DNA from: Progne subis subis
Taxonomy: Eukaryota; Chordata; Aves; Passeriformes; Hirundinidae
Assembly (NCBI GenBank): GCA_022316685.1
Contig: JAKJHU010000180.1
Span: 535,494 to 599,493 of the forward strand
DNA length: 64,000 bases
Reading direction: 5' to 3'
Position 1 is the first letter of the stretch, and each line of letters starts with the position of its first letter. This document shows, one piece after another, positions 1-64,000 of this stretch. Both the position numbers and the translations under genes were made by a program. The notes beneath the pieces are model-generated. The model saw only the letters and a program-made list of their open reading frames with translations. It ran no database searches and was not told the origin of the DNA.

Positions 1-683
1 TGCATCTTTTAAGACAGACTCCTGTAGAATATTCATTTTCAATATGCAGTATGTTAGTATTCTAGGAGACATGTGAAAGATCAAACAAACCAGCTACCCC
101 CTTTTTCTCAGTAGGCTTAAATTTGTTATATAGCATTTGTGCATCAGCTGTAAAACTTGAGAGCCATCTGCTAGCTGACAATTAGCACAAAAGTGGAAGA
201 ACTCAATTATTGTTGAAAGATCCTCTTCTCAATGTACTTGAAATTCACTAAAACTTTCAGAAGTTACTAGAGCCTACAAGGCTGTGTGAATAGAAACATC
301 TCATTTCCTTAGGAAATCAGGATTAAAAGCAGTGTCAACAAACAAGTAAATTATTTATGCTTTTGAGGTAAACAGTCACAAAAGGAACTTTTATAATGAA
401 AATAAGGAATTTGCAGCCTTATTGGGACTGATGGTGCTTAATAATAAACAAGACTTGTATTTCTACATTCTTTTTCCTCTCAAGGAATCTCAGGGTGATT
501 GCTGGGAGGTGTTGTTTAAGATTTTTTTCCCCTTTCAGTATGTTAGATAACATTAAATACCAAGGAAGGTAAAGCTGACTGACTAAAAGGAATTTGTAGG
601 TAAATGTCTTGTGCTTTTGTTAATGCTTAATTAACTAAACCACCAAAAACTACAAGATGAAACTTTGACAGATAAAGTTGAAT
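1..683. other. ADAT1 intronic sequence, nothing recognised
   Basis: AT-rich sequence upstream of the first recognisable ADAT1 exon in the window. I looked for the preceding ADAT1 coding exon (the segment before the SKICKVELF motif) and found no convincing acceptor-ORF-donor combination, so this is presumably intron. Confidence 0.5.
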
Positions 684-1655
684 TTTAGAGCATCTTTGCA
701 TACCATCATCACCAGTGGGGTTCAGCAGGACCCTGTTTTAGGGCCAGTGCTTGTCTGCATCCTAATAAATTACTTGGATGCAGAACTCAAAGGTACGCGA
801 AGTAAGTTTGCCAGTGACACTAAACTGGGAGTAGCTGCCGACTTTCTTGAAAGAAGACAGGCCCTGCAGGAAGACCTGAACAAATAACAGGGTTAGACAA
901 TCACCAACCATATGAAGTTTGACAAAAACAAATGCCAGTTTTTGCACATGGCGCAGGGTGACCCTGCATGTATGGGCAGGCTGGGGAATGAGAGGCTGGA
1001 AAGCAGCTGCAGAAAAGAACCTGGGGTCCTGACTGATGGCAGGTTGTGTATGAGTCAGCAGTGCCCCGGCAACCAGCAGGGCCACTCACACCCTGGGGGG
1101 CGTCAGGCCCAGCATTGCTGGCGAGGTGAAGGAGGGAATTGTCCCGCTCTGCTCTGCACTGGTGTGGCCTCACCTTCTGGGGGCACTTTTGGGCACAGGA
1201 CTCTAAGAAGATAAAGCTGTAAGTGTCCAAAGGCAGGGCCATCAGGATGATGAACGGTCTGGAGGGGAAGCCCCACAAGGAGCAGCTGAGGTCACTTGGT
1301 TTGTTCAGCCTGGAGAAGGGGAGACTGAGGGGAGAACTCACAGCAGGCTACAACTTCCTTGTGAGGTGACACAGAGGTGCAGGCACTGTTCTCTGCTCTC
1401 TCGTCACCAGTGATAGGGCCCGAGAAATGGCTGGAGCTGTGTCAGGGGAGGTTTAGGCTGAATATTAAATAAAGGTTCTTCATCCCAGAGGGTGGTTGGG
1501 TGCTGGAACAGGCTCCCTAGGGCAGTAGTGGCAGTGGTCCTTGTTCAAGGAGCATTTGGACAATGCTCTCGGCACATGCTGGGATTATTGGGATTTTCCT
1601 GAGCCAGGAGTTGGACTTAATGATCCTTGTGGAGATTGTATGATACTATGCCATT
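684..1655 (+). mobile_element. CR1 non-LTR retrotransposon, 5'-truncated and decayed
   Basis: One reading frame gives the C-terminal part of a CR1 reverse transcriptase: GVQQDPVLGPVL, then KFASDTKLG, then (from 912) MKFDKNKCQFLHM and MSQQCPGNQQ. This order is typical of bird CR1 ORF2. Seen decay: two in-frame stops (885-887 and shortly after), and the usual F-A-D-D catalytic box reads F-A-S-D, so it cannot be active. The part after about 1220 matches the CR1 3' region (GG-x-GAAGCCCCACAAGGAGCAGCTGAGG-like text, then the TTGGACTTAATGATCCTTGTGG-like tail) and ends near 1655 in a short degenerate form of the CR1 terminal repeat. Inserted in sense in the ADAT1 intron. Confidence 0.9.
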
Positions 1656-2561
1656 TTTGATGTTCTTAAAATACATGCTAGCAACATAGGAAGGTGTGTT
1701 TGTGGGGGTTTTTTGTTTGTTTGGGTTTTTCTTTTTTGTTGTTGTTGTCTTTTTTGGGTTTTTTGGTGGTTTTTTTTGTTGTTGTCAATGCTTCTGGAGA
1801 ATCAGCTTGCACTTGTTGGTGAACTGAATCAGTCATCGTTAGGACAAGTATGCAAAGATAGTTAAATAGAGGAAACAGCTGGGCCATTCAAAAACAAACT
1901 ATACTTTATAAACAGTGATTCTGGTTGCCACCCCTTAGGAAAAGAGAAGGTCTCAAAGCTGACAGATGTATATAATATCTTCTAAAGATCTTTCAAACTG
2001 ACTCACTCTGTTTTTTGATGAGCCTTTTTGTATTTAACTGCCCTGCAGCTGTTGCTCAGTGTGTCCTTGTCACCATTGTGAAAACATCAGCATTGTTCCA
2101 GATATTTCTGCTCCTTTTTTTACTTGTTTTGAATCATGCAAAGTTTAACTGCTTGAAAAAGCCTTTGTAGTCCTGTGCTTGTTTGATCTGCTTTGGAACT
2201 AGTCCTTCTGACTAAAACTTACTGCAGCTGTGAACCGATGACAGTGTGGTTTCTTGCAGATAGGAGAGTGATATTAAAATGTTCATTCTGCAAACTGGTG
2301 AGTGCTGGCTTGGAGAATGGGGGCAATGCAGCTCTTTGTCAATATAGCATTTAAAACTAAGGGAAAAGGCAGGTGGGTAGCTTGAATGGGTGGGAAAAGT
2401 CAAATGATAGAGAAGTTTTTACATTCTTTGAGAAGTGAACATAATGCTTTCTATCAAAAATGTTTTAGCTGGGATGTGCTGCTGTGAGCTGTAAGGTGGA
2501 GTGAATTTATGATTTGTTTTTTCCATCAGAAATTCTAATTTTTAATTTTTTTTTATATCAG
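1656..2561. other. ADAT1 intron remainder with GT-rich tract
   Basis: Intronic. Contains a T/G-rich simple stretch at about 1704-1780. No exon, RNA gene or element recognised in the rest. Confidence 0.5.
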
Positions 2562-2983
2562 ATCCAAAATCTGTAAAGTGGAACTGTTCCATAGATTCCA
2601 AAAGCTGGTGACAAGTATTTCACAAGAGGATCTACCAGACACTCTGCGGTAAAGACATATCATTACCTTTAGAAGAGTGAATTTATCTTAATGAAACTGA
2701 AGAATACTGTGATGATACAGTATCTGCTCATGAATCTCATTTTAGATAAGTACATTGTTAAACTTTGATACTTGAAAAATGTGGAAAGAGATGCAAGATG
2801 AGGAAGTAGTGTCTTTTTTGAAAACGAGCTATTAGATCAGCTGCCTGCAATTCTCTGCCCTTGGTGGTATTCAAACCCTGCATCCCAAGATTGCCATGAA
2901 GTTACTGGTATCTAGTTGGTGTTCACTAATTCTATCAAATGCCGCTTTTTTGATACACAAGAAGGAAGAGTTTGAGTTAAAAA

Positions 2984-3014
<31 letters not shown>

Positions 3015-4917
3015 AAGTCCAGGTTAGAATCAGTTTTCATCTTAGAGTGAGAGCTAGTAAGGTGAGCTAGTGTATAGGGCTCTTTCTGCACTGGATATGT
3101 TGCATAAACAGAGACCTTTTGGGAAGAAAATTAAGTAGCTTTTGTCTGAGGAAGCCGTAATTGAGATACTCCTTTACATTATTAAAAACAAATTTGGTTT
3201 ATCAGACTGGGATTAATTGCTTGCAGTAATCATCCAGTATGGCATAATATTAGGTGCATTATATATTTGGTGGTATACTGTAAAGTAAAGCATAGTTTCA
3301 TGTCTACAGAAACTTAGTTCTCTTTGGCTTAGAGATTCTTGGAGATGTAGAAGGTTGCAAATCCATTGCAATGGAAGGTTTATTTTATTTTAGACTTACT
3401 TCTAGATATAATTTCACCAGCTTTAGGATGCAGTTATCTGAACTCTTGAGCCAGTTTAACTGCTTGTAGCTGCTGATGGGGTTGGTCCCACAGCAGTTCT
3501 CTGCTGCTACTGGCTATAGATTACTGTTTTCTCCCTTGTATCAGTAGCACTTCTCCAATCTCATGATGAGCCAGTTCAGTTAGGTAATGTGGCTGAAAAC
3601 AATTTCCTTGTCTTCTGTGTTTTCTCTTGGATTAGTGAACTTAACTGGCCAATGGAAATCTGAAACAGGTAAAACCCATACCAAGGAAGTAGGAGGCAAT
3701 TATGTGACTAGAAGCAGTTGAGATAGGCCATTTTACCCTTTCATGGTACTAAGATAGTAGGATCCAGCAAACTTAGCCAAAGTAAGTGCATCCTGGATCT
3801 TTAATTAATGCATATTGCTTGCTTTTGAGTTCTGTTGAATTAAAGATTGCAATTACCTTCTGTGTCTATAGGAGTGTCTCGTAACTGTTTCAGAGTTTTG
3901 TTGTTAACATGGACCATGCTGTTGCTGAGAAGCTTTCAACTGATTCCATAAGTAGGGGTACTTTGTCCTTAAATCAGTTTGAAATATAAAATTTTTAACC
4001 TCTTTTGGGTGGGAGTTTGTCCTCACTTGTTTAGCCATCATAATTTCCTCAAAACAGATTGTGAACTCGTGCATGGTTGGGTAGGTGACTCAGGATCGCA
4101 TGCTGCTTACATAAAGTCACTTCACCTCAGGGCTTTTCTAGACCATTGGCTTTGTAATTTCCTTTGACTTTTTTGTCCTTTACTGTTTTTTTGTCTGGGC
4201 TTCTCCTGACAAAGTCCAGCTGATTCACAGATGTGACCTTGTTTTTACGCTGCACAGACTCAGTAGAGGTGCTAGCTCACTAGTCAGCTTGTACAGCTGA
4301 TTGCCTTTGAAGTCTTTTGGTTTTCCTCCTCTTCACTTAAAAAACAAAAGAAAAAAAAAGTCTTTGTGTCGCTTTTTTTTCCCATCTTCCCTTTTTCTTT
4401 CTACATGGTATTCTGATATTTTGATTTTTCTTTCCCCCTTGGAGTCTGAGTTTGAGCAAACTTCAGATAAGAAATCTTACATGCTCAAATTGCTTCTTTA
4501 AATGCCTGCGTATTTCATTGTTACCCAGTTTTATATTTTCTTCACATTCAAATGTATCTTGTTATCTCTTCCCACAAATGTTTGGCTCTAAAGCTGTGCT
4601 GTCACCCAGCTTCCTTTTTCCACTTTGACCCTAAGTTCCTTCCATAACTCTTCTAGTCCACTTCTGTGTTTCTTGCCTCCCATCTTTCTGCTCCATCAAT
4701 GAAAGCTCATTCTGTAGTATTTTCAGATTTGCTGAACAGCATGTTTTGTAGTTGCAGGGTATATTAGGACAAGGGTTATTCTTCATGTAATGCTGCCTTC
4801 ATTTACTGTTGTCTACTGTCAGACTTAGGATAGGAACTGGGGAGTTTAAAGTTTTACCTGGAACTGATTCTGGTGGGGTTTTTTTGGTTGGTTGGGTTTT
4901 TTTGGTGGGTTGGTTTT

Positions 4918-4958
<41 letters not shown>

Positions 4959-7595
4959 TGGGTTTTTTTTGGTGTGGTTTTTTTTTGTTTGTTTTTTGTT
5001 TTTGTTTTGTTTGTGGTTTTTTGGGGTTTTTTTGTTTGTTTGTTTTGGGGGTTTTTTTGTTTGGTTGGTTTTTTGGTGGGTTTTTTTGGGTGTGTTGTGT
5101 TGTGGGGTTTTTTTGTTTTGTTTTGGGTTTTTTGTTTGGTTTTTTTTGTGGTTTTTTTTTGGTGGGGTTTTTTTTTGTTTGTTTTTGGGGTTTGTTTTTT
5201 TTTTTTTGTGTGTGTGTGTATCTAAAGCTGCTTCTTCTGTTTTTTGTGACTTTCTTACTCATTCTTCACACAAAGGATTTGTGTGGGTGTTGTTAAATTG
5301 GAACAGGTAGACAGCCTGTTAGGGCTAGAACTTTGCTGACTCTTCTAAAAGGCAAATTTAGGTATTTATAGTAGTATATCTTATCTAAGATGTTAAGCAT
5401 GATATTCATCAATTTGGTTTTTTCAGGATTTAGTTTTATTTATTTTCACGTAAGACTCAGAAGGAGGTGATGTTTGGCTGGCATGAGCTACTTCACCAAG
5501 AACCAGATAGTACTGTATTATGGTGTGCCACCTTTCTTCCTTTGCAATAATTCTTATGATCTGTCTTCTGCGCTTTATTTAAATTCTCATCTCTCTAGCT
5601 AGACTGACTCTAATGTTGTTTATTTGCTACCTGTTACCACCACCTAATTTTCTTCTGTTGATTCCTTCTCACATGTTATCATTTTGAAATTACTGGTGCA
5701 TAAATCCATCTTTTCTTTTTTTTTTCTTTTCATGTTTTCCATGCTTGCTGCCCGGGGAATGGTGACACACCGTTGTACAGTGTTGTGCTATTGCTAATCT
5801 GAATTGTTCCATAAAATCCTCTGCAGTGTTGTTTGCAGATCACTTGATGGTAATGTGACAAGGGACGTTTTTTGCATTACTGGGGTTTTTTTCTCTGCTG
5901 TTAGGAAAAAACATGCCTTAGTCGCCACCTGGGGAAGTGAACACCTTCTCTTGTCATACAGTGGCATCCACTGTAGAGAGTCTCCAGGCATTGCTGTTTG
6001 TTCAAGATGTGGCTGGCTGTATGGCCCTTTGAATCTTAGGGAGACTTTGTAAAATAAACCTGCCCTGACTTTCTTGTTTGGCTTATTAAATGCGTGACTA
6101 ATCCTCTTTTCTCTTCAACTGTAGTCAGGAGCCATCACAATGAAGATTGTACTATTCTTTCTTCCTGCTCAGTTCACAGTTCCAGATCCAGTACTGATAA
6201 TGGGGTTCTGTGACCATTCCACTGGCCAGGTGGGGGAAAGTTCTAGTGTGGCCTTTACATGAAATTTTTGAGAGCAGCTCAGAGGTTAGTTTCACAGAAT
6301 ATGATTAATGTGAAAGAGGTGGAGAAAGCAAAATGGATTGGCTGTGATAAGAGTTCAGGGCAGGTTTTTTCAGAGACTATGTCTCCTATATTCAGCAATG
6401 GCATAGACAGGTTCTCCACTCTTACACCTTTCTGAACACAAGGTTTGAAGGATAGATAATATGGCTTGCTTTGCTTGTCGCAGTGTTTTAAACAGCAGAA
6501 TGCTCAGTGCCTCAAGCATAGCTTCTGATAGTCTGCTGTTAATGGTGGAACTGTGGGGTTTTTTGGGGGGTGATCATACTTGCCTTTGAGCATGAAAGCC
6601 TGTTTTAGAACTTAGTGCAGTGGTTCCCAGACCTCACAGATTAAGATTCCTGTAGTAGTTTGGCTCTTTCGTCTTTCTTGGTGAAGGTCATGCTGCCCAT
6701 GATCTTCCCTTCATATTGGGTTTAATGTATAAATATTGCATATCACATGTGGCTGACAGATGTTTTGGCAAAGGAAGATAAAAGAAGTTGGGAACAGAAT
6801 GCAAGGAAAGGAAAAAAAGTCATAATGAAATTGTCTTACAGGCACGTCTGTTCAGATACTCTAGACCTGAATTTCTCTATTTTGAAAATCATTGGCATAA
6901 TGTACTCAGCAGAGTGACCAATTGTTCTGCTGAGGTTTGGGGCATAGTTGCTACTTGAGGAAGGGGAATAACACCAAAACTGATGAGTCTCTTTTGCTTT
7001 AGGGAAAGAAAAGAGATTATTTTCTCCTTTGTCTCATTCTTCCCCATTAATTTTTTGCTGGAAAAGAAAAACTGTCCAGTTCATTCTGTCCTTTTCCCTT
7101 ACAGCCAGTTTTCTACCACACTAAGTAAGGCTACTTCCACCCAATTCAAAGCACTCTAGCCACCTTTTCAGCTTCAGCGTTTTTTGCTGTCATAGAAGTT
7201 TTCTGTAACCTGTGGTCACACAGTCAAACACAGACATGTCTAGCGCTGGAAGAGGTGTGTTGCTTCCTTTTGTAAGATTGATGACAATGTCTAGCTTTAG
7301 AGCCTGGATGTCTCCGAGTCTCCCTAGAAGAGAATTTCACTAAGTAGCATGCAAAAGTTTATAGGAGATCGTCAGGTTCTTAGGTGGTTTTTTTTTTCCT
7401 TTTTTGACCTCATATTCAATAGGATCATAGAATTGTTTTCATTTTTGTGCATTTTTTGTCAGGATGAAGAGTTTAAAAACCTACTGGGACTACAAGGAAG
7501 CTGCATTAAATTATCAAGAAGCCTGGAGAGTGCTGCGTAGCCAAGCTCTGCTGGGTTGGGTCAAGAATGCCAAGGAATACCTGCACTTCACATGA
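2562..7595 (+). CDS. ADAT1: tRNA-specific adenosine deaminase 1, last two coding exons
   Basis: ADAT1 deaminates A37 of tRNA-Ala to inosine. Only its C-terminus is in this window; the rest lies to the left. Penultimate exon 2562-2648 follows a TATATCAG acceptor, encodes SKICKVELFHRFQKLVTSIS.., and ends CG|GTAAAG. The last exon, coding 7463-7595, follows a TTTTGTCAG acceptor, completes the split Arg codon, and encodes MKSLKTYWDYKEAALNYQEAWRVLR..LHFT before TGA (7593-7595). Exon phases agree (87 nt then 1+132 nt). The recalled human ADAT1 C-terminus (SKVELFRSFQKLL, then YQEYKEAASSYQEAWSTLRKQVFGSW) has the same order, and GABARAPL2 lies next door as in human. The deaminase catalytic residues are in exons not seen here. 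The extreme C-terminus diverges from human. Confidence 0.9.
2649..7462. other. last ADAT1 intron, 4.8 kb
   Basis: Bounded by GTAAAG and TTTTGTCAG. Holds a poly-T run (about 2981-3015) and a long T/G tract (4876-5220, listed separately). A short CR1-tail-like GGATCATAGAATTG lies near 7420, just before the last exon. Several ORFs of 60-80 codons occur, but none has recognisable homology. Confidence 0.7.
4876..5220 (+). repeat. T/G-only low-complexity tract
   Basis: About 345 bp built almost solely of T runs broken by G, GG or GGG (TTTTTTGGTTGG-type), with a pure T run at about 4918-4957 and a short (TG)n at the right end near 5208-5219. Three overlapping long ORFs across it are artefacts of F/G/V-only codons. 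It lies on the sense strand of the ADAT1 intron. Confidence 0.95.
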
Positions 7596-10500
7596 GAATC
7601 CATGTGACTCTGTGAATCCAGGAATAAGCTCTGGTCCCCAGCAGATACCTCTGCAGTTCAAGGGCCAGAAAAAGACACTCTCTAGTTTGTGTGCTGTAAA
7701 GAGATAGGAGTGAAAAGGAAAGCAATTTAGAGAATGCTTTATTTTTACTGAGTTGAAGCCCCCTTTTTAATGAAATATAGAAAAGGATCACTGTTGACTT
7801 AAAATTTGAGCTGCATGAAACAATATGCCTCCAAAAGAAAGGAAGCGGTGATGTGCTATCCTAGTATTGGAGGATATGATCTACCAGCCATAGTCATTAC
7901 AGCGAAAGTAATGTCAACTGAAATTGAAGCAGTACTATGAAAAATTTTAGTACTGCTTTTTTCTTCCACTTCTCATAATGTTGTGGTTGTTTTTCTGTTG
8001 TTGGGACAACCCTAATGTATAGTAAGTAATACTTTTGTAACTGAGCTCTTCTTGTCTGGTGCCTGGAAGAATTTTCTGTGTCCCCCAGCCCCATTGCTTC
8101 TAACTGGAAAAACTAGTTCTGTTAAAGTGCTTTTTTTTTTCTGGGAATCCTTCATATATGCTGCCGTTTACTAAACATAGCCACAGATATTGCCAGAGCA
8201 GAAGCAAAAGCACTGGGGAGGAGTCTGTCAAATAATACCACTTAACAATATCCCGTGCATTTCAATTTCAGGACTTGGCCAGATAATCTTTCACCTGCTT
8301 TGCTTCTGTAGGCAGGAAAGAAAACTCCTGAATTACTTGGTTCAAATTGGTCAGTCCTGTGTAATTCCAGGCAAACATTTACCTGCTTTTAAGTGTTTCA
8401 GTCACTGTCCATCTCTATGCCCCTCTGTGGGAAATGGCCAGTTAAAAGCAGAAATGCCTCAGCCATTTATGTCACTGTTCCTTGTGTTCATTAATAGCCT
8501 AGCAAAGGTGGAGATGCTTTGGTGAGTATTCCAACTAGTCTCTGGCATGTCTTTTCTAGTCTCTTGTCATTATACTTTATTACCAACTAATATCTGCATG
8601 GCAAGACAGTCAACACTGTGAGCAGTTGTGGGGGAAGAAGCGTGCAATCCTCCTTAAATCTGTCCCAGTTATTGCCTTTCGTGAGCATTTTCAAGACTGT
8701 AACTGCTACTGAGCACATTCTCCTTTTGTATTTTTCTCTTGTAAACCACAATTCATAAAATATTTGGACAACGCAACAGCAGGATCAAAGAAGTGGATAA
8801 TTTAGAACTTACATTTTTTTTAGTGATTTGAATTTTTTTGTTGTTGTTGTTCTTTGGTATCCTATAGTTTTGGATTTGAAAAATGGACACAGCAGTTCTC
8901 CAAACAACCTTTGCTGTAAACCTGCTGAGCTACATACATATGGGACCAAACAGTATACATCACATTAGGGTCTGAGAGTTGATAGCAGCAGCAAATCTTT
9001 TTTACTTCACACTTAGGTTGACATTTCAAGTAAGAATTGTTCTCTTGTTGAAGAAATAACAACTTGAATTCTGTGTGCATATGCCCATTCTCTCAAATCC
9101 TGCACTAACATGCAGATATACCAGTTGTACTGGTGAGGGGGAAGTAATTTTATGTGTTTGTAGCAGGCAAGGGATTATGGAGATTAGGGACTTGGAGTAG
9201 ACATCAGAGGATAAAAAATGGCCAGATGCCATTGCACATGGGCTACAGGGTGAACTGCTGAAGATAAATGGGAGCTATTCCTGTAATTGAGCAAGTAGCA
9301 TTCCAAGGGCAGAGTTCTGTGGTGTACCTAAAGAGCTGTCAGTAGATTTCCAGGTTCCTGAAATTTACCTTTGTTCTTCGCTGAAATCTTGCAACTATTA
9401 ACTTACCATACCTAGTTTCCCATAGTTAATCAACAATGTCAGCAATGAACCTGCTGACCAGACTGGAATGTTCCCATTTCTTTTCCAGCTGCAATATTAA
9501 AATGGGTTACGTAAGACTAGTTCTGTATTCTTGCATCAGTTTTCAGATAAGCAGTTATATGGTTTAAATTCTTTTAACTCTTTTCTAAAATTTGAGCCTG
9601 GCTGTTAGGATTGTTCCTTGAAAGATTTTTTTGTGCATTTCTAAAATACCTGTGAACTGTGGACTGCTGCTTTTCTGTCACTTGTTAGGTTTAAAAGTAG
9701 TTTTTGAGGTGCTGAACACAGATGGTAACCTCACTTTTTGGATGGAGTTGAGGACATATTTAAGCCTCGAGCAAGTCAGTGAATATGCGAAGAGAGGGAA
9801 GGAGCTGCAACTGAAACAGCATTGAAAAGGCTGAGGGGCTAAGCCTGCAGGATCTCATCCTCAGCTGGATGGCATATCTGTGATGGAAAATCAGTATCTA
9901 AATGATGCAATCTGTTTCATTCCAAAATGTCGGGAAATGCTGTTGGCAGTACCATGAAACTCCTCTAAAAATTAGAAGGGGAAAATGCAGAGATAGCAAA
10001 GAACAGTCTCTGCTTTTGCAAAAGGTAGCAAACTAAACTTAGATCATTGTTAGCAGATCTTCAGAAGAATTGCTCCTGGAAACTAACCGTTGACGTGTTC
10101 CAAGCCTGTATCACTCCTTTGTGCTGGGATAACTAACACCCCGAAAAACAAAGATAGGCAAGGCACAGGGAGGACAGAATGCAGAGACTGCCACGGGAGA
10201 GCAGAGTTAGCAGGGAGGAAAGTAGCAGGAATGAAGTGCCCACAGTGCATGGTTTATGAGGACAAGCAAACAATTGGCAGTGAGAGCCTCAGAACATAGG
10301 AGGGCACTAAGATTCCCACCATATGTGTAAAATGAGCACATCTGTATTATCCAGATAGGTCCTTGCCTGTCCTAAACTTGTTTGGGGGGCAATGGATCCC
10401 AATTGCCAGGACAAAGAAACTGTCGTCATTGAATGGGATGTCTTTAACAGCCGTCACTATTAGAGACATCATTCTGTTTTCAGCCACAGTAAGAAGACAG

Positions 10501-12508
10501 GACAGATTGCCTGCTTATCTTTAAGGAAGTCAAAACCAGAGCACAGAAACAAGTAGGGAGGAGTAATCAATCTGTTTGACCTTGAGGCTGCAGTTCCATG
10601 AGACCAGATGCTAGCATTCCACTGTCTTTGAGAAAACAAGGTTTTGAGCTTCACAGTGGGCTTCCACGGCTCACCTTAACACAGGCTTGGAAGGCTTACT
10701 GATCCCAATACATTCTGAGTAAACTGAAGAGTATTTAAATTACTGTATTTGTAGAAAAACAAACCATGAGTCCAAAACAAGATGCAGCCTTTCACTAGGA
10801 GTTAAAAGACCACTGCAAGAAATCCATTAAGCACCAGAGGAAGAGCTATGGTTGTGCTGCTGCGGGCAAGAGAATTCTGTTAGAAGGAGGAAAGAAAGGT
10901 GGTGGAGTTCTCTCAGACTATCTGATAATGTCATAAGAGGGCTGCAGCAATGATAGGTACATAATATATACAATTAACATAAATGCATGTAGAAGCAAGA
11001 TAATTTTTGAGGAAAGACAATCTAAACGGTCTAAATTTGGCCTGAATACTAAATATTTACTGAATGTTAAGTTCATCCAGTACTGGTTTAGTTATGTTGA
11101 AGATGACATGAGAGGTGTTGCTGTAGGAATAGTGAGGTACTTCTTCATTTTTTATTCAGTGCTAAACTGAAGGGTTAACAGAAAATGAAGATCATACAAG
11201 ATCAAATGCTTTATATAATTTGACAAGAGCATACTATCTAAAGCGATGCATTTCACCTATGCATTTGAAAAGGAAAAGGAAACATCTTGATGTTTTGTTG
11301 CCATTTTAAGTGTAAAAGCAGATGAAAAGTAAAGTTACTGCTGTAGAATATTTATCCCTACATTTTCTGGAACTATTTTCATGTCTGGGCTCCTAAATCT
11401 AAACTAAAAAATACAGAGATGTTAAAGAGAGCCACTATGTGGTGGTTTTAGGAGCTTATGAAGGGTAATCCAAAAGTTATCTCAATCATAACATCTTCCC
11501 TTAGTTTTAGATACATCTATTTGCTACCATGTAATTAACTTTATCTAGCATTTTTAAGTGTTCCTTACTCCTCTGTTAATCGTTCAGATAAAATACTACT
11601 TGATAACTGTCGAAAAACTGTAAAGTTTCAGCACAAAGGAACAGAACATTTTCCAGTAATAAAAAGTAATTTTAAAAATGAAGCCACTTTTCTTCATTCT
11701 GAATCAAAAATTCTGTTAAGAGTAAACATTAATGCGTGAAAAGGGAGTTAGAAGTAATTCAGGATGGAAGGACTGACAATGTTTCCTAAAGTGGTTTACA
11801 ATGCAATGCTATTCTGAATAATGAAAGGCTTACTGAGATCAACAGGACATTTTCAGATGCAGTAGGCACATGCATCCCACTAACTGGGACAAGCCTCAGT
11901 AATAGTGTCAACATTTCACATGCCAATACTTGTGAATGACTGCAGAGCTAAATAATTCTAGGCATAATGGATCTTCATGGGGATTTGAGTTAGTATGAAT
12001 TTGATTTAAATTTGGAAAGTAGTAAATTTCCACTTAACTGGAAGCATTTTAAAAACTAGATTCTTAGGCATCACATAGTGTGTAAATGAATTAAAAATTT
12101 TACTAGGAATCTAAACTGTATTTAGTGTTTCCTTGCTGGCTTAGGAAGGTCAAAGTGATGCTACTTCTTCAACCCACTGTTATCCTTTAATAGCAGTGTG
12201 AACTCCAGCACTGTGCAATTAGGTCAATTAGCTGGTTTTTCCACCCTCTCCCACACAATCCAAGGGCACCTGTAAATAGAAGTATCTGTGAGCTATGGTA
12301 GCTCTGAAGCTATTGGTTCTGAAACCTACAAAGAGCTCCTTGTTTCTTCCTGGTATCATCAGGCACACACTAAAGTTCGAGAAGCTGTACAATGTCTAGT
12401 AAGTAACAGAAGCATCTGTGTAGCATCTAGTAAGTGTGATGAGTAACTTTCTTTCTGGCCAAAATGAAAGTAAGGAAATGACAGCACTGCCTGTTTGTGA
12501 TAGGAATG
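7596..12508. other. ADAT1 3' UTR and convergent intergenic region
   Basis: ADAT1 (+) and GABARAPL2 (-) converge here. No canonical AATAAA was noticed in the first 1.2 kb after the ADAT1 stop, so its 3' end is not placed. The remainder is AT-rich unique sequence. Small ORFs such as 8190-8525 have no recognisable similarity or splice context. Nothing else recognised. Confidence 0.6.
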
Positions 12509-12719
12509 TTTATTGTACTTGTTTGTTAATTGAGAAAGAAGAACATACTAGCTCAATTCAACATGATCAGCATCTTGCTCCCAGCTTTGGATAAGCTAGT
12601 AAATCCAGTGTTCCCAATACTAGTTTACTGGTTTTATTTTTCTTAAACTAACATCTCAAAACAGAATAAATGTGTGTTCTTCTCTTCATGTTTTAGTAGC
12701 CCAACTACTTTGCTTTATT
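12509..12719 (-). terminator. GABARAPL2: candidate GABARAPL2 poly(A) signals
   Basis: Read on the minus strand, three exact AATAAA hexamers lie 318 to 528 bp beyond the GABARAPL2 stop: 12714-12719, 12633-12638 and 12509-12514. Which one is used cannot be told from sequence. Any of them gives a short 3' UTR. Confidence 0.45.
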
Positions 12720-12784
12720 ATTTAATCAATGTCATCAAATGTATCCCCCCAAAGAACTCAGGCTCTGGGAATTCATAGCCATGA

Positions 12785-12847
12785 AGAAAAAAAAAAAAAA
12801 AAAGAAAAAAAAAAAGGAAAAAAAAAGGAAAAAAAAAAAAAAAAAAG
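12785..12847 (+). repeat. poly-A tract
   Basis: About 60 bp of A runs interrupted by single G or GG. It would lie in the GABARAPL2 3' UTR as poly-U. Confidence 0.95.
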
Positions 12848-13036
12848 CACAAAACCAACAGAAATTTCTTTTTATAATTTAACAGTCTAATAAAACAAGA
12901 CCTAGCAATATATTAAGAAATAAATCCAGTTACAAGTGCATGTATAGAGGAGGAACTTCTGAGGATGTCAGAACAGAAAGTGATCAGCTATTTACAAGAT
13001 ACACAGCAGGATGGTACAGCAGCCAAGACCCACCAT

Positions 13037-16000
13037 TCAGAAACCAAATGTGTTCTCTCCACTGTAGGCAACATACAAGAATCCATCCTCATCCTTTTCC
13101 TTCTCATAAAGTTGTCCCATAGTTAAGCTGGAAAGGGAAAAAGGAGAAATGGTTTGCTTGGCTCATGCAGGTTGCCAGCATTAACAGTTAGAACCTCATA
13201 TAAACAAGGATTAATAGAAGCTAAAACTTGTAAATCTGTGTATAGGTTAACATACAAAAATGAGGATAAATGAAAAGCAGTTGACTCCTAGGTTAGAGAA
13301 ATGATCCTGGACTCTCTGCAGAGTAAATTTTTTATATTTCTTTACATATGCCTTTGACAGAATGCTTCCTTATTTTGTTGGAAACTGGTCTCTGTTTTGA
13401 ATACAAAAAGAAAGCCTAGCAATTACTTGGCTGGTCAACTGCTCCAACCACCTATCTACAGATGGTTGGAGCACTAGACATCAGTCAGGTACACATATGA
13501 AGCCTCCTCAGCTCACCTTTCTCCGACTTACCAAAAGTGAGAAAAGGCTAATGAACTGAAAGATGGAGACTGGATGTGAGTGACAGGGAAAACGACGACA
13601 TCATTCTGCCCAAAAGAGGAGCTTGCAAGATTTGTAAGCAGTACTTGAAATGGAAGAGAATTGGTGGGTAGTGGATAGATCACCAACCCGACATCCTTAA
13701 CTCCTCATCCAGAAGTTTATTACATAAATTCAGTCTGTGAGATGAGCGGAGCCATGAACAGATTGTGGTTTTGTTTATTGGTTAAGAAGTTACCATTTTT
13801 ACATTAATATTGAATGATCAAAGCCCTGTTTTTCTAACTGAGATGTGCCATCTCCTTATGAACATGTGAGAAGAGACAATGGATCTCTCTTTCCTGCTTC
13901 TAACAATTCCATAGTACCATTATAAAGATGACATACAGGCATTCTCAGTACTGTTAGAAGGAAACAAGCAGAAAAAGATGGTTCTCACAGGTCTCCATTG
14001 TGTATCAGGTTACCTGGAGGGACACTTTCTTAATACAATTAAGGACTATGAATAATATCACATCTAAGGCATGTAAGGACATACTAATTCCTTAAATGTT
14101 ACTGAGGTATCTTGTGTAAAAAGCTGTAGTAGCTGGTTCTGCTATATTCTGTACATAGCAGAAAATGAAACTTATTCCTATAGAGAAGCAATATCTATTG
14201 CAAATTTTCTTTTTAATAGAAGTAAATAATTTTAATAAAAGAACCAGCAACTAGTCTGTAATGTTATAATTTCTTTGTAAACTGACAGGTTATTGGGTTT
14301 TTCTAGAGAAATTTATGGTACTTGCTATTGAGTATTTAATGTGCAACGTTTTTTGTTAAACTGAGAATCACTGTTTTTTTGACATCAGTGATGTGCATGT
14401 TTTGCACTCGACCAAGTGCCACAACATCGTAACGGCAAAGCTCACCCTTTTGTCATGGAAGTAAATCATAGCGTATTTTTCCTCTCAGCATAGCTCAAGA
14501 AATAAGACGTTTATCAAACTCATGAGAAAAAAACCTTTTAGTGAGATTAAGATGTGACAAACATCTAAAATCACCAAATAAGCCTCAAAGAGTGATGTTA
14601 CTGACCCTAATATGCACAGGCTTGCTGAAATGATTCTGAATACCAAGTGAATAGCCTCTCACCTGGATTGTGGAACAGTCTTGTCTACAAAGAGGAATAT
14701 TGCCTTCTCAGATGGCAGTTGAATCCTCTTCCTGATGATCCACATGAACTGGGCCACGGTGATGTCAGATGGAACTAAGTACTTCCTCTTGTCAATATCA
14801 ACAATCTGAGATCCTGAGACCTTCTCCACTATGACCTGTAAAGTGCAGGTGTGAAGGATCAGGCTGTTCAGGATTGGTTTTAATAGACAGCTTTGGTTGA
14901 TTGTTTGCTTGTACAGGCTTACAATGGTGAGCAGAGGGGATGAACAAGAAGTTTTCCTGACCGCAACCAAATCAGAGGTAGAACTGGCTCAGCACTGTAA
15001 AACCTGATTTTACAGCTGCACTGAAACCTACATTCATATACACAATGGCTTGAAACTTCCTGTGCCTGTGTTTGGCAGTCATGGGGTAAAAAGGTGCATT
15101 ATGCCTTAAAGACACCTCTGACAGTAAAGTATGCACATCGCTTAACCTTTAGCACACTGACGATATGAAATTATTGCAATGTGGACCCAAAGTTGAAAAT
15201 TCATCAGCAGTGTACCCTGGACACAAGTAAGGCTAATAGTGTCATGGACTACACTAGGACAGGGAGGTGATCCTTTCACTGTACTGGTACTGCTGAAGCT
15301 ACCTTTGTATTCTGCTGAACTGACATTGAGAGTATTTCATCATTACTTTGGAAATCAGAAATTGACTACAGGAAGGAAAGATAGCAAGATGGCCACAAAC
15401 AAAACCAAACAAAAATAAACAAACCAAACAAAAAGCAACAGGTACAGGGAGAAGGATAATTAAGTATTGCTTGTGAAAAATACCCAATGCTTATTGTATT
15501 ACACAGACTGATTCCTGAAGGAAGAATAGAGCGGGTCAATAAATAAAGTTTACAAGAGGTTCCAGGGTCTCCATTCCTTAGCTCTGCATTCCACTTGAAA
15601 CATTAAGTTTGAAAAACACTTCTGACTATTAAATTGATACCAACTATTTGGTATCAACGGTATGTGGCTCAATTTGAACCATCAAGCAGAAAACACACAC
15701 TGGTCCAGGACAAAGGATTGCTGCAATCTGAGATTTCATTCCTGCATCTGTCTATACCTTGCTGTCCATTCCTGATAAAGCAGCATGTCATTCTGACTCA
15801 CACTATGAGTTTCTGTTTCTTTTTCCCCCAAGGATATTTTTGAAATGGATAAATGGATACTGTGGAGATGTATGGTCATTAAGGATGCTGCAGTCTACGT
15901 GTGAGGGGATAGCTAAAGAGAGAACAGCAAGGATCGTATCACCTTGGCAGACTTCAGCTGGAGAAAATCTTGTAACTAGGTGCAACTGAGCAGCAGAAAA

Positions 16001-17142
16001 ACTCAATAGGAATGAAGATTCTTCTTTGGGCTATGCTAATGGTGTAGTTACTTACCAAAAGGTGAGAGGCAGGAGTGGCACTAACTGGCACATGTCAGAT
16101 GGGATGTGGGAAATCTTACCTCAAGCAGTATAGTTGAGAATGTGGACATGTTCCTAGCTGTTATATAAGGATGCGAACTGTGGTCTTTTAGAGACTGAAA
16201 CATGGTAAAAGGGATTGTGTAAGAAAGAAGAGTGATCATTCACTATCAGATTGGTAGGTATTAATGCAGAAAGGAGGCTCTTCAAACAACAGGCTTTGCA
16301 TGGGGAAATTCACCATGATGACTGGAATAGGTGTGGAATATATATAAGCATGGAATACATGAGGGATATAATCTAACTCATATAGCCATGATGGAAGATG
16401 GTCAAAGTTTCAAGAGTCTCCACAGACCTTCTAAGGATCAGGCACAATCTTCAAGACAATGAAGGTGTTTGCTGGGATGTAATTGCCATTAGAAGAAAGA
16501 AGGACCATGATATATCATAAAAATCCCTAGAAAGTGTTTAGAAAGCCTATCTGTCAATATGCACTGGGGCAGAGGAGGAAACGCTGGAGTAGATAGATGT
16601 GTTTGGGGCGTCTTTAAAACATCTAAGGACACAAAAAGGAAAATTAATTTGCTTAGGAGGACCTCATCAGAGTGGGCAGGAGGGAAACAGTTTATCCACC
16701 TTTGCTTCTTAAGTACTCTGTTGAAGTTGGCTTGCTTACTCACCGGGACACGGTCGGGATATTTGGCTCGGATTTTTGCGGACTCGACACATCTGTGCTC
16801 TGTGAACAAAACTCGTAATTAGTCATTGCATAGTGATAATACTGCCGGGGTCCTAGGCCAAGAGGACAGCGCCGGCAGGGCCGTGATCCTGCAGGGATCG
16901 CGATCATATTCCCGCCTCCGAATGGGTTCTCTAGCTTTTCGGAGACCGTCCCCGGGTACCGCACCACCTTTCGGCGAGGGCCGCCAGCGGCTGTCTGCCC
17001 ACAGACAAGACGACCGCCTCAGGAAGCCGACCGCGACAGATGGCGACACGGGAGACTGAGGGCAGCGGGGCCGCTGCCAGGCAGCACCTGGCCCGGACCC
17101 ACCCTTACCCAGCGCGTGGTCCTCCTTGAACATCCACTTCAT
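13037..17142 (-). CDS. GABARAPL2: GABA(A) receptor-associated protein-like 2 (GATE-16)
   Basis: Ubiquitin-like ATG8-family protein. It is conjugated to phosphatidylethanolamine on autophagosome and Golgi membranes and acts in late autophagosome maturation, cargo-receptor (LIR) binding and intra-Golgi transport. Four exons on the minus strand: 17109-17142 ([11 protein letters not shown]), 16744-16799 ([19 protein letters not shown]), 14663-14835 ([24 protein letters not shown]) and 13037-13127 ([20 protein letters not shown], stop TGA). Exon lengths 34+56+173+91 = 354 nt give 117 aa, the usual vertebrate length, with GT/AG at every junction and consistent phases. The ATG has A at -3. The C-terminal Gly116-Phe117 is intact for ATG4 processing and lipidation. 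The sequence is nearly identical to human apart from Ser10 read here as Ala. Transcribed divergently from TMEM231. Confidence 0.97.
13128..14662. other. GABARAPL2 intron 3
   Basis: Minus-strand donor at 14658-14662 and acceptor CAG at 13128-13130. AT-rich; no repeat or extra exon recognised. Confidence 0.85.
14836..16743. other. GABARAPL2 intron 2
   Basis: Bounded by minus-strand GTGAG at 16739-16743 and CAG at 14836-14838. Short ORFs in both strands (for example 15759-15989) show no homology. Nothing recognised. Confidence 0.85.
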
Positions 17143-17960
17143 GGTGCAGGCGGGCGGGGAACGAAGCCAGAGGCGGCGAGGCTCGTGTGCGGGGGGCGGG
17201 GGCTCCTGCCGGGCCTGTCGCTGTCACGGTCCCTGTCACAACAACAGCTGCGGCTCGGCAGGCGGAACTTCCGGCTCGCCTGTTCCCCGGCAACCGCTTG
17301 AGCAGCCGCGCTTCCGGCCGGGGATCGCGGGGGCGGGGCTGTGGCGTTCGTGTACGGAGTCACCTCCGTGGGTGCGAAGCCGCCCGTAGTGCTCCCGGGG
17401 CACTCGAAGCCGCTTCACAGACTTCGCCACCCCGGCAGGTGTCCGTATGCGTCTGTCCCCATCCCGCTGCCGGGCGCTATGTCGCCGACAGCCCCGGGAG
17501 GCAGCGGTGCGCGTTCATTGGCTGATCCGGTCGTCCCCTCGGCGCTGATTGGCGCGGTGTCTCGTCAGTCCGACGCTCCGCCAGTGTCGCGCTGAAGGCG
17601 CGGCGGTCGGAGAGCGTGCTGAGGAAGGGTAGTGCTGTCGGGCATTGAGGGCTGTTCGCCATGGCTGGCGTGTATCTGTTCTCGCATCCCGCGCTGTATA
17701 CACGTTACCGGGCAGGGCTCTGCTCCGCCGCTGCCCTGGCGCTGTTGCTCATCACGGCCCTCACCTACGTGCCGCCGCTGCTGCTGGCATACCGGAGCCA
17801 CGGTGAGCGCCACAGGACCCCACGCGGCCCTACCGGGCCCGGCGCATCCCTGAAACCTCATGCTGTTTCTGCCCTCAGGTTTCTGGCTGAAGCAGAGCGC
17901 GTACCTGGAGCAGCCCACTGTTCGTTTCCGGTACGAGGTTCTCTTCGTCGCCACCATCGG
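16860..17960. promoter_or_regulatory. CpG island over the GABARAPL2/TMEM231 divergent promoter
   Basis: GC-rich, CpG-dense block spanning GABARAPL2 intron 1 and exon 1, the 518 bp between the two start codons, and TMEM231 exon 1. No TATA box was seen. Motifs between the start codons: ETS sites ACTTCCGG at 17267-17274 and GCTTCCGG at 17310-17317, inverted CCAAT boxes (ATTGG) at 17517-17521 and 17548-17552, and an X-box-like site at 17282-17294. Housekeeping-type bidirectional promoter by layout. Confidence 0.85.
17282..17294 (+). promoter_or_regulatory. X-box-like (RFX) motif
   Basis: GTTCCCCGGCAAC consists of two inverted half sites, GTTCCC and GGCAAC, one base apart. The right half fits the RFX half-site RGYAAC exactly; the left half deviates at one position. 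TMEM231 is a ciliary gene, and RFX factors commonly control ciliary genes, so a functional role is plausible but inferred. Confidence 0.45.
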
Positions 17961-20900
17961 GTCTGGTCCGGGCAGCTTCTTGGCATGGAGCACATTCCCA
18001 GCATTCAACAGACTCCAGGAGGACCGGCTCCGAGTCCCGCTCCTGTCGGTAGGCCTACTCGGGGTTGCCCACCAACAGTGGCGAGAAGCGAGACTGCAGA
18101 GTGAGGCCAGCGGACCGGCAGTCGGCTCAGGGCACGAGTGCTGATGGCGCTTTTGAGCGGGTGGCCCGTCAGGCACTGCTGCCTTCAGGTAGCAGCAGAT
18201 CTATGTATAACCTTGTGCCTCACGTCGGGATTTCCTGGATTTTTAATGAGTCCCTTTTCACTCCCTCTCAGTGTTACTGAATCATAGCATTACTTAAGAT
18301 TGGAAAAAGCCCGTAAGACCAAGTCCAGTCATTAACCAAACCCTACCAATTTTGCCACTAAACCATGCTTGTAAGCACTGCTGGTGGCTTGCATGAACAC
18401 ACCAAATTTTTTACTTTCCTCAAATTAGTTTTTCCCCTCTCCCCTGGCCAAATAGCTTATCATGATGTGAAGTTTGCAGGGTAACCCCTAGATTTGGAAG
18501 CAGATACATGCCTTCATAGCACATAATCTCTGCCTTGCAGTCACTTTTCTTTCTGGGATTTCACGGTGGCAGTTATTTTTCTGACTGCCTCTATTACAAG
18601 CCCTGCTATATCTGCAAGTAGCTGAAGTACTGGACACTGGCACACAAGGATACCAAGCCTTGGCTCACAGTCAGGAATCAGTAATACAGAGGCCATTTAA
18701 GAAGCATGCTGCAGTGGCAGGAGGCACAAGCCTGACCATCAGTCATATATTTGCACTGTGTCTTACAGAATATCCAGCATTAAGGCATGCTTTGTAGCAT
18801 GCAGGGGATGGTGTAGGGCAGAAAAGACCTTGAAGTAAACCTCTCTCTGGAGGGGTATATGAGACAATGGATAACAGACATCAGTGTGGATGACTTGTTT
18901 GTCTCTAGTCCTCCGTCTATAAGTAGTCAAGTAGCTTTTTATTGCATTCCTACCTATGCCATTTATTTGCTTCCTTGGTATGTCTGTGCTGCAGTTGTGG
19001 AAATTCCCTGGGGTTTTACTTTTTTTGTTTTTCCTTCTAACAGAAATTCCTGTCTTTAAAAAAAATTTGTTTAGACTAGAGAAGAAGACAAAAATCAAGA
19101 TGGCAAAATGGATCAGTTGCATTTTAAACTGGAACTTCCACTACAACCAACAGAGCATGTAGTTGGTGTTCAGCTGATTCTACTCTTTTCCTACCAGCTT
19201 TACGTGAGCATTTTTTGGTTTGTTTGTTGTGATGTATAGACCCATTGTAATATTCCAGTAGTGGTTAGACAAAAGATGAAAAGAAACTTTCCACACTTGA
19301 AATGTCTATCTAAAATACGTATTTTACTAAAAAATATTTATTTTCTCCTTCTCTGCTGTGTCATTCCTAGTCGAGCTCTCTTACGTATTTTGATACACTT
19401 TGTTAGGAATTTTTTTGGTTTTTTTTAATTTTTAAGCTCTGTATTCTCTTGAGCTGTAGTGCACCATACAGGACAGAAGTGCACAACAGTGAGCATCAGT
19501 GTGGGTGGCACCTGGAAATAACTGAGCATCTTGCAATAGGCAGAAGGATGTGCATTCCTACAAACTGCTGTGTCTTGACGTAACCGGTTCATTTTCAGAA
19601 GTTGAGAGTCAGGCCATTGCAGCAGCCTAAAACTCCTTAGATTTTGCTTAACAGCTCTTGAAGCATCGTACTCATCTGGCAGGATCTTCTGTATCTTGTA
19701 ACTGGGATGAGGAAGCAAGTGTTACAGGAAGACAATACGATTCCCCTGCCATTGTACCTCAGGTGGCAGTACAATTGATATCTAAAGCAAAGAGTAAAAC
19801 ACCAGTGCACAGAGCACTCAGGGTTACATCTGAAAGGAGCAATAATACAGAGCTGCGTTGGGTGCAGCTGTGCAGACAAGAAGTTCTTTTCCTAGGGAGA
19901 TTAGGCTATTTCTTTGGAGAGTCTTGCTGATTGCAGGTGGACAAGCTTAGCAAGCATAGCTATGTAGTATAGAAATGTTCTTAAGCCTGAGGCCCAGAAT
20001 AAAGGCCCAACAGTCCTAAATTTGGGCTGAAGTATTTGGTCAGGTATTAGTATCCGAGAGAGTTGCGATATTCACCACACTTTATTGCACTGCAAATGTG
20101 GAAATTTTCCTTCGGACTGAGTGGTCAATAAGAACCAAGGATCTACCTTCTTTATTTGGTTCTTGTTGCAGAGTACAAGTCCTTGATTTTGACTGTTGAG
20201 TTTCTTAAAGTGTGTCTCCAATGAATGTGTTTAGTCACCTTGCTGCTTTTTACATGTTATGGCTAGTCAAATCTTTCTGTCATTAGCCACAGACGTTGGA
20301 CTTCACTGAATTTCCTGTAGAACTTTGTTGAGTTAATAAAGTTAGTTAACTATTAACTAAGGTAGTTCACTTCTTTTTAAAAAAATGGTATTTTTTTATT
20401 TGGTGTTCCCTTGTTTAGACTAAGGTGATGATCTGAAGCTTGGGAGTCATAGAAAAATCAAATCCACGTAGAAAAATTTGTAGATAGCAAGAGGTAGAAA
20501 AGTGTGTTGTGTCCCTCCTCCTCCCCCTCAATTTTCCTTTTTTGTGTTCACTATTTCAGAGAATGTCAACTTTTGTGATGCAGAGCATGGCTTTTCTTCA
20601 GTTTTTTTCTCCTGTGCCAGGGTCTCAGCTCTATGTGAATGGAGACTTGAAATTAAACCAGAGGCAATTACTTAACCATTGTGGACTGGATACCAGATAC
20701 AATGTGAGGAAACGTTTTTCCCTTCCCCCTCAATTCACCACCCCCCCCCCCCCCCCCTCTTAATCCTCCTAGTATCATAGGTGACACCCGAATTGTTTCT
20801 ACTACTCCACGGAGTGAACTGGTTAGGACTTTGGGAATAGGGAAGAGGTTATTCCGCCAAGATGTTAAGTCTGATGTTTATGTTCATTCCTTGAAGGGCA

Positions 20901-22371
20901 TAGTTACTTTGTGTAAGAATTACTGTCTTGAAGACTGAACAAATAATTAAAGTGTCTCCTTGTTGTAACAGGTATCTGTGGTCAATGGCACAAGTCCCTT
21001 TGCAAGTGACTATGATCTAGTAAACATCATTGCAGCATATTGGGATAGAAATGGTAAGAATGTATAGTTAAATGACAGTAGTAGTTAGCATATTGGCAGC
21101 TTTTTTTGTGAAGTATATGACTTGTGTATTAATACCTAAAAGCCCCTTAACCTGGATGTTTCCTTTCTCCATTTCAGTGACAACAGTCTTTTCAGATCCC
21201 AGCCCTGTTTGGATGACTGGAAGGGCAACAGATACGCCATTTATCATTAATGCCACCATTCATTACCCAGTGGAAGTTATCTTATATCCTTTGAAAACTG
21301 CACAAACTGTGACATAACAGGGTTATATTATTTGAACGTCCACCACACACAGGCCAAGTGAAAACTGTTTTTTTTCCTAGATGTATTGGTAAACTTTTTT
21401 TTTTTTTTTTTTTGTTAGCTTAGCAAATGCTACAATTGTGGAGTCAATGAAATACCTATTTGTCCGTTCCTTCAGATGGTTGTGCATGCATAACCACTTT
21501 TTGCCTTTCTTTAATGGGAACCTGTGTTGATTTTCATCTTTGCTAAAAAGGCCTTTAAAGCAGTTTGTTACCTATTCTCAGGGAATATTTGTAGTACATC
21601 TTGTATTGGTTCTGCAGGACCTGCTGTCTCTATCTGTCACAGATGCCACTTGCCAAGCATGATACTGTAGTCTGTGACCTAAAGCAAATCATTAGAAATC
21701 TTTATGCAAGATCATCTAAACAAATAATAACTCCCACAGTGGGAGGTAGTTACATCTGTTCATGTGCAGACAGACTGGAATTTTTTTAACAAAATAATTC
21801 TTTGTTCATTAAGTTCTTTGCTCTTTTTCTTAGACAAGAACAAGTCTGCATTTAGAAGAACCGGTATGAAGAACACTTCTTACCAAGACTTGTTTTCTGC
21901 CTGAATATTAACAATAAGTACTTCCTGATGACTCATGCACAAAGTAGGTACTTTACCCAGAATTGATTTAAATGTCTTCTAGGACAGACGTTCTCTACAG
22001 CTTTTGTTACCTACCATGGTTAGAAGGCTTTTAGGTGTTTTTGTGGTTCAGAGGCTTAGCATGTGTGATACAAACTGATGTCTTAACAAGGTTTGTGCCT
22101 TTCTGCCTATGAATTTATTTGTTTAGATATCAGAGTATAGCATCAGAAGCTTCTCTATTAACACTCCTTGACTTTCTTCAAATATCAGCCAGGATTTTGG
22201 GAAATTATTAAATTTGCCTGGATCCAGTATGTCAGCATCCTCCTTATCTTTCTTTGGGCGTTTCGTAGGATTAAGATGTTTTTGTTCCAGAATCAGGTGT
22301 TGACTACAATTCCAGTATCACCAGTTCTTCCCGTATCTCCAATACTATCATACAAACAGCACCAGTCCTGA
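17661..22371 (+). CDS. TMEM231: transmembrane protein 231, ciliary transition-zone protein
   Basis: Two-pass membrane component of the B9/MKS complex at the ciliary transition zone, needed for the membrane-protein diffusion barrier. Seven exons: 17661-17802, 17879-18048, 19075-19203, 20560-20703, 20972-21053, 21178-21283, 22182-22371. They sum to 963 nt and 320 aa (human about 316). Recognised blocks: FSHP..YRAGLCS at the N-terminus; a first membrane helix at about 23-43; [89 protein letters not shown]; then [27 protein letters not shown] with the second helix at about 269-285, and a short tail. Luminal sequons are NGT and NAT. ATG chosen for homology and G at -3. Introns 1-5 are GT..AG; intron 6 is probably U12-type (separate entry). 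Confidence 0.96.
18049..19074. other. TMEM231 intron 2
   Basis: GTAGGC donor and TTTGTTTAG acceptor. Contains a reversed CR1 tail at 18279-18373; the rest is unremarkable. Confidence 0.85.
18279..18373 (-). mobile_element. CR1 3' tail fragment, reversed
   Basis: Begins GAATCATAGCATTACTTAAG and continues with degenerate GGTTGGAAAAGACC.., GTCCAGTCATTAACC and CCACTAAACCATGC blocks. This is the reverse complement of the avian CR1 3' end. Old and diverged. Confidence 0.75.
19204..20559. other. TMEM231 intron 3
   Basis: GTGAGC donor, TATTTCAG acceptor. Contains ORFs 19425-19718 and 19658-19930 on opposite strands without homology. Nothing recognised. Confidence 0.8.
20738..20759 (+). repeat. poly-C run in TMEM231 intron 4
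   Basis: A run of about 18 C residues just after exon 4 within a short intron (20704-20971). Confidence 0.9.
21284..22181 (+). other. TMEM231: TMEM231 intron 6, probable U12-type (minor spliceosome)
   Basis: The 5' end reads ATATCCTTT (21284-21292), an exact match to the U12 5' splice-site consensus. CTCCTTGAC at 22164-22172 matches the U12 branch site TTCCTTRAC at 8 of 9 positions, with the branch A (22171) 11 nt before the exon. No GT donor gives a usable junction. The reading frame requires exon 7 to begin at 22182 (A TAT CAG CCA GGA), so the intron ends CAA: an AT..AA intron. A poly-T run lies at about 21395-21413. Confidence 0.8.
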
Positions 22372-22860
22372 AGACATGCCTGAGAACACTTTATAGAAGT
22401 GCCTTTCAAAAACAGTTACCTGATTTTATTCTTTGTGTACTTCTTACATCAGAATTTTGTAAGCATGTTCCAGCTGTGCTCTGTGCTTCCTTTTTAAAAT
22501 ACATGTTCGTTCATCTAATTTCTTCAGGAACACTGCATTGGAGCTGGAAAATTTTATATTTTTGACAGTTAAAGAAGAGCCTAGTTATTTTTCTGCAACT
22601 GGAACATGCCTCAAAAACCATCTTGAAAACTGAAAATAATATGCTAAAAGTAACAACATTAACTGTTTTTACTTCTTGTAAATCAATTCACTGCAGTCTT
22701 GGAGTTGTCAAGAGTTATTTGTATGTGCATTTATGTGCACTATGAAATGAAAAAATGCATGGATAAGTTGAGGTCAGAGATGTGCTTCTGTAACTGTGGC
22801 TATATATACTCAGCAATTTAATTATTAAATTGGATGATGAATAAATTAAAGGTTGAAATA
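22372..22860 (+). terminator. TMEM231: TMEM231 3' UTR and poly(A) signal
   Basis: AATAAA at 22840-22845, about 470 bp after the stop, is the first canonical signal noticed; ATTAAA lies shortly upstream near 22825. The 3' end is inferred to lie near 22860. Confidence 0.55.
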
Positions 22861-24990
22861 AGAAACCAGGTTTTGGGTGATAGTGTGTGCAAAATTTGCA
22901 CAACCATTTACAATTGGCGTTATTACTGTAGCACCAGACCATTAATTGTGAATAGTAAAACAGAGAATCCTTATATATTGAAAGAAAACTAGCAAAAAAT
23001 TCTACCAGGGATGCTTCAGAGTTTCAAAGTAAGTGAATAATTGTCTTCAGAACTTTAATAGTTTAGAACAGATAAAAATTATATTCACCTGGTAAACACT
23101 GAAAGACTGTGTCCCACGTTCTTGATGGTGGTGGTCATAGGGAAGATTATTTTATCTTCTTTTTCTGGGCTAACTTTTTTATGCCAGACAAACTTACAAG
23201 AGAAGACAACATAATTTCCATTATGTTTTCAGTTTTGTATTAAAGAATGAATTCTAGCAAAACAGTGTTACAGCAGGACAGAACTTAAAACAATGCTAGA
23301 ATTCTGCAAAAAATTCCAAGTGTCTTTGGTTCTCTTGAACTCTTAAGACACGGTGCAGCTATGAAATATGAAAAGAGCAGCTTAGCAGTATGCCACCTTT
23401 TTGGCCATTGTCCTCTAGAGTTCAACATCCTGGCAGCTGGGAGAGCTAGTCTTTTCCAAAAGTCTCCAGTTTGGTCTTGGATCTTTGAAGTCTTTCTGTG
23501 GCAGTGTAGGGTTACTGATACCTGGCTTCATGTCACCATCTCCAGAGTCAAAGCAACTGTCTACTGCTTTTTAGTGCTTCTAGCCACTGCACAGCAAGAA
23601 TGAAGGGGGTTGTGAGCTTGTTTCTCCCATATCTCAAGCTAATATACATCTGGTATGCTCTCCTTTGCAGCAGTAAAACAGGTGCTTGTGTGACTATGTG
23701 AGCTAATTCAGAGTTCATTATGGTGAAGATGATCTTTACCAAATATATAATCACTTTTTCAGATAAGTCAGTTCCCTGACTGAACTTGGTATGTGTCTGC
23801 ACAAGCATTAAGATGGACATGAACAAGGGGTAGAAATCTCTGGAGAGACCACAGGACCACAATTTAAGGGTTTGAATGTTTTACTCCCACAAAAATGGAA
23901 TGTGTAATAGTCTTCCTCCAAGCTGAACAGAAGTCTGTTTAAGGCAGTGACAGAAACATGGAAGAGATTAATGCTGGAAAGCCACTGTACTGGGAAGACT
24001 CCATTAATCCATTAATTCCTCTCTCACTTTCCTCTCCTTTTGTAGCCTTTCACATTAAGTTAGAACAAGTGATGCTTCTCAGAGCAACAGTTCAGTGAAT
24101 ACAAGTGGAAAAAAAAATGGAGATTAGGTCTAGTTCCAGAAATACAGAGCAAAAAAAATCCTTAATGTTCTCTTTTCCTTTAAATGGAGAGAACTGGAAA
24201 AAAATACTCTACAGTATTGTAAACAAAGAACTACATACATTAAAAAGAGGCAATCAAAAGAGTTATTTACTTGCAGGTGGCATGTAATTGTTTAATATGA
24301 CCTGAAGCCATCCCTCCATTTCTTTTCGAAGAGGTGTTTCATGACTAGGACTAATAACTGAATGCATGGTAAATGGAACCATAAAGGCAGATGTTACCAC
24401 AGCAGGAAAAAAACCCCAAAACCCTGTGATACATCTGCTTTGGTGACTTCCTGGATCACTTTTTATACTGACCGTAGTTCTTGGTTCATAGTTTTGACTC
24501 ATTTCTCAAGCTTGAAGAGACATTCTACATTTGAAAGTAACCAAGCAATAGAAAAAAGGCAAGATTTTATAGCTTAAGCAACAAACTGAACTACATGGGG
24601 AAAATATATACGTGAAGATCCACTGCAACTAGCATTAAAAGAGGTTTAGGAAGGAAGAGCCTTTTTCAGAAAGCTATATGCAAGGAGTCTTCCTTTAGCT
24701 TGATAAGCAAAACAAAAAGTCAAAACCACTACCATGCACCACAGTGCTACTACACAGATCTCTGTATACATATGACAGAGCAACCTAAATGCTCGTCATT
24801 AAGGCTCACTAGGGTTAATTAAGGTTCTGTAAAAGAAAAAGCAAGCAGCTTTAAAGTTAAAAGTCCTATGCATAAACTGATTTGGGAACATGGCCGTATA
24901 GGAGCGATACAAGAGGTGGAACTAGGATACACAAAAACCACCTCGTTGCTTCTTAACTCACCAAGCAGCTCGTTTGCAGGGGGTAACTAT
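22861..24990. other. intergenic between TMEM231 and the CHST5/6 promoter
   Basis: AT-rich unique sequence. ORFs 23548-23862 (-), 24105-24287 (+) and 24263-24502 (-) have no recognisable homology or splice context. Nothing recognised. Confidence 0.6.
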
Positions 24991-24994
24991 CTTC

Positions 24995-25480
24995 TCGTTT
25001 TACTCGCACGAAGCGAGCGGGACGCGACTGCGCCAAGCTCTGTTCGCCTCGGGGTGCTGGGCCGGGATGGAGGGAGGAGGTGAAGGCTGGGGGGAGGGGG
25101 CTGCTATGACAGGAAGGCCCGAGGCACGCGGGACCCCCGCGGAGGAGGGGCGGCCGAGCACGGGCTGCTGCGGCGGGCCAGCCGGGACCCCGCGGGCCGG
25201 GCGCTTTGCAAGGCGGCACGTCCCTGGCTGCGGAGCGGGCACCGCTGCACCGCCGTGCTCGTCCTACTCGTGCTGGGCGGGGCAAGCGAGCGGACCGCCT
25301 CTGCCCGGCTGCGCTTTTGCCCGGGGATGCTCCGAGAGCGGGGCGGATCGGCTTTTTCTCGGGCTCCTCCTGCTGCCCCGGCGCCTCGGCCACGTCTGAA
25401 AGCGGCTCATTGTCTCTGTCGGCAGCTCGGAGCCGCGGCGGTGGCGGGCTAGGCGGCGACAAGGTACGGGCAAGGCTGAT
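24995..25480 (+). promoter_or_regulatory. CpG island and putative non-coding exon 1 of CHST5/6
   Basis: About 480 bp of CpG-dense sequence that stops abruptly on both sides. A good donor, GACAAG|GTACGG, lies at 25463/25464. The next + strand gene is the CHST5/6 coding exon, which starts at an acceptor at 32013/32014 upstream of its ATG. The island exon spliced across a 6.5 kb intron is the simplest first-exon model. ORFs of 140-170 codons here are GC-driven. Confidence 0.6.
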
Positions 25481-25682
25481 GCGGGTGGGGGTGTGTGCTT
25501 ATTCCACCGGATTGGAAGTCCCGGTCAGTCCTTTATTTTCCTTTTCTCAAACAACGGTGCGTTAAAGGAGATGTTTTTTGAGCGGGTCACACACGTCCCT
25601 GCCTGTGGCGGCGGAGTAGCGGTAATACCAGTTGCGGCGGAGCCGATGTCGCACCGACAGAGGTAAAGCTGTCGAAAAACAG

Positions 25683-25711
25683 CTTTTTTTTTTTTTTTTT
25701 TTTTTTTTTAA
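25683..25711 (+). repeat. poly-T run
   Basis: About 29 uninterrupted T residues, 220 bp after the island. Confidence 0.95.
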
Positions 25712-25864
25712 GGTCTTCTCTTTTTCCCTAGAAAACATGGCTGATTCAGGTTAAGGTAGTTTCGTTTGTTGGAATTAGATGGTGAAGTAAGGTCCTTCAG
25801 AGAACCCTCCCATCATTTCAGGAAATCCCTTCCCATTTTTCTGTTGTGTCCTGCCTCTTTCTAG

Positions 25865-26016
25865 GTGAAGGTGACATGCTGATCAGAAGCATTTGTCAAT
25901 ATTTCTTAGTTGCAACAGTTGCTTCAAGTGAGACGCGCGGGGTGCACCTCAGCCCAATCGTCCTCGGACTGTTTGCATTTGAGGACGCTATTGTACCGGT
26001 GCAGACAGAGTCTCAA
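25865..26016 (+). other. candidate alternative 5' UTR exon
   Basis: Acceptor CTTTCTAG (ends 25864) and strong donor TCTCAA|GTAAGTG (26016/26017) frame a 152 bp block with several CpGs, 0.4 kb inside the presumed CHST5/6 intron. No conserved protein is encoded. Splicing is predicted from signals only. Confidence 0.3.
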
Positions 26017-27288
26017 GTAAGTGAATAGCATTCAGTCACTGCGGGTGTCTCTTTGTCGCCCCAATTTTTCCATAGTAAAAATTCCTGACAAAAATTGCAA
26101 CGAAGCAGAGCTCGTTTCTTGAACACCAATAATTCTAGTAGCTGGAAACACTTTGTGATCTTCAGCTGCAGTGCATGGAGGAATAGGTGCTATTGGGATA
26201 TGTTTTGACACTGCCATTTGCTTAGGCTGGACAAGTAAAAAATATAAAAAAATCTCCCAAAAGAAACAGTACCCTTTAGAAAAAGAACTTTAATGATCAT
26301 GTAATTAAATGTATGGTATGTTTCATTGTGCTAAAAAGTGTTTGCGTGATTTCCTGGAAACAATTCTTCAAATCTCATTTACTACTAGATGTAAAAAGAG
26401 GTATATTTCCAAAAGCTAAATTAAGAGTATCACCTGAAATCCTAATATAATGTTATAATTCTGAATTAGTACAGTACATTTACTGTATCTTATTATTTTA
26501 GTTGCAGTGTCACTATTCTATTTTTAAAAAAATTAGGTAGGCTTATGAGTTTCAACTATTTAGTATGGGAACGACTTAAAACTTTTAGGAGAACCAGTGA
26601 TTCTAGAACACACCCTCTAAACTAACTTTTTCTTTTCCCATTCAAATACTAATCTGCATATTGCTGTTGATACAGTGAGCTTTGGCCTTATGAAGGTGTG
26701 TGATTTCTAGCTGCAGAAGAATGGTGGAAAGTGATGTTTTGTCAGTGGGGTGATTTACTGTAAGAATTACTAGTAATATTGTTGTGTGTTTCCTTTGACC
26801 AGCTTTGTCATGTTCCAGCATTTCAGTTTTTTTGAGTAGCAAACAATATTTCTAATGTTAGCTCATAGAAGCCCTTTTGGTGGTGATTTTATTGGTGCAA
26901 TATCTTACAGGTGAGGTATGCAGTGAGTAAAGTCCATGAGGAAAAGCAGACCTTTAGGTGATCTTTGCTTTATTTATCATGCCATGAATAAACATTTCCT
27001 TATTAATAAATTATTTATAAATTATTAATAAACATTAATTTATAAATTATTAATAAACATTAATTCTATAGAATGCATGATGACATTTACCATTACTATT
27101 GTTTTTACAGTCAGTACTGCTGCATTTGGTGAATTTTAAGTACATAAGTGATACTTACATTCATCTCATATGATTGCTCTGAAAGGTCAGCATACAGGAC
27201 AATCATTTTTAGGTAACAAAAGGTTGAGCACATAATCCAGCATTAGGTATTAATTTTTCAGTGAAAGAGATCAATCTGGGAAATCAAC

Positions 27289-27345
27289 AGAATCATAGAA
27301 TATTTTGAGTTGTAAGGCACCCACAACTGAGTACACTATTTGAAG
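27289..27345 (-). mobile_element. short CR1 tail, reversed
   Basis: AGAATCATAGAATATTTTGAG plus degenerate continuation resembles the reverse complement of the CR1 terminus. Very short. Confidence 0.45.
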
Positions 27346-29194
27346 TAATTTCTATGTAGTCTTTAAAGTTCTTTGACTTTAAAAATGCTGCACAGATTGA
27401 CTTGAATCCAAGTATGCCAGAAATTTTCTTGGACAGAAAATGGCCAGGGAAGATTTTGAGAAAGAAAGCTGAGACTCGGTTGCTCAGAAGTCACTGTAGG
27501 GGAGCAGGTATTTGTAATTCTTTGCTCAAAGGTTTTTACTTTAATCTAGCCTGTTTTTTTCAGTCTTCCCACAACAGACCCAGACTTGTTTTTCTGAGGG
27601 AGTCTTTCATCCCAGCCTTTTGTCCAAAGCTCGAAGAGAGGGCATGTTTATTGACAGCTCTAATATGAGGCACGATATGAGGCTGTCTTTCTACAGTCCT
27701 TTTAGTATCCCAGGAAAAAAAAAAAAAAAAGAAAAAGAAAAAGGCAGTTTAATAGGAGGGTCTTTTTTTAACTGATGTTTGTTTTTGCTACTTTATTAAG
27801 TCTCTTCAGGTTGAATTCTGTGCTGAAAGAAAGTTTCTAAGAAACTGTACTCCTTTCAGAGCTGACCTCAAAAGATCTGATTACTTGATTCCAACATTAT
27901 ATATCTTATGTGACAAATTAACAAAAGTCCCTGGAAGCAAGAGCTAAATGATCATCCAGTGCATCATTCCATTCTTTTCTGCCTTTCTGGGTCTGAAAAG
28001 TGCTCTCCTTAGAAATGATAAAATTTTGGGATCAATATTACTGCTGACTGTAATTTTACCCTGCTTGGTAAAACTGAATAGCTTTCTGTAATGTATCTAG
28101 TTTCTTGGCAAGCAGTGGTAGATACTAGTCGCCCTGCAGCTCACCAATCTATCAGAGACAGTTTAAGTCATGAAGAAAATGATTGCTCTGTTGGATGGTT
28201 TATATAATTAATTTCCTTTGGACAATATGTAAGAATAGTTATTGTGGAACCGTCCCAGGGATCATCTAGTCTAGGATCTTGTTTCCATTAGTAGCTGTTA
28301 GCAGGGAAACCCAGGAACAGAGCTTAATTCAGGACTGGCAACTAAACCATGTATGCAGATGCTTTTCAGATCACATTTTGAACGTTGGCATTGCCCTGTG
28401 AGGAGATGATTGTGCCTCAGGAATTTGAGAGAGTTCTGATTGCTCTTCTTGAAGAAATGGTTACCAAAGTACTACTACTATTAAAAAAAAAAAAAAAAAA
28501 AAAAGGAGTAACAGTGTAACTGTTAGTAAAATAACTTATACTAAGGACTGTTCATTATTTACAGAAGCACATACTGTTATGCCACCGAGTGTTGCCATGC
28601 ATCATGAGTCTCAGCTGAGAGATGTGAGAGGTGTCAGAGTGCTGTCTGCTGCAATTTGACACCCTTACAGCCTGTTTTTCTGCTTGTTGTAGCTACCCTT
28701 GTCCCACTTGCCCACTTGGGGTAGGTCTGATTGCATGAGTCAACGAGGAGGTGTTTTCTAGAACTTTGTCACTGAGGTGGCAGCTGAAGTGGCAGTAATG
28801 CTAGAACACCAGTCCCCTCTGCTGCTTCTCATTTTCCTCCCCGCACTTGCGCTTGGCAGGCATGGTATAATAAAGCAGGTGCAGCTATGAGGAAGCATTT
28901 CTGTGGAAAGCAGGAAAAAGGAGGTGTAACAAACCCCAATTTTGCTTTCCTGAGGGCAGCTAGGGGTGGGCAGGTGGTGCTGCTGAGCTGTTGATGGAGA
29001 AGGAGGGGACTAACAGAAAGAGGCAATGCAAAGCAAGTCACAGAGTAGTGTTTCAGCATGCAGCTTCAGTGTGCAATTTTGGCATATTTCTGTGCTGAAA
29101 GAGCAAGCTTGCCTAACAGCACCATCTGCCGAGTCGGGCAATGGAGTAGCTAGAAGATCAGAAGGCAAGGTCCTGTTCCTCATATTTGGAATTG

Positions 29195-29270
29195 TAGAAT
29201 CATTTAGGTTGGAAAAGACCTTTAAGATCACGAAGTCCAACTGTTAACCCAACAATGCCGAGTCCACAAC
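29195..29270 (-). mobile_element. CR1 3' tail fragment, reversed
   Basis: TAGAATCATTTAGGTTGG, AAAAGACCTTTAAGATCA and GAAGTCCAACTGTTAACCC blocks match the reverse complement of an avian CR1 3' end. Confidence 0.8.
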
Positions 29271-32041
29271 TAAGGCAATGATATAATGTAATCTATTCAG
29301 TAGATTTATAAATATGTGTATACATGTATACATAGGTAGATCTTCAGCAGCTCTATGGGAAGGTTATTCTATGGGCTAGTCAACAGCTGCTTTCTGCCTT
29401 AGCTAAAGGTTATCAGAAATCACAGAAGAGCTTGTTGGGTTAAAAAAAATTGTAGTTTAAGGGAATGCAAATTTAACCTGGGTTTAAATCACTTTAACTG
29501 CAGAATGCAATTGCAAATGGTTATTTACATGAAAACAAAATTACACATGTCCAACATGAGAACTGCAGAAATAAAGGCCACTGTTTACAGAGAAAGTGGT
29601 GTAATTTGCCTTATGCACTGGAAAGCATACAAGAGAATAGTTTTACAGATGCTGTATTTTGTTGTGTAATTATGCTTTTTCTTTGGTGGTGTCTACATGT
29701 GTGTATATTCCTTAGAAACACTCTAGCTTTTCCAAAAGGGTAGAAAATTAATCTTAAATATAGAAAACGGGTATCTACTTAGTGTTTTACTTTGACATTG
29801 CACTTTTTTCTTACAGTTTCTATCATATTGAAGTCTAGGGAAATGTTTCAGCTATGGTCATTTGGCGTTATTTATAGCGCTTGAGTCTGATTAGTTCAGA
29901 CACATATTGTGGACTAATGCTCATTTTTTTTTTTTATTGGCACAGTGTTGTCTGCAACACTACTTGCATGAGAACTGGAGCGAGGAGAGGTCTGAGAGAC
30001 AGTCGAGGCAGGAGTGAGTTTACAAAAACAGCTTTTGGCTTTTATTCCTTGGTCCCTCGCTCTCTGCTAATAACATGTAAAGAGCAGTTAGTGTTGCAGT
30101 TCTGCAGCATGATTAGAGTGGAGCAACAGTTCTGTGCAGCTAGAGTAGAAACACATTAATTCTTTAAAAACCATAAATGAGTCTCTAAAGGCTACATAAT
30201 GGGTGAGATTGCAAGGAGCTGCAGAATGCAGTCTTAGTGTAGGTAATGACTCACATTTTGCAGTCAAGAAAGAGATCTGAGATAGTTGTGTCTGGCTGAC
30301 TTTCAGGCATAGAGCCCGTTTCAGGAAAAATCTTTCAATTAGCAAATGCAATTGTACTTTGACTTCAGGTTAGATTCTTTCATCCCCTTTGTTTGGTGAA
30401 GTGTCAGTGCAGGCTGCTGGATTGCTGGCAATGCTCACAGCACAGAGAAACTTACAGGTGCTTCTGGAGATGTAATATGCCAAAATTCAGTATTTGAACA
30501 AGGCAGATTTTATCTATGAAGAGTGGCCAAGCTGAATTAAACAAATTATTTATCTATCTGCTGTTGTGCATGAGAGTAGCAAGTAGTGGACTCCTAAGGA
30601 AGAAGAAATACAGTAAGCCTTATTTCTCCTAATGTGTCACCACAGTACAGGCATATACCACAGGCTATCCACAGTTTAGGGATTTGCTAAGCTGTGGGCT
30701 GTAGACTAATTTTTGCCTTTAACAGTCCTTGGAAGGCTTTTCTTCCATTATTTATTTTAAATCAATTTAATTATTCGTTGAACACTTTTTAAATTTTTCC
30801 TGCCACAGAATTTTGAAGCAGAGTATCACATTTTATATACAGTGTACTTAAAGGCTTTATCATGAGGGATTATTTAGTTAAATTCAATCTATTATATCAA
30901 ATAAGTATGTATCTATGTTTACTAGTCTGCATGAATTTCTTTCAAGAGTTCAGAGTGTGTTGAAAAATGTCTCTTTCACTGTAAGAAGAAAAAAATTGTA
31001 ATTGGAAATTGTAAATGCAGCTAGATAGCATATACCTATATGTAGAACTTCTGAGGTGATCTGCATACATGCGGCGTCTTACTTTCCTGCAGCCTTGCCT
31101 GCTGACATTTACTGTCTGCTTACAAGTGGAATATGCATAAGTGAGAGCACAAAAAGGTAGGTGTCAAAAAACTATAGTACAAAGCTGTGAGAAGTGCATT
31201 TGTCTTGAACTTTGACTGCAAAGTAAAGCAGAAATCCACTTGGGGTTGACATGCCTAAGATTTTCTAGGAGTTATATGCAGACAAATCTAACTCCCAAAC
31301 TGGTAATTCCTTGAATGCAAACTCAGGCTATTCAGTCTTGGGGTGTATGCACTCCAGACCAAAGACACATGTCAGCAGCTTTTTCATTTTATTATCTGTG
31401 GCTAGGTGTGACTTCAGATTGTGAGTTTTCATCCATCTTCTGCCTTCTGTGGTTTGGAAAATAGAAGATTGTGGACAAGCACCAATTGGTATAGCACCCT
31501 ATGGCCACTGTAGGGTACAACACTCAAATGAGATAAGATGATTTTTATTTCAGCACCCACAGTTACCAGTGTTCACATCTATTCCTTTTCGGGGATAGAA
31601 ATCCTTGTAATGTTAAATTGAAAGAGAAATACAGTTGAGTGATTCAGAAAAAAATAATTTCTTCTTTTTTTAGGGCAATATTTACCAGTATTCAGGTTGA
31701 GGGCCTTGTGTATTTTGTAGTTTAGTTTTTTGTGGTTTTTTTTATTTTTGTTGTGTTTGTTTGTTTGTTTTTAATGCAAGGGTTGAGCTGTATCAACCCA
31801 AGGCTTTCTTCAACATTGAACATTTACTTATTTCAGCTATCACCTGCAGTGATCCTCCCCCAGTGCAGCTGATTAAGGAAGCAGTTAATCCCACCTACAT
31901 TCATGCACGTTTGAAGAAAGATTTTACTAATGAAAGAATTTATATTATCTAAGTTGTATCGTTATTGTGCCACAGGAGCAATGGTTCACCCGTGTTTCCC
32001 TTCTCTTTTTCAGCTTTTCTCGTTGCCCTTCGTCGGTGAGA

Positions 32042-33223
32042 ATGGCAAGGATTCGGATTCCTAGCACAATTGTTATAATTTTTGTTACAGTTCAGACTGG
32101 ATTCTTACTCTTCATGTATGCCCGGTACAGTAGCTTCATGCCTCAGTCTGAGGAGAAACCATCACAAGTCCACATACTTATTCTCTCCTCCTGGCGGTCA
32201 GGATCTTCTTTTGTTGGTCAGCTTTTCAGCCAGCATCCCAGCGTCTTCTACCTGATGGAACCTGCGTGGCATGTGTGGGTTACAATGTACCAGAACAGTG
32301 CCAAAGTCTTACACATGGCAGTGCGGGACTTAGTCAGGTCGGTCTTTCTGTGTGACATGTCTGTGTTTGATGCTTACATGCCTTGGAAAAGAAACTTATC
32401 TGATCTTTTCCAGTGGGCAGCAAGTCGGGCTCTGTGTTCAGCTCCTGCTTGTGACTCTTTCCAACGTACTGACATAACCAGTGAATTGGCATGCAAGACT
32501 CTTTGTGGACGGTATCCATTCAGCAAGGTGGAGGAAGCCTGTAAGACTTACAGCCATGTTGTCATCAAGGAAGTTCGATTCTTTGACTTGAAGGTCCTAT
32601 ACCCCCTTCTCACTGATCCGTCCCTGAATCTCAAAATTATTCACCTGGTCCGTGACCCCAGGGCAGTCGTTAAGTCACGGGAACAATCAGTCAAAGCGTT
32701 AACCCGTGACAATGGAATTGTCTTGAGTACCAATGGCACTAAAGTGGAAGATAGCAAATACAAAGTAATGCAAGAGGTTTGTAGAAGTCACGTTCAGATT
32801 TATGAAACAGCTACTCTGAAACCACCTAATTTCCTGAAAGAGCGCTATTTAATGGTCCGTTTTGAAGATCTGGTTAGAGATCCATTTTCAGAAATTTCAG
32901 AAATGTATAAATTTGCAGATCTTAGTTTGACTCCCAGGCTCAAAAGCTGGATCTATAATATCACACATGGACAGGGACCAGGAAAAAAAAAAGAAGCCTT
33001 CAAAATAACATCTCGAGATGCAGTTAGTGTTTCACAGGCCTGGAGAAATGCTCTTTCCTTTCAGAAAGTTAAGAAAATACAGGAAGTTTGCAAAGGTGCT
33101 ATAAACATTCTTGGTTATCAGCTGGTGGATTCAGAAAAAGAGCAAAGAGATCTGACGTTGGATTTGGTGTTGCCAAGACGACAAAATCAATTCAGTTGGT
33201 CATCATTTAATCCAAAGCACTGA
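32042..33223 (+). CDS. CHST6: carbohydrate (GlcNAc 6-O) sulfotransferase, CHST5/CHST6 family
   Basis: Golgi type II membrane enzyme transferring sulfate from PAPS to C6 of GlcNAc, as in corneal keratan sulfate. The whole 393 aa coding region is in one exon; the acceptor TTTTTCAG ends at 32013. The ATG at 32042 (A at -3, G at +4) starts [20 protein letters not shown], matching the family N-terminus; an upstream in-frame ATG at 31967 lies before the splice acceptor and is rejected. Visible: signal-anchor helix at about 8-26; 5'-PAPS loop [10 protein letters not shown] (48-57); [11 protein letters not shown] (69-79); [20 protein letters not shown]; 3'-phosphate motif [14 protein letters not shown] (201-214, Arg204 and Ser212); [30 protein letters not shown]. 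Length compares with 395 aa for human CHST6. Human has adjacent CHST5 and CHST6; only one copy is seen here, so the symbol could equally be CHST5. Confidence 0.92.
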
Positions 33224-33500
33224 GACATTTTTGAGAGATCTGGGGAGGCTGGGCAGGGTGGTTGTTTGAATATTTCTCTGCTGTGCAGCATATAGTAGTT
33301 GGAAAATCCTTGGCTGATGACTTTATCTTTTAGTCTACTCCTTTTTTGTTAATGTAAGTAGGTTTTTTCCCTGAGTTTTTTACATTAAAAAGAGACAGCA
33401 AGATACTTGTCAGCCTGTTACTGTGCTGCTCACAGCATTGTTTTAAGAATATAATTTAAGCATTTTTCTATTAAAATACGGATTCTCAACGATGTCTTGT
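33224..33500 (+). terminator. CHST6: CHST5/6 3' UTR with poly(A) signals
   Basis: ATTAAA at 33384-33389 and 33470-33475 are the first plausible signals after the stop. No AATAAA was noticed in this interval. Confidence 0.45.
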
Positions 33501-33990
33501 TTATTGATAATAGTTTGTTTCTGTTTTTTGTGCTTTAATTATTTAAGAATCACTGTTCTTTATTTGTGTATATGGAACAAAGTAGATACTAAATTCCTTC
33601 ACTTGACTTTCTTCTTTAAAGTTTTTCTGCAGTTGTGTATTTTTTTCAGACTTCTTATGATGTTTTATATTTTAATATATAAGTTTTTCAAAAGCTGGGG
33701 CAACTGCAGCAGCGGTGTTGTAAAAGGCTTAAATGGTAACTTCATTTATTGATAGATTTCATAATGGTTTCCTTGAAATAGCAATGTTTACAATCACGTA
33801 CTAGAACGTGATGTTTGCTTGGAGTGCAAAAACCAAAGAACATAAAGAAACTTTCAGTGGAATCATAGTGGAAATAGCGTTTTAATTCTGCCCCTATTGT
33901 GTTCTAATACTGTGACAAAGAATAAGTGCACACTTGCTTCCGTCGCACAATCCATACCGTTATTCTCTCTCTTCAAAACTACAAGGTATT
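33501..33990. other. AT-rich sequence, nothing recognised
   Basis: Between the sulfotransferase 3' end and the next CpG island. One ORF of 86 codons (33492-33752) is hydrophobic but is explained by T-rich composition. Confidence 0.5.
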
Positions 33991-34019
33991 TATGAAGATC
34001 ACAGAGAAATATAGGATGC

Positions 34020-34700
34020 CTTGAAAATTTGCGCATCGATTATACTCGTGCATGGAAGGGATCGGTTCAACGAACTTCGGTAGCAGAGACAGATGCTCGT
34101 GTACGGTTAACAGCCGGTGGCCGCGCCGGAGGAGCCTGTGCGGGAACCGCGCGTGCGCGGGGTTCGCGATGAGCGCACGCGGGGGGCGGGGGGACGTGCG
34201 CGTGCCGCTCGCGGCTGTCCTCAGCTGCCGGACGCTGGCGCTGAGAATGTAGCGCACGGGCGGTAACATTATTGAGACGTCGCCTGTGCCAGCTGCTGAC
34301 CAGAACTCCAGGTAAGAAACGCGCAGTGGCGCTTTCCGTGGCTGCGCGCTTTCTCGCACCGGTACCGCTACATGAAGGGGAGAGTGGGGAACGGGCGACC
34401 GCGTGGCGGGTCCAGGGAAAGCCCCGAGGAGGGCGAGGGTGCCTGTAGGGGGCGGCTGAGCTGGCGGGGTCCGCGGCAGAAGCACCGAGTGGTGGGGGCT
34501 GCCTATGGATGGAGCCGTGCGGGCGGCGGGGGCTGCCCGAGGACGGCGCGAGGAGGGAGCGGGTGGCTTGGTGTGTCCGGAGCCGCGCTGGGGGACGTAG
34601 AGCTACGTTGGACACGTAGCGCGGTGTAGTCGCTGTCTCGGCGGAGGCACAGAGCGGGCAAGGCAGCGTTTCACTGCCCGCCTGCGGCTGCTGTCCAGGG
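34020..34700 (+). promoter_or_regulatory. orphan CpG island with splice donor
   Basis: CpG-dense block with sharp edges. A strong donor, CTCCAG|GTAAGA, lies at 34311/34312, about 50 bp after GAGACGTCGCC (a CRE-like core). The only ATG-initiated frame upstream of the donor (34169, MSARGGRGDVRV..) stops after 28 codons, so exon 1 would be non-coding. TMEM170A, expected here from human synteny, has a recognisable first coding exon that is not present. A 256-codon minus ORF across the island is compositional. Confidence 0.55.
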
Positions 34701-36550
34701 AACGGAACTTGCTGTCGTCCATGTTGGTTCCCAGGGCATGTTGGGTGTTGTGGTTTTCCGTCACTCGGCTGCCGGGTGACCCTGATCATAACCAATACGA
34801 CGTTTTGCAGCTCCTCAGTTTCTCCGTTTTCCTTCACTGCTGTGGACTCTGCTCACCTCGCTCTTCTGTTTTAGGGAGTGCCATATATAGCATTGTGGAT
34901 TCTTAATCGAAACCACATCTTGCCCTTCAAAAATTAATACAGTTGTTAGATGCCTATGAATTATTCTTGTTCCTTGATAAGGTTGATGCAGCTTATTAAA
35001 TGGACACGTTCATTTGCAGTTGTAGCATCATCCGTGAAGTCTCTATCAGATTTATTCTAAGTATAGTGCTTTTAGAGTGCTTCCTTTTTGACCCAGTGAA
35101 AACACCTTCCACAGCATGATAAGATGCAACAGTGGTTTTAAATGTCAAAATGAGGGGGTGTATGACAGTATAAAATGTTTATTTCCTCTTTTTAAAAATT
35201 TGTTTGCATCACTCATCCCAGTTACGCAGGAGAATTTCAGTCCTAAACTCCTCTAACTGCACTACTTTAAAGGTTGCATGTACTTCAATTCAGCTGTCAG
35301 AGGAAAATGTCCTTTGTGCTGTTAATTTTGAATTTTTTTATTTGGGACAGTAAACATAAATTTTCTAGAACAAAATTGTATACCTTGAAATCTTTTTACT
35401 AACTCTTATAATCTTTTTACAGGCAATTTTTCAGCTTCAATCAAAAAAGTCCATGGTAACATGTAAGCATAGTCCTCATACCATGTTCATTAATATAATT
35501 CATAAATTTATCATTTTGTAAAGGAATTATACCACTCACGGTGAAACAATTTAATAGCGCCAGACTGATTCCCATTTTGATGTGAGAAACTCAATTGCTT
35601 TAAGATAGAGAATAAAGCTTGCTTACCTTTATTTATCAGCTTCAGTCATTTGATGAGGTTTTATCATCTTGAAGTTCTTTCGTCCTCCCTCAATCCCACT
35701 GCACCTTTTCTGAGTTCAACTTACGTTTCTAGTACACAAGCTATTTTGGTTCATTTGTGCTGAAATCACTTTGTATGTCATCACAGAGTTTGAATTAAGT
35801 GTTTATACCACCTGTTATTTTCATATATGGAAGTTAGGTACATAGATAAAGGAACTGCACACTCAACAGTACAAATGCTTCTTTTGCAGATGTTTTCAGA
35901 GCCAAAGCTGATTGATTTGGTTCTGGTGTACTGAAACAGGATCCAAACCTTGGAAAGTATTTATTTGTCCTTAGGCTGAAAACTATTGCTGTGCAGCACT
36001 TGTTCCCTTGCACCTGCAGTTCATTGTGGAAAACATTTCTTCTAGTGAGTAAACATTGTCGTGGTTGGTGAGTGAAAAGCAGAAGAGTTCCTGGGAAGAT
36101 CAGCTTGGAGAGTGAATATGGATATTTCCAGTTTTTAACCTATGTAATTTTCAAGTGAATCTTCATTACTCTATCCCACCGAGGCTTGTCAATAGCAGAG
36201 CTTTTTTGAATTTGAGTAAAGTTCAGTAGTTTTAGAAAAATAAACGGTTTTGGCAAAATTTTTCGTTTTGGTTAATAAATGAGAAGTTAGAAAAAGTAAA
36301 AAAATGGGGGTTTTGTTTGTGTTATATAATGTAGTTGAGAGAGGATATGGAGGAGAATGATAGAGGATATCGTATTATAATATCATTTTAGGACATTTTC
36401 TATTTTGTTTTGTATCATCAACTTAATGCTCAAATTAATATATTTTAATTATATATATACATTTATATATAGATAGTGGCAGTGCTGTTTAATAAATGGT
36501 GGTATTTATATGTGGTTTTTATTCAGCATTACTTTCTTTGGTGGTATATG
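34701..36550. other. no gene recognised; possible downstream non-coding exon
   Basis: AT-rich unique sequence. TTTTTACAG at 35416-35424, followed some 30 bp later by CATG|GTAACA, could frame a tiny non-coding exon of a transcript from the 34 kb island. This is signal-based and weak. Confidence 0.3.
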
Positions 36551-36559
36551 GGTCCATTA

Positions 36560-36960
36560 TGGTATACTAGCACTTGTAAGAATGCAAAGACAGGCAGAGG
36601 ATTCTGCCCCCAGGACTCTCGGGCATCCATCTTTGCGGTTCTTGGAATAAGTCAGCCTGTTAGCGTCTTCTTCCTGCAGGGTTCTGTCAGCCTGGCCAGC
36701 TCACCTTGGGTCTCCCCTTGGTCACCTCATTCCAAGTTCTCTCAGTCCTCAGGGCCGTTCTTCTCGCCGAGAGCTTTCTCTCCCTGTTACGTCCCCTCGT
36801 TCGTCATCTCCTCTGTCATGGGTATCGATGTGTGTTTGGTCCTGAGCTGCTCTGCCCTGCCGCATAGCTGGCTGTAGGGGTAATAGGACAAGGCCCAGGG
36901 CCTTTAAATTTGTAATGTAGGGTGTGCTTGGACTGTAGATGGTAGCTGTAGATTGACACC
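36560..36960. mobile_element. LTR-like fragment (tentative)
   Basis: A GC-moderate island in AT-rich DNA. It contains GGTTCTTGGAATAAGTCAGC followed by a CTTCTTCCTGCAGGGTTCTG tract, a layout like the poly(A)/R region of avian LTRs, but no termini or target duplication were found. Confidence 0.25.
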
Positions 36961-38790
36961 AGATGCCTGGAGCTGTTAAATTACCCTGCAGCACTGTGAC
37001 TTTTGTCCTAACTTTCTTTCCGATGCAGATGGATTCAATCCATGGCAGAGCACCCCATCCCAGTGGAGGGAGTTCCCCTGAGGAGGTCGGTCCCTCTTCA
37101 AGATGAGAATCTCAAGAATCACGTATTTCACATTTATTGGCTCTCCAGTGCAGGCCACCGACACTAACGGCTTCAAACAAGCGATTCCCTTGTTAACCCC
37201 GCCCTGGCAGCAGCTGGAGCCTCCAGGCCGGGCTGAGGGAGCAAACACTTGGGGGTGACCCAGCTCCACACTGAGAATACTTGGGGACAATGCATATCTT
37301 TGTCCTGTTTGGTGGGTTTTTTGTTGTTGTTTTTTTTTTTTTTAGCTGCCTACAGTGTTTCAGTCCTCGAGTTGGTAAAAAGAAATGGAAGGACTGAAAG
37401 CATGAGGGGCTGGCAAGTTATACGCACCAAAGACAACTTTTTTTTAATAGCTGTGAGACTTATGTCTTGAATTTGGGACTCTTTTTTCACCAACTGTATT
37501 GTAAGAAGTCTTCTTTTAAAGTAAGCTGCTTCCATCATGAATTTATTGTAGAAATACCCTCTAATGTCGCAGGGTTAAAAGCACTAACACCAACATGGCA
37601 CCTCCTTAATTTTTAGCGGCAAAACTTGATCTTAACTAAATTTTAAAAAGTTTATAGAGGAGTTTATCAGCTTTTCCTGCTCTTCACTGATCGTCAAGGT
37701 CATGAAAAAATTGCTCTACTCTTCTAAACTGAATACAGATTTTACACCTCCCTCATTGTCCCCAGAAACACGTGGACTGATCTTTGATCTTCTTTCTTTG
37801 TGTTTCTGTGGCTTTTTGAACTGCATGGAGAAGGTGTCTGTGGCCATGGCAGCCAGGGAATGGTGCTGGGAAGGAACTGCTCAGAAATCCAGAAGCAGTG
37901 GTGGATTGGGAGGTGGGGGTCCTGCCTCAGTCACACTCTCCTGACCAGTCTGTGTCAAGATAATATTCCTGTTTTCCTTCCTGACCGTGGAGTCACCGGA
38001 GAACAGAACTCTGCATTGATGGAAAGGAGACCACCAGGGAAAAAGTGCTGCTTGTGTCCTCGGAGAGCAGTGGGAAGAGCCCGAGAGAAACACTGGCTGG
38101 CTGAGGGATCCTTGTGTCCCCTCTGGAATAAATCCTCAGACGTGCCGGTTTGCAGTCCAGTTTGGACACATTTTGCTGCCGCTTTGGTTCCGAAGAAGCG
38201 GAAATCTGTGGATTTCTGGATGATGATTTCCGTAGGTTCTCCTCTTTTGGAGGAGCTGCAGGGTGAGGTCAGTATTCTGGGGGAGCGTCCGGGGGGCTTC
38301 TCCCAGCCGAGTTTCTCCTGGAGCTGGGTGCTGGGTGTAATGCCGGATGTCTAAGCCGGTTTTGGGGCGTTGTGCAGTCACAGCTCTAAGCCTGAGCCCA
38401 GGCCTGGCTGTGTGCCAGCACTAAAGCCGGCAGCTGGGTGTGCTTTTCCAGCCCTTCCAGTCACGCAGGCCATCCCAGATTCCCGGAGCTCCCTGGCGCA
38501 CGGCCTGGACTCGCTCCCTGGGAGCTGCACTTCCATCTGCCCGAAGCGAGGGCGTCCTGCCCGGGTTTGAAACTTTATTGCTGTTGTTTTTCCTCTTCCA
38601 AGGAGCTGGCAAAAAAGGAGAGAGCCGCTAGGAAGCAAAGAAGCTGCCCGAAGGCCTTATCCCAGTCCAGGGTTCCCACTTTTCTCTCTGACTCCTGGAT
38701 AATTGCTTGAGCATTACCAGGGAGCGTCTGTTTGATTTCCTGCCTTTTCCAATAAATCCTTGCCTTCAGCTCGAGTGCGTTCCTGGTGTC

Positions 38791-39282
38791 CTCCCTCCCT
38801 CCCTCCCTCCTCCCTCCCTCCCTCCCTCCCTCCCTCCTCCCTCCCTCCTCCCTCCCTCCCTCCTCCCTCCCTCCCTCCTCCCTCCCTCCCTCCTCCCTCC
38901 CTCCCTCCTCCCTCCCTCCCTCCTCCCTCCCTCCCTCCTCCCTCCCTCCCTCCTCCCTCCCTCCCTCCTCCCTCCTCCCTCCTCCCTCCTCCCTCCCTCC
39001 TCCCTCCCTCCCTCCTCCCTCCTCCTCCCTCCCTCCCTCCCTCCCTCCCTCCCTCCCTCCCTCCCTCCTCCTCCCTCCCTCCTCCTCCCTCCTCCTCCCT
39101 CCCTCCTCCCTCCCTCCTCCCTCCCTCCTCCCTCCCTCCTCCCTCCCTCCTCCCTCCCTCCTCCCTCCCTCCTCCCTCCCTCCTCCCTCCCTCCTCCCTC
39201 CCTCCTCCCTCCCTCCTCCCTCCCTCCTCCCTCCTCCTCCCTCCCTCCTCCCTCCCTCCTCCCTCCCTCTCCTCCTCCTCCT
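38791..39282 (+). repeat. polypyrimidine (CCCT/CCT)n expansion
   Basis: 492 bp of pure C/T made of CCCTCCCT and CCTCCT blocks with partly regular higher phasing. At the same position copies B (about 49432-49446) and C (about 60819-60848) have only short (TCC)n, so this expansion is private to copy A. All six-frame ORFs here (P/S/L or G/R/E only) are artefacts. Confidence 0.97.
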
Positions 39283-39857
39283 GCATGTATTTGTAAATAA
39301 AGTTCCTGACTTTTGCCCAATTGAATTTTGTTCTTCCAGCAACTGCGGCTCTTTTGTTGCAGTGAAACTTCCCCCACGCTGCCGAGAGTTTCAGATGTCA
39401 AATCCAGGTAAGACTGGAGTTTCTTTGGATTGCTACTCCCACAAAACACAGATAATTCTTGGAGAAGTGTAACTTGACATGTTTACTTCCCACTTCCCTT
39501 TAAAATCAGAGCAGAGGAGGCAGATTTTCAATCATCCTTCCATGAACTTCCACCAACTTCCTGACTGTTGCAAAAGTTTTCAATGGTAGAAATTCCCGAG
39601 CTTGTTTTCCAGGCAAGCTGGGGTTTGGGTGTTCCTTCCTTTTATTTCATGGTGTTCCTCTCTCTGATTTTAGTGAGGGGATATTTATTGCAAATGCCGA
39701 TTTTCCATCCCAGTTGGAATTTTTGTACATCCTAGGGCACATTTGCAAGGAAATTTTCCAGAAGAGTGTCGGTAAATGGGCATTGTGGAGCACCGTATCT
39801 GCAGAATGCTGTAAATTCCCAGGAAAACTTGCTGAATGTTTAATTGCCATCATGAAT

Positions 39858-40249
39858 TGTCACTGAGACACGCAAAGCAATCACACGTAGACGAGAAATT
39901 TCGCAGGGCAGAGACGTTCCTCTGTGCCAGCTCAAGGCTGAGTTAGGGCAGAGAGAGAGCCTCTTCATTTATTTCTTACTTTTTATACATTTGTGGGTCT
40001 GGCCAAAGATTGGCTTTTTGAGGTTTCCACCCTTCAGCCTCAGTGGCCAGACCAGTTGTCAGTTACAATTGTTTTCAGGTTAGAAATACGCAAACAAAGG
40101 ACAGAGAATGAAAAACAAGGATTTGTTTATGTTACATATGTGGGAAAAAGGTAGAACTGCTCCTAATATTCTACAGTAACTAAAAGATCTGACTCCATTT
40201 TTATGAAAATTCAAAAGGCTTTAAAAAACTCAGAAAAACCAGGGTAACA
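39858..40249 (-). mobile_element. solo LTR, 392 bp, with 6 bp target duplication
   Basis: Starts TGTCACTGAG and ends GGGTAACA (TGT..ACA termini). It is flanked by perfect ATGAAT duplications at 39852-39857 and 40250-40255. Copy B keeps the empty site (..CATCATGAATCTCTCTG.., about 50024), as does copy C, which proves the insertion. On the minus strand a TATAAAA and, 12 nt further, an AATAAA precede the ACA end, so the LTR is oriented minus. A 6 bp duplication is typical of class II (ERVK-like) elements. Confidence 0.9.
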
Positions 40250-40554
40250 ATGAATCTCTCTGTAAAGTCAAATTTACTGCATTTTTAATGACATGAATCC
40301 CATTAAAACTTAAATCCTGGCCTAATTGCTGTTCCTTGGACACAACAGGGTGGTTCTTTCCTGCCTTGGCACATTTGGATGTTCATCCAAAGTGAGTTTC
40401 CCTCTAAAATAGAATTTGTTTCCAAGCAAAACTGGGAATTGTCTAAAAACCTTTTTTTCTGGGAGGCACTGGGTTTGTTTTCCCCATCCCTGCGTAGTGC
40501 AGGATCCTCCCAGAGCTGTGTTAGGCAGTGGCAGGAGGGGAGAGCTGCATTTAT

Positions 40555-40925
40555 TTTTGTATTATTATTTATTTTATTTTTTACTTTTGTAATTTTATTT
40601 TCTTGAGTTTTATTTTTTCATTGAATTTTTTGTTTTGAACTTTTAAAAAGGTTTCATATTTAATTTCTTCTATCTTTATAATTTTATTTTATTTATTTTT
40701 ATTTTTGTTGTTATTATATTTTCTTTACTTTTAAATTACTTTTTAAAATATTAATTTTTATTTTCATGTTATTTTTATTTTGTATTTTTTAATTTTTATA
40801 TATTTTTATATATAATTTTATTTATTTTTATTTTATTTTTAACTTTCTAATTACTTCTATTTTGTTTTAAAATGTTTTATTTTATTTTTTTTCCATGTTT
40901 TCTTATTTTCTTTTTTTTTTTCCTT
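40555..40925 (+). repeat. T-rich (TTTTA)-type region, copy A
   Basis: About 370 bp of TTTTATTTTTA-like sequence with few G or C. Equivalent regions are at 50320-50690 and 61730-62100. Confidence 0.9.
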
Positions 40926-41280
40926 ACCCTTTCTTACCCCGAGTATGGGGCAGATTGTCTGTTGGCAACAAAGAAGTTGGAAAATGACAGCTGTGGCCAC
41001 CCAATGATGGCCTGGATATAATTGAGAGAGAGCAAAACCTCTGTATTTTCTGCTCCATTGAAGAACCCGAAGGGAGAAAGCTGTAAGTGCCACGGTGCTT
41101 TTTTTTCCTTTTTATCCCCTAGCAGGTCTCATTCTACCCACGTACAGTGTTAGCAGCAGTCACTTGATGTCGGGGTGTATTTCAGAGGTAGCAATAAAAG
41201 AAAGTAGATTCTTTATTCTGTAACTCTCCAAACCTCATTGTTTAATAAGAAAGAAATCCAAAACAAAGCAAACAACCAAC

Positions 41281-41370
41281 ATTTAAAAAAAAAAAAAAAA
41301 AAAAAAAACCACAAGCAAAAAAAAACCCCAAAAAACCCCAACACAAACAACCTTCCACCCCACCCTGAAA
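41281..41370 (+). repeat. A/C-rich simple tract, copy A
   Basis: A run of about 24 A, then AAACCCC and CACAAA motifs. Reduced in copy B (about 51030-51080) and expanded with CCACC motifs in copy C (62440-62590). Confidence 0.9.
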
Positions 41371-42020
41371 TAAAACACAGAAAGAGAAAATCTGCCAATA
41401 TTATTTTAATGAGAATGAAATCTTTACCCTTTAGAAAAGCAGGTTCATTTAATTCTAATTGATTGTGATTCTGATGTGTCAGGTTAATGAATTTCTATAG
41501 TTTAAAATATCGTTTACCATATAAACAAACTGAAAATTTTAAAAATCAATACAAAATAGGAAAGTATAATTAATAAAATTAGCAATGTAAAATATGAAAA
41601 ATAATATCAGCCATATAAATAAATACAATCTCTATTATGACATGCTATGTGTATTATAATATCTATAATATACATAGGTACGGATGTAAAGCAGAAACGA
41701 TAATGATAAATACAAACATAAACATAATAAATACTAAAATTTAAAATATAGCCTAGCACGAAGGCTTTTTTTGGTTTGAATTTGTTGAGTGGCAAGGTTG
41801 CGGTAGTTGCGCTTGGGGGTCTTATGGGACATTTCTTCTAGAGCATTTTTGGGCAGGGATTTTTGGGCACGTTCTTTTTTGCCTCCGTTCTGTGCCGATC
41901 CCCGAGGCCGGGCTGAGCTTCGGGGCAGTGCTGCCACCGTGTGGACAGAGCGCGGTACTGCAGTCACCCCCGCACCCGTCCCCGCCGCGCGTGGGAGCCC
42001 CGGGCTGTGAGCTCGGGGCC

Positions 42021-42743
42021 GTGCTGCCGCTGGAGCTTCCAAAGAGGGCGGCAGAAAGGGCGAGAAACGGGCAAGGACCCAGGGTGCCTCTAGCCGGCTG
42101 CCTGCGATCGACCCCGACCGAGATACCGGGTGGGTGCTATTTCCCTGTGTGGGGAAATCTTTGAAGTAGCCGAGCTGAGCAGTTGCTGAGAGTTCCAAGG
42201 CCGGTGTCCCCTGGGATTCTTGAAACAATGTTTAAACAGTTATCATGGAGTTGAGGAAGCTGCTGGAGTCGGTTTGTTAGAAGGGCAGAAACAACTTTTA
42301 GCCTGCACGTGTGTTGGGATAAGCAACCCTCCTAAATGTCAGAATGAATTTGTGTGCCTTCTTTTCGCTTTTTTTCTTTCTAGATTGCAGAGCACTGGGG
42401 AGACTGTTTGGGATAAAGAGCAGAAAGCTCCACGCTCCCGAGGGAACGCTTTGGGCACCTGCCGCTTCTGAAGCGCACTGATAATCCCGGCTCCCCCAGA
42501 AACCTTCCGAAGCCGGAAGGGCCAGGCAAGACAGCTGCAGGAGGGGTGCGGGAAACATTTTCTCCTGGGTCTGGACGGCGCTGAGATGGGAATGACTTCA
42601 GAATATTCCTCATGCCTCTCCCATTGCCAGCCTGGGACTAAGTCGGCATTCTCCGAGCGGCTGCAGTTCCCTGCATGTGGAGGGAGGAAGCCTGTGCTGG
42701 AGAGCGAGAGAAAGGTCCCTGCTGGTTGCTGTGTCCTCGGCGG
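42021..42743. other. inter-repeat spacer, nothing recognised
   Basis: Begins where homology to copies B and C fades. Moderately GC-rich unique sequence. ORFs of 60-140 codons on both strands overlap and lack homology. Confidence 0.4.
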
Positions 42744-43615
42744 TGTCACAATCCGCTCGTACAAGCGGGGGTCGTGATGGTTTGTTTTCTGATCTTAGAG
42801 TGCAAAACACAACACAGAGGGGATTTCAGCATTAAAACAAATGCACCTTTTATTGATTGACCATAGCAAATGTGATAGAGGGATTAAGAGTGAGAGGGAG
42901 AGAGAGAGAGAGGAAAGGGAGGATATAGCTACCAAATGTGGAGACGGAGTCCTCGTGGTCCGGTCGATGGGTCCGCCTGTCACGTCGGGGAGAGGCTCTC
43001 TCCAAATCTCTGGTTAACTCAGGGGTTTTTATTATAGTCCTCAATCATGGGGGGAACAGGTAAATATATTGAAACTCCCGAGAGGGGAACAGGTAGTCCA
43101 CGTTCTTAGCAGTAAGCGAGAGCCATTGTCTTCTTGGTCCAACAATCACGCCTCCAGGCAAACATCTCGCTTTGGTTGAGTCAGCCCCAGCCCCCTATAT
43201 TGGGGTTGTTGGGGTGTGATGTCTCAGTCCTTGAGAGGGGCTTCATATAGGGGTCTCAATCTCAGTCCTTGGAAGGGGGTTTTGATCTCTGTCTGTCAGG
43301 GTGGTTGCGAAGCAGATGAAGGATTTTCTGTGGGGGACCACCAAAGTTACCCCAGAAAGTTCCCTTGGCCAAGAGGTGGGCAAATTCATAGGCTATTGTC
43401 GTGAAGCAGGGGCCGTGAAGCAGGTGCAATCTTCAGGTACAGAACTACCATTACACTGCTCAAAGCCCGTGTACTGTGGTGTGGTGACACAGGAAAATGC
43501 GCCTGCAGACAATTGGCAAGCATCCACCTCGAGCAGGCCAGAACTGCAGTGGGGTCCTCGGGGTCCTTATGACGATCGTGAGGCAAATGAGGGAAACTTC
43601 AGACAGGCTCTTACA
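42744..43615 (-). mobile_element. probable solo LTR, about 872 bp
   Basis: Minus strand: AATAAA followed, about 45 bp on, by TTGCACTCTAAGATCAG and a terminal GATTGTGACA, an R-U5-like layout. Proposed termini TGTCACA (42744) and CTTACA (43615) are flanked by GGCGG at 42739-42743 and 43616-43620. A (GA)n run sits at about 42891-42912. The 5 bp duplication is short and GC-rich, so the exact right end is uncertain; no empty site was available for comparison. Confidence 0.45.
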
Positions 43616-45225
43616 GGCGGGCAGAGAATTGTGACCTTGGCCGGATGGGTCAGTGAGTATCAAATCGAGCCTGCCCCCTTTTGAAGGACTTGTTTGAAGG
43701 AGTCTTCAGCAGGGAACAATTTTAGCCTTTAGATCTGCTTGGTATGCTGTAGGGTCCCTCTCACAGGCCAAGAGCCTTTCCAGAGCTGTTGTGTCATGGG
43801 TTCCTCGTGCCCAGGGTGCAGTTTTTTAGGAATTGGTTGCTCTAGTTTGGAAGCAAGGGCTCTCTTTATCTCTAGAAGCAGGGGCCCTCTCCTCTCTCTC
43901 CCTATTCTGGTCTCCCACTGGATCGAAGCGCTCTCTGGCTTCCACGCCCTCTGGCATGAGTGCTTTTCCCATGGGCTGTGAGTGGATATCTGCGTCCTCT
44001 GTGGACATAATGCAAAGTGACAGGGCCACAGCTTGTTTCATCACAGTCCTCACGACAGCTTGCAGAGGAATCTCAGCTGTGACAAGCACTTTGGAGCACT
44101 TCTTCCCCCTCTTTTCCATTGACCTTGGTGCCGGCACGTTGTTTTCCAGCACATTCTCGCTTCCTCCTCTCCTCTGACTAGAAGAAAAGCTGCTGCTCGT
44201 AGGTGCTACTGCTGAAAGGCTTCACCAGTTCAAAGATCCTTGCAGGCTCCCCCAGCAGCAGGAGGTCAATCTCGTTTAGGCTGCATGTTGGTGAGTCGCT
44301 CACCGTGTTTTTGCTGCGGCCATTGGGCGGGCAGCGGTGGCCAAGGGGGCCCTGGCGCTGTTTAAGGCCTCTCCTGGTGCGTGTTGCCGGAGGAGAAGCT
44401 GTCACTGCCAGCCCTGCCCTCGTGCCTGGGGCGAGGCTGGCCGTGGGGCCGGGCAGGCCGGCTTTGCCGCGGCCCCACCGAGCTGGCGGTGGCCGCAGCG
44501 GTGCCTCGCTCTGCGCTGCGCCGGGATGGGCCCTGGCACAGTGCCTCCCCACCCCTGGAACAAACCGCCCGTGGGTTGCTTAGATGTTCTTTGTCAATGG
44601 GACCATGAGGCCTTACCCACCTTTCTAATTGGGCCGTCGGCACGCCCATCTTCAGAGCTGTCAACCAGTGGCTCTTTTGGACATGGTGGAAGCTTCTAGC
44701 AGCTTCTCCCAGAAGCCACCTCTGTGGGCTTCCTGCTGCTACCACAAAACCAGGCTGTGCCAAATCAACACGGTGGTCTTTGGTCGGACTGCTGAGTTGC
44801 AATGATGAGCTTGTCCTTTTTTGTAACTTCTTGCTCTGAGCCTGAGTAAATGACAAAATTCCTGTCGCTGGTGTTAGTGATTTAAGCATGGCAAGAAACT
44901 CACTCCCCCTCTGCCCCCTCTGCCCCGGAGTCTGTGAGCAAGAACCTGAATGTATTGGATGATGTAACCTAGAAATGTGTGTTCTATTTCATCTGTGGAA
45001 AGCAGTTTTTTGGGACATGTTTTATCCTTCTCTTACTCTTCCAGGGGAGAGGGGGACTGATGCATTCTGATACTGGCCCAGCCATGAAAACCAGGCAGTG
45101 TTTCTAACCTCTTTCAGCACTCCTCAATCCTCCAGGGGGGCATTTTAAGGATGGCCTGGAGGTGTTGGATCTGCCCTGGACAGCAGGCAAGCATAGACTC
45201 TCTGCTGCTGCTGGGCTCTCGACCC
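43616..45225. other. inter-repeat spacer, nothing recognised
   Basis: Unique GC-moderate sequence. Overlapping ORFs on both strands near 44180-44890 (up to 175 codons, minus) are low-information P/A/G-rich translations without recognisable domains. Confidence 0.4.
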
Positions 45226-45241
45226 CACCCCCCCCACACAC

Positions 45242-45298
45242 CTAGAACCGCGGTTCTAGAGCGACCTAGAACTGCGATTCTAGAGCGACCTAGAACCT
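45242..45298. repeat. 24 bp tandem repeat with perfect palindrome
   Basis: CTAGAACCGCGGTTCTAG (45242-45259) is an 18 bp perfect palindrome followed by AGCGAC. The 24 bp unit recurs as CTAGAACTGCGATTCTAG plus AGCGAC, then a decayed third CTAGAACCTCG. Preceded by a C/CA-rich run at about 45224-45240. Confidence 0.9.
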
Positions 45299-45330
45299 CG
45301 GGCCCACCTACCTAGACCCGGTCCCCTGGT

Positions 45331-46508
45331 CTGGACCACCCAGTTGGATTTGTCCCAAACCTAGACTGGATTTGTCCTGGGAACTGGAATGGAGTCGGCA
45401 AAAGGGCAAAGAAAACTGAGACTGGATTGCTCACAGAGTCTGGATGGGCGTCACCTGGATGGAGGGAAAATCTGGACTGTCATCTGGGCAGTGAGTGCAG
45501 TCTGTGTAAAATGCAAGTGCATAACTCAGGAGTGATCCCATGCCACTGAAGATTTTCCATGAAATTTGGTGAGAATGGGCCTCAAGTCGTGATTTGCATC
45601 CACAGCTCCCCAGTGTGGACTTTTCCTGTGTCACGCTGGCCTCAGGGGCAGAGAAATGCTCTTGGAAATGCAATTCAAAGGGAGCATGTGTGGCAATGGC
45701 ATTTCAATCTGTGATTAAAATTTCTATGAAATGGCTTCAATGCTATCTGTTACAGAATAACTGAAATCCAGTGGAGACAAGCAGATCCACGTGGTATTGA
45801 TTTATTCTGGGGAGTATGTTCTACACGAATGATCCCTTTTCCTCATTTACTGAAGCTGTCTCTGTGTTATCCCTACCTCTTGCTGAACCGGCACACCCAC
45901 GTTGCCATATGTGCCACGTGTGGATTCATTTAAATCAATTTTAGGGAATTAGGAATTCTTTTTAAACACTTCTCCACCTTTGATTTACTCTGAAAATAGA
46001 CAGTGAACAGAAACCTACTGAATCTGCATGTGGTCTGTGTCTTATTTCTAACTCCTTGATGATGAAGTGATGCTTTGTGTTTTGTTTCCAGATTGAAACT
46101 GGAGTTGCTGAGCGAAGTTTTAACAGTAAGAAAGCGGCAAGTTCTCTGGGGTTTGACAGTCTGGAAGCATTGGACGGGTCCTGTTTCTAGATGGTAGCAT
46201 CAGTGTTGGAGTCCATGGGTAAGTTGCCGTTGAATTGAAATTTTTCTTGACCCTTCTGCAAATGTGACTAGAACTAGAAAAGAAAATGATGAGCACACTG
46301 AAATGCATTATCACATCGACAAGTTCAGCTGACAGTGTGAAGTGTTTTTCTGTCCACAAAGCTTTCTTGTCCCGAGTCGTGCCCAGCCTCAGGCTGTACA
46401 ACAGAATTGAGTAAGCACAAAATCCCCGACAGTCGCTCCTCCCTGCAGTCTTTGGGGCCGGGTGTCTCTGAGGGTCCCGCCCCGAGGAGGGGCAGGGCCT
46501 CATCGCAC
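45331..46508. other. spacer left of copy B, nothing recognised
   Basis: A possible acceptor TTTGTTTCCAG lies at 46082-46092, but no conserved exon follows. Sequence is unique relative to the spacer left of copy C. Confidence 0.4.
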
Positions 46509-47178
46509 GCAAAGCCAGCAGCAAACGGTCGTGGCTGGGGCCTGTCAGGGGTCAGCATTATCAGCGGGAAGTGCGGCCAGAGGGGCTCAGGCAGACCTTG
46601 GGCTGGGTGTGACCTGTAGTGGCCACCTCTACTGTGTCCTTGGTAGGGTGGGCAAAGGCAAATGTGGCAGCTGAGCACGTGCTGGAGACTGTCCCTCAGC
46701 TGTCCTGAAATCTGTCTAGAAAATGAAAGTGTGCTTGGCTTGACTTGGTTTGTAGGCCTTCAAAGTAGTCTTCAGGTATTGTTCAATAACTGTGACCTGA
46801 ATTAAGGCCAGCATTGTTTTGTGCCAGCATTTTTCCAATGGACAGTGGTTGTTTCCCTGGAGTGGTTTTCATGTCTCCATTTTTTTCTGAAGTTCCCGTT
46901 TATTTTGCTGTATTGCTGTGGATGTTCACCCGGGTACTCTGGACAGTGGTTGGGGATTTTTTCTTGATTCCACAGCTTTAATACTGTTTTTTGGGTTTTT
47001 TTCTGCCTAGCAGTAAAATTCTCTAAAGCGCTAACCTGGCTGCAGCATGGCATTTTCTCAGAGAGTCATGCTGCTTGTCCCAGGCAGCGTCGCCCTGTCC
47101 TGGGTGTCTCGGTGGAAGTTTTCACTGCATCCTGTAGCCCCAGAATCCATGGCTGTCCCTCAGGGTTGTGAAGGAGCG

Positions 47179-47814
47179 CTGTTCTGGAAAAAAAAAAGAG
47201 AGTCAGAGACTTGCTGTTTTGTATGTTTCTTTATTATCAAGCTTGGCCTTGGGGGAGTGCTTGCTTGCTACCTTGGCAACGTGGAGGAGGAGGTATGCAC
47301 AGCTTCGCTTCACAGCAAAGCTGGGGACTCCCACCTCCCTCACGGGCTTTTTCCCTTGCCGGGGAGTCCCTTTTTGCTTCGCTGATCAGGCGTCATCCAG
47401 TGATGGGGGACTCCTTCTCAGGTCACGGCGACTAAATAAAGCTGCTTCAGCGGACCCCCGTACTTCTTGCACTAGTCTAAAATGTGACTACAGTCCTGGA
47501 TTTTACTTTGGTTCTCTGCTCTTTAGAGTCTCTTGTTCTTGAGTTGTTCCCAGAATTCCAGTGTTCTTTTTATTTGCCTAGTCAGACACTATCTAGCGAA
47601 TGGGAGCAGAGATACAGGTAATAAGGTGAATTCTTAATTAACAAACAAGTAAATAAGGTGATAAATCAATATTAAAACAGGAATAAGGCAAATTCTTTAT
47701 ACAGAACTAGCATTAAAAATCTTAATGGAATTACTTAACAATTAAGTAACTAAAACATAGATTATTTGAATAGTATTCATTTATAACAGCGCTGTCTTTG
47801 GATTTTTGGCTTCA
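47179..47814 (+). mobile_element. LTR-like insertion, 636 bp
   Basis: Copy C reads GAAGGAGCGGGAAGTG at 58916-58931, whereas copy B reads GGAGCG, then 636 bp, then GAGTGGGAAG. The flanking pentamers GAGCG (47074+100, i.e. 47074 is not meant: 47174-47178) and GAGTG (47815-47819) fit a 5 bp target duplication with one later change. Within it, TGTTCTGG starts one base in and it ends GGCTTCA. AATAAA lies at about 47435, followed by a TTGCACTAG motif, so it resembles a + oriented LTR. No coding region. Confidence 0.65.
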
Positions 47815-50319
47815 GAGTGGGAAGTGCATGATGTAAACTGGGACATCTCTGCCCTATTGTAGGAAGCCTGTAAAAGCAAGGTCTTGTTCACGAGGAACCA
47901 CTTTGTCTTGAAAGTCAAGGTGTCTCGCAAGAGGTGCTGCAAAGGGTGAGATTGAACCTTCTGTCCTTCTTTGTTTCAGTCACCTCTGTGAAACCTTGAT
48001 ACGCTTCAATAGATTCTGTGGTTTCACATTTATTGGCCCTCCAGTGCAGGCCACTGGAGGCATGAACAGCTTCAAACAAGTGATTCCCTTGCTAACCCCG
48101 CCCCGGGAGCAGCTGGAGCCTCCAGGCCGGGCTGAGGGAGCAAACACTTGGGGGTGACACACCTCCACACTGAGAGTACTTGGGGACAATGTGTAGCTTT
48201 GTCCTGGATTTTTGGTTTTTTTTTTTTAGCTTCCTACAAAGTTTCAATCATGGACTTGGTAAAAATAAATGGTAAGGACTAAAAGCATGAGGGGCTGTCA
48301 AGTTATACGCACCAAAGGCAACTTTTGTTTTAATACCTGTGAGACTTCTGTCTTGCTTTTGGGAGTCTTTTTTGGCCAACTGTATTGTAGGAAGTCTTCT
48401 TTTAAGGTAAGGTGCTTCCATCATGAATTTTTTGTAGAAACACCCTGTAATGTCAGAAGGTTAAAAGCAGTAACACCAACATGGCAGCTCCTTAATTTTC
48501 AGCAGCAAAACTCATCCTAATGAAACGTCAAACTTAATTTCTCTGTGGCTAATAAGTTGATAAAGGAGATTATCAGCTTTTACTACCCTTCACTGATTGT
48601 CAAGGTCATGAAAAAATTGTTCTACTGTTGTAAACTAAATACAGAACAGTGCTCTTTGCATTGATGGAAAGGAGAACACCAGGGAAAAAGTGCTGCTTGT
48701 ATCCTTGGAGAGCAGTGGGAAGAGCTCGAGAGAAACACTGGCTGGCTGAGGGATCCTTGTGTCCCCTCTGGAATAAATCCTCAGACGTGCCGGTTTGCAG
48801 TCCAGTTTGGACACATTTTGCTGCCGCTTTGGTTCTGAAGAAGCAGAAATCCGTGGAATTTCTGGATGATTTCCGTAGCTTCTCCTATTTTGTAGGAGCT
48901 GCAGGGTGAGGTCAGTATTCTGAGGGAGCATCCGGGGTGCTTCTCCCAGCCGAGTTTCTCCTGGAGCTGGGTGCTGGGTGTAATGCCGGACGTCTAAGCC
49001 GGCTTTGGGGCATTGTGCAGTCGCAGCTCTAAGCCTGAGCCCAGGCCTGGCTGTGTGCCAGCACTAAAGCCGGCAGCTGGGTGCGCTTTTCCAGCCCTTC
49101 CATCACGCAGGCGATCCCAGATTCCCGGAGCTCCCCGGCGCACGGCCTGGACTCGCTCCCGGGGAGCTGCACTTCCATCTGCCCGAAGCGAGGGCGTCCT
49201 GCCCGGGTTTGAAACTTTATTGCTGTTGTTTTTCCTCTTCCAAGGAGCTGGCAAAAAAGGAGAGAGCCGCTAGGAAGCAAAGAAGCTGCCCGAAGGCCTT
49301 CTCCCAGCCCAGGGTTCCCACTTTTCTCTCTGACTCCTGAATAATTGCTTGAGCGTAACCAACAAGTGTCCATTTGATTTCCTGCCTTTTCCAATAAATC
49401 CTTGCCTTCAACTGGAGCGCGTTCCTGGTGTCCTCCTCCTCCTCCTGCATGGATTTGTAAATAAAGTTCCTGACTTGTGCCCCATTGAATTTTGGTCTTC
49501 CAGCGATTGTGGCTCTTTTGTTCCATTGAAACTTCCCCACGCTGCCGAGAGTTTCAGATGTCAAATCCAGGTAAGACTGGAGTTTCTTTGCATTGCTACT
49601 CCCACGAAAACACAGATAATTTTTGGAGAAGTGTAACGTGACATGTTTACTTCCCACTTCCCTTTAAAATCAGAGCAGAGGAGGCAGATTTTCAATCATC
49701 CTTCCATGAACTTCCACCAACTTCCTGACTGTTGCAAAAGTTTTCAATGGTAGAAATTCCCGAGCTTGTTTTCCAGGCAAGCTGGGATTTGGGTGTTCTT
49801 CCTTCCTTTTATTTCATGGTTTTCCTCTCTCTGATTTTAGTGAGGGGATATTTATCGCAAAGCCCGATTTTTTTATCCCAGTTGGAATTTTTGTACATCC
49901 TAGGGCACATTTGCAAGGAAATTTTCTAGAAGAGTGTCGGTAAATGGGCATTGTGGAGCACCTGTATCTGCAGAATGCTGTAAATTCCCAGGAAAACTTG
50001 CTGAATGTTTAATTGCCATCATGAATCTCTCTGTAAAGTTCAATTTACTGCATTTTTAATGACATCAATCCCATAAAAACTTAAATCCTGGCCTAATTGC
50101 TGTTCCTTGGACACATGGGGGAGGTTCTTTCCTGCCTTGGCACATTTGGATGTTCATCCGAAGTGAGTTTCCCGCTAAAATAGACTTTGTTTCCAAGGAA
50201 AACTGGGAATTGTCTCAAAACCTGTCTGGGAGGCACTGGGTTTGTTTTCCCCATGCCTGCATAGTGCAGTATACTCCTGGAGCTGTGTTAGGCAGTGGCA
50301 CGAGAGGAGAGTTGCATTT

Positions 50320-50698
50320 ATTTTTAATTTTTTTTTTTCCCAGTCTATTTTATTTTCTTGAGTTTTATATTTTCATGGAATTTTTTGTTTTGAATTTTTA
50401 GAAAGGTTTTCTATTTTATTTCTTCAATCTTTATATTTTAATTTATTTATTATTTTTACTTTTGTTGTTATTATATTTTCTTTACTTTTAAATTACTTTT
50501 AATTTTTAAAATATTAATTTGTATTTTCATTTTATTTTTATTTTGTGGTTTTTTATTTGCATTTTATATTTGTAATATATAATTTTATTTATTTTCTTTT
50601 TCTTTTATTTTTTACTTTTTTATTACTTTTATTTTATTTTATAATGTGGGTGGTGGTGGTTTTTTTTTTTGTTTTTTTTTTTCCCCCCCCCCTTACTC
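50320..50698 (+). repeat. T-rich region, copy B
   Basis: Counterpart of 40555-40925, ending in GTGGTGGTGG, poly-T and poly-C. Confidence 0.9.
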
Positions 50699-51636
50699 TT
50701 TCTTAGCCCGAGTATGTGTCAGATTGGCTGTTGGCAATGAAGAAATTGGAAAATGACATCCGTGGCCACCGAAGGTCTGGCTAGAACCGGGAGTGAGAGC
50801 AAAACCTCTGTATTTTCTGCTCCATTGAAGAACCCCAACGGAGAAAGCTGTAAACGCCACGGTGCCGTTTTTTCCTTTTTACCCCCTAAGAGGTCTCATT
50901 CTACCCATGTACAGTGTTAGCAGCAGTCACTTGATGTCGGGGTGTATTTCAGAGGTAGCAATAAAAGAAAGTAGATTTTTTTATTCTGTAAGTCTCCAAA
51001 CCTCATTGTTTAGTAAGAAAGAAATCCAAAACAAAGCAAACGAAGAAAACAAAAAGAAAACAAAACCCCCCTTGAAAAAAACCACAGAAAGAGAAAATCT
51101 GCCAATATTATTTTAATGAGAAATAAATTTTTACCATTTAGAAAAGCAGGCTAATTTAATTCTAATTAATTGTTGTTCGGATGTGTCAGGTTAATGAATT
51201 CATATAGTTTAAAATATCATTTAAAATATAAACAAACACAAATTTTTAAAATTCAATACAAAAATAGGAAAGTATAATTAATAAAAAGTGAAATATAAAA
51301 TACAAAAAATAATATCAGCAATATAAATAAATACAATCTCTATTATAACATGCTATGTGTATTATAATATATCTAATATACCTAGATATAGATATAAAAC
51401 AGAAATGGTAATGATAAATATAAGCATAAACATTAAAAAATACTAAAAATTTGATATATGGCCTACAATCAAGGCATTTTTGGTTTGAATTTGGTGAGTG
51501 GCAGGGTTCTGGGAGTTGCGCTTGGGACTCTTTTGGGGCATTTCTTTTAGAGATTTTTGGGCGGGGATTTTTGGGCCCGTTTTCTTTTGCCTGCCTTCTC
51601 TGCCTGTCCTCGAGGCTGGGCTGTGAGCTTGAGGCA

Positions 51637-51790
51637 GTGCTGCCACCCTGTGCATGCAGAGCGGTACTGCAGCATCCCCCGTGCCCGTCCCCGCCATTCG
51701 TAGGCATCCCGAGCTGGAAGTGCAGTGCAGTGCTGCCGCCCTGTGGACACAGGGCGGTACTGCAGTTTGCCCGTGCCCGACCCTGCTGTG
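51637..51790 (+). repeat. 93 bp GC-rich subrepeat, two units
   Basis: GTGCTGCC starts at 51637 and 51730 (93 bp apart) head units containing CCCTGTG..GCGGTACTGCAG and CCCGTGCCCG. The second unit contains an inverted repeat CCGCCCTGTG-GA-CACAGGGCGG (51736-51757). Copy C has three such units at 63140, 63234 and 63329. Confidence 0.85.
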
Positions 51791-52245
51791 TGTGGGAGAA
51801 ACAAAAGAAACAGTACCAAAAAACACCTTTAGAGCACAGTTGCGGGCACGCTGAAACCCAGAGCCGTGCCGGGTACTCCTGGAGGTGCGGAGGCACCCCT
51901 TATTTGCCCAGGAGCAACGGCGGGAAACCCCTTTTTTGGAGGAAAAGATTTCAGCCAATCGGCGGCCGCCGTTTTGTTCCGGGTTGAAAGGACTTCCGGC
52001 CGGCGCCATTTTGTCTCATTTGCATACCAAAAGAAACAGTCCAAAAAACACATTTAGAGCGCAGCTGCGGGCACGCTGACATCCAGGACCGTGCCGGGTA
52101 CTCCTAGAGGTGCGGGGACACCCCTTATTTGCCCCGAAAAGCGGCGAGAAAGCCCTTTTTTGAAGGAAAATATTTCAGCCAATCGGCAGCCACCGTTTTG
52201 TTCCGGGTTAACATCAGTTCCGGCCGGCGCCATTTTCTTCCGTAC

Positions 52246-52500
52246 CACGTGATGCTATGGGGGCCGCCATATTGCCGTACGGCCTATGGGGGCCGCCATA
52301 TTGGTGTACGGCACATGGGAACCGCCATTTTGTTCCGGTGTGACATCACTTCCGGTAGGCGGCCATCTTCTTCCGTACCACGTGACCATATGGGTGACGC
52401 CATATTGCCACGCGGCCCATGGGGGGCGCCATTTTGGGGTGTGTTACCTGGGGGCTGCCATTTTGTTCCGGTATGACATCACTTCCGACCGGCGCCATTT
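52246..52500 (+). promoter_or_regulatory. YY1/E-box/CRE-ETS block, first long unit
   Basis: CACGTG at 52246-52251 and 52379-52384. YY1-type GCCGCCATATTG at 52263-52274 and 52292-52303, with further CCGCCATTTTG variants. TGACATCACTTCCGG at 52341-52355 and a near copy at 52474. A roughly 29 bp sub-period (GGGGGCCGCCATATTG..TACGGC) is visible. Confidence 0.75.
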
Positions 52501-53184
52501 TGTCTCATTTGCATACGAAAAGAAACAGTCCAAAAAATGCATTTAGAGCGCAGCTGCGGCCGCGCCGTCACCCAGGACCGTGCCGGATACTCCTAGAGGT
52601 GCGGGGGCACTCCTCATTTACCCCGAAAAGCGGCGGTAAAGCCCTTTTTTGGAGGAAAAGATTTCAGCCAATCGGCGGCCGCCATTTTGTCCCGGTATGA
52701 CATCACATCCGGCCGGCGCCATTCTGGCTCATTTGCATACGAAAATAAACAGTCGTAAAAAACACATTTAGAGCGCAGATGCGGCCGCGCCGTCACCCAG
52801 GACCGTGCCGGGTACTCCTAGAGGTGCGGGGGCACCCCTCATTTGCCCGGAAAACAGCCGGAAAAGTCCTTTTTTGGAGGAAAATATTTCAGCCAATCGG
52901 CGGCCGGCGTTTTTTTCCGGGTTAAAACGACTTCCGGCCGGCGCCATTTTGGCTCATTTGCATACGAAAATAAATAGTCCAAAAAAACACATTTATAGCG
53001 CAGCTGCGGCCGCGCTGACACCCAGAGCCGTGCCGGGTACTCCTAGAGGCGCGGGGGCACCTCTCATTTGCCCAGAAAAGCGGCGGGAAAGCCCTTTTTT
53101 GGAGGAAAATATTTCAGCCAATCGGCGGCCGCCGTTTTCTTCCGGGATGACATCACTTCCGGTCGGCGCCATTTTCTTCCATAC

Positions 53185-53440
53185 CACGTGCTTATATAGG
53201 GGCCGCCATATTGCTGTACGGCCTATGGGGGCCGCCATTTTGGGGTGTGTTACCTGTTGCCGCCATTTTGTTCCGGTGTGACATCACTTCCTGCCGGCGG
53301 CCATCTTCTTCCGTACCACGTGACCGTATGGGCGCCGCCATATTGCCGCCCGGCCCATGGGGGCCGCCATTTTGGGGTGTGTTACCTGGGGGCCGCCATT
53401 TTGTCCCGGTATGACATCACTTCCGGCCGGCGCCATTTTG
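53185..53440 (+). promoter_or_regulatory. YY1/E-box/CRE-ETS block, second long unit
   Basis: Same block one 939 bp period later: CACGTG at 53185-53190 and 53317-53322; GCCGCCATATTG or GCCGCCATTTTG at about 53204, 53230, 53335, 53362 and 53391; TGACATCACTTCCGG at 53412-53426, with a variant near 53278. Confidence 0.75.
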
Positions 53441-53870
53441 TCTCATTTGCATACCAAAATAAACAGTCCAAAAAAACACATTTAGAGCGCATCTGCCGGC
53501 GCGCCGACACGCAGGGCCGTGCCGGGTACTCCTGGAGGTGCGGGGACACCCCTCATTTGCCCCAAAAAGCGGCGGGAAAGCCCTTTTCTGGAGGAAAATA
53601 TTTCAGCCAATCGGCGGCCGGCATTTTGTTCCTGGTTGACAGGACTTCCGGCCGGCGCCATTTTGGCTCATTTGCATACCAAAAGAAATAGCCCCAAAAA
53701 ACACATTTAGAGCACAGCTGCGGGCGCGCCGACACCCAGAGCCGTGCCGGGTGCTCCTAGAGGTGCGGGGGCACCCCTTATTTTCCCCAAAAAGCGGCGG
53801 GAAAGCCCTTTTTTGGAGGAAAAGATTTCAGCCAATCGGCGGCCGCCGTTTTGTTCCGGGTTCACAGGAC

Positions 53871-54030
53871 AGGGGCCCTGGGCGCACGGCCCAATCAGCA
53901 CTGCGAGCGCCTCTGCGCATCGGTCAATCACGAGCCGGGGGGGGTGGTTCTAGGGCTGGATGGGAGATGGTGTTTGTGGCCGTGCCTTTGGTGTGTGATG
54001 CTGGTCTCCTCCCCTCGGCTGTTTAACGAG
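53871..54030 (+). promoter_or_regulatory. unique promoter end of array and putative first exon
   Basis: The last unit breaks off inside GGGTTCACAGGAC and continues into non-repeated DNA with CCCAATCAGC (CCAAT) near 53890 and GGTCAATCACG near 53925. A donor, TTTAACGAG|GTAAGC, lies at 54030/54031. Inferred as core promoter and non-coding exon 1 of a + strand transcript; the start site is not determined. Confidence 0.45.
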
Positions 54031-57000
54031 GTAAGCGCGTGGTTTAACTCAGTGGTTTGGACTGTGTTGGAGTCAATATGTTTGGGCGTGTGGTGTGGTG
54101 CGGTGCAGGGCCGATGTTGGGTGGCCCCAGCTGTAGCTCTGTTAATGCTGGGGGGGCTGTTGCTCCTGGGGTAGGCCTCAGGCTTCCAAGCCCTTCCTTA
54201 ATGAGGAGTTAGGAGGCACGAGTTGCCACAGTTTGGCTTTTTCCTGGTCATTATAGGCCTGAAGCGGTGCTTTTTGTATCTTCTGCCTCAGCTTCTACCC
54301 TTGGATTGGGTTTCCTGTGGCTCTGGTAGAGTGCAGAGGGTTTTGCTCTCTGCTGGGCCAGAGAATTGTTTCGGGAAGGTCCTTTATAGACCAGAATTAT
54401 GTCGGCTCTCCAGGCTTCTGCAGTTAAAAGCCTGGCTCATATTTGCAGTGTGGAATTGGAACCTGTTGGACAAGGAATGGGAGACAGAGCCTTTCCTGCC
54501 CTAATTCCTCTAACCTGTGAATTTTTGCTGCGTCTGTGGTTCTGGCCAGGCTTCGTGTTTGGGGTGGGAGCTGTGAAGTTTTGTTCCCTTTCCAGGTGGT
54601 GTTGCTGTATGTGTGCTTAGGGCAGGGAGCATTGGGGTGTTTTTGTTCATTCGGGCTCCTCCTGAGGCATGGAAGGTACAGACTGAAAAGCTTGCAGGGA
54701 AGGGTGACTGAGCACTGTGATGTGGTACACAGCGGGGTGAATGGTAGAGTAAAGCACCCCTCTGAGCAACAGCATGTCAGGTCATAGTCTGGTTTAAGCC
54801 AGTGTTCCTGTGCTATTGTCCTTCTTGTAATTTTCCTGTTAAATTGTAGCTCTGACTTGGAATTTCTCACCAAGTAGTTGTGCAGAGTTTGTTCCTCCTG
54901 CTGCTTTACCTTCAATCCAGCATGCTTGCCTCAAGGCCCTCAGGCAGCCCCTGGTTCTGTGCTCTGTGTTTGGCTGGTCAGCGTTCTTCTGCCAGGTGGT
55001 CCCCTCCTGCAGTTCATTACCTGCCTGGGTTAAAGGTATGTGTCCTGTGTTCTATGGAGGAATTTCCTGCAGTTTTCTTTGTTTGTTTTCACAGAGCAAG
55101 ATTGGGCTTTTCTTCTTGTGCTTTGTACTTAAGGATACATCCAAAGTGCCCCAAAGTGTCCTTGGCACACTGTGGGAATTTGGTGTGTGTGTGTGCGTGG
55201 GATCTTGGGATGTAAATCGGTGGGGTTTGCGTGGGAAATGTAAAATCGGCGCTTGGATTGCTCTGGCTACGTAATGGGAAATGCGTGTTAGGAGAAGTGA
55301 CTGCGGCTAAGGACTGCTTTCTTGTAGCTCTGTGGGTTTGGCAGTGTGGTTGGAGGGTTTGTGAGAGCAGACCGGGGAATGGACAGATCAGCCCCAGGAG
55401 GCTGAGCTTTGCTTCTCTTTCCAGAAGGCTGAACCCACTAGTGAATGTAAAGGCTGAGGACAGAGTGAGTAGTAATAATTGTCTGTCTTTTTTTTTTTTT
55501 TCTTTTTTTTCTTCTTTCTTTCTCTTGAGGTCACTTGTAAGGGTAGGACAAGCACTGAGGCAGAGCTTGTTGGGACCCTGACGGAGAGGGAGAAGCAGCA
55601 AATGGAGTTGGAAAAGTATTGTCCTTTCTGTACCTGAGAAGCTGGACAAGACCATGAAATCAGACCTGTGGTGTTGTTGGGGAGTCCACGGTCCAAGGGA
55701 ACTCCTGGATTGCTCCTGAAGCCCTGGCCGGGCTTGGGGCCCGATCCACGAGGAAGCCGAGCCCGGCTGTTGCCGCACCGGACGTTGTGTCGGCCTGTCG
55801 CCGGCCCCATTTGTCCGAGCTGGGCCCTGTCCCAGCAGAGCTGTAAGTCTCTTTGCCTGCAGGTGGATGTGCCAGTGGCAAGTCTCAATTGTGGGAGAGG
55901 CTCTCCAGTGCTTGGCTGGGACGGGGGGCTCCCAGCTCGCGGGCTGTGGCTCTGGAGGATGGTGAAGTCTCAGGGTCCCTGGTGCTGTGTCTCAGTCCCT
56001 GTAGTGCTGCTCTCTTTGGCAGCAGCGGCGAGGGGCATTGCAGGGCTTTGTGGTTCGGAGTTCTTTGCTGCTTTGAGCTCTGGTCGACGAGGCTGGATTC
56101 CTGAAGCTGGTGTCTGTGTCCTTGCTGCTGCCCCTGCCCCCTGGCCAAAGAAACCTGCAAGGATTTAAGGTTTTAGGCCTGGTATTCCCTTTGGTGAGCT
56201 TCCTCCCAGCCCTGATGTACTCCCGGAAGTGCCATGGAGGCGTCCTCCTCTCAGGACCGAGGAGCTGTAGGCTGGGTGCTGCTTCTGTTCTGCCCTGGGA
56301 ACCCTTGGAGAGAAGCTTGAAGATGGGCTGGGGAGACGTGATCCGGGATATTCCCCCCTCCTGAGGTTTGGTACCAGTGCGGTAGGAAAATCCAGGTTTC
56401 CATCTAGCTCAGGATTTCTTGGTCAGGGGGCCAAAACTCTGGGAGATGCTGGAGTTTGAGGGGGTATTGTGCTAGCTCTGACGTAGAGCTGCCTCCCGTC
56501 CTAAAGTAAACAGCACTCGCTGCAACTGGCAGACTTCTGTTGGTTTCCCTCAGAGCATTTAGAGGGCTCTGTAGCTGCTGGGCCGTTAGCAACAGGTGCG
56601 AGGTCCTTGAATGTGCAGCGTAACGAATCTTATTCCACCGAGAATTGAATGAGCCTCCAGGAATTTGTGAGCTGATGAAGGGATTTCTGAGCCAAAGTTG
56701 CCGACCCGAATAAGGCTGGCAGCTCTAGCGGACACGCCGATTCCTGGTGATTGTGCCCTTCTGGCCGTGGAGCACCTTGGGTAAGTCAGAAATCCGTGGG
56801 AACTCCGTGGCCTTTGGTCACGTAAGTAAATGTACTTATGGCTATCGCACTGCAACGTCAGCTGTGCTGTTGCTGATCTAGAGGAGTCAAGTATTTCCCC
56901 ACCAAGCAGAGCCTTTCTCTCGTCTGTCTGTTTCTCAGAGTTTTCAATCGATTGTCCTAGTCCTGAAATTCAGCGCTCTTCTGAAATCCGCCGGGAAGAA

Positions 57001-58233
57001 CGTGAAATCGTGGTCGCGACGCTTAAGCGCCTGTGAGAGGCGAAGCAGAGGCTTCTTTGAAAAGCTCTGCAAAGGGAAATGTCAACTGAACTAGGGACAA
57101 GCCTCAAAAGTAGTTAAATATTTTCTTCTAATAATGACATCATGGAAACAGAGGAAGGGGATGCATTTGGTATAACTTTAGAGGTAGTCTAGGCAGTACA
57201 AACTGCACAAAATTGTATCAACAGGATGGAAGCGATAAGTTCATTTCCCTCCAATCACAGCTTTGGTTGAGGTGATCTTTCTGGGCAGTTTTTCAACTTG
57301 GATGGGAATAAAAGCTTCCAAGGTGTGCCCCTTTGTAGCTCAAGCCCCCTCGAAGACAACAAGCTGATGGTGATGTTTTCACTTTCTTCTCAGGGAAGCA
57401 GTGGCCCGAAGCTGTTCTTGTGTCTGGCAGTTGCGGGGCACGCTTGGATCTCTGCTGCAGCTGTTCTGGTGCGTATGACGGGTGGTTTTCAGGGATGCGA
57501 CGGGCAGCATCGCAGCCTGGAGCGCTTGTCTGGCGGTGCTCGGGGGTGTCACGGCCTGCCGGGTTCCTCCTCTGCCTCCGTCCCGGGGCGGAGCCGTCCT
57601 GCCCTTTCAAGCAGCCCTTCCTTTCCTGGGCGCTTGATCCGTGCTGTGCTTGAGGGAGAGATCTCGGTTGTGGCTGTGTCCCGCCTGCCTCGACTGGCAA
57701 GTGCTGCGGTTGTGGTTGGCGCGTGGCCGTGGGGATCCTGGGGACGGGTAACGATCCTTCCTTCCCCTTGCAGGGGGATCTGTGCCACGCTCAGAGGCAA
57801 ACAGAAAACAAGACCGTGGCTTTTTATCTGGGTCTAGTTTCGTGTTCGTGAGACAAATTGGTTCTCACAAAGTTTCAGGAACCAGCCACCTTTATGGGCC
57901 ATATGTTTATGTTTCTGAACGTTTATGGGTCACCCTGCCAGCTCCCGTTCACTCAGCAGGCACGGCACCGAGGGTGCTCCCCTTCTATCTCTGGCCAGTC
58001 CAGAGGCAGCTTTTCCCGCGGCTCCGTCCCAGAGCGGATTTCTGTATCGCCGCTGTTGACGTCGTAGCGCTCCGTGGTGAGGAACATCACCCGTGTCAGG
58101 CAACTCCTAGAAAAAGGCCAAAACGGAACAACCGGGCGTGTCTTTTGTACGAGCCATTGCGTTCCAGCAGGGAAAGTATCAGCAGGTGCAGGGCACAGCA
58201 GGAGGATTCCTTCCCATTTAATCAGAAGGGTCT
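54031..58233 (+). ncRNA. putative spliced non-coding transcription unit
   Basis: G- and T-rich on the + strand, like introns transcribed left to right. Acceptor-like sites include GGTCATTATAG (about 54255), TTTGCCTGCAG (55861), TTTTCTTCTCAG (about 57393) and CCCTTGCAG (57774). Open frames reach 179 codons (57298-57837) but show no recognisable domain, so a protein is not claimed. Poly-T at about 55487-55510. Exon structure cannot be resolved without RNA data. Confidence 0.3.
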
Positions 58234-58707
58234 GCAAAGCCAGCAGCAAACGGTCCTGGCTGGGGCCTGTCAGGGGTCAGCATTATCAGCAGGAAGTGCG
58301 GCCAGAGGGGCTCAGGCAGACCTTGGGCTGGGTGTGACCTGTACTGGCCACATCTCCACTGTCCTCTCTAGGGTGGGCAAAGGCAAATGTGGCAGCTGAG
58401 CACGTGCTGGAGACTCTCCCTCAGCTGTCCTAAAATCTGTCTAGAAGATGAAAGTGTGCTTGGCTTGACTTGGTTTGTAGCACTTCAAAGTAGTTTTCAA
58501 ATATTCTCCGAGAACTGTGACCTGAATTAAGGCCAGCGTTCTTTTGTGCCAGCATCGTTCTGATAGACAGTGGTTGTTCATCTGGACTGGTTTTCATGTC
58601 TCTGTTTTTTTCTGAAGTTGCCATTTACTTTGCTGAGTTGCTGTGGATGTTCACCCTTGTACTTTGGACAGCGGTTGGGGATTTTTTTCTTCATTCCACA
58701 GCTCTAA

Positions 58708-58711
58708 TGCT

Positions 58712-58742
<31 letters not shown>

Positions 58743-58745
58743 TTT
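58708..58745 (+). repeat. (TTTA)n microsatellite
   Basis: About nine TTTA units within copy C; absent at the matching place in copy B (about 46980). Confidence 0.95.
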
Positions 58746-61729
58746 TCCCTCCCTAGCAGTAAAATTCTCCAAAGCACTCACCCGGCTGCAGCATGGCATT
58801 TTCTCCGAGAGTAATGCTGCTTCTCCCAGGCAGCGCTGCCCTGTTCTGGGTGTCTCGGTGGGAAGTTTTCACTGCATCCTGTAGCCCCAGAATCCATGGC
58901 TGTCCCTCAGGGTTGTGAAGGAGCGGGAAGTGCATGATCTAAACTGTGGCATCTCAGCTATGTTTTGGGAAACCTGGAAAAGCAAGCTCTTCTTGACAAG
59001 GAACCGCTTCATCTCGAAAGTCAATGTGTCTCGCGAGAGGTGCCGCAAAGGGTGAGATTGAACCTTCTGTCCTCCTTTGTTTAAATCGCCGCTGTGAAAC
59101 CTTGATACGCTTCAATAGTTTCTGTGGTTTCACATTTACTGGCCCTCCAGCGCAGGCCGCAGACCGAACGGTTTTCAAACGAGCGATTCCCCTGCTCACC
59201 CCGCCCCGGGAGCAGCTGGAGCCTCCAGGCCGGGCTGAGCGAACAAACACTTGGGGGTGACACAGCTCCACGCGGAGGGTACCTGGGGACAATGTGTGGC
59301 TTTGTCCTGGATTTTTGGGGGGTTTTTTTAGCTTTCTATGGGGTTTCAATCATCGACTCGGTAAAAAAAAAAACCGGTAAGGACTGAAAGCATGAGGGGC
59401 TGTCAAGTTATACACACCAAAGACAACTTTTTTTTTTTTTTTAATAGCTGTGAGACTTGTATCTTGATTTTTGGGACTCTTTTTTGGCCAAGTGTATTGT
59501 AAGAAGTCTTATTTAAAGTAAGCTGCTTCAATAATGAATTTAATGGTACCAATACCCTCTAATGTCAGAAGGTCAAAAGCACTAACACCAACATGGGCAC
59601 CTTCCTTAATTTTTAGCAGCAAAACTTGATCTTAACTAAATGTAAGACTTAATTTCTCTGCTGCTAATAAGTTAATAAAGGAGTTTGTCAGCTTTTGCTG
59701 CCCTTCGCAGATACTCAAGGTAGTGAAAAAATGGCTCTACTGTTCTGAACTAACTATGGATATTACACCTCCCTCCTTCTCCCCAGCCTGGAAACAGGTG
59801 GATTGATCTTTGATCTTCTTTCTTTGCGTTTCTGTGGCTGTTTGAGCTGCGTGGAGAAGGTGTCTGTGGACATGGCAGCCGGGGAAGGGAAAGTCTGGGA
59901 AGGAGCTGCTCAGAAATCCAGAAGCAGCGGTGGATTGGGAGCTGGGGGTCCCGCCTCAGTCGCACCCTCCCGGACGCCCTGTGTCCAGGGTAATATTCCC
60001 GTTTTCCTTCCTGACCGTGGAGGCGGCGGAGAGCAGAACACTCGGCACTGAGGGAAAGGGGAACAGCAGGGAAAAAGTGCTGCTTCGTGTCCTCAGAGAG
60101 CAGTGGGAAGAGCCCGAGGGAAATACTGGCTGGCTGAGGGATCCTTGTGTCCCCTCTGGAATAAATCCTCCGACGTGCCGGTTTGCAGCCCGGTTTGGAC
60201 ACATGTTGCCTGCCGCTTTGGTTCCGAAGAAGCGGAAATCCGTGGATTTCTGACTGATTTCCCGTAGGTTCCCCTGTTTTGGAGGAGCTGCAGGGTGAGG
60301 TCAGTATTCTGGGGGAGCGTCCGGGGGGCTTCTCCCAGCCGAGTTTCTCCTGGAGCTGGGTGCTGGGTGTAATGCCGGACGTCTAAGCCGGCTTTGGGGC
60401 GTTGTGCAGTCGCAGCTCTAAGCCTGAGCCCAGGCCTGGCTGTGTGCCAGCACTAAAGCCGGCAGCTGGGTGTGCTTTTCCAGCCCTTCCATCACGCAGG
60501 CCATCCCAGCTTCCCGGAGCTCCCCGGCGCACGGCCTGGACTCACTCCCTGGGAGCTGCGCTTCCGTCTGCCCGAAGCGAGGGCGTCCTGCCCGGGTTTG
60601 AAACTTTATTGCTGTTTGTTTTTCCTCTTCCAGGGAGCTGGCAAAAAAGGAGAGAGCCACTAGGAAGCGAAGCCGCCCGAAGGCCTTATCCCAGCCCAGG
60701 ATTTCCACTTTTCTCTCGGACTCCTGGATAATTGCTTGAGCATAACCAGGGAGCGTCCGTTTCATTTCCTGCCTTTTCCAATAAACCCTTGCCTTCAGCT
60801 GGAGCGCGTTCTGGTGTCCTCCTCTCCTCCTCCTCCTCCTCCTCCTCCTGCATGGATTTGTAAGATAAAGTTCCTGACTATTACCCGATTGAATTTTGTT
60901 CTTCCAGCGATTGTGGCTCTCTCGTTCCATTGAAACTTCCCCGCTCTGCCGAGAGTTTGAGATGTCAAATCCAGGTAAGACTGGAGTTTTCTTTGGATTG
61001 CTACTCCCACGAAACACAGATAATTCTTGGAGAAGTGTAACGGGACATGTTTACTTCCCACTTCCCTTTAAAATCAGAGCAGAGGAGGCAGATTTTTCCA
61101 TCATCCTTCCATGAACTTCCACCAACTTCCTGACTGTTGCAAAAGTTTTCAATGGTAGAAATTCCCGAGCTTGTTTTTGCAGGCGAGCTGGGATTGGGTG
61201 TTCTGCCTTCCTTTTATTTCATGGTTTTCCTCTCTCTGATTGTAGTGAGGGGATATTTATCGCAAATACCGATTTTCCATCCCAATTGGAATTTTTGTAC
61301 ATCCTAGGGCACATTTGCAGGGATGTTTTCCAGAAGAGTGTTGGTAAATGGGCATTGTGGAGCACCATATCTGCAGAACGCTGTAAATTCCCAGGAAAAC
61401 TTGCCGGGTGTTTAATTGCCGTCATGAATCTCTCTGGAAAGTTCAATTTACTGTCATTTTTGATGACATGAATCCCATTACAACCTCAATCCTAGCCTAA
61501 CTGATGTTCCCTGGACGCAATGGGGAGGTTCTTTCCTGCCTTGGCACATTTGGATGTTCATCCAAAGTGAGTTTCCCGCTAGAATAGAATTCGTTTCCAA
61601 GCAAAACTGGGAATTGTCTCTAAACCTTCTTTTCTGGGAGGCACCGGGTTTTGTTTTCCCCATCCCTGCGTAGTGCAGGATTCCTCCCGGAGCTGTGTTA
61701 GGCCGTGGCGGAAGAGGAGAGCTGCATTT

Positions 61730-62105
61730 ATTTTTGTATTACTATTTATTTTATTTTTTACTTTTTTACTTTTGTAATTTTATTTTCTTGAGTTTTATTT
61801 TTTCGTTCAGTTTTTTGTTTTGAACTTTTAAAAAGGTTTTATATTTAATTTCTTCTATCTTTATAATTGTATTATTTTTGCTTTTGTTGTTATTATATTT
61901 TCTTCTTTAAATTATTTTTCATTTTAAAAAATATTTTATTTCATGTCATTTTTATTTTTTTTTGGTGGTTTTTTTTTATTTTTATTTGATATATTTTTAT
62001 ATAGAATTTATTTTATTTTTCTTTTATGTTTTACTTTTTAATTACTTTTGTTTTAATTTTTTTTTTTCCCCCCATATTTTGTTTTTTCTTTTTTTTTTTC
62101 CCTTA
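61730..62105 (+). repeat. T-rich region, copy C
   Basis: Counterpart of 40555-40925 and 50320-50698; ends in poly-T and CCCC before CTTACCCTTTCTCACC. Confidence 0.9.
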
Positions 62106-62439
62106 CCCTTTCTCACCCAAGTATGTGGCAGATTGTCTGCTGGCAACAAAGAAGTTGAAAAATGACATCCGTGGCCACCCAATGATGGCCTGTATATCAC
62201 GAGAGAGAAACAAAACCTCTGTACTTTCTACTCCACTTGAAGAACCGAAGGGAGAAAGCTGTAAACACCACAGTGCCTTTTTTTTCCTTTTTATCCCCTA
62301 GCAGGTCTCATTCTACCCACGAACAGTGTTAGCAGCAGTCACTTGATGTCAGGGTGTATTTCAGAGGCAGCAATAAAAGAAAGTAGATTTTTTTTTCTTC
62401 TGGAAGTCTCCAACCCTCATTGTTTAGTAAGAAAGAAAT

Positions 62440-62595
62440 CCAAAAACAAAGCAAACAAACAACAACAAACAAACACAACCATTAAAAAACCCAAACAAAA
62501 ATACAAGCCAAAAAAACCCCAAAAAACCCCCCCAAACCACCAAAAAACCCCTCCACACAAACACACCCACCCCCCTCGAAAAAAAAAACCACAGA
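62440..62595 (+). repeat. A/C-rich simple tract, copy C
   Basis: AAACAAACAACAAAC, then AAAACCCC and CCACACAAACACACCC. Expanded relative to copy B. Confidence 0.9.
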
Positions 62596-63139
62596 GGAGA
62601 AAATCTTCCAATATTATTTTAATGAGAATGAAATCTTTACCCTTTAGAAAAGCAGGCTCCTTTAATTCGAATTGATTGTAGTTCTGATGTGTCAGGTTAA
62701 TGAATTTGTATAGTTTTAAAACATGGTTTAACATATAAACAACTGAAAAACTTAAAAAATCAATACAAAAACCAGGAAAGTATAATGAATAAAAATAGCA
62801 ATGTAAAATATGAAAAATATATATCAGCCATATAAATAAATACAATCTCTATTATGACATGCTCTGTGTATTATGATATCTATAATATACATAGGTACAG
62901 CTATAAAACAGAAATGGTAATGATCAATATAAACATGATAAATACTAAAATTTAAAATATAGCCTAGCACGAAGGCTTTTTTGGTTTGAATTTGGCGAGT
63001 GGCAGGGTTTTGGTAGTTGCGCTTGGGGCTCCTTTGGGGCAATTTCTTTTAGGGGATTTTTGGGCGGGGATTTTGGGCCCGTTCTCTTTTGCCCCTGTCT
63101 CTCCGCCGGTCCCCGAGTCCGGGCTGTGAGCTCGGGGCG

Positions 63140-63420
63140 GTGCTGCCACCCTGTGGATGCAGAGCGGTACTTGCAGCTCCCCCCGCACCCGTCCCCCCCA
63201 TTCGTAGGCGTCCCGGGCTGGAAGTACGGTGCAGTGCTGCCAACCCTGTGGGATGCAGTGCGGTACTGCAGCATCCCCCGTGCCCGTCCCCGCCATTCGT
63301 AGGCATCCCGAGCTGGAAGTGCAGTGCGGTGCTGCCGCCCTGTGACAGAGGGGCGGTACTGCAGTTTGCCCGTGGCCCGACCCTGCCGTGGTGTGGGAGA
63401 AACAAAAGAAAACAGTCCAA
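63140..63420 (+). repeat. 94 bp GC-rich subrepeat, three units
   Basis: GTGCTGCC at 63140, 63234 and 63329, each followed by a CCCTGTG..GCGGTACTGCAG-type block and CCCGTCCCC. One unit more than copy B. Confidence 0.85.
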
Positions 63421-64000
63421 AAAAAACACCTTTAGAGCGAACCTTGCGGGCCACGCTGAAACCCAGAGCCGGTGCCGGGTACTTCTGGAGGTGCGGGGGA
63501 GCACCCTCTATTTGCCCGAAAAGCGGCGGGAAAGCCTTTTTTTCGGACGAAAAATATTTCAGCCAATCGGCGGCCCGCCGTTTTGTTCCCGGGTTGCCAT
63601 GGCTACCGCGGGCCGGGCGCCATTTTGGCTCATTTGCATACGAAAAATAAATCGTCCCAAAAAAACACATTTAGAGCGCACCTGCGGGCGCCCTGACACC
63701 CCGGGCCGTGCCGGGTGCTCCTAGAGGTGCGGGGGCACCCCTTATTTGCCCCGAAAAGCGGCGGGAAAGCCCTTTTTCGGACGAAAATATTTCAGCCAAT
63801 CGCGGGCCGCCGTTTTGTTCCGGGGTTTGCCATGGCTACCGGCCGGCGCCATTTTGGCTCATTTGCATACGAAAATAAATCGTCCCAAAAAACACATTTA
63901 GAGCGCACCTGCGGGCGCCGACACCCCGGGCCGTGCCGGGTACTCCTAGAGGTGCGGGGGCACCCCTTATTTGCCCCGAAAAGCGGCGGGAAAGCCCTTT
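63420..64000 (+). repeat. promoter-like tandem array, copy C (partial)
   Basis: CCAAT boxes at 63563 and 63796 (233 bp apart) and octamers at 63632 and 63861. The third unit is cut by the window end. In both full units the CRE/ETS position is occupied by GTTGCCATGGCTACC instead, an RFX X-box-like sequence, followed by the usual GGCGCCATTTTGG. Confidence 0.9.

Follow-up and report, generated by a model that had tools for sequence, protein, structure and literature searches.

Gene content and repeat layout of the window

The sequence examined in the present study is a 64,000-bp window of contig C891 in the Progne subis subis assembly. Its left part carries GABARAPL2 on the minus strand, in four pieces between 17,142 and 13,040 that Pfam assigns to ATG8, with 57, 31 and 20 residues identical to the human peptide. 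TMEM231 (plus strand) and a CHST-type sulfotransferase recognised by Pfam at 31,934-33,223 lie ahead of the first of two promoter-module arrays, and this gene order presumably corresponds to the one around CHST5/6 on human 16q and on chicken chromosome 11. The centromere of chicken chromosome 11 is predicted at 2.80-3.30 Mb of galGal5 (PMC7317479).

Beyond 37 kb, the rest of the window consists of three copies of a duplicated block (blk, 82-95% alike), two spacers (sp1 and sp2, between which no significant match was found) and two arrays (U and V), all on the plus strand. Ahead of them lies a 'pre' element (36,568-37,098, plus strand), a 71-78% relative of both a piece of the segment X described below and a ~1.7-kb tandem repeat on contig C2581. 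Copy 1 of blk (37,126-42,030) is truncated and without an array, forming the macrosatellite edge, and is followed by sp1 (42,031-46,508), an alternative spacer also present ahead of blk on contigs C1065 and C631. Copy 2 (46,509-51,802) is the duplicated block to the left of array U (51,803-53,870), sp2 (53,871-58,233) starts at the right edge of that array, and copy 3 (58,234-63,401) stands to the left of array V (63,402-64,000), which is cut by the contig end: the last base of the window, base 599,493 of C891, lies inside it. Copy 1 also contains a CCTC/CCCT-type simple repeat of ~490 bp (38,790-39,281), which copy 3 and the corresponding block on contig C60 match with a short TCC run only, and a short 24-bp tandem repeat with the near-palindromic core AGAACCGCGGTTCT was seen at 45,240-45,301. 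Searches of the window yielded no Rfam match at the gathering threshold, no tRNA, and no match to the 25-base pattern of a viral-contig scan.

Anatomy of the arrays

Array U consists of seven modules of ~225 bp, two of which are lengthened by an insert of ~264 bp composed of two ~132-bp pieces that carry YY1, CRE, ETS and E-box sites; the inserts occupy 52,190-52,453 in module 2 (2 x 132 bp) and 53,129-53,390 in module 5 (130 + 132 bp). The factor names used throughout for the motifs (NF-Y, ETS, YY1, octamer, E2F, CRE, E-box, RFX) are those to which we take the sites to belong. The NF-Y anchor CAGCCAATCG occurs at 51,952, 52,176, 52,665, 52,890, 53,115, 53,604 and 53,829, giving distances of 224, 489, 225, 225, 489 and 225 bp, in agreement with the original prediction of one short module followed by two runs of long, short, short. 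The predicted period of 939 bp is likewise exact at the three CCAAT pairs on which it was based, with the fourth available pair (51,955/52,893) at 938 bp. Because the modules differ by 10-16%, an assembly artefact is an unlikely source of array U.

Plus-strand motif counts were compared with 200 dinucleotide shuffles of array U, and the motif classes named beforehand are far above this background. AGCCAATC occurs 7 times (shuffle mean 0.05), TTCCGG 15 times (1.33), ATTTGCAT 6 times (0.10), TGACATCA 6 times (0.01), CACGTG 4 times (0.26), GCCGCCAT[ACT]TTG 9 times (0.00) and the E2F-type GGCGGGAAA 4 times (0.04), although these counts are not independent, since the repeats share ancestry. The description of the modules as complete and fixed in order was too strict: within 90 bp to the right of the CCAAT a CRE is found in two of seven modules and an octamer in four of seven, and all four E-boxes and seven of the nine long YY1 sites of the array sit within the insert stretches. 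In the two readable slots of array V, TTGCCATGG occupies the CRE or ETS place. The sequence at this slot, at 63,594 and 63,827, is TTGCCATGGCTAC, and we take TTGCCATGG/TTGCCATGGCTAC to resemble an RFX X-box.

The spacing of array U had been read as a true higher-order repeat, in which copies in register should be the more alike. Module identity is 0.872 in register (4 pairs) and 0.877 out of register (17 pairs), and array U is therefore not a homogenised higher-order repeat. One half of the insert keeps a register signal (b1/b2, 0.931), while the other has none (a1/a2, 0.838). The run of short, short, long spacings nonetheless recurs in 9 of the 14 contigs examined, where the 112 spacings between 126 modules comprise 73 short (~225 bp), 5 middle (~357 bp), 22 long (~490 bp) and 12 other distances.

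A dispersed family with an 18.5-kb tandem unit

A 300-bp unit searched against its own assembly gave at least 423 matches, a lower bound with 40 of 333 candidates scored, and the best 91 of the matches listed after the self-hit are spread over 28 contigs. With a second array beginning at 63,402 and a family that is genome-wide, the sequence is not confined to one place, and its reading as a special higher-order device of a single locus is not supported. Macrosatellites, also put forward at the outset, are the right frame for the array. For comparison, flanking sequence was read from nine other contigs that carry arrays, along with 20 kb of C60 that take in a full unit and the beginning of the following one. 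The C60 unit measures 18,511 bp, its shifted copy is 100% identical over the 1,489-bp overlap, and five array matches on this contig recur at the same distance. It is ordered as an array (172-3,257, ~3.1 kb), X (3,258-9,118, 5.9 kb), sp2 (9,131-13,517, 4.4 kb) and blk (13,518-18,681, 5.2 kb), after which the next array follows. A head-to-tail unit of kilobase size and a high identity between units, as in macrosatellites and tandem amplicons, are thus both present, X being 95.6-99.5% identical between contigs and blk copy 3 of the window 95% identical to its counterpart on C60. The end of X (L027:4600-6040) consists of degenerate tandem repeats of ~191 bp, followed by sp2. The left flank of the array on C2581 (L018), which is also present on C1502 and C2774, holds ahead of the array the ~1.7-kb tandem repeat mentioned above, with copies 1,705 bp apart and the relative of the 'pre' element within it.

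Modules with the CAGCCAAT anchor and the module signature number 126 on 14 contigs. Among them CAGCCAATC occurs in 114, TTCCGG in 112, GGCGGGAAA in 98 and GCGCCATTTT in 97, and the motifs of the variable slots are rarer (TGACATCA in 38, TTGCCATGG in 28). Copying between loci has evidently been frequent, because the nearest relative of 84 of the 126 modules is on another contig. Mean module identity within the window is 0.852, a value undercut only by C1101 (0.836), with other contigs reaching up to 0.921, and for no module of array U does the closest relative exceed 0.962; both observations are as expected of the edge of a satellite. One of the two modules of array V that were compared is 99% identical to a module on C1065. 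The window represents the frayed margin of a macrosatellite that is dispersed through the genome.

Neighbouring genes were sought in stretches away from the arrays on C1635, C2046, C1101 and C691, none of which matches the repeat segments. Glycogenin-1 was found on C1635, and C2046 carries IKK-beta together with a tPA-like EGF exon (best PDB match t-plasminogen activator). The neighbourhoods of C891, C1635 and C2046 presumably map to separate chromosomes in both human and chicken. The array points to the nearer contig end in seven of the eight fetched contigs longer than 100 kb, the exception being C2774, which fits a placement beside centromeres or telomeres without proving it. No telomere repeats, sought as three consecutive TTAGGG, occur in the nine fetched flanks. 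No printed account of the family was found; subscription papers and repeat libraries lay outside the search, and a name may already exist.

CpG retention in the arrays

The CpG observed/expected ratio is 1.01 in array U, 0.68 in 53,870-54,000 and ~0.25 in 54,000-55,000 (0.26 by 54,100), and an unstranded CpG island called in 500-bp windows (GC >=0.55, observed/expected >=0.65) spans 51,551-54,200. The view of the array as a CpG-rich, multiplied promoter-like element is supported. CpGs decay slowly within it: between copies 2 and 3, kept and decayed CpGs number 25:4 in the array as against 56:70 in four flanking blocks (Fisher p = 5e-5), and array U compared with itself at the 939-bp offset gives 72:17 (p = 6e-8), counts that leave out 12, 30 and 18 other CpG changes in the array, the flanks and the 939-bp self-comparison, respectively. 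The excess of CpG over other C/G transitions takes values of 0.36 and 0.74 within the array, 1.03-3.02 across the four flank blocks compared between copies 2 and 3, and 1.11-6.58 in four flank blocks against copy 1, with two of the eight flank blocks (1.03 and 1.11) lacking a CpG transition excess.

Across the family, the ratio of CpG to non-CpG transitions is 1.47 in the 126 modules compared with 6.25 over the initial 4.7 kb of X (seven copies), the base rates of the two differing because X is younger. As in a germline-unmethylated CpG island, CpGs of the modules are not lost much faster than other C/G (ratio 1.47), and their protection appears strong, if incomplete. The simplest reading of this slow decay suggests low germline methylation of the arrays.

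Strand skew and direction

Array U has a GC skew of -0.02 and an excess of T over A of +0.02. From its right edge onwards, GC skew per kb is +0.22, +0.17, +0.12, +0.09 and +0.01 and T over A is +0.29, +0.24, +0.18, +0.13 and +0.18, the skew starting with sp2 and decaying rightwards. Germline transcription is known to leave the coding strand enriched in G and T. For T over A the neighbouring genes behave as expected (+0.03 to +0.13 in plus-strand TMEM231, -0.12 to 0.00 in minus-strand GABARAPL2), but the control fails for GC skew, which is mostly positive in GABARAPL2 (+0.14 to -0.06) and merely -0.04 to +0.07 in TMEM231. To the left of the array, blk too has T over A in five of six kb. In the C60 unit, GC skew lies between -0.07 and 0 within the array and climbs to +0.68 at 1.5-2 kb downstream, where C makes up 5% of the strand; this extreme skew of X could be a low-complexity accident. 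Some 1.6 kb of X (L027:1350-2950; 4,401-6,000 of the C60 unit) has a plus-strand C content of 5-8% and a T content of 41-51%. In one 400-bp interval of this unit (5,201-5,600), CpG accounts for 57% of the remaining C, which gives a bisulfite-like appearance such as deamination of an exposed strand would produce.

Junctions support the rightward direction, in that right neighbours are uniform and left neighbours varied: two kinds of neighbour (X in seven, sp2 in four) occur among the 11 arrays whose right side is readable and five kinds among the 11 whose left side is, C912 lacking a left flank and array V a right one. The orientation of the YY1 and ETS sites counts against it, as in many gene promoters the same arrangement points leftwards. 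Near array U, sp2 holds an additional CCAAT as well as GAG|GTAAGC at 54,031, which resembles a splice donor; this one AG|GTRAG donor, 160 bp to the right of the array, is about what chance would give, and the first 1.5 kb of X has none in all seven copies. Taken together, the same-direction stack of motifs, the slow CpG decay and the skew starting at the array edge suggest a germline-active promoter directed rightwards.

Coding content and constraint on motifs

Thirty-four ORFs were scanned with Pfam, 24 from the repeat region of the window and 10 from X and sp2, and none had a family above the cut-off or corresponded to the ORF1 or ORF2 with reverse transcriptase of a LINE with an L1-type monomeric promoter. 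A non-coding product is therefore likely, and the predicted transcript would be a long non-coding RNA. A weak match of X to the QSOX pseudo-Erv domain (E 0.0059, below the cut-off) has no PDB partner. Exon-like pieces of X are about as variable as the sequence around them and undergo amino-acid changes, for which reason X is treated as non-coding. Codon-position bias between the blk copies revealed no convincing frame, and a scan of 37-64 kb for [YF][AVMIL]DD returned two FLDD strings, neither of which by eye belongs to a reverse transcriptase.

Across the 10 modules of the window, conservation is higher in the motif columns (0.955) than in the others (0.912), with none of 223 rotations as good. 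This advantage is gone in the 126 modules, which were themselves chosen by their CCAAT and in which 54 of 210 rotations do as well. Selection on the motif sites is thus unsupported, and the case for activity rests on CpG retention and strand skew.

Interpretation and alternative explanations

We consider it moderately probable, from sequence evidence, that the array is the promoter array of a dispersed tandem macrosatellite which is unmethylated in the germ line and drives a rightward, probably non-coding RNA. Each ~225-bp module would offer NF-Y (CCAAT), ETS and YY1 sites in the same direction, with an octamer in the short modules, an E2F-type site in most and a CRE, E-box or RFX-like site in the variable slots. 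Ubiquitous factors bound there would prevent germline methylation of the array, and RNA polymerase II would start within it and proceed rightwards into X or sp2, giving a long, probably non-coding RNA. The modules would multiply through unequal exchange, and whole units would carry them between loci and chromosomes.

A satellite that is inert today, derived from a captured CpG-island promoter whose motifs and CpGs persist through recent copying and gene conversion, would account for motif columns that are no better conserved than the rest in the 126 modules, for the frequent copying between loci and for the mixed skew controls. We nevertheless regard it as unlikely, as copying alone leaves unexplained both the contrast between weak CpG decay in the array and strong decay in X and most of blk, and a strand skew that starts at the array edge. 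That the modules originated as a retroelement's monomeric 5' UTR or LTR enhancer, in the style of mouse L1 Tf or ERV9/LTR12, and were later trapped in a satellite seems improbable. In mouse L1 the monomers form tandem promoter units whose YY1 site resembles GCCGCCATTTTG (PMC11602158), LTR12 bears 5-17 tandem NF-Y repeats (PMC11853044), and the downstream side of the arrays is uniform where the upstream side is varied; yet the scanned ORFs and FLDD strings gave no sign of a retroelement protein, and the right neighbour belongs to an 18.5-kb tandem unit and not to an inserted element.

An architectural role, with YY1 arrays anchoring chromatin loops in the manner of DXZ4, we hold to be very improbable. 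It would suit the many YY1-type sites in one orientation, the macrosatellite setting and the paired CTCF-YY1 sites of the DXZ4 internal promoter element (PMC6985041). CTCF-like sites with at most one mismatch, however, number 2 in the window against 2.27 expected, with none in the array, and the best match to a CTCF consensus has 2-4 mismatches in the 126 modules. The original prediction had cited DXZ4 as a precedent; the macrosatellite frame holds, and a DXZ4-like partnership with CTCF is rejected. That the array acts locally, as the promoter device of a gene next to CHST, can be given hardly any credence: it adjoins ordinary genes, but its dispersal to at least 423 genomic matches contradicts the idea, the ORFs scanned to its right have no recognised domain, and a TMEM170A peptide found no convincing match in the window.

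Satellites are usually regarded as silent. Returning to the promoter array of a dispersed macrosatellite, a bolder form of this reading, which is speculative and rather doubtful, is that the array is self-amplifying and drives the macrosatellite. Ubiquitous activators would then create a hypomethylated, transcribed germline island in repeat-rich regions, and R-loop-prone DNA to its right, with C down to 5% of one strand, would promote recombination and spread. The macrosatellite would in that case be a selfish one, driven by its promoter, or would serve as a source of heterochromatin RNA or germline piRNA. A satellite present at several loci, with a ready-made promoter in its units that is spared in the germ line, would offer a direct test of whether promoter activity drives repeat spread. 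The arrays may also explain assembly breaks, the contig of the window itself stopping inside one.

Comparison with known systems

YY1 sites cluster in the control regions of Peg3 and Xist, and the mouse L1 Tf monomer is ~200 bp long. The long YY1 motif GCCGCCATTTTG is shared with the Peg3 and Xist regions (quoted in PMC11602158), but these are single loci, unlike the present dispersed family. ERV9 LTR12 likewise has tandem NF-Y (CCAAT) repeats in its U3 enhancer; its repeat is ~41 bp long with GATA and MZF1 sites (PMC11853044), whereas the period here is 225 or ~132 bp, the ~225-bp module bearing YY1, ETS and octamer sites. DXZ4, FIRRE and ICCE are similarly tandem, CpG-rich and sometimes unmethylated, with YY1 sites and, in DXZ4, an internal promoter (PMC6985041), although each occupies one X-linked locus while the present family is dispersed over several contigs without CTCF enrichment.

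Chicken dot chromosomes carry testis-expressed amplicons in their pericentromeric heterochromatin, described (PMC9974502) as protein-coding genes or lncRNAs in multiple copies that lie in repeat-rich parts of chromosomes, often close to heterochromatin boundaries. In contrast, no gene was recognised in the present unit, which is known from its sequence, and its chromosomal position would follow from the contig ends. The 5' UTR of mouse LINE-1 Tf is also built of head-to-tail promoter monomers, with a YY1 motif like the long GCCGCCATTTTG type (PMC11602158); the modules described here differ in lying within an 18.5-kb tandem unit and in having NF-Y, ETS, octamer and E2F-type sites. By analogy, the family would work like mouse L1 Tf monomers; its arrangement is that of tandem amplicons or macrosatellites.
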